DNA of 64,000 nt from Phlyctochytrium arcticum. Lineage: Eukaryota > Chytridiomycota > Chytridiomycetes > Chytridiales > Chytridiaceae. Made by a program: the position numbers and the translations under genes. The stretch is from NCBI GenBank assembly GCA_025602905.1, contig JAHLKI010000003.1, forward strand, positions 682,001-746,000, given 5' to 3'. Positions 1-64,000 of the stretch are shown one piece after another. Each line of letters starts with the position of its first letter. Within the stretch, counting starts at the first letter, position 1. The notes beneath the pieces were generated by a model. That model did not search any database. It saw only the letters and a list, made by a program, of their open reading frames with translations, and was not told where the DNA came from.

Positions 1-197
1 GTTAGAATTGTAGGATAACACATACATCATGTAACTTAGATACAGCCGCCCGCAGTTGAAGAAAATTCGCCATCTCCTTCTCGCGACATTTTGGCAGAAC
101 AATACATTCATTTTTTCAATCATCCTCGTCCACAAACACACACACACATACTGCTCTCCTTACTTTCAGCACTCTATTCAGGTCAAGTCCGATCGTC

Positions 198-3100
198 ATG
201 CGGCGAAGACCTCGCTGTGATCTGTGCGTCAGGGACTTCAGCGACAAGAGAGCCCTCAACCATCATTTTCAAAGTCAGCATCATCAAAGTCGTGAAAGGA
301 TACGGAAGGCCGTAAATGAGGGCGATGCAAGAGAACATTCACCTCAAGGTTTGGCTACAATGATCTCGGGTTCGCAAGCGATATCTAACGATTCAATCTG
401 CAGATCCAATGATGGGACCAGAAGCATTGTCTACGAATTTACAATGTGACAATTGGGCCCCGCTTGCAGATCAAATGATGGGACCAGACGCGCCCTCAAA
501 TTACGTTGATATCTCTGCCCTTTCCTCTCTGGGAGAACTGATTCCAGAGCAACCAGTTCATTCAACAACAAACTTTCAGCTATTTGTTGATGATGATGAT
601 GGCAATGTATTGGAACATGCTGTAGGACCAGTTTACGATTCCTCGGACAGTGATGACTCCAGATGGTCTGAATTCGTTGAAGCTGGAGCTCCGGTGTTCG
701 ACTCTGATGACGATGTGGATGAAGATGAGGAACTTGCAAGGGCAATCAGGGAGACGAGTACCCTTGAAAACATCAGCAGTTGGGCGCCGTACGGCTCCCG
801 CGTGATGTTCCTCTGCTGCACCCTTCGCAGCCTGATTTCGAATCGCCTTTCTCGTTCAACCTTAACATTTTTGTGGTTCATTTTCAAAGAAATGGGCGTG
901 ACCCTCCCATCTATTGCCGCGGTTGAGAAGAAGCAAAAGGAGATTGAAGATTCGATGGGCTCGTTAATGGAAAGACATGAAACAAATCACAACAAAAAAG
1001 TGTTTCACTCCCTCAACATCGTTGACATTGTCAAGAGAGAAGTGGCCAATCCAGAGACCATGTCCACTCTGGTTCATCACCCAGAAGATGCACCTATGTA
1101 TCTTAGTGAACAATGGCACGGTTTGAAATGGAGGCATGATCCGGTATTCCAATCGCCGATGGCGCATACCCAGTGGGGAGACTTTTGGTGCAACGACTAT
1201 GCCATTGCTCAGGACGAGAAGATGTACCGTATTCATCGCTTCGCAACCAGGAGAGATCGTCTGGTTGCCTACGTGCACCCGGCATTGACAACAGAACAAC
1301 TGGCTCTCCTTGTACCAATTCATCAAACCCTGAGACATGGAGCACATTGGTGGCTGGACGTCCGTACCGACAAGTTTTTTATCCCGGTGGCCGATTTACG
1401 GCGAAATCTGGGGTCTGGGGACTTACCAGGCGTACCCCATTTGACCGGTTACTTCGACGGCACCACTCTGGAGACTAATGCAGAAGTTGTCAAATCCAAG
1501 TACTGTATCGAGCACCCCCTCAAGATTCGGGCTGCGGGTCTTGAATGCATAGTCACCCCTCTTGTACTCTTCTCTGACGACACGAGTGGGAACAAATCCA
1601 GGCGATGGAATCCTCACGAGTCCTGGTTTCTGCAATTGGCCGGGCTACGATTCTCAAGGCAGCTACTCTCGTACAACATCCACTTCGTTGCCGTATCTAG
1701 CACCATAAACGCTCAGTATATGTTGCCGGTGATCGTGGAGCAACTCCAGGAGTTGCAGCACGGAGTAGTCACATTCAATGCAGCAACCAACCGGGAAGTC
1801 TTGGTCGTTGCTCCTCTGCTGTTCATTGCTGCCGACAACCCAATGCATTCGGCACTCTGTTGCCATATTGGGATGTCAGGAAAGAAACCATGCAGATTTT
1901 GCGATGTGTCTGGAGAGCTTAACTCCACTGAGGCCGCTTTAGCGGTGACAGAATGTGGAAACTTACGAACTACTGTTATGACGCGTCGCAAAATCGTCGA
2001 ACATCTTGAAGTAGCAAAGCTCCCGGGATCCAAGTCTAGAATCGAAAGTGAGCAGACGGCTACAGGCAGGAAGTGCACCATAGCCAATGTTGTCTTGAAC
2101 AGATTGTTTGAAGTAACACGGCCTGGGTACGATGAGGAGAAGCGCGAGGAATGCTTTGAGCAGCTTTCAAACACCCGCGAGCTAATCAATCCACTACTCC
2201 TTTTGCCCGGATTTGATATTCATCGCGATTCACCCGTTGAAGTTCTACATGTCGTTCTTCTGGGCGTAGTGAAGTATTTTCTTATGCACACGATGAAGAG
2301 CCTGTCAGCTGACGAGAAAACCATGTTACGTCTACGATTACAAGAGCTGGACAGTACATCTTTCTATCGGCCCATCGTAGTCAGGACAGTGATTGAACAT
2401 ACAGGGACATTGTGCGGCAAAGACTTCAAACACTTTGCTCAAATCGCCCCGTTTGTTCTATTTGATCTGGTATCAGACAATGAGCTCTCCTTGTGGATTG
2501 CTACTGCGTACTTAGTGCGTGCTGTGTTTGCGAGAAACTTGGAAGCTCAACATGCGGGCTCTGATCTGAAACGTGTTATTGATGACTTTTTGTTTGCGGT
2601 TCTCCGCTCAGATGCAACATGGATGGAAAAAGCCAAGTTCCACCTATTGGTTCACTTACCAAGATGCGTTGATCTATTTGGACCAGCAATAGGACAGGCA
2701 ACCGAAAGGTGGGTTGGCTATATAGCACGCGCCGACAACTTTACAAACTCTCATTCATATTATACGATTTGAAAGCAACAATCATGTCATCAGAGATACG
2801 TCTGCCCTCACAAATCGCTCCGCTCCCTCCCTTGATATTGCCAAAGCATTAGCAATGTGGTATGTGTTCCGCCATGCTGCTGCCGGTGGTTGGTGGTGGG
2901 ATGGAAACAAATGGATACGTGCTGGAGAAGATCTTCGCGAATATGCCGCGTCTCCGGCAATTCGCGAGGTTCTAGGACAGATTGACCCCGAGGAAAGATC
3001 TCAACAACTGGCATCCGGCCAAGTCACACGCCGTTTTCGTAGCACCCACCAAAACCTGAACTTTGATTGGCTATTAGGCGAGTGTGAGACCGCCAAAGTC

Positions 3101-3775
3101 AATGAGGTGGCGCCTGCAGCCCGTCGCACGGTAGTATCAAGATGGAGGACCATTGGAACGCAATGTGGAGAGCGCTGCAAAGTCGGCAAGTTTGCACTTC
3201 TAGATACTGGGGTGAGCTTAAATCGAGTCACTATTATGCCAACATAAAAACTGACATCGGTAATGTAGGACTTTTTTAGAATCACGGAGGTGGTAACCCG
3301 TCAGGGAAGCATGTCATCTCCAGAGGTGTCCGGCAGAATCTTTGTTGTCACAGGATCCAAGTACAACTGTCCCGTCATTCAGCTTGCCAATCCGCAAAGC
3401 AACCGTCTGGAGCGGCTTGCGAGCCCCAACCTTCTTATTGGACGCGTCAATGTTCAGCAGCTCTGTACCACATCGTGCTCTGTAGTAAGCAGTGACTCTG
3501 GACAACGCGTGGAGCGAGAACAATACCAAGGGCCTTCTCTGACCATACAACATGAAGGACACGACGAAACATTTGCAGTTAATCTTTTTTGTTCGAGAAC
3601 GGCTTGGTTGGACTCAATGCACCGTTTGCCCCGAATGCTACCAGACGTACCCGACTCGGTTGAGGAGCGACGTGTTTTACTCACCACGGAATTGGAAAGT
3701 TTTGAGGAGAGCCTGCAGGAAAGAGTAGCGGCAAAAGCAGCGAGAGGGGCAGCAAAACGGGCAGCATTGTCGTAA
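198..3775 (+). CDS. CACTA/Tnp2-like transposase with N-terminal C2H2 finger, 4 exons
   Basis: Four exons (198-348, 404-2708, 2776-3211, 3269-3775) join in frame through three GT-AG introns of 55, 67 and 57 nt to give about 1,132 residues with no internal stop. Residues 7-28 form a C2H2 zinc finger (C7, C10, H23, H28). Residues about 110-165 are Asp/Glu-rich. The middle holds a CRFC zinc-ribbon-like motif near residue 546 and the LHVVLLGV motif near 665, both of which I know from Tnp2-type (CACTA/En-Spm) proteins of fungi. The last exon starts DFFRITEV, also typical of this family. The C-terminus is Ala/Lys/Arg-rich. The role would be DNA transposition in the nucleus; the family is recognised by eye only. 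No terminal inverted repeats were found, so it could be a complete element, a stranded transposase or a domesticated gene. The start is the first ATG of the exon that carries the finger. Confidence 0.75.
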
Positions 3776-4161
3776 GACCAGACGGTATCTGGCGGCAACC
3801 ACTGATATAGCTCTATTTATTGTATTCCACCGGTATCAATGAGACAACACATCTTACTCTCTAACTTTTGCAAGGTCGATATCTTCGATGATCGCCCCAA
3901 TGACCGCCCAATCTAGGAAATCGACGACGACATCGACCCAGAATGACGTCGTCAATTGTGACGGTAATGTCATGAGTGACGAACAGAGATGAGATCATTG
4001 AGATGGAATTGCATGATTGCTTCCGACATGGCTTTGAGGAAGAACTGAGGACTATAAAAGCATTGGGTTTCTCGGTATTTCCCTATGATTTATCCTGGTC
4101 TTTATTCAAGCATCACCTGCTACAGTCAACTCATTCAAATCTCTCAAATCTTACAGCAAAG
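3776..4161. other. Intergenic stretch with candidate promoter of the next gene
   Basis: No coding sequence seen. It holds a CRE-like TGACGTCGTCA at 3944-3954 inside a run rich in GACG words, and a TATA box at 4053-4058, both upstream of the next gene. Binding by an ATF/CREB-type factor is only a suggestion from the motif. Confidence 0.4.
4053..4058 (+). promoter_or_regulatory. TATA box
   Basis: TATAAA lies 109 nt upstream of the ATG at 4162, a normal spacing for a fungal promoter allowing a leader of some 70 nt. Confidence 0.5.
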
Positions 4162-5365
4162 ATGGCATCTGCCCCACTCTTTGGCGATTCAGACTTATCT
4201 CCTACCCCCACCAGCCGAGATGCCCGTTTCGCAGAAACCCAACGTCGAGCCAGAGAAATGGCTGATGGTATGAACAGTCGTCAACCAACAAACGCCCCAC
4301 TCAACCCATCCACACCTACTTTGACTGCTGCCCGATCCGATCAGTGGCTCACCGCAGCGGTGATTGCCCGCAGCCGTCACGTCATTGAGCGAGTTGCAGC
4401 CGGCGATGAGGAATTGAAAAAGTACCTTACCGGATACTTCGATGTACGTATTCAAGCTATTCCGCCTCTGTTTGTCTCTATTCTGACTTTGTCGTTTTCT
4501 TGTGAAGGTGCCCTCTGCCATTCAAAAAGTTGTGGTCATGGCGAGATTGAGCAAGATTGAGGAAAAGCTGGACAGGCTTCTGGAACTCCAACCCCACACT
4601 CCCACCTCCTCTATCTCCGAGGATTTGACCAATGCCATTTTGTCTGCTACCAAGGCGCGTGTGATCAGCCCCACTTGCAAATCGTACCAGTCGAAGGAAG
4701 CCCTTGAAGCTGTCATCAAAGCTTTGAAGGATTGTGGTACCATTACCGCCGCGCAAGCCAGCAGTCAAATTTTTGTCGATTCGATTGCCCCGAAGGTCAG
4801 CAGGACCTACGGCGACGCCAAAGGGTCATTCTTGAGGCGCGTGGACGGCAAAAGCGGTACTGCTCCGCTGGACCAGTTTGCCAAAAGTATCTTCAATATC
4901 AGAGGTGCCCGCATCCAAGATACCCATCGGGTAAGGGCGGCCTTGGTCCGTCATTACCGTCCCAAATGGATCAAGATTGAGGCAGAGCGAAAGCTCAAGG
5001 TGGCGGGCAAGGTCCTGGAGCGCGTCACGGCTGCCACGGAGGATGACTCGGATGACGAAAGTAGCGAGGACGAAGAAGACGAAGACGACGACAAGCAGGA
5101 TACGTTTTGGAAGTACCTGACTCGCAAGCTGGAGAAGCTCCACAACTTTGATGATGGTGTGTTGGAAACGGATCGCCGGAACTTTGCTGGTGGGTGCAAG
5201 AGAAAGCGAACCGAAAGGCCGGCTACCCCGGAGAACGGTGATTCAACCGAACCAAGCGGCCGTGCTGGCGGCGGTGCATCCGAGCGATCCCAGCATTACC
5301 ATGATCTCCTAGCGCACGACCAGCAAGCACCTTACGAAGGGTTCAATCCCAGTTGCGGATTCTAG
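4162..5365 (+). CDS. Unrecognised two-exon gene, 379 aa, acidic and basic tracts
   Basis: Exons 4162-4443 and 4508-5365 join in phase 0 across a 64-nt GTACGT...AAG intron, giving 379 residues with no lesion. The N-terminal third is Thr/Ser/Pro/Ala-rich. A short predicted coiled coil follows the splice (ARLSKIEEKLDRLLEL). The middle is mixed helical. Residues about 270-290 are almost all Asp/Glu, and the C-terminal part has a KRKRTER cluster that could be a nuclear localisation signal. I recognise no domain. It lies 386 bp downstream of the CACTA-like gene on the same strand, so it may be the second gene of that element or a host gene. The ATG was chosen because it follows the TATA box and opens the frame that splices cleanly. 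Confidence 0.6.
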
Positions 5366-5984
5366 GTAGTTGGAGTACGCTAGCATCCTTGTAGTTCTTA
5401 TTCTTTGTGGTGCATTCTCATTATATGGCGTATTTCCTGATTTCGATCGCTTTATCCCAATTCCAATACTGATTCCAATATATACATTTTGCTATCCAAA
5501 ATCAATTGAATGGCTTGGTGTTTGACACGAGTTGCACTTAACACTACAAGGATACACGCTGTGATGGGTCGTGTATACAACGAATCAATGATTCGTGTTG
5601 AACACGCTGGGTGTTAGCGTTCATGCCAACACGAGTTTCTGACACGAGTAACTACGAGGAATCCAAAAGCAAAAATCCACGTTGCCACACACGTGAGCGA
5701 CGTTGCCAGCACGTTGCGAAAGTCTCGGCGTGTAGATCTGCTGCTGTCTGGCGAAATAAAACAAAATTCAAAAAAGAAATGCAACATGGGGGTTCAGGTT
5801 TGCAAACGCGCATTTGCCTTGCGCTCTGAAGCGAAATGGAACTTTTTAAAAATTCCAAATTTTGGGACGTGTGCCAGGATTTGTAACCCCCTATTGGTTC
5901 GCCATGTGGCCTGGGCGTCGACATCTGAAACAAGATCCTGAAGCACAAAGTTTGATCTTCTCGGCCTCCGTAAGGGGGTTGCAT
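5366..5984. other. Non-coding stretch with ACACGAG-word cluster
   Basis: No gene is supported. Between 5520 and 5660 the words GACACGAG, ACACG and their complements recur (GACACGAG at about 5524 and 5640; GTGTATAC and a GAATCAATGATTC palindrome between them). This may be a degraded terminal repeat, but no partner was found. Confidence 0.3.
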
Positions 5985-6518
5985 GGTTAAATTGTCAATT
6001 TCCATGGCTGTGGCTCCTTGGAAGGCAGGTTGTTGCTGACTAGGTGGGTTGAATGTTGGGGTGCTATTGGGCGGGGCCTTGTACATCTGGAGGATCTGGT
6101 CGATTGAATCGGCTACAACGCTGGCGGTTTCGATGTCCCTGGCTTTTTCGGGGTTCAGTGCTAATTGCTCTTGAATTCTAGGTTTCAATCCACGGACAAA
6201 GGCATGCAATTTCTCGGCTTCTGACAAATCGTCCACTTCCAAGCAAAGATTATTGAACATGTTCACATACTCTTGGACTGAGCATACTTGGCGGACAGTG
6301 GACAACCGATCTCGGGCTAGCCACATGGCGTTGACTGGTGTGAATGCATGTTGTAATCCTTCCTTCATCTGTTCCCATGTGGCAATGCGGGTAGGTGAGC
6401 CTTCCGGGTGATTCCTGGTGTGGGAATTCCACCAGTCTTCTGCAAATCCTTCGAGCAACGTGGAGGCAACTTGGAGTCGATTGGCATCAGTGTACTGTAG
6501 CGCCGCGGAGAAATATTG
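5985..6518 (-). pseudogene. LTR-retrotransposon Gag fragment
   Basis: Read on the minus strand from 6518 downwards this encodes a retrotransposon Gag (Retrotrans_gag-type) core: AEDWWNSHTRNHP, a WEQMKEGLQHAF block, YVNMFNNLCLEV and LHAFVRGLKPRIQEQL, which are hallmarks of Ty3-like capsid regions. The frame stays open to 5652, but residue composition stops looking like Gag near 5985. No initiator, zinc knuckle, protease or pol follows, so it is truncated at both ends. It directly abuts the older repeat that begins at 6564. Confidence 0.7.
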
Positions 6519-6563
6519 GTCTAATCATCTCACAAATGACCAAAGGATTATCAATCTATTATA

Positions 6564-6664
6564 TTCTCTGTTTTATCCATAGTTGTAGGGGGGTCTGGGG
6601 GTCCGTGACAAAATGTTTCAGGTGTTACGCTTTGTGGCACGGTCCTCGGGCCTGGCACAATCAC
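6564..6664 (+). repeat. Older repeat, copy 1, left half
   Basis: About 95 bp match 18281-18376 at roughly 80-85% by eye (shared core TTACGCTTTGTGGCA at about 6625). The last 9 bases, CACAATCAC (6656-6664), are the left target-site duplication of MULE-1. The right half continues at 9617. Confidence 0.75.
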
Positions 6665-9616
6665 GGCAGCGTCTCAATTCCCAGGGGTAATTCAGCCAAA
6701 CTCCCGGTTTCTGACAAATCATGAGTCACTCCTGCCAGGAGTTCTGCGTATATCAACTCCACAGCCACCAGAGTCAGATCCTCGTCGGCAGCTCCGACTT
6801 GTGCTGCGAGATCTTGGGCAAAAATCAGCGCTATCGCCTATAGAAGTGATGTCCTCCGACTCTTCCAACGCCGAGATGGCTGCCATTCGCTTGCTTATCC
6901 AACAGAGCAATGAAGCGACCAGAAAACTTGTTGAGAAACTGGATCAGTTTGACGCGAGACAACCACCTGCGGGGCACGACGACGAGCCTGTGTCCGAACT
7001 CCATATGGATGGACCTGTAGAGAATGGAGGTAAAACAATCTGTTTAGGCAGCTGATTTCTTTCCCTTGATAAGTTTTGTGTTGTGCCCGTTGTAGCAGCC
7101 GACAATATTCTGGTCGCAAGCGTTACAAACAATGAAGAATCGGTCACCGATGGTATGGAAGGACTTAATAAGACTCGTATGACATCTGTTTCATATCTTC
7201 CTTCAGGTACAAAGGCCTGGACCCCTCCGCATCCTCCGGCTGGACCATTTGCAACTTTTGAGGAGGCCGATGAAGCTTTGAAGCAATTTGGAATAGAGCA
7301 CGGATTTGCCATCACAAGCCTGCGGTCCGAAAGAATCAGTGGCAAAGATTCCTCGCTTAAGAAAGTATGGCAACAATGCGCATGTGCGAGGTAATATACG
7401 CCGAAAGATGACGGAATCCCACTTCGTATGAACGGTAGCCAAAGGTCCGGCTGCAAGTGGCATGCGATATTGAAGACCGAGGTTACCAACGGCAATGTGG
7501 GACAATGGGCTGTCATTGTCAAAGAGTCCCGTGCAACACACACCGGCCATAAGCAACAAACGCGAGAGGGTTTGAATGCGTTCTTTCAAGCACGGCGGGC
7601 CACCCAAACCCCGGAAGTTCTGAACGAAGTGATGACGCTGCTCGAAACTGGGTCGAAACCCAGAGCAATTAGAGCAGCCGTCGAACTGAATGCAACGAAG
7701 CCTCTGATAACTGCAAAAGATATCAAAAATTTGAGAGCTGCCAAATTGGAGACATACCTTCAAGGCCGAACCCCACTTACCGCGCTACTGGCCGAATTGG
7801 AGCAAAATGCTGCAGATGGCGCGATCACCGACGTTATATATAACGACGATATGGTGTTGACACACCTGTTATTCCAGACAGATGTAAGTCCGTCTTCTCA
7901 GCAGTGTATATCTACATTTGTCTCAGTCCTGCGTTCGATCTATAGAAAGATATGGCTGATCTGATGAGAAGATTTGGTGATGTGTTGATAATGGACTGTA
8001 CTTACAGAACAAATCAACACAAGATGCCGCTCTTACATGTGGTGGGAATAACGGACACATTCCATTCCTTCTCGGGCGCATTCATGCTCATGGCCAACGA
8101 ATGTCAAGCAGATTACGAACTTGCCATTGACAGAATAACTGTCTCACTAGAAAAACCTCCAGCTGTCGTAGTGATTGACTGTGATAGGGCCTTCATCAAC
8201 GCTGTTCAAAAGAAATGGCCGACGACTTTGATCATTCTGTGCAGATGGCACCTTTTTCAAAATATCAAAAAACATTGTATGAAGAACTTTGTTACCGACG
8301 AAGAAACGCACGATGACGAGGCGTGGGATGGGTTCAAAAAGTAAGATTTTACTCCCAAATCGTTCGCCCGCCCTGGATTCTGAAACTACTTAAATAGGGC
8401 TTGGATGAGTGTCGAGCGTGCACCAACCGAAGCAAAGTTCGAGTAGCTACTGTATTTCGCGGTTTGGAAGAACAGGTAGACGAGGATACATACAGTCACC
8501 TAGAGAAGAACAAGTACCCGCTACGAGAGCATTGGGCAAGCTACGCTATCGACCGATATCAATACTTGAACGCTACCGTCACTTCCAGGGTCGAAGGTAA
8601 ACACTGGGCATCGATAAAATCAAATGGTTCCGCGAACGCGACTATTCTGACATTGTACACCACCATTCGATCGAACTGCCAAATGCAAATGGCGGATTAC
8701 CGTCTAGCCGTCAACGTGGACACCGAGACAGAACACCGATTCACCAATGGGAAGGCCGCCCCTCTTTACGCCTCTGTGCAAAAGTGCTTGTCCAAACATA
8801 TTCTCCAAGAGATGGACAGCCAGCACTTGAAAGCGGACAAAATCGAGAAGGCAACCGACAATCCGGACGCGGTATACGTAGACGACTCCCCCGCACCCCA
8901 ACCTTGCAGCGGGCGCCATCGCACCGTGATGGGAATCCCCTGCGCACATGAGATCCTGACCATGCGCAAGGAGGGCAGGGGCCTGCAGATCTCTGACTTC
9001 GTCAAGAGATGGCATTTGCGGCCATCCTCTGTCACCCAAAAGGAGATTCTTGCGCCAGTAAAGGGACGGTATGTTGCCACCAGCCGTGCTCGCCTTAACA
9101 AGCGTCTCAAAACAGGTGCTGAGCATGCCAAAGCCGAGGTCCGCGCAAGAGACCAATGCTGCAGTATCTGCATGGACCGCGGGCATCGTCGTGATGTTTG
9201 ACAACCTGCCAGCAACACAAGCATCGTCGAGCAGCTCATCCCCACCAAGAGTGCGAGCTGCCCCTCGATGTTCTGGCTGTGGATCTTTGGAACACAGATT
9301 TACCAAGTGTCCGTTGAAGGCGTAAGAATGAAAGGCGGCGTGTGCTGTTCGATGTCGGTGGTGCAGCTAGAGTAGATTTAGAGACTTAGGCAGCCTGTTC
9401 CAGTGTTTTCTCCTCCTCTCATCTTGGACTATCTAAATTCCCATCTCTCAGCTTTGGTTTATATAAATGTAATATGCGGATATTGTTGCTGTAACTGAGA
9501 GTCTGAGAAAACAGTGTGCTCTTTATGAACACAATTGACGACGGGCAACAAGTGACTCATGATTTGTCAGAAACCGGGAATTTGGCCAAATCACCCCTGG
9601 GAATTTAGACGCCGCC
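6665..9616 (+). mobile_element. MULE-1, 2,952 bp, with TIRs and perfect 9-bp TSD
   Basis: Terminal inverted repeats of about 65 bp: the left end starts GGCAGCGTCTCAATTCCCAG and the reverse complement of the right end starts GGCGGCGTCTAAATTCCCAG, and similarity continues through TTTCTGACAAATCATGAGTC on both ends. The element is flanked by CACAATCAC at 6656-6664 and 9617-9625. A 9-bp duplication is the hallmark of Mutator-like elements. It contains one transposase gene with disabling mutations, so this copy is probably non-autonomous now. Confidence 0.9.
6849..9325 (+). pseudogene. MULE-1 transposase (FAR1-like DNA-binding plus MULE DDE), decayed
   Basis: Starts at ATG 6849 (MSSDSSNAEM) and is split by short introns near 7031-7096, 7155-7206, 7885-7946 and 8342-8398. 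The second quarter is a FAR1/WRKY-GCM1-like DNA-binding region. The catalytic core has D1 in LIMDCTYRTN (about 7990), D2 in VVIDCDRAF (about 8175), a CRWHLFQNIKKHC block, and TSRVEGKHW with the likely catalytic Glu. Two zinc knuckles end the protein (CSICMDRGH and CSGCGSLEH). Lesions: an in-frame TAA at 7392-7394 where MULE-3 has a Gln codon, and a 1-nt frameshift at about 9195-9205 between the knuckles. It would have cut and pasted the element in the nucleus; as read it cannot make a full protein. Confidence 0.85.
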
Positions 9617-9690
9617 CACAATCACCTTATCCGCTTACATAACCGATTCCTCCGCTGAATTTGCTGATTTCCTGAATTTATGTCCCATTT
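9617..9690 (+). repeat. Older repeat, copy 1, right half
   Basis: Begins with the right MULE-1 TSD (9617-9625) and continues TTATCCGCTTACATAACC, then CTCCGCT and TGCTGATTTCCTGAATTT. The same order of words is found at 25301-25358. Confidence 0.75.
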
Positions 9691-10110
9691 TAAGACAAGT
9701 AGCAGGGAAAGAGGTTCTGACAACAATAGAAAATATGATTAAAACAATGGTACAAGTCAAGACGGCCTGGGTGCTCCTCCACTTGGGAGCGTGCTACTGC
9801 TCCTTTTTATACTAAAATATAATGCCCTTTCTATCCGCTACATTGCCTACTCTGCCGGGCCTGCTGCCTAATCCAATGTCGTGCTCTCCTTTGTGATTGG
9901 CTTCTTGATGGTGTGCTGTGGTGTACTTTCCTCTCATTGGTTCCTAGGTCCGGCATGCTTTCCGTGTTGATTGGCTCCGGGTGGTGTGCTGATTGGTTGA
10001 TTGTGAAGATGGCGTGCTTTCTGGCGTGATTCCGGTTGATTGTGGTCTTGGACATCCGAAGAACACTGGAACTCAACGGGATGGGTGGCAGAACTTCTTG
10101 AGAAGCATTA
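9691..10110. other. Non-coding stretch with clustered ATTGG boxes
   Basis: No gene supported. Between 9890 and 10035 the word ATTGG (CCAAT on the minus strand) occurs four times, mixed with GTGTGCTG and GGCGTGCTTT words. It may be an LTR or promoter remnant of an element lost at the MULE-2 junction; no paired copy exists in the window. Confidence 0.3.
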
Positions 10111-13100
10111 TTGGACAAGCTCCAGAATGATGGGTATACTTACAAGATCCGCTTGTACAATGCAAAAGTGACGCAGGGTCTCTTTTTAGCCTACCCACGG
10201 TCCATTGCTTTAGCACGCAAGCATCGAACAGCGGTTCTGATGGACTCAACGTACAAGACCAACAGGTACAAAATGCCATTACATCATGTTGTAGGCAAAG
10301 CATCCACCTACCAAACATTCTCGATCGGTTTCATATTCATGGCGGACAAGCAAGAGTCCAGTTATGTATGGGCAGTTCAGCAGCTCTATGCATCTGTTTA
10401 CAAAGGGGGCCTTCTTCCCGAAGTCATTGCCAGTGACCGCGAGCTGGCATTGATGAACGCTTTAGCAGAAGTTTTTCCATCAACGAAGCAGGTTACATGC
10501 GGATGGCATTTTAACAAGAATTTCCTTGAGAAGCAAAGGCGACATTTTTTGGGGGAAGACTGGACGAAGGTTCTTGGTGAATGGAATCTGGTGAGATGGC
10601 CTCCATTGCCATACTGTATTTCAAAATCTATTTTTATAAATGCATAGCAAGGTAATGAACAGCGCCACCGTAGAGCTGCATGAGCAGAAGTGGAGGGACG
10701 TGCAACTGCATTGGCCTGCACACGAAAATGTTATGAAGTACCTGGAACAAACATGGCTTAGTCTGAGAGAATATTTTGTTGCTGCTTGGACTGATCAATT
10801 CCCTCATCTTGGTCATGCAACAACATCTCGCGTCGAAGGGGCACATGCTAGCATTAAGTTGTATATCAAGTTGTCCCCAAAAGATCTGCGAGCAGCGGTC
10901 AAGTCAATTGAACAAGCACTAGACCATCAGCATGCCATAATCAGGGCCACTGTGGAGGACAGTAGACGAGGAGTGTTACAACAAGCACAAATGAAGCTGC
11001 TGGCATGACTAACTCACATCCGTTTGAAAAAACAAGTGCGTGTGAACATTTTCCTCATTTGGAATCACATCAGTTACCACCCCTTGGTCAACCATTTCCG
11101 CAAGATGATCTAGGAGGGCTGCGAGGGGAGAGCGACCTTGCAGTATATCGTCCATTCTTTTCGCCTTCCGATTGCCGATTTCTTTAACAACAATCATGGG
11201 AGACGACGTATGGTCCTTGATGGTCGCCATGATTTTACGCGGCTTAGTTCCTGCTTTGATCATGGTATCGATGTCGTGGGCAACAGAGCTGTTCTGAGTA
11301 AAGCGTCGCGCTTGAAACATAGATCGCAAACCCTCCCTCGTCAATTGCGGATGACCGGTGTGAGTGCCCGCGCCAGAGCCGTTGCCGAAAATGATCGTCC
11401 ACTCTCCCACAAGGCCGTCCTTGACTGCACCCCTCAGAATTGCCATATACGTGCAACCTGACTTTTTGCTTCCCTTGTTGCGCAGTGGAACGCCTTCGTC
11501 TTTTGGTCTATACTCCCCATAGCATGCGCAGGGGCGCCACAATTTGTGCACTGGGGGGTTAAGCCCACCAACGCGCTTTTCTCTCAAGTTTGAAATGGCA
11601 AATCCGTTGTCCATAGCAAACTGCTTCAAAGCAAAATCGGCTTCCTCAGATGTAGCAAATGGGCCCGAGAGCGGAGGTGGGGGAGTCCATGCTGCGCAAC
11701 AGATGTCTTATCATTGTATGAACCATTTTGTCTTCAATATTATCATACCATCGGAGGTTGGGGAACGAAGTTCATCCATGACTACCTGATTACCCAACTG
11801 ACCGTTGTGTGCCGCGGCATCGCTGGAATTGCCATGTAAGCCGACCTCGGTAATGCCAATACTGGTATCTGCGCCTGCAATGAGGTACATTAGACTTAAA
11901 TAAAGTGATAGGGAAAAAAATACATACCTTCGAATTGATGGACACACTCAGAATTGTTTTGGATTTCACTGGTTGGGCGCAATCCAGTAACAGTTTCTGC
12001 TGAACATAAACAATTGATTTATGAGATTTCTGTAAGGATATATGAACTACTGAACGATATTTCAAGCTACCATCAGAGAGATCTGGACTGCCATGATCCA
12101 CAGGTTGCACTACTCGCAAGGCCTTCTGCATCATAGTCGGTGTTACCTGCGTCAATGCCATCAATTCCGCGAACTTCTGGGCCATCATTCTGTTATTTTC
12201 CTCCGTGAGCGCTTGCATGGCCTTGAGGACATTTTCGGAAGGAGGGTTGCTGCTGGACATTTCTTATATTGGGCTACTAAAGAGTGTCGTTACTGTGAGG
12301 GGTGTGTTTGTGGGCAAGGAAGGGCAAAAATGGATCTGGGGCAACAATTGTCGGACTTTTGTCCGGGCAAGTGGCTGTGCAAACACTTTGTGAGAGGCAG
12401 GTATGAGTCAGGGGGTGGAGAAATAGGATTTTGGTGGTGGAGATTTGGCAGCCGCCTACGACAAGAGCCGTGTGCCTCTACGTTTAAGTACCGCATTCTA
12501 TGCAGCGGTAGAGTACAAGGTTTCCTTGAAGGCATTGGAATTGGTGGAACAGCAAGTGGTTCTGGGAGAAAAAATAGACCCCAACGCTCTCTGCCATGGC
12601 AATTTTAGCAAGTCTATGGGTGTGCCCTGCTGTTACACACTGAATCAAAGAAGGCCCTTGGACTCGTGCTGGATTTGACTGATTTCCATGGTCATTGGCA
12701 TCTCGAACCCCGCACCAACGCAACAACGCAGCTGGACTTGGAAACCACTGAGGCAAACATGGCTTCTTTGCTCCAAGGTAAGAGAAGCACATTTTTTAGC
12801 GAGCAGCGGGTCCTAACAAGCCCTTAGGAATGGATAGATATCAGAAGGCTGCAGCTTGGGAGCGCAATTTATTGGCGGCACAGTCAGTTTCTCCACCCAG
12901 GAACCCAGCCGTTGTGAGAGGAAAAGGACGCCCGACAGGCTCATTTAATTGCAGAGGCTCGAAACGACATCAAGTACGCGACGAGATCCCGCAGGCTTTG
13001 AGCACAAAGAGAGACGGCTAGCTGCGGCAAGCAAGCAGCGCAAGTGTGGAAATTTCAACGAATATGCAGGCCATAATGCGCGAACGTGCCCTAACGCCGC

Positions 13101-13311
13101 CAATGAGGTGACGGCAACTGCGGGTCCATCTCAATGTTGTCCTCAACGCCACCATGAAGAATCTGACAGCGAGGAGGACAATGAAACAGATGAAGAGAGT
13201 AGATCCCAGCTCAACACTCAGGTGAGTGGGAGCAGTGATGAGAGCAGGGGGAGTGAAGAGACTTCGGATGAATCTGAATCTCAATCTGAGTCCAAGTCCG
13301 AGTCCGAATAA
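10111..13311 (+). pseudogene. MULE-2 transposase, interrupted by an inverted MULE
   Basis: A MULE transposase of a different subfamily from MULE-1/3. The segment 10111-11005 carries D1 in LMDSTYKTN, D2 in VIASDRELAL, a CGWHFNKNF block and TSRVEGAHAS. Coding resumes at 12457 (YDKSRVPLRLSTAF), and positions 11005 and 12457 join in frame, so 11006-12456 is an insertion. After 12645 a 1-nt shift is needed to continue (ESKKALGLVLDL), then an intron at about 12778-12827 and a tail with a degenerate knuckle (KCGNFNEYAGHNARTC, second Cys replaced by Phe), ending in an acidic Ser/Glu tract at 13311. The N-terminal DNA-binding half is missing. It is a broken relic. Confidence 0.8.
11006..12456 (-). mobile_element. 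Nested MULE (MULE-3-type), truncated 5' half
   Basis: On the minus strand the element begins at 12456 with GGCGGCTGCCAAATCTCCAC, the same terminus as MULE-3. It has a leader colinear with MULE-3 (CCCGGACAAAAGTCC shared), an ATG at 12260 (MSSSNPPSEN) and exons down to 11009. These include FAR1-like sequence (KQFAMDNGFAISNLREKRVG) and HLFFQTD, followed at once by the GTGAGT intron donor, where it stops. The catalytic core and second terminus are missing. No TSD is visible, in keeping with loss of one end after insertion. It interrupts MULE-2. Confidence 0.8.
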
Positions 13312-14990
13312 TATATTTGAATATATTTTTGTGTATGTCTTCCATTTCAAATGCATTTATGCCAGGAATTTGAAACACAGACAGAAACTCTGATCAGAAC
13401 TCAGATCTGACTATTGTGTGGATGTGTAGAAAATGAAACACCATGGACACCCGGCGGGGGGATGCCCGGAACAATCTGAGGAGGGTGCTGTGAACAATTC
13501 CCTTGATTTATCACTAAGTATCGGCTGTTTCCTTCAGAATCCTATTCAATTGCACCTACAAATATCTTTTTTTGCCATTCCCTTTCATGAGTCAATTGCT
13601 TTCTCACACGGTTGTACTCAAACTTTGCCATTGCCCCCCGCCCCCAGCTTTCGATTCCTTTTATCTTTTGTGCAATAAATATCTATCCGCTTTTGTTTTC
13701 AATTATCTATTCAATGGCAACTACAAGTTTTTCAATGACAACATCCCCGCAGTAGGAGGCTTGTAACTAGACAGTATTAAAATCGGGCGTATCACTGACA
13801 AAAGCAACCAAAACTCAGATAATAAGTGGGGTTTGCCGCTCCTGAGCGAGCGCGTCGCTCGCTCGTTCAGCGCCCTGACCGACACCATTTGTCCAGGTGG
13901 CGCAGCTGGGCATCAGCATGGCTCGGTTGCCTGCTCTCCTGTCCCCCCAAACAGAAGGAAAAATTGCATTCTGATTCTGAAAATAGTGAAAAGACAATAG
14001 AATAGTGTTGCGAAATGGGGTCTTGTTGCAAATAGGGTCCTTTGAAGCAAGCGAAACGTAATGAAACCCTTTGGTATTCTCCCTTTTTGTATGAGCAGCG
14101 AAATCCCTCTCCCTCCTTGATTGTATATACATTGCATAGGAATCAATACCGTAAATCGAGTCAAAACTTTCCATTTACAGAAGTCTTTTCATAGTTGGCT
14201 ACACGTAATGTAAGCCATTAGCATTTCCCTTATGTATGAGCACCGAAATCCCTCACCCTCTTTTGCATATGTTACACAAATCAATACAGTAAATCGTGCC
14301 AAGTCTTTTAGTTCTCAACAAATAGAAAGCAAGAAAGAAACTTGTTTGGTAAAAATATTTTCGTAATTAATAAAAAAAATTAGAACAGGACAAACAGAAA
14401 AGCGAAGGACGAAAAGAACATCGCACTATCTACAATTATCTTTTGCGCGAGGAACTAAAGGTTTGGTTTGTCCACGATTTTTTTTCTGGGGTGTCTGGGT
14501 TTTTTCCAGCCCAAAAAACCAATGTCTGCCATGTATTCCCAGCTCCAATTAGAAGCGAGGTTGTTAGGTTAAAAACCACTCCGGCCGCGTAGTTTTTACT
14601 AATTGATTAGGTTAAAAACCTCCGGCCGCAAACTTCGGCCGCCGAGGGTTTGCATAGGAACGCGTCCGGCTTGCTTCGGCATTCCTCAAGAAACTGACAG
14701 CGCTAAAGTAAAAACGTGAGTTTACTAGTACCGGCAAAAGGTACACCAGCGGCTCAGCGCCGTGTGCAACCGAAAAATGCGATGACCATTTTACTAGTAA
14801 AATCGGGAATGCTGGAGTCCACCCTTAACAAAATTGCGGTCCCCCTTTCCCAACTTCTACTTAGTGCGCCCGCTGGCGGTAGAGTCTTGCAGAAATTGAT
14901 CCATTCTTTCATCCGTCACAATATCTTTTCTTGCATTCGCTTATCGTAAATTCCGCTCGCTGCTGAGTCATTTCCTTCGAGCCAGAGGCC
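13312..14990. other. Non-coding stretch with two small repeat pairs
   Basis: No credible gene. It holds (i) an imperfect direct repeat of about 90 bp, 14075-14174 and 14221-14310, sharing GTATGAGCA.CGAAATCCCT and AATCAATAC.GTAAATCG; and (ii) a closer pair, 14564-14588 and 14607-14629, both TTAGGTTAAAAACC followed by CTCCGGCCGC or TCCGGCCGC, with a small hairpin TCGGCCGCCGA just after. Neither pair was tied to a known element. Confidence 0.4.
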
Positions 14991-14999
14991 AAGGTTTGC

Positions 15000-15906
15000 G
15001 GGTAAACACTGCGTGGATAGCAGGTTTCGGGGGAAGTCCGGCATGTAGAGCATTTTTTCATTTGTCATCTTCCTTGACTCATCATCAGGGTTGTAGATTG
15101 TCTATTTTCCAGAGCTAACGCCTTGGCTGGAGCGTTACCAACTTTTCCTCCGCGGACAGGAATACGGGTTGCAAATGGCTGGTAATCCTCGACTAGAAAT
15201 TGATACTTCATGAGGTGAGCAATCGTGGCCGAATCTACTGCATAGAATACGGTGATTGACGATGTGTTGCTAATGTCAAATTCGCTTCGACGGGCGTGAA
15301 GTAGCTCTCATATTTGCCGCCGCTCTTGCCGGACTTGTGTGCTTGGAACGCCTCGAACTCCGGGCATTCCTTCCAAAAATGGCCTTCTTTCTTGCAAATG
15401 AAAAAGCTGGTTTTCTTGTGATGCTTGTAATCATGCAGATGTTTTTTATTCTTTGATGGCGGTTTTCCTGAAGGTGTCTGCGATTGACGGGATTCCACAG
15501 GCAAGCCTTTGACGCTACTGTGTCGTTCGGGTGTAGACTCGTCTTGATGCAGCGCTGCCATCTTCACGGCATCAATTGTATGCAGATTCTCCAAGCTGCC
15601 GCTCAAAAGTTTCTAGACATTTTTATCCAATCCGCGCCAGTAGACGTGCTTCTTGTCTGCATACGTCAAGTTCGGTAGCAGCATTATCACCGTGACAAAG
15701 GCGTCATTGTAAGCAAGTACTGAGTCCTTTTGTTGGAATATGTCAAGTTTCGTGCAAATAAGCTCTTCGTATTTGGGAAGTTCAAATTGGGCCCACAATG
15801 CCGCCTTCATTTCCTTCCACGTTCTAATGGTAAGAGCTTCCCCGGACTCGACCATTGATCCCCACCATAAATCCGCTGTCCCCGTCCGTTTTCCGGTGGC
15901 AAACAC
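15000..15906 (-). pseudogene. Copia/gypsy-like Gag and protease relic
   Basis: On the minus strand 15906-15235 is one Gag frame (WKEMKAALWAQFELPKYEEL, NLTYADKKHVYWRGLDKN) broken by a single TAG at 15613-15615 where Gln would restore it. It ends in a zinc knuckle FICKKEGHFWKECP whose first Cys is lost. A protease-like stretch in another frame follows at about 15250-15070 (YAVDSATIAHLM, resembling the DSGA active site with one residue missing, then FATRIPVRGGKVG). No reverse transcriptase or LTR follows. The structure fits the start of an LTR-retrotransposon polyprotein, truncated after protease. Confidence 0.65.
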
Positions 15907-15973
15907 AATTTCCGCTCGTGGGGTGAGTTCCGCAATAGAGCCCTACTCAAGGAAGTGCCCTTTGATTATGGCT

Positions 15974-16172
15974 GTCCCCGTATGGGGACGCTGGATGCGT
16001 TTTTTGAGACGGAACCGATTTCGCCCAAACTTAGACTAGAAAAATGACAGTTCCAACGCCGTGGCCCTATGGTCCGAATGTATGTTAACCATTGAATCTA
16101 ATTGGCCATGGTTGGTTGTCACAATTTTTTGGGTCAGAAATGCCAATGTCCGAGCCGTCCTCATATGGGGAC
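15974..16172. repeat. Pair of near-identical palindromes
   Basis: GTCCCCGTATGGGGAC at 15974-15989 and GTCCTCATATGGGGAC at 16157-16172, 183 bp apart; the first has a perfect 6-bp stem. They may be ends or operator-like sites of a small element. No function is assigned. Confidence 0.4.
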
Positions 16173-16233
16173 ACGTCAACTAGCCCGCCAAAAGTTGAAC
16201 ACCCATCCCAAACTCCGCCAACGATTATAAACA

Positions 16234-16865
16234 ATGCTCTCCAGCCGCATCCTGGGCTCGTCCTCGACTACTTCTAGTCAGGCAGCAACGTCAGCCTCGA
16301 GTCAACGGAACACTGGCAAGAAGGTCTCGCGCTTGGAACTTCTTGCAATGGCGAAAAGTCTGGATATCCCCAGAGTCTCCACCAAGAGAAAGGTTGAGCT
16401 CGAAGAAGCGATCTCAGCAGCCCGTTTGGCACAGGCAACTGTCGAAGCAGGGCCAAGCAGACGCACAGCAGCCGTAAACACCAGACCAATTCTAATGTAT
16501 CTATTTGTCTGACCCCGCCGCTTGCGATGCACCCCAACATGGAACTATTCAATCTGGAATCCCTTACTTTATAGGACTACGCAGACCAGACAGATGAAGA
16601 GAACCATATTTGATTGGGTAAATATGAGTATGAAGATGCTATGCGACTGTTCTATATATGAGCAGGGGCGGGAGCTGCCTTATACCCTATTTATTCTTTG
16701 CTGGGAAATTTTTTGCAAACAAATCCCTCAACACAAATCCATCCCAGTGGAGTAGAAAGCGCCAACGTCCTGCTCAAGATGGGCCCTGAGCTAGCTCTCA
16801 GACTTTTGAGTTTTTTTGTAATCAAGGTAGGCGCTTCAATTCAGTTTAAGATATTGCGTGTTGGT
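16234..16865 (+). pseudogene. Deleted DDE-element relic: SAP-like ORF plus transposase tail fragment
   Basis: The 16234-16512 ORF (92 aa) has a Ser/Ala/Thr-rich start, a helix-extended SAP-like motif (SRLELLAMAKSLDIPRVSTK) and a basic tail; SAP motifs bind DNA. Further on, 16741-16862 matches 36981-37120, part of the DDE transposase in the large inverted repeat (MGPELALRLLSFFVIKVGAS in that copy), with an 18-bp in-frame gap. The two pieces together look like the two sides of an internally deleted member of that family. The join is inferred; the SAP-like ORF has no partner at 32-40 kb to prove it. Confidence 0.45.
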
Positions 16866-16869
16866 GATG

Positions 16870-17224
16870 TCGGATTCCCGCCTCCTTGGCGCTGGATCTT
16901 ACTTAGCACGTCTCTCTTTTGCAATCGTGGCCGACCCTCCCCACCCCAAATGAGTGATTTTTGACGTGTTAAGGTTGCATTTGAGTAGCGCCCACTGATG
17001 AATCGTTGATGAGCCTTGTATAAAGTCATTTCGTGGTGCAACTCATCGCGTTTGGGATGAACGTTACGGTAGGTGTCTCTCGGACCATCCGACATAGACC
17101 AGCAACTCTTCCGCGTCCAAACCTTCGTGGCCGTCCTCCTCTGCATCCTCGCTCTCATCATTTATGTCTAGTTCGTCACCACTGGCTTCCTGATCATCTT
17201 CGTTCAAGTCCTGAGCCCCATCGC
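16870..17224. other. Stretch with an acidic minus-strand reading frame
   Basis: On the minus strand about 17210-17060 encodes an Asp/Glu-rich run (EDAEEDGHEGLDAEELL), with another frame downstream (RDTYRNVHPKRDELHHEM). It may be a piece of a transposase linker, but the family is not recognised and frames change. Nothing else is seen. Confidence 0.25.
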
Positions 17225-18257
17225 TTGCGGCCTAGTGACAAGTGCCTTACCCCTTGCAATGTCAGCCGTGCCCTTTCTCTCATTGGTTCTGGTGATGCAG
17301 AGACTGCCCCTCAAGTTGCTCAAGTCCTTCAGGATGCTACCAACAAGCCCGTTTAAGAAGAAGAAGCCTCTTTTGAAGAGGACACATGTCAAGGATCACC
17401 TGGATTGGGCTCATGCCCATTCCTCCTGGACTTTGGAAGATTGGAAGCGTGTTGTATGGTCAGATGAATCAAAGATCAATCGGTGGGTGTGAAAGAGGCC
17501 CAGGGAGGGGCTCACAGAACAGTCAGTCAGCAGCACTGTGAAGTTTGGGGGTGGAAGTGTCATGGTGCGGGGCTGTATGATGTGGGATGGGATTGGATAT
17601 GCTGCAAAGATCGACGGTCGGATGGATGCTATTCTTTATGTCGACATCTTGAGGGAGGATATAGGGCATAGTCTCGAATTTTCCGGTCTGACCCCAGAAG
17701 ATGTGATTTTCCAGCAAGATGGTGACCCAAAGCACACCAGCAGGCTTGCCAAAGGATTCCTCAGGGACAACAAGTATGAAGTCATGGACTGGCCCGCGCA
17801 ATCTCCCGACCTCAGTCCGATTGAACATCTGTGGGACCATTGCAAAAGGCAGCTTTGCAAGTACCCTGAACCCCACTCATCAATCCATGAACTTTGGGAC
17901 CGTGTTCAGAAGGAATGGAATGCAATTCCGGCTGCAGTGTGCCAAAACCTTATCGAAAGCATGCCACGGAGGGTTCAGGCTGTCTGGAAAGCCAAGAAGA
18001 GGCACACAAAGTTCTGATTTCAGGAAACAATGGTATGTGCATCAAAATTGTTAAAGTGTGATTTTCAGTGTGAACTTACTTTTCTGACCTGTAGAATGGA
18101 TCAATCTTGATAATACATTACTGTATACAGACCTCTTGTCTAGAACACTCTTATCAAACTTATATTGGTCGTAGTCATTTGTTCTTGTATTCAGTTTCTC
18201 TAGAATTGACATTTTATTTCCAATGGCAAAACACTTTAACAATTTTGGAGGTCACTG
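17225..18257 (+). pseudogene. Tc1/mariner relic (DD34E) with right terminus
   Basis: The transposase is aligned with the intact copy at 46,268-47,284. The relic starts within the helix-turn-helix region (NVSRALSLIGSGDAETAP), lacks about 20 residues before KKKPLLKRTH, then has D1 (VVWSDESKIN), a TGA at 17491-17493 where Trp is expected (WVWK in the intact copy), D2 (FQQDGDPKHTSR), and Glu in WPAQSPDLSPIEHLW, ending at 18017. The right end is CAATTTTGGAGGTCACTG (18240-18257) followed by TA. An inner inverted copy of the terminal motif (CAAAATTGTTAAAGTGTG) lies near 18043-18060. The left end is missing. Confidence 0.8.
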
Positions 18258-18280
18258 TATGCTTAATCTGCAGCGGAATG

Positions 18281-18376
18281 TTCTCTGGTTTATCCAGAGT
18301 TGTAGAGGGGTCTGGGATGCGCGACAGAATGTTTCTGGTGTTACGCTTTGTGGCATGGTCCTTGGGCTCTGCACAG
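18281..18376 (+). repeat. Older repeat, copy 2, left half
   Basis: Matches 6564-6655 (see copy 1) and runs into CTGCACAG (18369-18376), the left TSD of element A. The right half is at 25292-25365. Confidence 0.7.
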
Positions 18377-21300
18377 CTCAGCGCAACCCGGGTTTTACTA
18401 TGGGGAGGCACAGTCATTGTAGCATTAAGTAAGCAGATCCGACCTGGTCGTTTCACTGTACGTTTTTGCAAAACGTTCGTTCACCATCTGTCCATTTCCA
18501 CGCGATCTTTTCAGCTACACACCTCAACTAAACTTTTGAAACTCACCTCAACCGGTATGGGAAGGAGCCTCTGTGACTTTATCCCAACCTTTTCTGACCG
18601 GTTCTTTAGAATTTCGACGCGCAAGCAACTGTATGCCGCCCAAGAAGAAGGTGAGATGGGCATCTTCATGATCTCAAAGACAAGCCTTTTTCCTTCCGTA
18701 GCTGTCAGCCCACTTATTCTTTCACTTCTTCTTGTTATTACCATTATAGCGCCAGGTCGCCAGCGGCCTTGTCTGGTACCACGAGGTACCCGGGAAAAAG
18801 GGCAACAAACAAGTCTATTATCCTGGATGTATCGGTTGTGGGAAAAAAAGTGCTAGTAGATTTCACAAACTGCTCTTTGCGGAACTTGATAGTCTTAAGC
18901 AGCATGGTGTAAAGCCCCTCCTTGGCCGCGGAATTGACGCTCCGTGGGCTTGTGAGGCCTGCCGCGCCCGATGGTACAGAGCGGGCCTGATTCGAGCACC
19001 CATTGTACCCATCCAAGATGCAGATGCAGATGCTGCCCCAAACGAGGGCCTCAATGGTGATGGAGATGGGAGTGACACTGGCAATGTCAATATCATCGCC
19101 GACCTCGATGCAAATGAAAATGCAGGTGCAGCTGTTACCCCAACCCCAGAAACCACTCAGGCGCCAAATGTGGATCCCAACTCGGATGCTGAGTATGAGG
19201 AGGCTCTTCGTGAGTTGGTTGACCATCCGTTTGATGGCAACCCGTTACTCGATATTGATGGTTTCGCACAAAAGTATCGAGCATATGCCGTGAAGGCGCG
19301 CATGATCGGGTTCCGTGAGCAATACTCTCCCATCTACAATGACCGCATGAAAAGAGAGGTTGTTTTTTCCGTTTGTTACGACGGAAGCTTACGGAACCAG
19401 AAATGTGACTACATTGAACGATTCTTTGGCCACGAATTCATCACCGCGTCCTACACTGATCAGCGATTCATGTCTAGGATGAATCTGTGTTATCATCCTT
19501 CCAAGTCAATTACTCGCCAGAATGACTTGAATGTTTCAGCACAAGAACGCGTAGTGAATGACATCCTAGTGAACAATCCCCTCTTAGTCATTACAATCGA
19601 TGACTTTCACTGGTGCCAGATTCGGCCTGTCCCAGATGCGGCGAATGCCCCTGGAAAATTCACCAGCGCAATAACCACTGCAAATTACGCAGTAAAGCTT
19701 CATCGGGAAATGCCACCCCTCCCGCCTAACATACAGTAGGCGATGTTATGACTTCCATTCTCCAGGACTCTTCATGGATGCCCGTATCTCTTGGCGCTCC
19801 ACAAAGAGAGACGTACGCTGAGGTCCGCAACGGTGAAATCTTGTCGAAAAAGATGTACGCCTATCGTATGGCTACGAAGGCCGGATTGCAAGAGGACTTC
19901 CATATCATCGGCAGCGATGAGAATCCTTTGAAGAGCGCCCTCGATTTGCAGCCGTGTCTGGATAACATCCAGACATTTTTAGCCAAAGTTGATTATCCAG
20001 GCCATGACAATACTTTCAGCAAGTCCGTCATTCTGGCAGGTGATTTCTACGTGTGGATGTATGCTAGCAAGCTGCTACGGTCGCCCACATATGGAGATCT
20101 CAGGCCTCACGTCTTGCCCGTACCAGACAACATGCATACGGCGCTGAATGTACAGGAGGCGGTCCTCGTTCATGGTTGGACCATAATCCATCCCCTCTGG
20201 ATCGCTGGGTATCCGGACATGGAGAATACAGCGCCCATCAACATGAGACCGAAGCGCAGAACGGCAATGCTGGCCCTTTCTATGACAGCTTGGCAGGAAT
20301 GCCGTCAGGAACTCCTGAGTGCTTATAAGCTGGGCATAGCTAATAATCCCAAGGCAACCCCGGTCCGCAAGGAGATGGTCGAGTCAATTCTGTCCCTTTT
20401 TGAAGACCACATTCCCCTGGCAGTGGATTGTCCTTACCTGTTATCAAGTGGGGACCTTTTGCAGGTCAAAATGTGCCTTAAGCGTCTCTTCCCTTTGTTC
20501 GCTCTCTTAGGGAAAAAAAACTATGTTAACATTGTTCTTTTTCAGCTTGGTCTTCTCGAAAGGCTTCCTTCCCACCTTCCGGAGGGTATTGTTATGGCTT
20601 TTCTTTTCTCCACATTCTCTAGTGAGGACTTAGAAGTCTTTCACTCCATTCTCCGGGCTGCTATACGCTTCCAAGACACAAATGCGCAAGTAGCCAGGAA
20701 AGCTATGCTGATCACAGCCATGAGGGGGGAGTCGGCATTGATGCAGCTTGCTGCTATGACCGAGCGGGAGTTAGCGATACGAGGGCGGCCAGTGGCTCCG
20801 ATTGAGGGAGAGTCAGTGATCAAGAAAGAGCCGGGGACCTCTGGAGAGGCCCGTAGTTCCGCCCCAACCCCTCTGGAGAAGGCTGCCGATGATGTGGTCC
20901 CCAGAATGGTTGCTTACCTCAAAGAGCTTTTTTCCAGCCTCTTTGCTTTCTCTTTCGATGTTGTTGGCCAAACTGACAAGCTTCCTTATGCTGCTGCTTT
21001 GCCGCATTATAACCTTGTTCTCAGGCCGCCTCGTTCACGTCCCATGCCATCAACGCCATTACTTTCAACTGAGACGGTCGTGAACAATTTGGGCCCGTCC
21101 AGTAGAAACAGGAATGCTGTCACAACTCCTGTCCCCTCTGGCGACAAAGAGAACCCCGCGGTCAACCCTCCCTCACCCAGCGGCGATTCAATCCCCACGG
21201 TGGTACTGGCCACTATCATGGAGTCGCTAGTGCCTTTGCCCCTGCGCCGACAACCATATATCAATCTGGGAAACCACATTGATATTGAAGGTTTTCAGAG

Positions 21301-21955
21301 TGTTTCGATGCCGGCGGAGAGGAGCCCCCTAACGGACGTTACAAATGGACAATCATCCACCAAGGCCAAGAAAATCAAAGTCCGAGAGTTCCTGAAAACC
21401 GATTGTTTGAACTACGATCTGACAGCTTGTGGGTGCAAGGTTTTCAACTGCCAATGTGCAGCTATGTACCAATGGATTGCTACCAAGTCTATCGAACACT
21501 TCTCTGAGAACATCGACAAGAGCCCCGTCCGCGGTGATGAAGGTAAATAAGCCAGAGGTGTCGCATCAGTGCCTTGCGAGCTGTGCGCTTTTTCCTTCCA
21601 AGAACGATCACTCACCTTCTTCCAAATACTTTGTAGAATCTTCAGTTTCAACCCCAGCTTGACTGCTCGAGTGTATGTTCATCAGTTTGCCGTTTATGTC
21701 CCCCCCGGAATTTCCTTCACGCGTTTTTGACGTCGGTTTTCGAGCCATCACATCTCTTCTTACATAGTCTCAGGTAGCGGACAGCACTCCTATAAAGTCT
21801 TAGATATGTTTCCATCATTTTCAATACTCAGTTGTGTTATTTTCATATAAGGTTTGGGGCATTTTCAGGTACCCTCTCATTCTTGCGGAACGCGTTTGGA
21901 CTGTTGGACATTGCTTACGTAAATTTTTCCCGCCAAAAACCTGGGTTGCGCTGAG
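18377..21955 (+). mobile_element. Element A: DNA transposon of unrecognised family, 8-bp TSD
   Basis: 3,579 bp between inverted ends CTCAGCGCAACCCGGGTTTT (left) and, reverse complemented, CTCAGCGCAACCCAGGTTTT (right). It is flanked by the 8-bp duplication CTGCACAG at 18369-18376 and 21956-21963. One gene fills the interior. A relative, element B, lies at 43-53 kb and has the same CTCAGCGCAACCC word upstream of its start. The 8-bp TSD fits hAT, MULE or KDZ-like mechanisms, but the protein does not look like any of these. Confidence 0.85.
18633..21662 (+). CDS. Element A transposase candidate, about 940 aa, one frameshift
   Basis: Exon 1 is tiny (18633-18650, MPPKKK), intron 18651-18749, exon 2 from 18750, and a last exon after intron 21543-21636 ends at 21662. 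The N-terminus has two CxxC pairs about 40 residues apart (YPGCIGCGKK and WACEACRARW), a likely zinc domain. Possible acidic catalytic residues, conserved in copy B, are ITIDDFHWCQ (about 19600), VILAGDFYVWMYASKLLR (about 20040) and SSEDLEVFHSILRA (about 20630); VLPVPDNMH follows the second. The order recalls DUF6589-type proteins, but this is inference. A 1-nt frameshift at about 19700-19735 separates the two long frames; copy B shows the region is coding, so it is a lesion rather than an intron. The C-terminus has a Cys cluster (ACGCKVFNCQCAAMYQ). Confidence 0.7.
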
Positions 21956-21964
21956 CTGCACAGT

Positions 21965-24900
21965 GGCGGCTGCCAAATCTCCACAGGTCCTTTTCCCATT
22001 TCTCCACCCCCTGTCATGGTGACTCACAAAGTCCTTTTATAAAGTGCATTCACAGCCACCTGCCCGGACAAAAGTCCAACAATCTCTGGCTCAGATCCAC
22101 TTTCCCTTCCCTTCCCCCCCAACATAACTTGTGTTATAAAATAAAGCCAACACAAAAATGTCCTCCAACAACCCTCAACCTGATGAAGCCCTTAATGCCA
22201 TGCGGGCTACAATCAAAGCACATAATGAAAGCACCTGCCAAGTGCAAGAGTAATTGGCAGCATTGATGGCATTAACGCAGGTTGCCCCGACCCTGATGCA
22301 AACAGCGACCAGAGCCGTGCAGCATGTGGCTCATAGACCTCCCACTCAGTCCGAGGGTATTTTATATCAATTGTTCATGCATTATTGCGGGATATCTCAT
22401 GCGCCGAATTGTTTATCTTCAGCAGAAGTCGTCACTAGGTCGAACCTGTCCAATGAAATTGAGAACAATATCGAGAATGTGCAGCCTGCTCGACTTCAGC
22501 TTGAAGGTAATTTGTTCCCTTCAGTGTTTGGTTGCAAAATGAAACATTTGGCTTATTGTAATCCTAGAACCCCATATCGGCTTGAACAAGAATGGCGACA
22601 ATGATTCTTCAACCGGCGCGGAAGATGACAGGCAGCTGCATGATCAGTCAGCTTTGAACAATTCTGAAGATGCCACAATTTCCGATGGTCAAATTGCACC
22701 CATACACAGTAAAGGTTCACACGCTCAAATAAACCTTGTTTGCGCAGCATGGACCCCGGCGCTCCCTCCGTCCGGTCCATTTGCCACCTCAGAGGAAGCA
22801 GATCATGCCTTAAAGCAATTTGCCATCAACAACGGATTTGCCATCGCAAACCTCAGGGAGCAACGCGTTTCTGGGCCAGAAAGCTCAGTTCACAAAATCT
22901 GGCGCCCCTGCTCATGCCATGGTCAGTATAAGCCTAAGGACCAAGGTGTGCCACCGTGCAAAAAGGGGAGCAAAAAGACTGGTTGCCGGTATCTGGCAAT
23001 TTTGAAGGGTGTAGTGACTAAAGGGGTGGTGGGAGAACGGTCAATCAAACTGTCCGATGCCGTGGGCTCAGGAACCCATACGGGATACATGCAGTTGACA
23101 AAGGCGGGATTGAAGACCATGTTTCAGGCTTGCCGTTTTACTCAAAATCCTACCATTTCCCCGGAAATCCACAATATGATCGAGGCGGGCACAAAACCAC
23201 GAGAGATCTTGGCTACAATCAACAGGCACACGTCTCAGCCATTGGTGACCATCAAAGTAATCACAAATCAAAAATCGGAAAGCATGGAAAACATACTGCA
23301 GGGACGTTCTCCCTTGACAGCACTGCTCGACACCCTTTCCCAATCTGTAGAGCAAGGTGTTGTTACAGACGTGGTCCAGAATGAAGTTAATGTCTTGACT
23401 CACCTGTTCTTTCAAACTGATGTAAGTTCGATAGCTCGAAACTTTGTCTTATTTTCTTTTAATCCTCGTGGCATCTAGCGGGAGATGGCAAAGCTCTTAG
23501 AAAAGTTTGGCGATGTTCTCATCATGGACTGTACGTACCGCACAAACCGGCACAGAATGCCGCTGCTCCACGTGGTGGGAATTACCGACACCTTTCATTC
23601 CTTCTTTGGCGCGTTTATGCTGATGGCAAATGAAGCTACTGAAGATTATAAGATTGCGCTTGACCGTCTGACAGCTTCGTTGCCAAAGCCACCACGCGTC
23701 GTTGTCATTGATTGCGACACCGCGTTCATTGCAGCCGTGAAAGCTCAGTGGCCTAATACAAAGATCATCCTGTGCCAATGGCACTTGGGGCAGAATATCA
23801 AAAAACATTGCCAGAAGAATTTTGTTGACCGCAACGAGAAGCTTGATGCAGAAGCATTTGCCGAGTTTAAAGAGTAGGTTCTATCTTCCAATGCTCATTC
23901 CCTGTGATTGCTCAGATATTTCAAAATAGGACATGGATGGAACTTGAACGCGCTACTACAGAAGAAAACATTTTGCAACTTTGGGAACAGATGGAGAAGG
24001 ACATTGACAAGGAAACGTTCGCCTATCTGGAAAAGAACAAGATGCCCTTACGCCAACATTGGGCCAGCGTGTTTATCGATAAATATCAACATTTGAACGC
24101 AACTGTGACTTCGCGCGTTGAAGGAAAGCACTGGGCTTTCATCAAGTCCAATGGCTCTGCCAACTACGTTGTATCAAACTATCAAAAGAAATTGCAACCA
24201 GCAGATGGCGAACTATCAGGCTGCTGTCATTACAGACTCGAACACCATCCACCGCTTTCTCACCGAAGATGATATACAAGAAAAACAGAACAAAAGATTC
24301 ATACCAGGTGTCAAGGTCAAGCCTTTTTACTCGAAAGTTTGTAACCGCCTTTCTTTGCATATACTCACCACTCTGGACCAAGAACAAATCAAGGCAGACA
24401 GGATTGTCAAAGCCAATGACCCTAACGCTGTTTTGAGCGAGGGGTCACTGGTCCTGAAACCATGCACCTCATGGCATAGAACAGTCATGGGTATGCTGTC
24501 TGCACATGAGATATTAGCTAAGCGGAAAGAGGATGGTGGATTGAGATGAGTGATTTCATATCCAGATGGCACCTGCAGCCAGTCACCGCCAGCTCGGAGG
24601 TGCTTGAACCTCCAGTCGGTCGCTTTATCAAATCTACGCATGGCCGTGGGAGTAAACGCCTGCGGACATCGGCGGAGATGGCAGAAAGCCAGCTGCAAGC
24701 GAGCCAACGACACTGTGGAGTGTGTCAGGCATGCGGGCATGACAGAACGCAATGTCCGTCTGCTCTTGTAGCTTCCTTCGCAAGCTGCGCAAACAATTTT
24801 CGATGATACTTCCGAATCGACACCTGGAAGCAGCTCAGAGGCACCAGGCAAGATTCGGGCTGCGCCGCAATGCTCCGGCTGTGGGTCGCAGGCCACACTT

Positions 24901-25291
24901 ACAAGAGATGTGCCGCCAGAAACTGATTTTTCTTTTACATCTATCTTTGGTCTTTCAATCACATTACTGTGTCCGTATCGCCAGCTAGATGGCAGCTACA
25001 TATAATGTGAATGAGCTATGTTCTCCCCAGCATTTTCAGCAGATTTCTTGTAGCGCTTGACCCAAGCAAGCACACTACATCAGATGGTGACCATGCTATT
25101 TTCGCTCCGTGTACCTGTGTGACAAGAGCTTGCAGTTCCCTCACCACAATAGTGAGCGGGGCAACATGCATTGTCATCAGCATGAACACAGGGAAGTGGC
25201 TGTGTACTCCATTAAAAACCATGCCAACACCCAACATGACTCATAAGGGCAGAGATTTGGCAGAAGGACCCGTGGAGATTTGGCAGCTGCC
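21965..25291 (+). mobile_element. MULE-3, 3,327 bp, 9-bp TSD with one mismatch
   Basis: The left end is GGCGGCTGCCAAATCTCCAC and the reverse complement of the right end is GGCAGCTGCCAAATCTCCAC. The flanks are CTGCACAGT (21956-21964) and CCGCACAGT (25292-25300), 8 of 9 matching. The left TSD overlaps the right TSD of element A, so the two elements sit one base apart. The terminus and leader match the nested MULE at 11006-12456. Confidence 0.85.
22158..24900 (+). pseudogene. MULE-3 transposase (FAR1-like plus DDE), decayed
   Basis: ATG 22158 (MSSNNPQPDE) matches the nested MULE start. There is an early in-frame TAA at 22251-22253. The DNA-binding half spans about 22735-23418 (KQFAINNGFAIANLREQRVS; CSCHGQYKPK has the Gln lost in MULE-1). 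An intron at about 23421-23478 precedes the core: D1 LIMDCTYRTN, D2 VVIDCDTAF, CQWHLGQNIKKHC. A second intron at about 23876-23930 precedes TSRVEGKHWAF. A short deletion near 24165 (TLYQTIKRNC resumes in another frame) and a 1-nt shift at 24546 break the rest. The knuckle CGVCQACGHDRTQC is intact, and a second CSGCGS piece follows. It is closest to MULE-1 by protein and to the nested copy by DNA. Confidence 0.85.
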
Positions 25292-25365
25292 CCGCACAGT
25301 CACCCCATCCGCTTACATAACCCATTTCTCCGCTAAATATGCTGATTTCCTGAATTTCAAGAATT
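25292..25365 (+). repeat. Older repeat, copy 2, right half
   Basis: CACAGTCACCCCATCCGCTT and the following TACATAACC, CTCCGCTAA and TGCTGATTTCCTGAATTT words match 9617-9690 in order and spacing. Confidence 0.7.
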
Positions 25366-25439
25366 TTTTGAGAATTTTTCTTCAAATATTGATGTTCTGC
25401 AATTTCTCATATTTTCACCTTTAAATTGAATCCATTCTG

Positions 25440-26240
25440 TTTCCGGAAATTTGCTCTTTACTTCTGTTCATTTTTCTGTATCTATATTGCTCTGAGGTTT
25501 TTCTCTGCAGATTTCAACGCATCCATTAACTCTTTTGGCTGGTTTTCCAAAACTTTGAATTTTTGAAGGAATTTTCCTCATGTTAATTTTCTTCTGGTTT
25601 CTTTCTTTCTGCTTGGTTATGGTATCAATTTGCGCTCTACAATTTGCTCGTTATTCCTACCCCTCTCACTGTCTTTGTTTAGGCTATTGAGTTCTCTCTT
25701 TGTTTGTTACCACACTGACAATCTGCTAATTTGGCTATTTCCCAAATTTCTGTGCTTTTTAGCCAAAATTTTTGTACATGTGGATTTTCTTTGATTTTCT
25801 TTATTTCCGCCGGGGCATGGCTTCCTTCTCCAGAATTTTCTCTATATCCCTGTGCTGTTTAGTAGCGCCGTTTGGCTTTTCAATTTTCCCTTTGTCCGTT
25901 ACCACGCTGACCATCTAGTTATTTTGCTGATCTCAAGAATTTCTGTGGTTTTTGCACATTTTTCCCTTCGTCCTATTTGCTTTATTTCCGCTTGGACATG
26001 ATATCATTTTCTTCTCTACAATTTGCTCGTCACGTGTATCCCTTTTACCGTCTCTATTTAGCTCATGAAATCTCCTGCTGTCCGTTACAATGCTAACGAT
26101 CTTCAAAGTTTACTCATTTCATTTTTCAGGGGATTTTTCACTCCTTGTTGTTTTCCCCACATATTCTGATTTCCCGGGTGTACATGGCAGCAATACCTTC
26201 TCCACAAGTTTCTTTTCACTATGTATCCCTTTAATGGTGC
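25440..26240 (+). repeat. Approximate tandem repeats, about 190 bp, pyrimidine-rich
   Basis: Units begin near 25608, 25800, 25984 and 26172 and share a TTTCCGC..GG-CATG word, TCT-C-ACAATTTGCTCG, a CCGTTACCACGCTGACCATCT-like word and AATTTCTGTG. Divergence is high, so this is an old array. No reading frame is conserved across units. It may be a decayed satellite or the inside of a lost element. Confidence 0.5.
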
Positions 26241-27748
26241 CTTACCGTGGTTCTCATATTCTTTTGCCGGTTACAACGGTTTCCTCCACATCATCTCACT
26301 CAACAAACTTTTTCTGCAGCATCTCCCCCTTCTACGCCTTCCTTACATTACCCCGCTATGTTTTGTATCATGAAGCAGTTTGCCCTGTCATTCTTTCTCC
26401 CAACTCCCCATCTTTGGCTGAATGTGGCCTTCATGACTCTCCATGGTCAATGGTGGGCCTGATGTGTTGCTGCTACTGTAGGATTTTTCTTGGCCTTGCT
26501 GATTTCTGGCAGGAAACCCTTTTCTATGTGCCGGTACTGATTCCGGGCGCATGGGGCCTGTATTTTGGTTTATGCACTTCCGACCTTTTGTACCGGTTTG
26601 TAAGGTGACTTTCATCTTGTCCAGCATGAAGAGTTGGTCAACCAGCTCAATGATGGCATGCAACTTTGCCAATGCCTTAGTGCCCTTTTCCAGTCCAGCA
26701 CATCATGAGAAACATCGCTTGCAATGCTGCCCGTCAGGGTGACTTTCACCATGATGATCATGCCTCCTTCCCGGGCTTGTATTCAAAACCAAGGCAAGAC
26801 ACAGATAAGTTCAATTAATTTAGGGGCAAGATCCTGGCCTCCATGACAATCATTCACTCACCCCAAATGGTGGGGATGGCCAGTTCTACTGTATATTGTG
26901 CAATGGTCACAATGCACATTGCTTATCTGAAAAAATGACAATGTGAACCTTGGGGATGGTGAGGATGATCAGCATTTGGGCAACTCTAGAGTGGAGGTGA
27001 CATGCCATGTCATATTTGAAATGTGATGAGACTTGGGTGGTACAGGTCAAGTTAGCGTTTGCCTTGGTATCATAGTGGTAGGGGTATTTGCAGAGAGGGT
27101 ATCCTCTGACGATATAGAACTTCTGGATTTTTCTATATTTGCTGGGGTCTGCCTATGTTTGATACCCCCTAATGCGGTGATCTCGCTACGATGTACTGAT
27201 GACAAGCACTCATCCCCCCTGGGCTCTCCCACTGTCTTTGTTTGTCTGCCATGCCCGTCTGCAATACAGAATGTATTCTGAATATTTGATTTACATCTCA
27301 TTCTGTCCATGCTGATGCTCTCTTCTCCTGCCTACCACTTCAGGAACTCCGACTCTGGCATTCTTAGCAGTAGGCCTCTAAAAAATTCTGTGCCCATGGA
27401 ACAGATAGCACTTATTTGGACACGGACAAATTTCTCCTCTCTCAATGATAGCTTTCCTTTTCACATTCACCAGTTGTCTTGTGTTCGAAATATTCAATCT
27501 TGCAAGTAGATTAGGTTCTTTCTCCACACTTTTGCCATCCTTCATCAGAATCTGTTGTACTTTGCTCTAACATTTGGGTTATACTGTACATGGGTTCAAC
27601 CTCAGAATACGTAAATTCAACCAGAGCTTACCCCCAGGCGCAGGGCGCACCGGGGCTTTAATACAGTATAGTAGTCATGAGAAGAGAGAAACCATTAATG
27701 GTTGCACAGTGAAAAGGCCAAATCACCACTTACTTACGGTAATCGCCT
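26241..27748. other. Stretch without a convincing gene
   Basis: A minus-strand frame at 26672-26388 (94 aa, Gln/Gly/Ser-rich tail, start LHAIIELVDQLFMLDKMK) could be a piece of a structural polyprotein but has no recognised motif. Other frames here have no family features. Nothing else seen. Confidence 0.25.
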
Positions 27749-28174
27749 CTAAGGAAAGTTGCTGGTCAACCCGCAAATTGCCGATGTGATCCCACCAGGC
27801 AAAATGGTGAATCGGCAATGGATGTTTAAGTTTCTGCCGGCACTGCTGGGGAGAGAGGCTGTCCGAGTTGTTTGCTGCTCAAGCCATATGTGCAACAATG
27901 CGATAAGTGGCAAAGTTTTGCTGACTGGGAGACCTGTGAATGACATGACATGCTGGAACAGTTTTTGGAGAAACTGATTCTCATTCTCCCGGTCTTTGGT
28001 GCGGAGAAGTTTTTCAAGTCCGATTGGCAGAGTTGGGGTAAATGTAGCATGTAAGGACTCTTCCATCTTGATCCACTTGTCTGCATTTTCTGCTTGTAAG
28101 TACAACGGCACCTCCACTTTGAAAATCGCAACAAGCTCATTTTTGTTTGGTTTTGAAGCGATTAATTTAGTCAT
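27749..28174 (-). CDS. Hypothetical ORF, 141 aa, possible Gag-like fragment
   Basis: A 141-codon minus-strand frame with a globular look: NELVAIFKVEVPLYLQAENA, a DKWIKMEESLHATF helix and ENQFLQKLFQHVMSF. The lengths and order of hydrophobic helices recall retrotransposon capsid domains, but no diagnostic motif is present and no zinc knuckle follows. A TATATAAAAG at 28351-28360 lies upstream but reads better on the plus strand. It may be a real small gene, a Gag remnant or chance. Confidence 0.25.
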   Translation of the reverse strand: MTKLIASKPNKNELVAIFKVEVPLYLQAENADKWIKMEESLHATFTPTLPIGLEKLLRTKDRENENQFLQKLFQHVMSFTGLPVSKTLPLIALLHIWLEQQTTRTASLPSSAGRNLNIHCRFTILPGGITSAICGLTSNFP

Positions 28175-28726
28175 CTCATTTCTCTATATCTACCCAGCAT
28201 GATTAGCGATACCAAAATTAAATCTCTTCACCGTCAACATAGCGCAGTAATACTGTAAGAACGGGTTTTTCCAATTCTTTAGTTCCCAGACTATGACCCA
28301 CGCCATCAAACGCGGTCATTATAATTGGAACATTACGCTTTTCGAATTCATATATAAAAGTGCCTTGCCGATAAGTTTGTTTCGATTGTGACTGGGCACA
28401 TTAACGAAACAGGCAAAAACTACTTAGGAAGAAAGTTGTTGGGAGTCTGATAATGCCCAGAATCGCAATTTTTTCGCTCTTGGCAGTAGATGCAGGATGG
28501 TATCAATATATACCAACAGTGCTGCATCACAGAAATTGCTGAACAATCCTACTACTAAAAAATGTTGGTCGCAACATGACTCATCAGGTGGCTTGGCTGG
28601 CTGCCGTCATCAATTAATGTCCGGACAGGGCCAGCCTTTGGACACGCGGTATATAAGGCAGATCTCCCTCCGCTCCCCTACTCTTTATCACAAAACAATA
28701 AATACACATACACAAAGACCTTTACT
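28175..28726. other. Upstream region of the Helitron gene
   Basis: No gene is supported. It contains TATATAAAAG at 28351-28360 with no obvious gene below it, and the Helitron TATA box at 28650-28657. Confidence 0.35.
28650..28657 (+). promoter_or_regulatory. TATA box of the Helitron gene
   Basis: TATATAAG lies 77 nt before the ATG at 28727, within a pyrimidine-rich start region (CTCCCTCCGCTCCCCTACTC). Confidence 0.55.
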
Positions 28727-31617
28727 ATGGCTGTTGCAATTTGCTCTATTGAGCAGTTTTGGGACAGTGCAACTCTGTTTGATGCAGGCGATATGAATTG
28801 CGAGTGCAGAAGCTGCGGCGCATTCAGGTGGAAGGCCGAGAAGGCTTCAATCTGCTGCCATAACAGCAAAACCAAAGGTGATGATATAGGCCATGTTTCT
28901 CCACATGCAGCTTTACAGCCGTTGTTTTCAGGAGCCATGAACGACTCTAAAGAGTTCCTCACGCGCATCCGAAAATACAACCAAGCCTTTGCGTTCACCA
29001 GCATGTCCAGCAATTTTGACTTGAACTTGGCGAGCAACCGGGATGGCATCTACACTTTCCGGGTCAACGGTGAGCTGTATCACCGGATTGGGGATGGATT
29101 GGAGGCCGAAGACGGGGAACTGCCCAAGTTTTCTCAAATTTACTTTTTGGACGCGGAGGCTCAAAGCTCTCGACGTTTAGAGATTTTCTCCGACCTCCGG
29201 CCTATGGCGGTGGCAACTATCCACGACGCAATGCAGACTGAGAACGCCTTGGTTCAACAGTTTGTTGCAGCACGAGAAATGGCTCAGAGTACTACTAACA
29301 TTGTTCTTAGTATCAACGGGTCCGCTGTACCAGCTGGTGAACATCCCCGTCGTTATAATGCAGCTGCTGCTCCGGACATTGCTGCTGAATGGCTCAATGA
29401 TGAGCATGTTACAAACCGGGACATTGTACTTCGCAAGCGTGGTGGTGGCTTGAAGCGGATCAATGAATGCCATCCCATGTACGATGCCCTATCATATCCA
29501 TTGTTCTTCCCGCAAGGTATGATTCAAATTTGCTTTCATGTTGCTGAGCTTGAAAAGTGCGGATTTTCTGATACAGCGTTCTTGGCACGGTTGTAGGTAA
29601 CCAGGGTTGGTGCATCCCATTCAAAGAGGCTACCGGTGTAACTTTGAAAGCATTTGTACAATACCGCATGCAGTGCCATTCTTCACCCAACGTCCTGCAC
29701 ATGGGGGGCAAGCTGTTTCAGCAATACATTGTTGATCAGTACCTCCGAGTTGAAGCCCAAAACTTGCAGTTCATTTGTAACAACCAGAGGCAACTTCGAG
29801 CCGAATGTTACCAAGGGATTGTTGACGCTCTTGACAATGGTGATACCCGTACCATTGGACGACGCATTGTGCTTCCTGCAACAACAATCGGGTCACCTCG
29901 GTACATGCAGCAAAGGTTCCAAGATTCTATGGCTTTGGTTTGCAAGTTTGGCAAGCCGGACCTGTTCATTACGATGACCTGCCACCCGAAGTGGCCCGAA
30001 ATCACCCGCCTGTTGCTTCCTCACCAGAAGGCACAGGACCGTCCCGACATTGTTGTTCGCGTCTTTCACATGAAGTTCCAAAACATGTTGGACAACATTG
30101 TGAAAAACAGTGTCTTTGGCAAGGTGCAGGCTTATTGTTACACCGTTGAGTTCCAAAAGCGTGGCCTTCCTCACACACACCTTTTGGTTTGGTTGGAATC
30201 AAAGCCGACCGAGGAGCAGTATGACAGCATGGTATGTGCAGAGATCCCAGATCCCGAAACTCAGCCCCGACTGTACGCCTCCGTTAAGTCACACATGGTG
30301 CACGGTCCATGCGGACGCAACAATCCGCAAAATGTCTGCATGGCCGACAGTGCATGCACCAAAAAGTTCCCAAAGGCTCTCGCTGAAAGTACAACTGTCT
30401 CTGACAATGGCTTGATTACGTACCGGCGACGAGGTGGTGGTCCTCGAATCCAGAAACGTGTGCGAGGTACAGTCGTGGAGCTTGGCAATGAGTGGATCGT
30501 TCCATACAACCCGTACTTAACCGGGAAGTATGACTGCCATATCAATGTTGAAATCTGCAACTCGGTGAGCTCAGTAAAGTACTTACACAAGTACATTTAC
30601 AAAGGACAGGACCGAGCTGTCCTCGAGGCGGGTGACGATATTGACAAAATCAGTCAGTATCTAGAAGGGCGATACATTTCCGCCCAGGAAGCCTGCTGGC
30701 GCTTGCTCAGCTTTGAAACGAACAGTATTAGCCACAATATTGTTCGGCTTCCAGTGCATCTGCCTGGTCAGCAGTATGTCACGTTTGATGCGGCTGCCCC
30801 TGAGGCTGCCGTAGAGAACAATGAGCGCACTATGCTCACCGAATTCTTCCGTACCAAACCAAGAGCTCCAGCAGCAAGCGGGTGAAGGTCTTACTTATTG
30901 TGAGTTCCCCGAGCACTATTGGTGGAACTAAGGTCCAAAAACTTGGACACGTCGGAAGAGGGCATGGAAGGTCGTGGCTCGCATGACCATGGCTCCTCCT
31001 GGGAGCGACCGTTTTCACTTGCGTATGCTGTTGAGTCATGTACGGGGGCCGACCTCATATGAGGATCTTCGAACGCACGACGGCGTTTTGAATGAAACGT
31101 TCAAAGAGGCAGCGATTGCACGAGGGCTCCTTGAGGATGACACTGAGTATGATACAGTACGTGTCTGGAGGAAGCAACTGTGTCCTCCATGGCTGTTTAA
31201 TAAGCATTATGAAGCAATGGCCGAGGATCAGAGGGACATGTCCGAAGGTCAACGGCAGTTCCGCGTCATTGCAGACTTGGACCGGCTTTTGGAGCCGATC
31301 AATATGCGCATGTCGACTTGGATCAACCTAGAAGAGTTCTAGTCCAAAGGGTTCGATCCGAAAGACGATGGGGCTCAAGAAGATTTAAACCAAAACGACC
31401 AAGACACCGATATTGCCCAGCTCATTGACACTTTGAATGTCGATCAGACATCGGTATTCGAGAGGGTGGCGGACTCTGTCCGTCAAGGTGCAACCTCTCA
31501 GGAGCGAGTCTTCTTCTTGGATGGGCCCGGGGGGACCGGCAAGACATACGTCTACAATACACTGTTGCGCGCGATACGTTCAGAGGGCTTCCGGTGTTTG
31601 GCAATGGCCAGCAGTGG

Positions 31618-31742
31618 TATTGCTGCGTGTCTTCTTCTTGATGGAAGAACGGCACATTCAACTCTCGCTATTCCGTTGGAGCTTAACGAGACAAGTACAT
31701 GTCACTTTGGCCCTCGATCTGCAATTGCCAACACCCTTCGGG
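31618..31742 (+). repeat. 125-bp segment duplicated inside the helicase, source copy
   Basis: Encodes the helicase stretch after Walker A (IAACLLLDGRTAHSTLAIPL). The same 125 bp recur at 32428-32552 with five differences, offset 810 bp (270 codons). Confidence 0.85.
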
Positions 31743-32427
31743 AGGTTGACTTGATCATCTGGGACGAGGCTTCTCGATATGCGATTGAAGCGGTTGACCG
31801 TACTATTCGGGATGCACTTGATGTCAACAAGCCATTTGGTGGCAAAGTGATGCTCTTTGGAGGTGACTTCAGGCAAATTTTGCCAGTTGTTCTACAAGGT
31901 GGTCGGTCGGCAACAGTTGGGCGCTGTTTCAAAAAGTCACCCCTTTGGCGTCACGTTATAACGATGAATTTGACCATCAATATGCGTCTGCAGTCACGGC
32001 CAGACTTCCAGCAGTTTCTACTTGATGTTGGTGAGGGCAGAAACGGTGCGCGTGTGAACATTGAGGAATCCATGGTTGCTACAGGGAACAACCTGGATGG
32101 TTTGATCGATGACATCTTTGCGGACGGCGCTGACTTTGAAGATCGAGTGATCCTCGCTGTCAAGAATGACGACGCTCAGATGATCAATTGTAGGGTGGTA
32201 GAACGTCTGCCTGGTGACTTCCGCGAGTGCTTGAGCGCTGACTACATTGATCAAGAGGACGCCTCTACTTATACTGTAGAGTTCCTCAATACTCTGCAGC
32301 TTTCGGGACTTCCTCCCCACAAGCTTGAGCTCAAACCTGGCCAGTTTGTCATGCTCCTCAGGAACCTCAACCCTTCGCGTGGTTTGTCAAACGGAACTCG
32401 CTTGCGACTACTTGAGGTGGTATCGCA

Positions 32428-32552
32428 TATTGCTGCGTGTCTTCTTCATGATGGAAGAACGGCACATTCAACTCTCGCTATTCCGTTGGAGCTTAACGAG
32501 AGAAGTAAATGTTACTTCGGCCCTCGATCTGCAATTGCCAACACCCTTCGGG
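32428..32552 (+). repeat. 125-bp duplicated segment, ectopic copy
   Basis: About 96% identical to 31618-31742 and in the same reading frame. It replaces the point where the helicase should pass from NGTRLRLLEV into its C-terminal motifs. The flanks show no TIR. Confidence 0.85.
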
Positions 32553-32642
32553 GGCGTGTACTCCTCAAGTTTGAAAAGTCGCGTCCGGTTTCACAAGCGG
32601 TGTTTTTTTGCAAGGAGCCAATTGTCAAATGCGGTTTATTTG

Positions 32643-32874
32643 GTTAGAATCTGGTGGTTGTGCCTTTAGCTTCCCAAACAGCATTAACTACTCTACTCTG
32701 CCTATCATATAAATAATCTATATGCTCGACAGGTAGTTTTGCCCACTCCTCTTTCAGAGCTTTAATGAGATCTGGCTTGCCGGTGGGCACGGGACGTCTC
32801 TCTCTGACTGCCTTTTCCAATCTGTCCCAACGTTCTTCGATAGCATTCAAATCCGGTGAGCAAGCCAGCAACAA
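32643..32874 (-). pseudogene. Tc1/mariner-like C-terminal fragment
   Basis: A 76-codon minus-strand frame with CSPDLNAIEERWDRLEKAV, the region around the third acidic residue of Tc1/mariner or pogo-type transposases, then a tail VVNAVWEAKGTTTRF. Its first codons overlap the outermost 12 bp of the inverted repeat, so the rest was cut off where that repeat begins. Confidence 0.6.
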
Positions 32875-33201
32875 TGGGTGGGACGTTCCTGTCCTAGGAC
32901 TGTCCTAGTGGCAAAGTTACGCAAAATTCGGCACCTGGCAAAGTCATGTAGTGACCGACGGACGCGTTGCGGGCACTCCGCGGCGACGGGGCGCGCAATG
33001 CATCACAATTCCAAAAACAAATCAACTTCCATCAAGGCATCCAAAATTTGCAGAGAGATAGACTATATTTTATGGCAAAGAGTAGAAAGGAAACCGGAGA
33101 AAATGTGAGAAAGAGAAGGAAACTACACTACAAACTATGATTAAGGAGCTAAACTAAAAAGATAAATAAACTAGGACTTGCTGAAGGAATCTGCGCCAGA
33201 G

Positions 33202-33432
33202 TCAAGACGACTTGGAGGAAGAAGCAGGGCCAAACAGACTCAGAATGTTACCATCCTTCGCGGTCACTCTTTTCTCGCACCGGAGTTCTGTCCCATTACA
33301 CGTTCTTTTGTTGGAACTGCAGTATGGGCATTGTCGTTCACAGCCATTTTGCGCACCATTGCATATCTTGCCTTTCCCCTTGCACGAATTGCACCGCAAG
33401 GCGACCTTTCTCTTCTTCTTTGGTGGCTCTAG
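33202..33432 (-). CDS. Cys-rich basic exon, left-arm copy
   Basis: Mirror of 39283-39513: PPKKKRKV followed by eight spaced Cys. See the right-arm copy. Confidence 0.45.
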   Translation of the reverse strand, partial: LEPPKKKRKVALRCNSCKGKGKICNGAQNGCERQCPYCSSNKRTCNGTELRCEKRVTAKDGNILSLFGPASSSKSS

Positions 33433-34048
33433 AAACAGCAGGTTTATATACAACGAGGATATGCCAGGTATGGGGCTAAGCCCAATACAGAGACGAATGT
33501 AAACCAAACACAGAGGAAGTCTGCAAAAAAATGGCAGAGGTTCCATATACAGAATGCCCCTGGTCATTCTCACTGCCAATTCCATTGAGCGCTCCTCTAA
33601 AACCATGGCTGTGTGCAAACCCCCCTCCCATCTTGGGTTGGCTTTGGAAATCAAGGCTGTGTGCAATACCCGCCCAGTCAATGCCATTCCACCATTGATA
33701 CTCATTCCCTGCATCACTCACAAACGGCCATGCCAAGATGCCATCTATTTTCCCACGCTCAGGCCATGCCAAGATGTAATCTGGCTTTCGGACTCGGCCT
33801 ACGTCCTCAAGAATTTGCCCAGAGATTTCAACTCAAGGCCCTCCATCACTTACCAACTGCCATGCCAAGATGCAATGTGATTTCCCACGCTCATGTGTAG
33901 CAAATTTAGCTTTGGGACTCGGCCTACGGCCTCGAGGATTTGCCCAAAGATTTTGGAGTCCGAACAGGTCACGTGGGGCACGTGGTTCGGACGGATTCTA
34001 TTTTAATGTATAGAATTTAACAATTGGAGGCTAAATTCTTGTTCTTAC

Positions 34049-35370
34049 CTAACCATAAGTTTGATGAAGGAACCGACGCCAAGGGACAAAGGGATGAGGC
34101 CGGCGCAGGGGACAATGTTGAAGGACAGCCAGTGTGGAGGATTCTGTCGGGAGGATTGTGGAAGCCGAGGCTGCTGTGGCGGTTATTACGGAAGAAGCAG
34201 GAGGTGGTGCCGATGCAGGGGGTTTGGCTTTATCCCCAAAAAGTTTTGTGACTCTTCGATACACCCTTTTCTTGAAAGCTTCCAACTCAAGCAATTCATA
34301 CTCCAAGGGGTACCATATCTTGGCATTGGCGTAAGGCTTCGCCCATTCCCACCGACGGCCGCTTTGCTGATAGCGCACAGCAAACCAATCGACAATGTTA
34401 TCTTTGCTGGTGGGACGGTTTTCTTTGTTGTCATTCTCATTCACCGTTAACTAACAAGGTGTCAGGAAAAGCAACAAATAATAATATACTGCAAAGAAAA
34501 CTTACCGCTTCGATGGCTGCCTCCGCGTCATCTTTCTGGTTTCTTAACGCTTCCCATCGCTTTTCCAACGTTTTTGGGAGCCGGTATTGGAGATCATGTG
34601 TTAGGAGCAACATCAGCTCCATCAGTGATAGGAACTTCTGTTTTGGGTACGTGAGGGCCGACTTCTGGATCGCCTCAAAGATATCATGCGCTATGGCGCT
34701 CTCCAAATTGTCAAATGGTGCGTTGGTGGGGGCTCTCGGGCGAATTAGAATGATAACTTGCGGGGTGTATTTTTCAGTCTCGCTCTGACTTCTCAATTTC
34801 TGCCGGACCTCGGTGACCTCTGCGGCCATAAGCCCATCCTCCAATGCTGCCTCAAATGGTGTTTGGTCCACAAAGATGCTGGAGTCAATGAGAGCCACGT
34901 ACGCCTTGACGCGTTGTTCAATCGCAGCAAACAATTTGAACCCCAGTATACGCCCATGATCCTTGACATCCTTCACCATGTCTTGGAATTGCGTGACGGC
35001 TGCGTTGTACAAGAGCATGGCTACAAGCGGGCAGTACTGGTCTTTGACATTGGCCTTCCAAGCGATCCCTTCCATCTGCGTCAAGACGTTGCGCAGCAAG
35101 ATACTGTATACTCATCCTTGCTGAATGTGCTACGCGACACATCTAGGAAGTTCATACCCAAACAGTTGAGAAATTCGGCGGACGTGAGCCTTCTGCCTGG
35201 GCGGAGAACAGCAGGTGAGGCAGCCATGAGGGATTGCTTTAAGGGGCCAGCTCTAATTTCCTTCTTTTGCATACCCTTGAGCGACAGCTGCTGGAGATCC
35301 GAGGCTCCGATAGGGTCCTCTGGTAAACCCTCCTCGTTGAGTGGAAAAAAAACTTTCCAGAACGACACTT
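34049..35370 (-). pseudogene. Transposase C-terminal half, left-arm duplicate
   Basis: A minus-strand mirror of 37345-38666. Frames 35368-35081, 35099-34437 and 34444-34049 match those of the right arm apart from a few substitutions. It lacks the catalytic core, which lies only in the spacer, so it cannot encode a transposase alone. Confidence 0.7.
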
Positions 35371-35797
35371 TTGGCTACAGGACCGCAGTGGGTTGGAGAT
35401 TTTTTAGTCCCATGCCTTGCTTTAAGCGACGGATGATTTGCAAGGCATACTCTGTCGTATCCGGAATATCTGGGATGTACTCACGCGTCACCAACGTGTG
35501 CTGCAGGACAGTGAGAATATCGAAATTGTGGATGGATGAGATTCGGCTAAATTTGATTCCGCAGTCGTGGTTGCGCTTGAAATAAGTGGTAGGAAATCGA
35601 CACGCAATACCTCAAACTGAATTGAAGCGCCTACCTTGATTACGAAAAAACTCAAAAGCCTGTGAGCTAGCTCAGGACCTATCTAGCGGTTGCTGAGCTT
35701 CTTGAGCAGGGCGTTGGTGCTTTCTAATCCACTGGTATGAAGGAGTTTAACCTTCTCGTTGTTTTCTTCGTAGGTGTTGGAGCCATTCATGTGCAGG

Positions 35798-36917
35798 AAG
35801 AAAAAAAAACTTTGGGTAAAGACTATACTTCATTTAGCCATATCTGGGAGGTCTGTCCTGGGAGATCACCCCAGCCTTGGCCAGAGCGTTCCCTTACTGT
35901 CTCACTTTGAAGGCGGGATTATCAAGGATGTTGTGGGTGGACATTTACCATAACATCATCGGTCCAAACAGCCTAAACCCTTATCTCCGCACCCTGAAAC
36001 GCGCGAGAAGCGAAAGATGGTCCTACTTGTGCGGCATTTTCAATGCCAGGATGGAAACCCAGTTTTCAACGGTTGAACCGAGCCTTCACCCAACTTCACG
36101 CCCACTAGCGGAATACTTGGCGCAGCAGGACGTCTATGAAGGCAAGGGTCTTCTAAACTGTTGGCTGGCACTCACTGAAGGTGCCCTGGATGTTGCAGAA
36201 GCCACAATGTCCATGTCCAGGGCAAAGAAGTGTATCTCCATAGACGCCACGTACAAATATTCCAGCCATATTTGCGTGTACGACCCAGCACCCGGAAAAC
36301 ACAACACCCCCGAGTCAATGAAAAGACTTCATATAGTCCACAATGAAATCGGGCAAATTCTGCATATCGCTTTCATTGGCAGTGAAAGCCATGAGCACAT
36401 AGGACCAACGTTAGACAAAGTTCTTGCAAATGCTGACCAAGAACGATGGACCCCCACAGGTGAGAAAGACTTGATTGGCACCTTGAACATGACTCGTACT
36501 GAGAGCATCTTTAATCAGCGGATCATCCGATAATGCTGATTACCGACAATGTCCATAACGTCCAAGGCCTGGTCAACCAAAAAAATCCCCACATAGAAGT
36601 GAAGCAAGACCCATGGCACCTAATGAACCGGTATTTCAATATGACTTTGGCTAATTATTCGATTGCTAACGACGGCTGCATTGTTTTAATAGGATTTTAT
36701 CTAAGATATCTTACAAGCCTGAACGGCCGCGCGTGGCAGGCGCCCTGAAGGCGGCACTATACACAGAGTCAAAAGACCTCAGACCACCCGAAGAAGCAGC
36801 TGTTGCTTTCGAGACAGCATGCCAAAGTGTGGACCGCAACAATAGTATTAGTGCGGCCTCTTTGGAAAAGTGGAGTGGCACGGTGGAGGCAAATGCCCAG
36901 CTGATTCGGGATGGCTG
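35798..36917 (+). other. Unique 1,120-bp spacer of the inverted repeat
   Basis: Single-copy centre between the two arms; it carries the catalytic part of the transposase (see 35877-38666). Confidence 0.85.
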
Positions 36918-38666
36918 CCTGCACATGAATGGCTCCAACACCTACGAAGAAAACAACGAGAAGGTTAAACTCCTTCATACCAGTGGATTAGAAAGCACCA
37001 ACGCCCTGCTCAAGAAGCTCAGCAACCGCCAGATGGGTCCTGAGCTAGCTCTCAGGCTTTTGAGTTTTTTCGTAATCAAGGTAGGCGCTTCAATTCAGTT
37101 TGAGGTATTGCGTGTCGATTTCCTACCACTTATTTCAAGCCCAACCACGACTGCGGAATCAAATTTAGCCGAATCCCATCCATCCACAATTTCGATATTC
37201 TCACTGTCCTGCAGCACACGTTGGTGACGCGTGAGTACATCCCAGATATTCCGGATACGACAGAGTATGCCTTGCAAATCATCCGTCGCTTAAAGCAAGG
37301 CATGGGACTAAAAAATCTCCAACCCACTGCGGTCCTGTAGCCAAAAGTGTCGTTCTGGAAAGTTTTTTTTCCACTCAACGAGGAGGGTTTACCAGAGGAC
37401 CCTATCGGAGCCTCGGATCTCCAGCAGCTGTCGCTCAAGGGTATGCAAAAGAAGGAAATTAGAGCTGGCCCCTTAAAGCAATCCCTCATGGCTGCCTCAC
37501 CTGCTGTTCTCCGCCCAGGCAGAAGGCTCACGTCCGCCGAATTTCTCAACTGTTTGGGTATGAACTTCCTAGATGTGTCGCGTAGCACATTCAGCAAGGA
37601 TGAGTATACAGTATCTTGCTGCGCAACGTCTTGACGCAGATGGAAGGGATCGCTTGGAAGGCCAATGTCAAAGACCAGTACTGCCCGCTTGTAGCCATGC
37701 TCTTGTACAACGCAGCCGTCACGCAATTCCAAGACATGGTGAAGGACGTCAAGGATCATGGGCGTATACTGGGGTTCAAATTGTTTGCTGCGATTGAACA
37801 ACGCGTCAAGGCGTACGTGGCTCTCATTGACTCCAGCATCTTTGTGGACCAAACACCATTTGAGGCAGCATTGGAGGATGGGCTTATGGCCGCAGAGGTC
37901 ACCGAGGTCCGGCAGAAATTGAGAAGTCAGAGCGAGACTGAAAAATACACCCCGCAAGTTATCATTCTAATTCGCCCGAGAGCCCCCACCAACGCACCAT
38001 TTGACAATTTGGAGAGCGCCATAGCGCATGATATCTTTGAGGCGATCCAGAAGTCGGCCCTCACGTACCCAAAACAGAAGTTCCTATCACTGATGGAGCT
38101 GATGTTGCTCCTAACACATGATCTCCAATACCGGCTCCCAAAAACGTTGGAAAAGCGATGGGAAGCGTTAAGAAACCAGAAAGATGACGCGGAGGCAGCC
38201 ATCGAAGCGGTAAGTTTTCTTTGCAGTATATTATTATTTGTTGCTTTTCCTGACACCTTGTTAGTTAACGGTGAATGAGAATGACAACAAAGAAAACCGT
38301 CCCACCAGCAAAGATAACATTGTCGATTGGTTTGCTGTGCGCTATCAGCAAAGCGGCCGTCGGTGGGAATGGGCGAAGCCTTACGCCAATGCCAAGATAT
38401 GGTACCCCTTGGAGTATGAATTGCTTGAGTTGGAAGCTTTCAAGAAAAGGGTGTATCGAAGAGTCACAAAACTTTTTGGGGATAAAGCCAAACACCCTGC
38501 GTCGGCACCACCTCCTGCTTCTTCCGTAATAACCGCCACAGCAGCCTCGGCTTCCACAATCCTCCCGACAGAATCCTCCACACTGGCTGTCCTTCAACAT
38601 TGTCCCCTGCGCCAGCCTCATCCCTTTGTCCCTTGGCGTCGGTTCCTTCATCAAACTTATGGTTAG
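35877..38666 (+). pseudogene. DDE transposase of the inverted-repeat element
   Basis: The core lies in the spacer: AFPYCLTLKAGLSRMLWVDI, then D1 in ISIDATYKYSSHICVYDPA (about 36245), then after a frame change near 36531 D2 in LITDNVHNVQG with DPWHLMNRY (about 36540-36630). An intron ends at about 36692, and LLHTSGLESTNALLKKL probably bears the Glu. It continues into the right arm with EYIPDIPDTTEYALQIIRRL, a 220-aa frame (37616-38278) and, after an intron (38209-38262), a final exon to 38666. The order of blocks resembles the DUF6729-type DDE proteins, the same clan as the exonuclease element at 47-52 kb. Frameshifts make this copy inactive unless further introns exist. Confidence 0.65.
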
Positions 38667-39852
38667 GTAAGAACAAGAATTTAGCCTCCAATTGTTAAAT
38701 TCTATACATTAAAATAGAATCCGTCCGAACCACGTGCCCCACGTGACCTGTTCGGACTCCAAAATCTTTGGGCAAATCCTCGAGGCCGTAGGCCGAGTCC
38801 CAAAGCCATATTTGCTACACATGAGCGTGGGAAATCACATTGCATCTTGGCATGGCAGTTGGTAAGTGATGGAGGGCCTTGAGTTGAAATCTCTGGGCAA
38901 ATTCTTGAGGACGTAGGCCGAGTCCGAAAGCCAGATTACATCTTGGCATGGCCTGAGCGTTGGAAAATAGATGGCATCTTGGCATGGCCGTTTGTGAGTG
39001 ATGCAGGGAATGAGTATCAATGGTGGAATGGCATTGACTGGGCGGGTATTGCACACAGCCTTGATTTCCAAAGCCAACCCAAGATGGGAGGGGGGTTTGC
39101 ACACAGCCATGGTTTTAGAGGAGCGCTCAATGGAATTGGCAGTGAGAATGACCAGGGGCATTCTGTATATGGAACCTCTGCCATTTTTTTGCAGACTTCC
39201 TCTGTGTTTGGTTTACATTCGTCTCTGTATTGGGCTTAGCCCCATACCTGGCATATCCTCGTTGTATATAAACCTGCTGTTTCTAGAGCCACCAAAGAAG
39301 AAGAGAAAGGTCGCCTTGCGGTGCAATTCGTGCAAGGGGAAAGGCAAGATATGCAATGGTGCGCAAAATGGCTGTGAACGACAATGCCCATACTGCAGTT
39401 CCAACAAAAGAACGTGTAATGGGACAGAACTCCGGTGCGAGAAAAGAGTGACCGCGAAGGATGGTAACATTCTGAGTCTGTTTGGCCCTGCTTCTTCCTC
39501 CAAGTCGTCTTGACTCTGGCGCAGATTCCTTCAGCAAGTCCTAGTTTATTTATCTTTTTAGTTTAGCTCCTTAATCATAGTTTGTAGTGTAGTTTCCTTC
39601 TCTTTCTCACATTTTCTCCGGTTTCCTTTCTACTCTTTGCCATAAAATATAGTCTATCTCTCTGCAAATTTTGGATGCCTTGATGGAAGTTGATTTGTTT
39701 TTGGAATTGTGACGCATTGCGCGCCCCGTTGCCGCGGAGTGCCCGCAACGCGTCCGTCGGTCACTGCATGACTTTGCCAGGTGCCGAATTTTGCGTAACT
39801 TTGCCACTAGGACAGTCCTAGGACAAGAACGTCCCACCCATTGTTGCTGGCT
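36918..39852 (+). repeat. Right arm of the 2,935-bp inverted repeat
   Basis: Partner of 32863-35797. The outer end reads GTCCCACCCATTGTTGCTGG near 39832-39851. The flanks outside the two arms show no target-site duplication. Confidence 0.9.
39283..39513 (+). CDS. Cys-rich basic exon with PKKKRKV
   Basis: This frame opens near an intron acceptor (TTTCTAG at about 39283-39289) and encodes EPPKKKRKVALRCNSCKGKG and then Cys pairs (NGCERQCPYCSSNKRTC, LRCEKR), ending at TGA 39511-39513. Eight Cys in about 50 residues suggest a zinc-binding domain. The basic PKKKRKV is a classical nuclear localisation sequence. It may be the last exon of the transposase or a separate small gene of the element. Present in both arms. 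Confidence 0.45.
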   Translation, partial: LEPPKKKRKVALRCNSCKGKGKICNGAQNGCERQCPYCSSNKRTCNGTELRCEKRVTAKDGNILSLFGPASSSKSS

Positions 39853-40475
39853 CCAAGTGGCGGCTACTCAATGGAACGGTCCGGACAGTGGTGAAAATTC
39901 AACTGAATCTGGCAGGAAGTACAACGGAGTCAACTCTTGCAAATGGCCGGCGAATCTTAGTATCTGACACCTTGCCCGACGTTGTTTTTGTTGCCCTGCA
40001 TGGATACAAACAAGTGCAGTTACAACCGAATCAGCCACCGGGAGTGATTGGGGTCCAACCATTCAAAACGACAAGTGCCATAGAGATATTGCTACCTCAC
40101 CGACGATTCCGAGTTCACGTTATGCAGCAGCCAACGGTGTTAACTTTCAGTTTGACGGTGGACAAGTGCCAAGGACTCACATTGCCCGGGGTGATACTGG
40201 CGCCAATGTTGACACCACATTGAAAGAACCCCCAAAGAACGTCCATGTATGTAGCATGGTCCCGCGGCACGTCTCTGCAAGGAACCAAGGCGACACGACT
40301 CCTGCAACCATTGACGGCTGAAGACATTGCATATTTCCAGCTGAACACGGCGCTGACAACTGAGATTCAGCATCTGGGCAGACTGGCAGGTAGTACAGTG
40401 GAAAAGATTCAAAAGTTTTCAGTTTGCAGGAGGAAAGCAGAGGCATACATAGCATTGTTCACGGATAGTTTTTGA
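39853..40475 (+). pseudogene. PIF1-like helicase C-terminal fragment
   Basis: One frame (SKWRLLNGTVRTVVKIQLNL onward) contains LTFSLTVDKCQGLTLPGVIL (helicase motif V region) and, past a TGA at 40221-40223, MYVAWSRGTS (motif VI region), ending at 40475. It begins exactly where the right arm of the inverted repeat ends. The sequence is not the missing tail of the Helitron helicase by its linker, so it is probably from another PIF1-family gene. Confidence 0.6.
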
Positions 40476-41276
40476 AAGAGGATCGGGGTTGCGAAAACAT
40501 AGATGTACATAAGATGATATAGAGTTAGAATAGAGCGACGCAAAATAAAGTAGATAGATTACTCCCAAATAAAAACGGTTGCAGACTTTCAGCAAAATAT
40601 TTAAAGGAAAACTGGCAGAAGTTGGGAGCATACATCGACTGACAGTGGTGGGATCAGTCTGATGAGGATGTGTGGCATTGTGTGCAGGAGTGTGCAGGAG
40701 CTACAGTCAACATGCACAGCCTGTCCGTATGCGCGTCGCCTCTTTGTTCCAGCGTATCCGGCTGAGAGCGTTCCACTGAGCAAGGTCCAATTGTAGCGCA
40801 CCAATGATGGCGATTTGTACAGCATGTGGGCAAGGACTCAGGACACGGAGGTTGCAGCCTTGCCAGCAGTGCTCGCGTAATCGGGTGCAAATTGCAATCC
40901 CGACACAAGACGCGCTGGGCCAAATCGGAAAATGCTGGTAGAGACCAAAAATATTCTCGACAGGCAGGGCAGAGCAGCAGAAGAAAACAGCCCAAGGACA
41001 AAGTATTAGTGGTGGAGAAGGTTTTTTGAAAATTTTAAAAATCATAGTTCATGAATAGATCCACAAAGGTTTAGATGAACAGTACAGCAAGGTAAACAAA
41101 GGAATCAAAAAGATTGAAGAAAAACAAACAAATAAGGTGACTGTGCCAGGCAAAAAGGGGACACTTGGCAAACCCTGAGACCCCCTAACACTCTGGTTTA
41201 GACCAGAGATCACCCACCCAGCCCACTGGCCAATATCTGATGAAAAACAAGATCTATTTCGTTATTGATTTGTAGA
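40476..41276. other. Non-coding stretch
   Basis: No gene supported. It contains a small palindrome CTGGTTTAGACCAG near 41192 and A-rich tracts. It ends in a candidate intron acceptor (GATTTGTAG) before the next exon. Confidence 0.35.
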
Positions 41277-41590
41277 CAGAATGGGATAGTAGTTTCCAAG
41301 GAGGCGTAGCTATCAAGGACTTGGAGCGGTTGAAGGAGCAGGACCCTACCCGCAATTGGCATGGAAGAGGGGCTGTAGGTGCCAAGAACGCAAAGGCATG
41401 GTACAGGCGCAAGTTCATCATTGAAATATCATCCGTCTGTCTGTGGAGAAAAACCTGTCCAAAAGGGCTGGCGGAATCTTGTAAGGGGAAGAAATTGAAG
41501 AAAGGTGCAACACTGCAAGCTATAAATCTCATTCTGATGACTGACAACGAGGCCCGGTGTAATTGGTTGGCGGAAATCCAATGGCAGTAG
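41277..41590 (+). CDS. GCR1_C-like domain exon, isolated
   Basis: The frame TEWDSSFQGGVAIKDLERL ... NAKAWYRRKFIIEI ... ATLQAINLIL has the spacing of the GCR1_C DNA-binding domain (tryptophan, GG, basic W/Y-RRK helix), found in fungal transcription regulators and beside Crypton-type recombinases. It is preceded by an intron acceptor and ends at TAG 41588-41590. No upstream exon was found, so it is probably a stranded fragment. The family is recognised by eye from about 90 residues. Confidence 0.45.
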
Positions 41591-43187
41591 TGTATCGTAT
41601 TCCATTGTTGCGGATCACCTTTTGGCGTAATTTGTAGCATTTTGATTCCTGGCGTATTTTTTTTTTGATTGAGTTGCTATCTACTATATAATAAAAAATG
41701 GTTTTTGAGGACCATGGCATCAATGTGGCTGCGCCACAATGAGGCCATTGAGCCGGTGGTGTAGCCATCCAGTGAGCCCAATACAACCCAAGTTACCATA
41801 TAATATTGCCGATAACCAGCCAGAAACTGACTGCCTTTCATCATTTTCAAAGTACAGTACATGTCTACTCTGCCTCAAAATTACTCAAAGGTTGCAATTA
41901 CATTAGCCCGGAGCGTAGCGACATTTCCTTCTTGTAGCATATAATTATGTATTTTTTGTTTTCAATAACTTTGTTTGTGAATGTTTTCAGGTTTGTGCAT
42001 GCAGTTGAAGTCTGGTGAAGACACACTTTGCGACAATTGAGACTGGAAAACCTCACTGCTCTTTTGATCATCAATCATCAATCAATCAAATCAGCCCCAA
42101 CTTGGCAGAATAATTCAGCAACGTAGATGTCCTGCTTATAGTGGTGGTTGTGCTGTCTTTATTGTGTGAAAACATGTTGTTGAATAGTTTTTTTAGCTAC
42201 GGGAGTGGTTTTTGCCCAGCCAGAGCTCCAAGACGTTCGGCGTGCTTCGGCATGCCAATCACTTCAGGCCTGGTCATGTGATGTTATTAAAAACCGTTAC
42301 AGTTTCTTATGAAACCACTGCCCTTCCTTCCTCATCTTTTGGCCTCTTCCCTCCACAGATGTGAATCATATGTGCAAAACTTCTGTACACCCGGAGCAAA
42401 TCTGTATTGCAGAATAAGCCTGTTGAATGGTCATTTGGCTACACTGTTGGTTGTGAACGGGCCGTTTGGGGGCGATGATGACATCAAATCTGCAAAAAAG
42501 AATCGGCCCTGCATAAGGTGTCTTTCCCATCACCGTCTACAGCGTTGGTATTTGTCTGTACTCACCTTGGATGCCTGTATTGTCCTTAATGGTGGTAGCA
42601 GTAGCTGCTTCCACCGGAACCACCGTTGGATTTATGGCATCATTGTTGTTATAGACTGCTTCTTTTGATTTTCCAGCTGCATCTCCGCATATGCAGGATC
42701 CGTTGCAGGCTTCTCCGTACCCTAGACGCTAATAATGCGGTAGCGCAAGAGAGAAGAACACCAGTGTGACCATTTTGTATTGCTATCAGCGGGATTGACA
42801 ACCCTTCTCCCTTGCTAAAATGCATCTTGAAGTAGTGGTAGCCTTGCCAATACCCTTGATGGTGCCCAATTGGATGGCTGATACATGCTCGGCTGGCAGA
42901 AGGAATCCTACATGCAAATTCTCCATGCCTGAAAACCAGAGTTTTCGAGCAGAGCTGTGCGCCTGTGCTAGATTGTGCCCTAAAGCGGCCAAATTATGCA
43001 GGTCACATGCCAAAGGTTGGATTTGGCTGAGGCTGAGGTCGGATATAGTTGCTGCTCCTTAAAAGGCCCTTTTGTTGATGACTCAAAACCAACCTCATCC
43101 CGTTGCTTTCCAAAGGACCCGCTTTTTCCCGCTTTCAAAGTAAGGCCTTCTCCAAACCTGAGTCAAGCCCCCGACAGGCCCGGACAT
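41591..43187. other. Stretch with weak minus-strand coding signs
   Basis: A minus-strand frame at 43013-42786 (75 aa, LHNLAALGHNLAQAHSSARK) and another near 42720-42570 (AGKSKEAVYNNNDAINPTVV, then a GTGAGT donor) could be exons of one unrecognised gene, but I could not join them with confidence. The rest is AT-rich and featureless. Confidence 0.25.
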
Positions 43188-43200
43188 CTCAGCGCAACCC
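43188..43200 (+). repeat. Candidate left terminus of element B
   Basis: CTCAGCGCAACCC, identical to the first 13 bases of element A, 414 bp upstream of the element B start. A matching right terminus was not found with certainty (only a weak GGTTTGCGC at about 53075). Confidence 0.5.
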
Positions 43201-43206
43201 GACAAT

Positions 43207-43322
43207 GCTGAGGGTTTATCCCAAAGTACTGTCATCAGGTGCCAACGCACCTGTTTCAATCCAAAAAATTGTGACTTGCCGCTTTCCGGCTCCGTCCGAT
43301 TCCGATTGATAAACCCTCAGCA
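43207..43322. repeat. 15-bp perfect inverted repeat, 116 bp across
   Basis: TGCTGAGGGTTTATC (43207-43220 plus one base) and GATAAACCCTCAGCA (43308-43322). It lies just inside the candidate left end of element B and could be a small MITE or a subterminal repeat. Confidence 0.5.
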
Positions 43323-43601
43323 CCGTTTACAAGCCCATTCATGGGCGCAATGCAGTCAAACAACTTAACAGTGTGAGGCACAGCCCTTGTAAGATCAGGT
43401 AAACCAATCCGACCTTGGGCAACTGAACAGCTTTGCATTTGTATACCCATGACCCATCTCCACATTTTGAGACAAAGTTACTCTACCATCTCTCTCTTGA
43501 ACACATAAACAAGACCAGCTTGGTACAGTTGCCCCCACTAGCAGTTTGTTTGATGCACTCTCATAAGCAATTGTTAGAACTTCGACGTGTACTTGTGAGC
43601 A

Positions 43602-45841
43602 TGCCACCAAAAAGAAAGGTAAGATGCGTGTTGTTTTGATCTCGAAGAGGATCCTTCTCTATATCATGCAAACCGGATTCCCTTGTTATTTTCATTCTTC
43701 TTGATATATCCTCAAAGCGACAAGGTTCGGATCCTTCGGTCTGGTTCAATAATGTCCCGGGAAAACAAGGCACTACAAGCCTGGGTGAGCCAACTGTGGC
43801 ATAAAGACTGCCTCTCGATTCAACCACATCCGACGGCCGGAGGTCGATCGTATGCAGTCCATGGGTCTTTCTTTCCAACTCGGGCAAGGAGCATTGGTTG
43901 TGTATCTTTGCAAAGCCTGCCGCACGCGATGGCAGAAGGCAGGCTTCTTCCAGAACACTTCCATTGCCCAAGCACCAGAAGAAAATTCCTTGGACAATTA
44001 TACTGGCTGACTATGATAATCCAGAAGATCATGCCTCCATTACTGTCAACGTGCCCAGCCAAAGCCAACCACCACCGGAAAGTAGTGCGTCGCTTGCGGA
44101 GTACCGCAATGCCCTGCTGCTGCTATCTGGGAAACCGTTTGAAGGGAACCCATTTGTCAAAATGGATGAGTTTAAGGAGGAAAATCAAAAACTTTATGAA
44201 CTAAAAGCATCGGTATTCTGCCTCTCAGACTTGCATTCAGCATTACACAACAATCGCAAAAAAAGAGCTATAATCTTTTCGATTTGCTACGATGCGGGGA
44301 TCATAGACAGCAAGTGTACCTACTGTACATCAAGTGCTACATAGGTCAAAATCTTCACAATACCAGCTACACAATTCAGCGGCTGTTTTCGCAAATGGGG
44401 ATTTGTTTTCACCCGTCAAAGTCTATCCAACGGGCAAATAAGTTGATTGCTGATTCCCGATAACAGCTGATCCAGGACATCGTTGCTAATCGCCCTCTGC
44501 TGGTCATCTCTATCGATGATTTCCATTGGGCTCATATTCGGGCGCTACCAGCGACTGCTAATACTCCAGGGAAATGTAAACGGCACACACGGCTGCAAAT
44601 TATGCGGTCAAACTGCATCAAACGTTGTCTCCACTTGCCCCGTCATTTGGAAAGGTAGCTACTGAGGTCATTGATATTATGGAAGAGATTTCGAAGGTAA
44701 TCAATTTCCCAACAAAGTCATATGCCAATGTTCGAGGGGGAGAAGTCCTGTCAAAGAAATTGTATGCCTTCAGTATGGTGACAAAGGCAGGTTCCCAAAA
44801 AGGCTTCTATGTTATTGGTAGTGATAACAATCCACTGAAAACATCAGAGGTTTTGCAACCCATTTTGGGGAACATATTTGTGTTCCTAGCAAAGGTCGGA
44901 TACCGGTGTACTGATGGAACTTTCGACAAATCGTTCGTCCTCTGCGGCTATTTCTGTTTGGATGTATGCAAACAAACTTCTAAATTCACCAAGGTTCAGC
45001 ACGATTAAGCAAAATATCTTCTCTGTACCCGATGAGATGCACATAGCTCTGAATGCCCAAGAGGCTGTGCTTAACCACGCCTGGTGTATTATCCATCCAC
45101 TCTGGATTGCGGGTTGTTCTGAGATACAGTAGAAAACATCACGCAAATCAAGATGCAAGCCAAAAGAAGGACTGCAATGTTGGCCCTTGCCATGCGGTCA
45201 TGGCAAGAATGTCGTGAGCAGCTGCTGAGCGAATTTAAAACAGCAGCAGTAAACAACCCACATGCTACCCCTGTCAAGAAAGCATTGATTGAATCTATCA
45301 TTTGGGTGTTTGAGGAAGCAATTCCACTCGCTGTCGATGCACCGTACCTGTTGGCAAGGTGCGACCTTGACAATATCAGAATTTGCCTGGTGCGGCTTTT
45401 CCGATTATTTGTTCGCTTAGAAAAGAAAAACTATGTCAATATCACCATCTTTATGATGGGGCTGGTCGAAAAACTCTGCAAACTACTCCCAGAACAAGTT
45501 GCAGCACTTCTGGCTACTTTTTCAAGCCAGGATTTAGAAGTTTTCCACTCAGTACTGCGCGCAGTGATCCGTTTCCAAAACTCAGCCGCGCAGGTATCCC
45601 GTAAAAGATTACTGATTACCGCCATGGAGGACGATGATGCCATTTCGCAGTTGATTGCCATGACAGAAGGCAAAAAAGAGATGCGCGGGCAGGCAGCCTC
45701 TTTTACCATCCAAGATGGTGTAGCTACCCGGCTGACCCCTTTTGAAAAGGCAATGGAGAACGTTGTCCCTACAATGAAGGAGCACCTTCTGGCGATGTTT
45801 TCTACCCTTTTCACTTTCTCTTTTGAGATTGACGGGAAGAG
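43602..45841 (+). pseudogene. Element B transposase candidate, 5' part, decayed
   Basis: A copy of the element A gene: MPPKRK followed at once by a GTAAGA donor (as MPPKKK in A), then homologous blocks in shifting frames: KRAIIFSICYDAGIIDSKC, PLLVISIDDFHWAHIRALP, NVRGGEVLSKKLYAFSMVTK, a CLDVYANKLLNSP-like stretch, and a long frame 45153-45841 including SSQDLEVFHSVLRAVIRF. Lesions include a TAA at 44461-44463 and several 1-nt shifts. At 45833-45841 (CGGGAAGAG) it is cut by a large insertion and resumes at 52435. It is more decayed than element A. Confidence 0.7.
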
Positions 45842-46034
45842 GGATATATTTGAGAAGGAAAAAAATCCCGCACCAGCGGGATTTTTTTTGGTCGAGTGGG
45901 TTTGGGACTTGCGTCAAATGCCAAGGGTTTCAGTTGGAATCCTGCTCTGTACACCTTTTTTAACTAGCCTTCAAATGAAAAATTGCATGGTTGTGAAGAC
46001 AGGAAAAGATTCCAAAGCCTTATAATAGAACATA

Positions 46035-47630
46035 CAGTGACTTCCAAAAACGTTCCAATGTTTGGATCTTTTTCAAAGACTATGAAATTTGACAACGAAA
46101 ACTTACAAAATACAGGATGAAGGATAATACAAAAGTGATTTTATATATAAGCCGAAGTTGTTTATCTAATACAGTAAAGGTCAACAGCCAACCTGGGCCT
46201 TGGAATTAGCATTCGAAAAAAAATAATCATTGGAACGTTTTTGATGCATACCACAAAAAATTAGGATTCAGTACTTTGTGTGCCCTCCTTTGGCCTTAAG
46301 AACTGCCTCCACTCGTCGGGGCATACTTTCAATCAAGTTTTGACAGACGCAGGCAGGAATGTGGTCCCATTCTTCCTGAACACGTTCCCAGAGTTCGTGA
46401 ATAGATGCAGGAGGTGAGGGGTAACGTGCCAGCTGTTTTTTCAGATGTGACCATAGGTGTTCAATAGGATTCAGATCCGCACTTTGAGCCGGCCATTCCA
46501 TCACCTTCAAACCGTGGTCCTCAAACCACTTTCTGGCCAAACGACTTGTATGTTTGGGATCATTGTCTTGTTGAAAAATAACGCTCCTTGGCCGTAACTT
46601 GTAATACCGAAGGCTAGCTTGAAATTCGTCCTCCAGAATTTGACAGTAGAGTTCGGCATCCATTCGGCCGTCGATCTTTGCGGCATATCCCGGCCCCTGC
46701 CAGAACATACAGCCCCACATCATCAGAGACCCCCCACCAAATTTCAATGTTCCTGGCACAGACCTATCAGACAGGCCCTCCCCTGGCTTCTTCCACACCC
46801 ACTTGCGTCCGTCTGACCCCAGACGATTGATCTTGGTTTCGTCAGTCCACACAACCCGTTTCCAGGCCTCCAAAGTCCAATCCTTATGTGCCAAAGCCCA
46901 ATCCATACGAGCCTTGCGATGACGTGGTAAGAGTAAAGGCTTCTTTTGCTTGACAGCAGCCTTCAAACCAACCCGTTTCAGTTCCCGACGCACTGTAGAG
47001 GGGGAAACAACTTTGTTGGTAACGTCTTGTAAAGCACGAGCAACAGCAGGTGCAGTTTCAGCTTCACCAGAGGTAACCATGGAAACTGCCCGAGACACAT
47101 TTCGTTGTGAAAGAAGCTTGGGTCGACCGGGAGATGGCAATGGAGCATCCGGAAGTAGTGCTGACCTGACTCTGGAGACCGTGCCTTGACCTACACCCAG
47201 TGCTGAAGCAATCTGTTGGGTGGAACGTCCAGCAGAGAGCTGGGAGAGGATGTTGTTTTTGGTGTCTGGTGAAAGTGGACGCATGACAAATAATGAAGGA
47301 GAAATTGGTGCTGGGCCAGTCTTTTATACCCAGGGGATCAGAAAAAAGCCACAGCTGTTGCCATAGTACCTGTTACCATTGTAACAATCCACTTGGGGGG
47401 GGTACATCCATGCTGCGCAGCAAAAACGTTCCAATGCATGCCAGAGGTATAAAAAATAATTCTGAGGCCTACATGCTATATATCCCTCCACTCTCATAAT
47501 GTAAGATGTACCCTGGATACTGTTGATCATTCTTTCATTAATGGAGGCCCCCCAAATCCGTACTTCCATAGGCAAAAAGTATGTGTTTCAAAAAATATTG
47601 AAAACATTGGAACGTTTTTGGAAGTCACTG
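46035..47630 (-). mobile_element. Intact Tc1/mariner element, 1,596 bp, TA target
   Basis: Ends CAGTGACTTCCAAAAACGTT (left) with the exact inverse at 47611-47630, flanked by TA at 46033-46034 and 47631-47632. The binding word AAAAACGTTCCAATG also occurs internally at about 46226-46240 (inverted) and 47411-47425, about 190-200 bp from each end, giving two sites per end. The single gene is uninterrupted, so the copy is a candidate for recent activity. Confidence 0.9.
46268..47284 (-). CDS. Tc1-family transposase, intact, 338 aa
   Basis: One frame from ATG 47284 to stop 46268; the length (338 aa) is standard for Tc1. The N-terminus has a helix-turn-helix (MRPLSPDTKNNILSQL, STQQIASALGVGQGTVSRVR), a GRPK linker, then a second helical unit. 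Catalytic residues: D in VVWTDETKIN, D in IFQQDNDPKHTSR, and E in WPAQSADLNPIEHLW, spaced 34 residues after the second D (DD34E). The tail is NLIESMPRRVEAVLKAKGGH. It binds the terminal motifs and carries out cut-and-paste at TA. No lesion is visible, in contrast to nearly all other transposase genes in the window. Confidence 0.9.
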   Translation of the reverse strand: MRPLSPDTKNNILSQLSAGRSTQQIASALGVGQGTVSRVRSALLPDAPLPSPGRPKLLSQRNVSRAVSMVTSGEAETAPAVARALQDVTNKVVSPSTVRRELKRVGLKAAVKQKKPLLLPRHRKARMDWALAHKDWTLEAWKRVVWTDETKINRLGSDGRKWVWKKPGEGLSDRSVPGTLKFGGGSLMMWGCMFWQGPGYAAKIDGRMDAELYCQILEDEFQASLRYYKLRPRSVIFQQDNDPKHTSRLARKWFEDHGLKVMEWPAQSADLNPIEHLWSHLKKQLARYPSPPASIHELWERVQEEWDHIPACVCQNLIESMPRRVEAVLKAKGGHTKY

Positions 47631-47735
47631 TACATGGCAAAACATCCTCGCATTTTACGGTGCAGAGAAACCCTGACTACTCATGAGACCATCGACGGGC
47701 ACATTATTATTGTTGTAGAAACAACGAAACCTACT

Positions 47736-50700
47736 ATGTCCTCTACTTACATTGATGGTGTAATGAGCGGCAAGCAACATCAAGCGTCATCCAGAAGCAA
47801 ACAGCGTGAAGGAGCACTTGGCTCTCGCGGAAAGACCTTAGCCAGTCATTTTGCTTCAAGCCGTTCGACGGATCCAGCAACAGTCGTTAATGCAGCTACT
47901 GCGGAATCCGACATCCATAATGCGTCTGCTGCGCAACCCACTGCCTCTGACCGTTTTTCCCAGACACCCGCATTGGATGCGGCAACTCCTTCCACTGCCA
48001 ACATGATCATCGCCAATGTCTTGAACGAGCAACACATATCTTCCTCCGCTAGCGCCGCAACTGATCAATCAGGCAATACAGCGCCGCAACCAAGAAAACG
48101 CCTCCGACAGTAGAGCCCCGGACGATCTGAAGACGAACGCATCGCAGAGGAGCGACCGGAACGAGCTGCTGAAGATGGCGCCCAATGACAACCTTTCCCG
48201 TTCCCTAGTCATATTAAAGTTGATCCCAAGATGACAAGCGCGGCATGGGCTCTGCTGGAGCAGCTGCCAGCTCTCGAATGCAATATGTACAGCAGCCAGG
48301 CAGACTTCGTCCAGTGGATCCGAACAGTGGTTAAATACTGTGATAAGGCCAAGCTGCCGCTTCCATTCAATGACTTCTGGACGAACCGATCAACCCGGCC
48401 TTCAGTTCTCTTGAAAATACTCACCTATTGGCGTACAAGTTTCCGGTACTGGATCATTTCTTCTTGAAGGTGAAAATTGATGCCGCTTTTTGCTTTCAAC
48501 CCCTACTGACTCCATGCCTGCAGCCTGTCTTTCTTTAGATCCCCGAGATGCAATTTGCAGGGTTATTGCAATGAAAAAGGCCTTGCTGTCCTCATTGTAA
48601 AAGCTCAGCCAAGGTTACTCGTGAAGACTTGAATAGGTATACTCGTAGGGTTGTGCTGGATGATCGGGTTGGAAGGAAGCCCTACGCATCATCATCCGGG
48701 CTTCGAAAGCGGACATGTTGACAGCTGCATTGTACACAATCAACAATGAGTATGCACAGGTCGTTGCGCAAATGGTTATGTTCACTCAGAGCATTTCCGA
48801 TCTATCGGATCGAATGCTGCTGTTGGCATTGCGGTATAGAACCCATGGCTTCGCGGCGGTAAAAGTTATTTTGAGTGATAACTGTTGTAGTTATCGCAAG
48901 ACATTCGAGGAGGTCTTGGAGGACATGGGCTACCGAAGTCCTGCCTTACCCGCCGCCGCCGCCGGTCGAATAACTGAGGTGGAAGACGAACAGCAGCAAG
49001 AGTTGCGACAGTTGCAATTTCCCATGGATAAGAGGCCGAAACTTGTCGATGCTGCCAGTGATGCTGGCATTCGGCTGGTTACTCTTGCTGAAGAATTGAA
49101 AGGCTAAACTGATGGCGAGAAGGTGCTGGGGTTAGATGCAGAGTGGAGCTGTGCTCTGATCAAAGGTGCTACGAACATTGTGGCAACCATCCAGCTATCC
49201 GCCGCTGATGGCACCTTGTACCTGTTTCATATCCGAAAGAACAAACGCCAGCAAAAAATTACCTTGCCTTCCGATTTGACGAAGCTTTTGGAGGTAGAAC
49301 CAATCAAGTTTGTTGGTGTTCACATTAAAGCAGACATCACAAGAATTTCCCGAGCCTACAATGTGGAAATTCCAGAGCAACGCGTGTGCGAGCTGATTCA
49401 CTTTGCCAGACAACGTAAACTGGGCATCGCTGGTCGGAGTTTGGCCGCAATGGTCCAGCAAATGCTGGGTAAGACACTGGATAAGGATCCAAAATTGCGG
49501 TTATCTGATTGGGAGCGGCCCGAATTGACAAGGGCGCAGGTGCAGTACGCTTGCCTGGATGCCTATGCGGGAATCCTCTGCTTCATGTACGTCGTCGAGA
49601 ATGGTGACGCTATATTTGATTCTGCCGGCGCAGTCAAGTTGGGTGGCATGCTGAATATGTACTCCAAAGGAAGAGTAGAAGCAGTCGCCACCGGTAGCAT
49701 TGTTGACTCAAGGCCGTACACTGTCTTTGAAACGCTCTCGGAGCTCAAAGCGAAGCACTATCTTCGGACAGTTGTAAGAAACAGCAAAGTCAGCCGGCAG
49801 TTCATTCGTCTGACCGAGGTGCTGGTTCCTGCATATAAACCGCACTACACCTCTGGCAGCATCAAGAAGCTCGGAGGGGAAGACAAGTCTCTGCTGGAGG
49901 TCGGGAATGTTGTATTGTGGGATGACAAACACATACAAAAACCCAAACCCCCCGCCCCCTTACAAACGCTTCGGCCCTCACAAATGGATTACACCATAGC
50001 ATTCACCACACCCTCGGACAAAGAGAGGTTTTTCGACGACGATACCCAGCCCTGTCACAAGAGTATTCGGGCGATTCGTGGTGGAATTTTTGAGATGTCC
50101 GTTGACAAAATAAATCAAAGTTTCCGGGAAACCAAATTCAGCAAGCTGGATGACGTGACATACGGCGAAACAAGACCAACGGACTCGAATCCCAATACTC
50201 CCCCAGTGTTGCTGGATGCACTCCATGCGATGAATCGTATATCCAAATATCTCAAGAAAAGCCATGAGGCATTTCACCCATTCATGGCACGATTTCGTGA
50301 CACTCTCTTTATGGTATCGGCCGGTGACGTCGAGTTGGTCGAAGAAGTACTAAGAAAGCAAGGATTGTCGGATGCGGATATCGAAGAAAAAAAGGATATA
50401 GAGTGGAGGTTCTTTCTCAAATATTGCCAACGACATACACCCGAACCAAAGGAGCTTGAACGTAGGCTAATCGATTGTTGAACTTCTTTGCCGAGATCGT
50501 TGACGACAAAACAAAAGAGCCGCTGTTTAGCAAAAAGGCCTGGAAGCAGTTTGAAAGTTTTCTTAACCACGTTTGCAACGGTTGCTTGAGTGACAGTGAT
50601 GACGTCGACCTCTACTACGAAGCAGGAAGATTTGAAAATGGACTCCCCGTTTGGCGCTGCATTGGAGGCACCATTGCGATTGAAGGATACCACAAACAAA

Positions 50701-52137
50701 AGGTAATCCTTGTCGCGAGGACAACAAAATCTCCATAAATTGCACATCTTGCGTTGACTGACTTCAACCATTGTTGGAACACTCGACAGGCGGTCAGAAA
50801 TAGGGTGCTACCAAATGTTCTAGGAAGTCATTACTTTCAACACCTATTTGATGAGATCCAAATTCAAATTAGCCAATTCAGCGATGTATCTGTGTTCCCA
50901 ACGTGGCCGATTGTGTACTTGTACCGAGATACGGGCGAAAGAGGGGGACTGAAATCATACATGGAAGATGGTTTAACCGAGATCAATACGGACCTACTAG
51001 GAGAGGCCTACCGCGAATCTCTCCCAGAAAGCAAGTTACGGGAAGTCATGAGCTTTAGGCCTACGGCGTCAGTCCCGATGTCAAACATCCACCAATCTGC
51101 GAGATTCTTCTCGCAGCAACTACTCGGCGCGGCGGCGACTTCCCATCCGGTAGAGAACGCCGAGGAGAAGCAAAAATTCATGAACGAACTTGAGCAGTTC
51201 ACTGCAGCCTCAACATCGATGGCGGGAGAAAAGCAGAAATCGTCCTTTGCAGCGTGGGTAAGCCATTGGAATGCAACCCTTACGGCCAATGTTAGAAGGA
51301 AAACCGAACGCCATCTTGAAGCTTATTTCAATAAATACACTGATTCTTGGAACATCCGATCCACAATGGCCCCAGTTCGTCACGCCCACAACGTACAGTA
51401 CTACGCTTTGAGACGCGACAGGCAAGCACATCGGAATTGCGGGTTCCTCAACTAGCGCTGCCCTTCCAAGACCGTCGACCCACCACACAACATCTCCCCC
51501 TACCAATGGATTCGATGCGACAAGATGATTCCGCAGAAAACATCGGGGGTTTAAACGGAGGGAAAGAGGCTGTCGGGAGTGGGGAGGTGGAGACGTTCGA
51601 CGGTGAACGTTCACCTCTGAACGACAAGCTTGGCGGATACAACGCTGCAGATGAGCCGCAGCAAGGCTACCAAGATGCCATGGATGAATAGACTGTAGCA
51701 CCTTCAGAAGAAAGACCGAGTGATGAGCCGAGCCAAGCAGATTCAGAACAAGGAACACCGAATGATGAGCAGGGCCATGAAGTAACGGATCCTTCAACGA
51801 TCCTGATGCACCAGCAATCGGACCAACAACTTCCACCTCTACCGGGCCCAGTTCAGACACCGCCTGTCCGCCTCAGGTTAGCAACGCTGAGGCAACTAAC
51901 GAAATTCCTCCAGAAAAGGCAAAGCAAAAGCGGGGTCTGCGACAGTGCCAGGTGTGCGGCCATTACGTCCGAGCATACCAAGATTGGCATGGCAGGGGTA
52001 GAGCAGATTGCAAAACGCCTGAATCACTCCGAGTTCTGAAGTGCGGCTGTAGAAGAGGCAGGCGACATCTGGCGAAGTCTGCGGAACACTATCATGCTTG
52101 CACTTGCACTCCCTGTACCAGCCTAGTATCGAAAGAG
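47736..52137 (+). pseudogene. DDE transposase joined to DEDDy 3'-5' exonuclease, decayed
   Basis: Starts at ATG 47736 (MSSTYIDGVM), Ser/Ala/Thr-rich to 48110, with in-frame TAG 48111-48113 and TGA 48186-48188. A block with FPVLDHFFLK, intron about 48467-48540, IPEMQFAGLL and CPHCKSSAKVTRED resembles DUF6729. Sequence containing the first Asp appears deleted before ALYTINNEYAQVVAQ (about 48723); VILSDNCCSYRK carries D2. From 49123 a 452-aa frame opens with a WRN/RNase D-type exonuclease: LGLDAEW, FVGVHIKADITRI and YACLDAYAG are Exo I, II and III. After a frame change at about 50478, further exons (50754-51455) and a C-terminal zinc motif CQVCGHYVRAYQDWHG (about 51945) follow. Broken in several places, but the exonuclease part is well kept. 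Confidence 0.7.
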
Positions 52138-52434
52138 TGAAGTTGTTGCTGAAGTCTGTCAAATGACGTTTTAGTATCATTTTTTAACTATTTAATGTAT
52201 TTTTCATACCAACCATATAAAGTCTGTATTCCAATTGTCGTTTCTGATAGATCACAATCCTCGTTCTACTTTTGTACTACTTGCAGATTCCGAGATTCAG
52301 CACCCGTTGTCGGAGTGCCTACCTTGAGTTGCTCTGAGTCGCGGGCTTAGCCGGGCTATGATTGCCTTGATTTGCCCTGAGTTGCACTGATTCGCCCTAA
52401 GTCGAGTCATTTCCCGTTTTCATAGGCATCTCGC
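52138..52434. repeat. Right end of Exo-TE with short degenerate tandem words
   Basis: Between about 52323 and 52410 the 12-bp word TTGCCCTGAGTT and variants (GAGTTGCTCTGA, TTGCACTGATTC, TCGCCCTAAGTC) repeat five or six times. It ends at the 9-bp TSD. Confidence 0.5.
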
Positions 52435-52940
52435 CGGGAAGAGCGCGAAGGTCCCATACTCATCAACTAACCTTCCCCACTACAACCTCATTCAGAAGCC
52501 AACATCCATCCCTCCGTATCCTTCGCCATCTGGAAACCTTCCAGCACCATTGCCTAGTCCTGTCAAGGAGCGTTCCAAGTCCAAGGAACAGGAAAGTATT
52601 GTATTGGCAACCGTTTGTGAAACTTTGATCCCTTTACAGCTCCGTTGGCAAACCTTTGCGAGGCTGGGGAACGAGATTGGCATCTCGGAGTTTCAAGTTG
52701 TCCTGTTACCCACCACCACAAGCACTTCTGGCACTCAAGTCTGCTGCTCGGCCAATGAAAGCCCGCAAGTTTACGTTTTCAGAAAAATTCAGTAACCTGC
52801 ATCTCAGATCGTGTGGTTGTCTCGAGAATGCTTGTAGATGCACGGCCATGTACACCAAGATTGCCAGTAAATCGTACAACTTCTTCCACCTGACCATCAA
52901 TCGAGTGCCTGACCGTGATACCAAGGGTAAGTTGGAGTAG
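52435..52940 (+). pseudogene. Element B transposase candidate, 3' part
   Basis: Continues element B after the insertion: KSAKVPYSS, LPHYNLIQKP, IVLATVCETLIPLQLRWQ, then after a frame change at about 52730 KARKFTFSEKFSNLHLRSCG and CRCTAMYTKIASKS, parallel to the Cys-cluster C-terminus of element A (ACGCKVFNCQCAAMYQ). A GGTAAG near 52925 matches the last intron donor of element A. Confidence 0.7.
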
Positions 52941-53479
52941 TATGTCTACTCCAATAAGTTCAGGGCGCAAGCAGTAACACATTTCTTTTAATCACTAGAT
53001 CAATACGTGCAAAGGTGAAGTCTGTAGCTGACCGGTCTGTCCGTCTACAGCGTTATGGGTACCCCGCTCGGTTTGCGCAGCAACGAAGTGATGTGGTTTG
53101 TGACCGCAGATACTAGCCTTATTGACAACTTTGAGATGGCGTAATTTCACAGAATTGACAACTTTGCGATGGCGTATTCACAGAATATTTATATGCATTC
53201 AATCTTCGATTTTATTGCAAACAAATTGTAACGTGGTGAGTTTTGTTTTAATGCTGGACAGCCGGTCACTCTATCACGTGACCAATACCAGCCACTGACC
53301 CCTAAAATTTGTGATTGGCCAGCGTGGTGGCGTAGTCATTGGCACTGTTTTGACACTTCGTTTGCTTTACATGCAAGGGCCCCTACTTGCGTGCGTTACT
53401 TGTGTGGTACAGCAACCAACATATACTTGCGCATGTGGGTGCAACCAGCATCCCCAACATTTCCTTTTGCAAGGTTAGT

Positions 53480-53523
53480 GACACAGTACACAATCAGCCA
53501 AATGGCTGATTGTGCACTGTGTC
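53480..53523. repeat. Hairpin-forming palindrome, 20-bp arms, AAAT loop
   Basis: Arms GACACAGTACACAATCAGCC and GGCTGATTGTGCACTGTGTC, one mismatch. A CAGCCGGTT word follows twice to the right. Confidence 0.8.
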
Positions 53524-53654
53524 AGCCGGTTTTTTGGTTCATCAGCCGGTTAAACCATTTGAACCATACGGCTGAATAGGGGGGTTAATTCAACCCAGGT
53601 GATATTGGCGCTCTTAGATACCATAGTAACGGAATGCAATCTTGGTGACATGAC

Positions 53655-53770
53655 ATCTCTTGACTTAATTAATACATGCAAATTGTTCCGGGACTTGACT
53701 TAATTAATAGATACCAACGGGACTTGACCTAATTTAATACATGCCAATTGGTAACGGGACGCTTCCATCT
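53655..53770. repeat. Minisatellite, three degenerate units of about 36 bp
   Basis: Units share CGGGACTTGACTTAATTAAT and a variable ACATGC(C/A)AATTGGTAA tail. Confidence 0.65.
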
Positions 53771-54168
53771 TGGCAAATCTTTTGCTGAAGGCAGATCTTG
53801 GGTGCTTACGTAATCAAGCACCGTCATCCCTCCGCGTTTTCCCTGAAAAACCAATGACCCCTAGGGGTCTCCTTAGAAACTACCAATTTATAGGCATTGG
53901 TCTCCCTCTGTCTCGATCATTGCCAAAACAGCTGCTAACTTGTTCTTGATTGTGTCCCGCTTCTTGTTCTTGTTCACCTTTTTGGAGATGCCTATTAGCT
54001 GACCTTGTATTGATGCGAGGAACGGGCGACACCAGCTGGTCTTATATAGACCTTCAACTTTTCTATCAATAGAAGCATCCATCGAAATAGGTTGACCTGG
54101 TTGATCATGTTGAACACGTCAGAATGAAAACCAATGAAGAACAATTCTTTCTCTATTTATGGGTCCAT

Positions 54169-54186
54169 CCCGTTCAGCTGAACGGG
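54169..54186. repeat. Perfect 18-bp palindrome
   Basis: CCCGTTCAGCTGAACGGG, a perfect palindrome with no loop; no function assigned. Confidence 0.6.
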
Positions 54187-54335
54187 GTCATGGCACTTCC
54201 CTATTCTTACTAGCCACTTTAACACCCTTTCCCAGAGCTTTTTCATTTTCAATTCAAAAAACACTTTCAAAAAACATTTTTTTTCCCCTAGATATTGATC
54301 CATCCCTCAAATAGTGGCTAGAGCGGCTATGCTCG

Positions 54336-54527
54336 TTATGCCTTTTCTTTGTTTCTTATGGAGTATAATTTCTCTTCATATCTATCTAATGTTTTTATTA
54401 CACATCTAGTACAATGAAGGCAATCAACATAATCTGGTGCAAAACTAGGATTTTTTGACCTGATAGCTCTACATGTTCTCCTTCTCCATGACGCATTTTT
54501 ACGAACGCGGTAAAATACATTTCCGCT
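54336..54527 (-). CDS. Cys-rich coding fragment, unrecognised
   Basis: A minus-strand frame of about 63 codons with no ATG (a TAA precedes it), so if real it is a terminal exon. The composition looks coding: basic WRRRTCRAIRSKNPSFAPD followed by a CLHCTRC cluster and a helical tail KTLDRYEEKLYSIRNKEKA. It lies just downstream, on the minus strand, of a 36-bp word that is also found upstream of the receiver gene. Confidence 0.3.
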   Translation of the reverse strand, partial: SGNVFYRVRKNASWRRRTCRAIRSKNPSFAPDYVDCLHCTRCVIKTLDRYEEKLYSIRNKEKA

Positions 54528-54533
54528 TTAAGT

Positions 54534-54569
54534 AGACGCAATTACTAACAAAAAGTTTTTGAATAGTAG
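54534..54569. repeat. Direct repeat also found at 61673-61710
   Basis: TAGACGCAA..TTAC..AAC.AAAAGTTTTT.AATAG is shared, about 80% over 36 bp, in the same orientation. Each copy lies just 5' (minus strand) of a minus-strand coding piece. Confidence 0.5.
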
Positions 54570-54822
54570 ATAACAAATGTTTTGTTGAGAAATGACGAAG
54601 TCAGGAACATTACAGACAACGGCGGACAATTACCAAGTCAGGACGCTTCTGGCGCACTCCCGAAGGACAAAGTAGCTAGTGAAAATTTCTGATTAGTTGT
54701 GTTGTACAGTAGACATCCACCGCCGTCCTATATCATGTATCGCAGTTCCTGTAAAGTATGAAAGAGAGGCATCCCATCGCCGGTGCCCTCAACTCAATCA
54801 ATTCATTCAATCAATTCTTTCC

Positions 54823-55089
54823 ATGTTTTATAATTTCGAGAAACCGCTTGAATCAATACATGACACTATGGTTGTGACATTTCATATAATTGAGTCTTTA
54901 GAGAAACGGAAGGAGTATTTTAAAGACATCAAAAAGTTAGAGAATATCGAGCAAGACACCATTACATACCTCAAACTCTCAATGAAATTAGAAGAGTTGT
55001 CCGACAAATACAGAGATTTCTTCGAAAAAAAGAAACCCAGGTTCAAAAGAGTTCCCGTGGACAATGAACTAAATAAACACCTGTTTTAG
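54823..55089 (+). CDS. Hypothetical helical ORF, 88 aa, convergent with receiver gene
   Basis: From ATG 54823 (the frame is open from 54697) to TAG 55087-55089. Almost entirely helical and charged: FEKPLESIHDTMVVTFHIIE, KRKEYFKDIKKLENIEQDTI, LKLSMKLEELSDKYRDFFEK. No recognised domain; a four-helix bundle such as an HPt domain would be attractive beside a receiver, but the diagnostic His context is not evident. Its 3' end overlaps the 3' end of the receiver gene by about 20 bp. Confidence 0.35.
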   Translation: MFYNFEKPLESIHDTMVVTFHIIESLEKRKEYFKDIKKLENIEQDTITYLKLSMKLEELSDKYRDFFEKKKPRFKRVPVDNELNKHLF

Positions 55090-55140
55090 TTTATCCAAAG
55101 TGATTGGTTTCATAATAAACATATCAGCACCGGCTGTTAA
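55069..55140 (-). pseudogene. Response-regulator receiver gene, 3' piece
   Basis: The minus strand from TTAA (55137-55140) to TAG 55071-55069 encodes GADMFIMKPITLDKLKQVFI, the end of a CheY-like receiver with the conserved Lys-Pro. It is the continuation of 61364-61662 on the far side of the TTAA-flanked element. Confidence 0.8.
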
Positions 55141-55969
55141 GGGTAGTCACCGACTTATAATTGATTTTTTCTGACGCGTTTTGGGCCTTGTGCTACCGTA
55201 ATTTTGGCAGGAGATAAATGAACTCTTGGACAGATTTCTGCGAATTTTAGGCAGCAGCCATTTCTGCTTGAAGCTCACCACCAAACCAAAATCTGACAAC
55301 GGATTCGGATTCCTGGCGTCAAAATTAGTTTTTCAACATATCCATTCCTCTCTAGCGTTTTTCTTTGCCGAGAGATTCAGTCTCAGTGGCGCCGTGGAAC
55401 AACCAGGTGCAGACCGGCTGGTTGCAATGCACCAAGCCACTTTTCCACTATGCAATTCAACTCAAAGGCGTTCGAATGGCTGTAGCCGCGCATCGCGAGA
55501 TCCAAAAACAAATAATTTTGGGAACCTTTTGTCAGTCACAGTTGGTGGGAAAAACAGCGCCATATGTAAATAGTTGGTGGGGGGATTTTCCCTCGCCCTC
55601 CCTCTCGTTCAGTTCTACCTATAATCATATCAATAACAACGCCACCTACAAAACACCGCAGAAATCTTTGTCTTGCTCATCAAAATTTATAACATCTATC
55701 CTGATCTTCTTTTTTACAACACAGTATCATAAGTGCGAGTCTTTTAATCACAGTGGTTGGGCAACAAGCTGCTCTGGACGAGGAACCTACCCGCAAGTCT
55801 GAAAGGAAAATTGCCAAACCGATTTGTTTTGCGAAATACAGTCCAAAACTTTGTCAAGACCGGAAGAAATCAACACGAACACCGGCTGCAAACGCTGCAC
55901 TCTAAGCGAGATGGGCACACAAGCGCTTAGATCCTGCTCTTGCTCAAAGTTCCAGCGAAACACCCGACC

Positions 55970-58900
55970 CCCAAGTAGAGGATGCGTCTCCTGAACTTGA
56001 TAGCTCAATGGATCAAACAGAGGATGCGTCTGCTGAACTTGATAGCTCAATGGATCAAGATGGCTCTTCGATCATGGGAGGATCCCAGGCTGCCGTTCTT
56101 GAGTCGGAAGAGAATGCGGATAGCTCAAGCGACGAAACCAAACCTTTTGCATCTGTTTCAACGTTCTCGTTATCCCATCCACTCCACACCGCGTCTGAGT
56201 TTATCAAAAGCAAGTACGGAATAACCATTACAACACTGAATCCCAACCACTTCCGCCAATGATCTACAGTATACCGGGTTTGGGGCAAAGACGGCAAAAT
56301 GACTTACCAGCCATCATGCGAAAAGTCCTGATTGATATATTTTCCATTTTTGCCCGGGAAGAAAACTGGCTTTACGCTCTCAAACGTACGCTGGATGACA
56401 AGGTATGAACTTTTTGCCTTGGATACTATGCTCTTTCATTCTCTAATTCTCACGGCTATATTACTTCCAAACCTTGCAGAGATTTGCCGATCGTTTTGGA
56501 TACAGCTCAAGGGAACGCTTCAATTTCAACAATGTGCGCAGCCATTTACCCACCATTGACGAGGCGCCAGAGCAGTTGCAGGATTTTGAGCAGCAAGAAC
56601 AAGAAGAGGATTTATTCTCTTTACAAAAAGCCGAGATTGATTCCCTACTAGTCGAACTGATACAACGAGAGCTCAAATTGCAGGAATGCCAAACGCAACT
56701 ACGGACTTTGCAGGTAAAAGTAATCCGAGACAAAGCCATACTGGATCAACAGAGGCAAGAACTTTCCATTTCAACAGAAGTTTTGTTGCAAAGCAAGGAC
56801 AAGACCATAGCAGCTCTTCAAGGCAAGATCGCAGAGCAGTTTACAGCAGCAAGAGAAAGCGTCCTTGAAGAGTAACTTGGGGGAGAAATATCAAGCAAAG
56901 CTGGCGGAGGCTGTGCAGATTGGGAAGGCAACAATCGATAGCAGGGTCTCGAGCGGGATAGCGGGCCTGCGTGCCAATTACAAAGCCAAGTTGGCGTCCA
57001 TGACGCAAAGGTAATCTGAGGAAGGGAAGGCCAAGCGGACGGCGGAAGCCAGGGCAAAGTACCATCAAGATCTACGTCGTAAGGAGGACACCAGCAACAG
57101 CGACGACAATGTGGGAATTGATGCTGCAATAGCCGACTTCATTTCTCTCGGTGGTACTGGCGAAACAACTGCGATGGTCGGATCCACAATACTATGCGAG
57201 ACGGAAGTGTTTCTTGGTCTTATTTTACACATTCCATGTGAAAAATGCAACTTCGTTGGGCGTCCTGAGACCATCAAAGTTGAGAAGACTGGATATGGGG
57301 TGAAATTTCATGTTTCCTGCGGAAAATGCGCAGCTAGAATCTGCCGCAGAAATTTTAAGCGTTCAGAAGCTAAGGCGGGGACTGAAAGAGCCAACTTGAC
57401 TACAGCTGTTATTGTGGGAGCGCTTAACGCGGGCGTCAATCGCTATCAGTTAGTATCCCTCTTTAACATGATCAGCATTACCCAACACCCTTCGGAGTCA
57501 ACATATTTCAAGATTCAAGGCACCAAAACCGCGCTTTCAATATTCAAGAAAGCTTGCGAAGTATCTGTGGCAAATGCAGCTCAAAGGGTTCTATTTTATT
57601 GTCAAACCATCCCATTGCTTGCCTTTGTCTGTGCAACTGCAGATGGTGGTTGGAGTCATAGAGGGAATGCTGGCAAGCAGCATCTGGAGATGAATCTTAC
57701 CCTTCGGACATGTGAGTATTTGAGCTATGCTAATAGGTGCGGCTCTCAGTCTAATAACGTGCACCAATTATAGCATTCAGCACAACACTCAATCCGCGCA
57801 GCAGAACCTTAGCTGACGGAACTGTAAGAAGCGTACGTGAAGGCAACTTTGAAGAGTCGTCGAAGCACATGGAGCACCAAAATCTCACTGTGGCTACGTT
57901 CAACCTTCACCAGCCATTGACTGACGCAGGGATGAAGCTGCATCTCACAAAAGATGGGGATTTACAAGCGAATCAACTCCTCGCGCGAGAACCACTTGTT
58001 GAGAAACACTATGCGGATCTCCCCCATTGGAACAAAAATGTGAGGAAAAACTGGGAGAAGAAATACTCTTCAATTTGGGGGCCCAGCTGGGAGGAAAAAA
58101 TCTGCTCTCATCCACGCAACGTCGTTTATGTTCTTGGTGAGCTGCGGCGCAAGGAGGCGGAAGATCTTTTAGAATTGAAAAGACAAGGCCTTAAAGGAGA
58201 GGCTCCTGCTGCTAAGGACTGGGAAGCTATTGCGCGTGAGCAACTGGTCCCTGTCTTCATACGGCATCTACAAGGTGAGGTACACTACAACAGTGATGAG
58301 CTGGAAATCCAAAACTGATCATCCTTTGATGTTTCTCTTATAGATGATCACACATCATGCATGGATGAACTTTGCTGGGCAGCCCAAACCAACACCGAGA
58401 TAGATGTGTCATTGCCCAATCTTGTCAACAAACCGACAGCTATAGTTGAAAAGTTTACTCTTACGATCACCGATCTTTTTAAGACCTTGAAGGGGCAATG
58501 TCTTATTACACAAGACCGCACCACTATGAATGAAACCTTTCACAACAACGTGACGAAAAGATCGTCAAAGGAGATTGACACCCCTGCGGTTTACGAGACA
58601 CGGTACCGTTTACAGTATCTGCACATGAGCAAAATGAAGGAATAGAGAAGACTTTGGTACTTAGTCAATCTGCCTATGATCTACCCTGCTTTTCCCCGTC
58701 TGATCTGGTCTTGATCAAAACGTCCACCGAACAGCACCGCAAGCGCGTGACTACCAATCAGAATGCCATCGAGGACCGCAATGAGACCCGGGCCGCGCTG
58801 TATGCCAAGCGAAAAGCAGACAGCCATTCTTTTGACATGACGGGAACCTCCAACTATGTGTCTTACGGCGCGAGCTCACCAGCCACTATGCAGGACTTGT

Positions 58901-59100
58901 ACATCCCTTCCTGGGCCTCGCATATTCCCAACTTTACTAGCGAGAGCCTCTGCACTGGATGCAATCTGATACCCCCCCCCCGAGAGGATCTGGAAATGTG
59001 CGGCCTTTGTTCCTTATGCTATCTGGCTGTAGTACTGGATCGCATTGACGACCGTAGCATGATCGGGGCCAGACATCTGCAGACTGTGGAGACAATCTGA
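55970..59100 (+). pseudogene. Mutator-like DDE transposase part of a transposase-RecQ fusion
   Basis: The N-terminal part has a 13-residue tandem repeat (TEDASAELDSSMDQ, 55978-56055), a segment near 56320-56400, and, after an intron, a long coiled coil (56480-57100: DFEQQEQEEDLFSLQKAEID and following). From 57111 the Mutator-like fold begins: CEKC and CGKC zinc pairs, then D1 in CATADGGWSHRGN (about 57640). After an intron (57710-57772) come EGNFEESSKHME and D2 in LTKDGDLQANQ (about 57950). After another intron come CMDELCWAAQTN and E in MNETFHNN (about 58530). Lesions: a 1-nt shift at about 56870, a stop near 57014, a 1-nt shift at about 58640, and TGA 59098-59100. Past that TGA the same frame runs on into the helicase. 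Confidence 0.75.
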
Positions 59101-60884
59101 CGCAAAATTGGCCAGTCAGTTGACCTATTGGCTGAGGATCAAGCAGCAGCACTATTACGCCAAACTCTACAAACTGTTTTTAAACACGATAACTTCCGTG
59201 ACATCCAAGAAAAAGTACTCCATACGGTATAAAATAATCAAGATGTCATTGCAATTATGCGAACATCAGAAGGGAAAACCCTGTTACACGCTTTGCCAGC
59301 CGCCCTGTCTTTTCCCACAGGTGTCTATGTTTTCACAGTTGTCGTTTACCCACTGCTCTCACTCATAGACAATCAGATGAGGGAACTCACCAAGGCTCAT
59401 ATACCATGCGCGGTCTTGAATGGCAATACAACATTTGATCAGAAAGCATCAATACACGCTGATATCGGCAATCAAATCCTGAGGTGCATCCTCACAACCC
59501 CCGAGCAACTAGCACGGCTCAGCTTCAGCAAAATGATGCAGCATGTTCTAAGAAGCAACTACAAACAGATCCGTCTGGTAGTGGATGAGGCACATGTTGC
59601 TTTGGAGTGGAAGTCTTTTCGAAACTTTACGGGCGTTTACGAAATTAAGAAAGAGTTCATGATTCCAACGCTGCTTCTGAGCGCCACCCTTACCCAGCGC
59701 AACGCTTTGGAGTTATCTCAACTGTTCGGACTCAAGGATACTGTCACGCTCATGAGTCAAAATTTGGCAAAACCTAATATCGAGTACAAGATGACCAGCA
59801 AAGGAAAATCCAGTTATCCGCAGGCCATCGATACTCACATCTCACTCTGGAATTGGACAGATCAGCTCGGAATACTTTATTGCTCTACAAGATCCCAGAC
59901 CGATACGATCGCGGAAATCTTGGGCAAGATGCAAGTGGAAGTAGAGGCTGGTAGCAAAAAGTACAAGTACAAAGTGACAAAATACCACGCCGATATGCCT
60001 CTAGCTGACCGCGACGCCAACCAGCTCGCGTGGGAAACAGGTGAAGCCCTGATAATGGTTGCAACACGTGCCTCCGTACTTGGCATCAATTGCTCCAACG
60101 TCAGATTTGTAATCCACACAAAGATGCCAACGTCAATGGGTACCTTTCTACAGGAATCCGGTCGAGCCGGCAGAGATGGGCAGTTTTGCCGAAGCCTGGT
60201 GATTCTTTCAGTAGCCTGGCAGAAGAAAAAGGCAGATGCTATCGTCTCTTCTGCTCTCTTTGATTACCCCAGCGAGTTTCTCACTATAGAGGAGCAGCAG
60301 GATTTGCGCCTCCGACAGAGAGCGGTGAAGGAAGTACAAGTGTACTTCGAAGACCAGATCACATGTCATAGATCCTACCACCATTTTTTTTCAACCCGGA
60401 GCAGAGAGAGGCACTCCACCCACGACGTTGTCTATCACCAACTTTCCAACGCCAGTATCTGAACGCTATTCCATGTGGAATATGTCAAGATGGGGAAGCG
60501 CTAGAACAACTTGAGGAGGTGCACGTTGGGGATGCGATTGAGGACATCTTACACATAGTCAAGTATCTTTCAGAATCACCATTTTTCCTCGATGTTACGC
60601 CAGCGGTGGTAAGAGACATATACACCAGGGCCAAGTCAATGCAAAAGCTCGGAATGAACCCTGAAGAACTACAACCATTGCTTCAAGCGCTTCACCCATC
60701 TCATCTCACTCAGAGCGCCACTGATTTGCTGTTGAAAAAGATGGCTTGGGTCGGGGTCATTGCGGAGGATGTGACATTCGCGAATGGGCAACTCATGGTC
60801 AACATACGGCCTGGATCAGCCACGGACTACTCTATAATTTCAAAAATGATCCGGCCCAAACAAAAATCAAAACGAAAGAGGTGA
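59101..60884 (+). pseudogene. RecQ-type helicase part of the fusion
   Basis: Directly in frame with the transposase after TGA 59098-59100. FKHDNFRDIQEKVLHTV is the RecQ motif 0 region, then TAA 59230-59232, Walker A as RTSEGKTLL, VVYPLLSLIDNQM (Ia), Walker B VVDEAHVALEW, LLSATLT (III), ILYCSTRSQTD (IV), ATRASVLGINC (V), and QESGRAGRDG (VI). After T8 at about 60383 a 1-nt shift leads to PCGICQDG (zinc Cys pair), and a helical tail ends in basic KQKSKRKR at 60884. RecQ enzymes unwind DNA 3' to 5'. All seven helicase motifs are readable, so decay is recent relative to other relics here. Confidence 0.8.
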
Positions 60885-61129
60885 GCACCGGCTTATTGCA
60901 AATCAAATTTGGTTCACATACTGACTAAGGCTTTCCACTGAAGGGCATAGCTCTAACCAATAGTCACCTACTAATGTTTTACATATCCTACCAGTTTATT
61001 CACTATCTTTATATTTTATCCTTGTTCCTTCCTTTTATAACTTATTTTCAATCGTAATACTACATAGTCAGAAGCCCAAACCTATTCCATTGCTTGCGAA
61101 ATGGTCCAGCAATTGTCTTGGTGAAAAAG
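60885..61129. other. 3' non-coding part of the TTAA element
   Basis: AT-rich, no gene, ends at the subterminal inverted repeat. Confidence 0.5.
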
Positions 61130-61363
61130 ACCGCTAGAGAGGCACGGATATGTTGAAAAACTAATATTGACCCCAGGAATCCGAATCCGTTGTCAGATTT
61201 TGATTTGGTGGTGAGCTTCAAGCAGAAATGGCTGCCACGTCAAAACACCTTTTTCAAAATTGAAACTCCGGTCCATCTGAAATTTGTGTGTAACCTGAGT
61301 TACTAGTGAGCTCCGGCAGAAAAAAAGCGCGTTTTTAACTAGTAAGTCGGTGACTACCCTTAA

Positions 61364-61662
61364 CGACGGCTCCAGCATTTTAGCATCAGCAGAAATAGCG
61401 ATTATCTTGACGCTCTCATCGACCATATTGTCGCTTTCCCAGAGCTGTAATGTTCGAATAACATCTGTCCCTGTTTCAAAAATTTTGCTCTTGGGCTCGT
61501 CGAGCAGTATATCACATAGGAAGAATGAGATGTCATTTTTGAGAATGATGTCGATTGCAGTCTTGGCCAATGAAACCAAGAATATGCATTTATCTGTTAG
61601 TTGGAGACGAGCCGCCTAAGAACCGATCTCGTAATCGCATTGTCGTCAAGGACTAGAATCAT
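61364..61662 (-). pseudogene. Response-regulator receiver gene, 5' piece
   Basis: Minus strand from ATG 61662: MILVLDDNAITRSVLRRL (acidic pair of a CheY-like receiver), a 1-nt frameshift at about 61597, then SLAKTAIDIILKND, FFLCDILLDE (phospho-acceptor Asp in CDIL), TGTDVIRTL and VKIIAISADA (the conserved Ser), up to TTAA. With the 3' piece the protein is about 123 aa, the size of one receiver domain, with Asp-Asp, Asp, Ser and Lys all present. It would act as a phospho-acceptor in two-component signalling; as found it is split and frameshifted. Confidence 0.8.
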
Positions 61663-62202
61663 TTGTTTCTATTAGACGCAAAATTACCCAACGAAAAGTT
61701 TTTAAATAGCTTGTTTAAACAAAATGTGTTTGAAACTTTGGAGGTTCGATTTGAATTATGGTCAAATGGGATCTGTTGAATCCTTTTTTCTTGCTACAAA
61801 CAATGAAATTAAGCAAATGACTTCTAAAAAGACGTTAAACTTAGGAGGATGTTTATTGGGGTAAGGGTTTCCTGTTACTGTATGTCCCCATCCGTGGTAT
61901 CCAACCTATTATTGTTCTGTTGACTCTATTATTTGTTTACCTGCGTATCTGACCCATGGGCACTGCAGAGTTTACAGTACTGCTGATTATATCCTATGCA
62001 TTTATCCTAGCTTAGTATAAACTCATAGCCATATCATAGTCTTTTCCCCCAGCATATACCCATAGTCTAGCCTTCCTATAAAAGGACCGTCAAAGTACAT
62101 CCCACTTGTTCTGTGTGCTCTCTAATATACTTTGACTATTTCCACAACTACGTTTCTCCTGTACTCTTCCTCATTCTGAGTCTTGTGGCCCAAAATTGTT
62201 TA
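61663..62202. other. Upstream region of the receiver gene; possible solo-LTR-like segment
   Basis: No gene. The 36-bp direct repeat partner is at 61673-61710. Around 62078-62086 there is TATAAAAGG followed by a pyrimidine-rich stretch (CACTTGTTCTGTGTGCTCTC), as in LTR promoters, but no TG...CA boundaries or partner were found. Confidence 0.3.
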
Positions 62203-63286
62203 GGGCGCGTTTGGCAGCAATTTGGTTTTTGGGTTGTGATTTTCGAAATTGCAATTGGTCAGGGTGCAAATTCTGAGGTGGCTTCGCGGAATTTTGGAAA
62301 TTGTGGAGCGTTTGGCAACCAGCTCAAAATTTTGAATTTGAAGATCAGGATCTGGGCGGAAGAAAAAAACCAGAGGGGCCGCGGTAGAGTAGCCTGTAGG
62401 AAGTTTTTAGGTAGACCACTTGTTCTAGACATTGCCCTTGAGTACCACTTCACATAGCCAATAACGTCAACCTTCTTTTCTACAGCTTGTAGTTCAATAT
62501 CCCCGTCGTTCACCCTTTATCTGCAACTGATTGTTCCCTACTCTACAGCGCAGAATGTCCGATTATAGCACCTACGAGGACGAACAGTGGGAGGAACTGG
62601 TACGAAAGAGTGCTCTTGTAGTTGGGGCGTGGGTCATGGTAACCTTTCCCGACAAGACTCCCTGCAGGACCTCCCCTCTCTCAGGTCAGGACTACATCGA
62701 CGAGCTTTTAGCGACGGCGCACCCCAACGGAGTGTTAGAAGTATGCCGGATGCGGTTGGAGGTCTTCCAAAGGCTGTGTACCATCATTCGGGTCAGATAT
62801 CTTCTGGAGGAAACAATGACCGTCTCGATTGAGCAGCAGCTTATCATCTTCCTTTACATCATTGGCAACAATGCGTCCAACAGACAGGCCCAAGAACGTT
62901 TTCAACATTTAGGGGAAATCATCACCAGATACTTCCATTGTGTTCTGGAGGCCCTGGTCTCTCTTTCCCCAATTTATGTCCGACTGCCAACCAATGCAAC
63001 TGACATACCCAGAGAAATTGCAGAGAATCCCAAATTCTCACCTTACTTCAATGATTGTGTTGGAGCAATTGATGGCACCCACATCTATGCAAATATTCCC
63101 CTCGACAAGCAAGACAACTATAGGAACAGAAAGGGCTTTATCAGTCAGAATGTCTTGGCCGCTTGTTCCTTCAATCTGTTGTTTCAATACGTGCTGGCAG
63201 GTTGGGAAGGAACCACAGCCGATGCCAAAGTGTTGAGCGATGCCGTTGAAACGAAAGGGTTCGTGGTACCTGAAGGCAAGTATTAG
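62203..63286 (+). mobile_element. PIF/Harbinger element 1, truncated
   Basis: The left terminus GGGCGCGTTTGGCAGCAATT is preceded by TTA (62200-62202), the usual PIF/Harbinger target. The inner part of the TIR word (GCGTTTGGCA) recurs at 62309-62318. The right part of the element is missing; coding stops abruptly at GGCAAGTATTA, and a different PIF/Harbinger frame starts 325 bp later. Confidence 0.65.
62555..63286 (+). pseudogene. PIF/Harbinger transposase 1, 3' truncated
   Basis: ATG 62555 (MSDYSTYEDEQWEELVRK). The middle has EQQLIIFLYIIGNNASNR (helix-turn-helix region of the DDE_Tnp_4 family), D1 in YFNDCVGAIDGTHIYANIP, and D2 in YVLAGWEGTTADAKVL. It ends at VPEGKY, exactly where the family continues YYLADAGY, so the third acidic residue and C-terminus are lost. 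The remaining 243 codons contain no lesion. This protein normally works with a separate Myb-like partner, not seen here. Confidence 0.8.
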
Positions 63287-63610
63287 CCTCCTTCAAAATG
63301 ATGCAGAACCTGACCGCAGAAGCGTTTTGCAGAACTTACGTCAGCGGATTGGAACCAAAAGTGGCGGAGCTGTCTTCCGGATCGCACAGGTGTATCGTTC
63401 CAGCTCGAGTTCTGATTGGCTGGCACAGCCACCTATCCTGCGTTATGTGCAGAACCTGTGCTGCACCTCGGGAGGTGCAGAAGCAGAACGAAACACGCAC
63501 ATCTTCGCAGATCCGCACACATCTTGACGCGCAACGCGACCCATCTTACGCAAATCTCACCCCAAACCCACCCATTTGCATACGTTTCTCCACCCAAATG
63601 ACCAAGAAGG
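63287..63610. other. Junction region between two PIF/Harbinger genes
   Basis: No gene supported. TGCAGAACCTG occurs twice (about 63302 and 63448), with other GCAGAA words. If the second element inserted at TTA (63284-63286), its left terminus should lie here. Confidence 0.35.
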
Positions 63611-64000
63611 ATGCCCCAAGACCTCAAACGGAACCGAGACATGCAACACCTGCATGATTTTATCATCGTCCGTCTTGCCCTCAAGCTCATCTGGGAAGTC
63701 ATCTCCCTCCCAATGGAACCGGAATGGGAGCTGATCGACGACATGTTGCCCAGAATATACGTTCTGCTATCCAAAATTCGATATTGGTTGCCCCGAGTTC
63801 CAGTCCCCAAGCAATCGCGCGAAGATTTTCTCCACCTTCTGGACGACGGCCGTTTTAAGGATGAAATGTGCATGTCGCGGTCAGCCTTCCACTCCCTGTT
63901 GGGATTGATTTCCCCGGACCCCCTTTTTATAACCACAAGCATTCGCAAGCCTATGACCATCCAGTTACAGTTAACAATTGCACTCTGCCGTTTTGGCCAT
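63611..64000 (+). CDS. PIF/Harbinger transposase 2, runs off the window
   Basis: Open from ATG 63611 (MPQDLKRNRDMQHLHDF) to the window edge, 130 codons with no stop. REDFLHLLDDGRFKDEMCMS, AFHSLLGLISPD and MTIQLQLTIALCRFGH are the N-terminal blocks of DDE_Tnp_4 (Harbinger) proteins. The catalytic region would lie beyond 64000. It is clearly different from the copy just upstream, which has a shorter N-terminus. Confidence 0.7.
   Translation, partial: MPQDLKRNRDMQHLHDFIIVRLALKLIWEVISLPMEPEWELIDDMLPRIYVLLSKIRYWLPRVPVPKQSREDFLHLLDDGRFKDEMCMSRSAFHSLLGLISPDPLFITTSIRKPMTIQLQLTIALCRFGH

Follow-up and report, generated by a model that had tools for sequence, protein, structure and literature searches.

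The window, a stretch of 64,000 nucleotides from the chytrid Phlyctochytrium arcticum, contains a 6.2 kb segment (55141-61359) that has TTAA on each side and carries a DDE transposase followed by a RecQ helicase, both damaged. The question raised by this locus is what kind of element it is. The original prediction knew of no described superfamily in which TTAA targeting, a DDE transposase of this type and a RecQ helicase occur together, and the segment was therefore put forward as a candidate for a new element type. The core of that reading is borne out: this is one mobile element with a TTAA duplication, a Mutator-like DDE transposase and a RecQ helicase. Its novelty is not, because this combination has already been described by Kojima and Bao (2022, PMC9587614) as KolobokH, a lineage of the Kolobok superfamily known from fungi. 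The segment is very probably a DNA transposon of the KolobokH lineage, cut-and-paste in type and autonomous in the past but now decayed; the placement is made on described features.

The borders and ends of the element are as follows.

55137..55140, no strand: left TTAA target-site duplication (sequence re-read and empty-site test)
61360..61363, no strand: right TTAA target-site duplication (sequence re-read)
55141..55157, plus strand: left terminal inverted repeat, 17 bp, beginning GG (5'-RR) (inverted-repeat comparison)
61343..61359, minus strand: right terminal inverted repeat, ending CC (YY-3') (inverted-repeat comparison)
55245..55373, plus strand: left subterminal inverted repeat, 88% complementary to 61116-61244 (inverted-repeat comparison)
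61116..61244, minus strand: right subterminal inverted repeat (inverted-repeat comparison)

TTAA is present at both borders, as claimed, and the 17-bp identical ends prove to be inverted; together with the TTAA and one further base they make up a 22-nt perfect inverted pair (55136-55157 with 61343-61364). The subterminal inverted repeats are also real, 129 nt in length and matching at 88%. The chance expectation for such pairing comes from 100 mononucleotide shuffles of the window, in which TTAA-bounded inverted pairs 300-15000 bp apart were counted: pairs of 8 bp occurred at a mean of 0.21, and none occurred at 10 or 12 bp in any of the 100. The real window has nine pairs at 17 bp, eight of them concentric and confined to one large, unrelated inverted duplication elsewhere; the ninth is the element. 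Since the shuffles yield nothing at 10 or 12 bp, chance pairing of the element's ends is rejected.

The DNA on either side of the element preserves the site into which it was inserted.

61364..61615, minus strand: first part of an interrupted host frame, response-regulator receiver domain (Pfam on joined flanks)
55069..55136, minus strand: last part of the interrupted receiver-domain frame, with its stop codon at 55069-55071 (joined flanks, paralogs)

When the minus-strand flanks are joined with a single TTAA, the result is an open response-regulator receiver frame of 107 aa that matches Pfam Response_reg at 3.5e-6 (27.6 bits, just under the 30.2 cut-off). A search of its own genome with this frame returns 29 rows. 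The junction is spanned by 26 of them, 23 stop-free and 3 with stops; of the remaining three, two are the interrupted halves themselves and one is a short row that ends before the junction. Two of the paralog alignments were viewed, those on contigs C5 (65%) and C29 (43%), and neither has a gap at the junction. In the PDB, the joined fragment finds only three designed TIM barrels, as single stretches that are not significant. Because the joined flanks are open and the two paralogs viewed are ungapped at the junction, the repeated TTAA is a genuine 4-bp target duplication made by the insertion at 55141-61359, and the gene that the element interrupted is a host response-regulator gene.

The same ends recur elsewhere in the genome. 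The terminal motif GGGTAGTCACCG is found at 19 sites, as against 2 for a reversed control, and is directly preceded by TTAA at 13 of the 19, the other 6 being without it. Paired ends, with lengths that include the flanking 4-mers, enclose 5.8 kb on C14 and 584 bp on C18, each with TTAA on both sides; on C11 (692 bp) and C1 (636 bp) the TTAA stands at one end only, with ATAA and CACA, respectively, at the other. The window, C14 and C18 elements all have GG...CC ends.

The transposase half of the window copy lies in four pieces.

56447..56872, plus strand: predicted coiled-coil region of the transposase (open frame; long helix only in a low-confidence model)
57015..57711, plus strand: transposase exon with a C2C2 motif and the first catalytic D, PF20700 Mutator-like (Pfam, 3.8e-9)
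57774..58274, plus strand: transposase exon with the second D, DxxH and the first Cys of the inserted finger (alignment with sister copies; limits inferred)
58344..58645, plus strand: transposase exon with a conserved zinc-finger Cys and the catalytic E (open frame, sister alignment)

The exon with the first D belongs to an open frame piece at 57015-57770, its end at 57711 being predicted from a GT splice site; its C2C2 motif is, by eye, a zinc ribbon, and the codon of the D (in ADGGW) is at 57642-57644. The profile check bears out the Mutator-like DDE domain that had been claimed, PF20700 being a domain that Pfam itself names Mutator-like. The second D (57953-57955), placed by alignment of the window copy with sister loci L054, L055 and L056, precedes the DxxH signature DLPH (58016-58027) and the first Cys of the putative inserted zinc finger (58103-58105). 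For the intron upstream of this exon, the window copy appears to have lost the true acceptor by deletion. The conserved finger Cys is at 58358-58360 and the E of NETFHN at 58532-58534.

These landmarks are largely retained among the copies. The first D is kept in 6 of 7, and DxxH, as DLPH or DLTH, in 6 of the 7 that reach that site. A search for the pattern NE[AT] finds it in five (the window copy, L054, L055, L056 and L039), with no match in L057. The inserted-finger motif DH[ST]xC is present in all six copies that extend to it, and the fourth position of the finger is Cys in five copies and Ser in L056. We read the Cys of DH[ST]xC as the third, extremely conserved Cys of the Kolobok finger, which would bind zinc. 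In the aligned copies that reach the second D, the stretch between the first and second D has at most one Cys, apart from single scattered ones, and inspection by eye finds no CCHC pattern downstream of the first D. Structure comparison adds little to this picture: the AlphaFold model of P0002 (743 aa), which is by sequence the annotated transposase half of the window copy, is of low confidence (mean pLDDT 41.4), and a profile search of the PDB with the transposase has a lone match, an acyl carrier protein at E 0.36.

The linker and the helicase follow downstream.

58579..59100, plus strand: linker with a C2C2 motif (CTGC...CGLCSLC) at the transposase-to-helicase join (open frame; ends in an in-frame TGA)
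59233..60459, plus strand: RecQ-like helicase core (Pfam, TIGR00614 and PDB matches)
60372..60884, plus strand: helicase C-terminal piece, in a shifted frame in the window copy (open frame)

The helicase core is RecQ-like, as had been claimed, by its Pfam matches (DEAD, 1.3e-16; Helicase_C, 2.6e-16), by its best NCBIfam name (recQ_fam, TIGR00614, 8.8e-55, at 186.3 bits below the 219.8-bit cut-off) and by its best solved structures, which include RECQ1 (7.8e-31), BLM and E. coli RecQ. The C-terminal piece resembles, by eye, the C-terminus of a 783-aa open frame at L054. That the two halves share one frame, broken at the join only by a TGA and a TAA, does not hold for the window copy: both stops are there, but a frameshift also parts the halves, the E-motif piece (58319-58645) being read in frame 2, the linker (58579-59100) and helicase (59233-60462) in frame 1 and, after a further shift, the C-terminal piece in frame 0. 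The coiled-coil (56447-56875) and first-D pieces are in different frames in the window copy and in one open frame in L055, relative to which the window copy has small deletions in the first-D exon and across the first intron acceptor. With at least one frameshift, two stops and these deletions, the window copy is more broken than first described and has lost the capacity to produce the full protein. There is no sign of RIP as the cause of the stops, since element and flanking DNA have similar RIP indices.

What, then, is this element to be called? The passages of PMC9587614 on Kolobok characterize that superfamily by TTAA duplications, by 5'-RR/YY-3' termini unlike those of piggyBac and by a C/DxxH signature; between C/DxxH and E, almost all of its lineages have a zinc finger whose third Cys is extremely conserved, and a second CCHC finger, downstream of the first D, is assigned to KolobokP, E, D and 5 and to a few others. 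The element has the 4-bp TTAA duplication, termini that fit RR/YY, the D, D, E and DxxH of what would be an RNase H-type fold, and the finger Cys before the E. It also has the marks of KolobokH: a RecQ helicase downstream of the transposase, no CCHC finger seen after the first D, and a fungal host. Because every Kolobok or KolobokH feature that can be tested in the element is found there, it is best regarded as a new family within the already described KolobokH, in a chytrid, and not as a new element class. The name KolobokH is also used in PMC10799480 and PMC10989895; the relevant part of the latter applies it in Cladobotryum mycophilum and Rhizophagus irregularis, hosts that differ from the chytrid host here. 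The C. mycophilum KolobokH is described there as a telomere-adjacent element of ca. 10.5 kb that carries a third gene besides its two RecQ-like genes, whereas in the 6.2 kb element of P. arcticum one gene appears to encode both domains.

A superfamily distinct from Kolobok, uniting a Mutator-like transposase, RecQ and TTAA targeting, is the alternative that survives best, and even so it is improbable. The domain does carry a Mutator-like and not a Kolobok name in Pfam, and protein-database searches at word-match sensitivity find no relatives of the transposase outside P. arcticum among the ~7990 candidates sharing most words that each of them scored, those that they do find within that limit (P0001, P0002 and P0079) all being from P. 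arcticum. Against this, the testable Kolobok features are all present, with two exceptions in decayed, distant copies (L037, which reads DLTP, and L039, with N for the first D), and the feature set that such a superfamily would claim is the one given for KolobokH in the pertinent section of PMC9587614, on which ground it is rejected. The likeness to MuDR/MULE transposons comes down to the Pfam name and to the C/DxxH signature that, according to the same paper, the two share. The MULE transposase domain PF10551 is not matched by any of the seven element pieces scanned, although the window has a match to it at 10102-10644, in a true MULE. MULE duplications are usually 8-11 bp long.

That a piggyBac-type element, or its ends, took in an unrelated transposase-helicase gene is less probable still. 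TTAA is duplicated by piggyBac too (as stated in the part of PMC9587614 cited above), and P. arcticum has a piggyBac-domain gene (C10:377670-378828). The earlier caution that the ends might turn out to belong to piggyBac is answered by position: the four piggyBac-domain matches all lie away from the 19 sites of the terminal motif, and no match shares a contig with such a site at a distance of 200 kb or less. The RR/YY ends are of the kind described as unlike piggyBac, the piggyBac transposase domain PF13843 is absent from the seven element pieces scanned, and the diverged long copy on C14 repeats the ends and gene order of the window copy.

Whether transposase and helicase belong together is a matter of how the two are distributed. 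The transposase piece of the window has 12 rows in its own genome, merged to 10 loci, and the helicase piece 36, merged to 26. A RecQ match lies within 5 kb downstream on the same strand at 7 of the 10 transposase loci, and near 8 of 16 when weaker transposase fragments are added, leaving 3 of 10 (or 8 of 16) without one. Counted from the other side, 8 of the 26 RecQ-matching loci have a transposase match beside them and 18 do not; some of these 18 are probably ordinary helicases. The 18 are what speaks for a host RecQ gene, telomere-linked or other, that merely adjoins a transposon fragment, a reading whose probability is nonetheless minimal, since order and strand are shared at 7 of the 10 transposase loci, both domains are enclosed by matching TTAA-flanked ends in the window and on C14, protein-level constraint extends across the linker, and two other copies join the halves, one in a spliced stop-free frame and one in an annotated protein. 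The linkage is kept in sister loci, as expected if RecQ lies in the same gene as the transposase.

The first of the two is L055 (C3:232800-239500), 96.6% identical to the window copy over 4.9 kb. Removal of two putative introns, placed by splice signals and frame, leaves a stop-free frame of 1220 aa that runs from the coiled coil through D, D and E, and through the linker and zinc ribbon, to RecQ motif VI. L055 is without the element ends, its DEAH box is shortened and a frameshift follows motif VI, so that it is evidence for the fused frame but not for a functional protein. The other is the C14 copy, annotated as a single protein with both halves (P0001, 1445 aa). Parts of the transposase, the inserted finger among them, are missing from its gene model, though the finger is still encoded by the DNA, in a frame that is broken; there are frame breaks in the transposase, and the DEAH box reads DEAY. 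The search for intact copies that had been proposed thus succeeds in part, yielding a fused open frame in L055 and matching TTAA-flanked ends on C14, but no fully intact copy is known among those examined (L055, the C14 copy, L037 and L039 are each damaged).

Comparison of the copies bears on how long the fusion has been maintained. For L055 against L054, two DDE segments, the linker and the RecQ core give pN of 0.14-0.23 and pS of 0.78-0.87 (saturated); for L055 against L056, one DDE segment gives a non-synonymous value of 0.35 and a synonymous value of 0.84. The window copy and L055 are separated by few changes, with dN/dS of 0.82 in the DDE part and 1.05 in RecQ. Because pN is low against saturated pS in both domains and in the linker, these substitution patterns indicate that the fused protein was kept by selection over long times; recent copies appear to be decaying. 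AcademH, the helicase-encoding Academ transposons, is rejected on duplication length, which is 9 or 10 bp in the description in PMC10045372 that bears on it and TTAA in the element.

How the fused protein might work can be sketched. A single intron-containing gene would encode an N-terminal coiled coil, a zinc ribbon, the DDE transposase with a putative zinc finger inserted before its last E, a linker with a second zinc ribbon and the RecQ-type helicase. The transposase would bind the terminal and subterminal repeats and, by analogy with its family, catalyse excision and then insertion at TTAA; the helicase, in the same polypeptide, may serve synapsis or repair by unwinding DNA, whether at the element's ends, at the donor site or at the target. 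Because the two are physically fused and the linker is constrained, we argue that the helicase is probably not cargo but a functional component of the transposition protein. More tentatively, and with doubt outweighing confidence, there may be a chytrid KolobokH sublineage in which transposase, zinc ribbon and RecQ form one polypeptide and the helicase is directly involved in excising the element, in opening the target or in replicative repair. If so, helicase and cut-and-join activities would be physically coupled, and the helicase would not be a passenger. KolobokH is little described, and P. arcticum is not named in the transposon literature searched; the chytrid family adds material on why a DDE transposase should carry a RecQ helicase, namely a clean empty site, older and younger copies, short derivatives that are non-autonomous, and the fused frame of L055. 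Short copies with the same ends, for example the one of about 580 bp on C18, probably moved in trans. On C3, a head-to-head pair of ends is found at 1129787-1129814.

A left end of the KolobokH-type element, complete with TTAA and 98% identical to the first 242 bases of the window copy, lies at C3:278552-278793 (L001, L042), approximately 40 kb from the sister copy L055, which has no left end of its own; the two are possibly parts of one split copy. On the same contig of the P. arcticum genome (G000), a single TTAA is common to two left-type KolobokH-family ends placed head to head (L050, C3:1129787-1129814), an arrangement that perhaps reflects insertion of one family element into the target duplication of another. 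At C4:1321252-1321658 (L033, L034), a KolobokH-family transposase fragment adjoins a TTAA and the end of a different family member.

Searching the same genome with the window helicase also returned two RecQ-like genes:

C4:954103-955236, RecQ-like gene (L016)
C83:11191-12324, RecQ-like gene (L017)

Their match scores are equal, at 36% identity to the window helicase, and the open frame is 649 amino acids; no transposase match was detected beside either among the own-genome matches to the window transposase.

Other mobile-element, helicase and nuclease domains in the window
10102-10644, + strand, MULE transposase domain, a true MULE (Pfam PF10551, 3.5e-25)
31343-32644, + strand, PIF1 helicase ORF (PF05970, 6.5e-72)
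46271-47323, - strand, Tc1/mariner-type transposase (PF01498 and PF13358)
49108-50478, + strand, ORF with 3'-5' exonuclease domain (PF01612, 2.5e-12)

The MULE is separate from the KolobokH-type element at 55141-61359. An inverted duplication of 2.94 kb occupies window positions 32863-35800 and 36915-39852, its arms 99.4% identical and separated by a 1.1 kb spacer; for two ORFs in its left arm a Pfam search found no match. Immediately to the left of this duplication lies the PIF1 helicase ORF, which possibly belongs to a Helitron.
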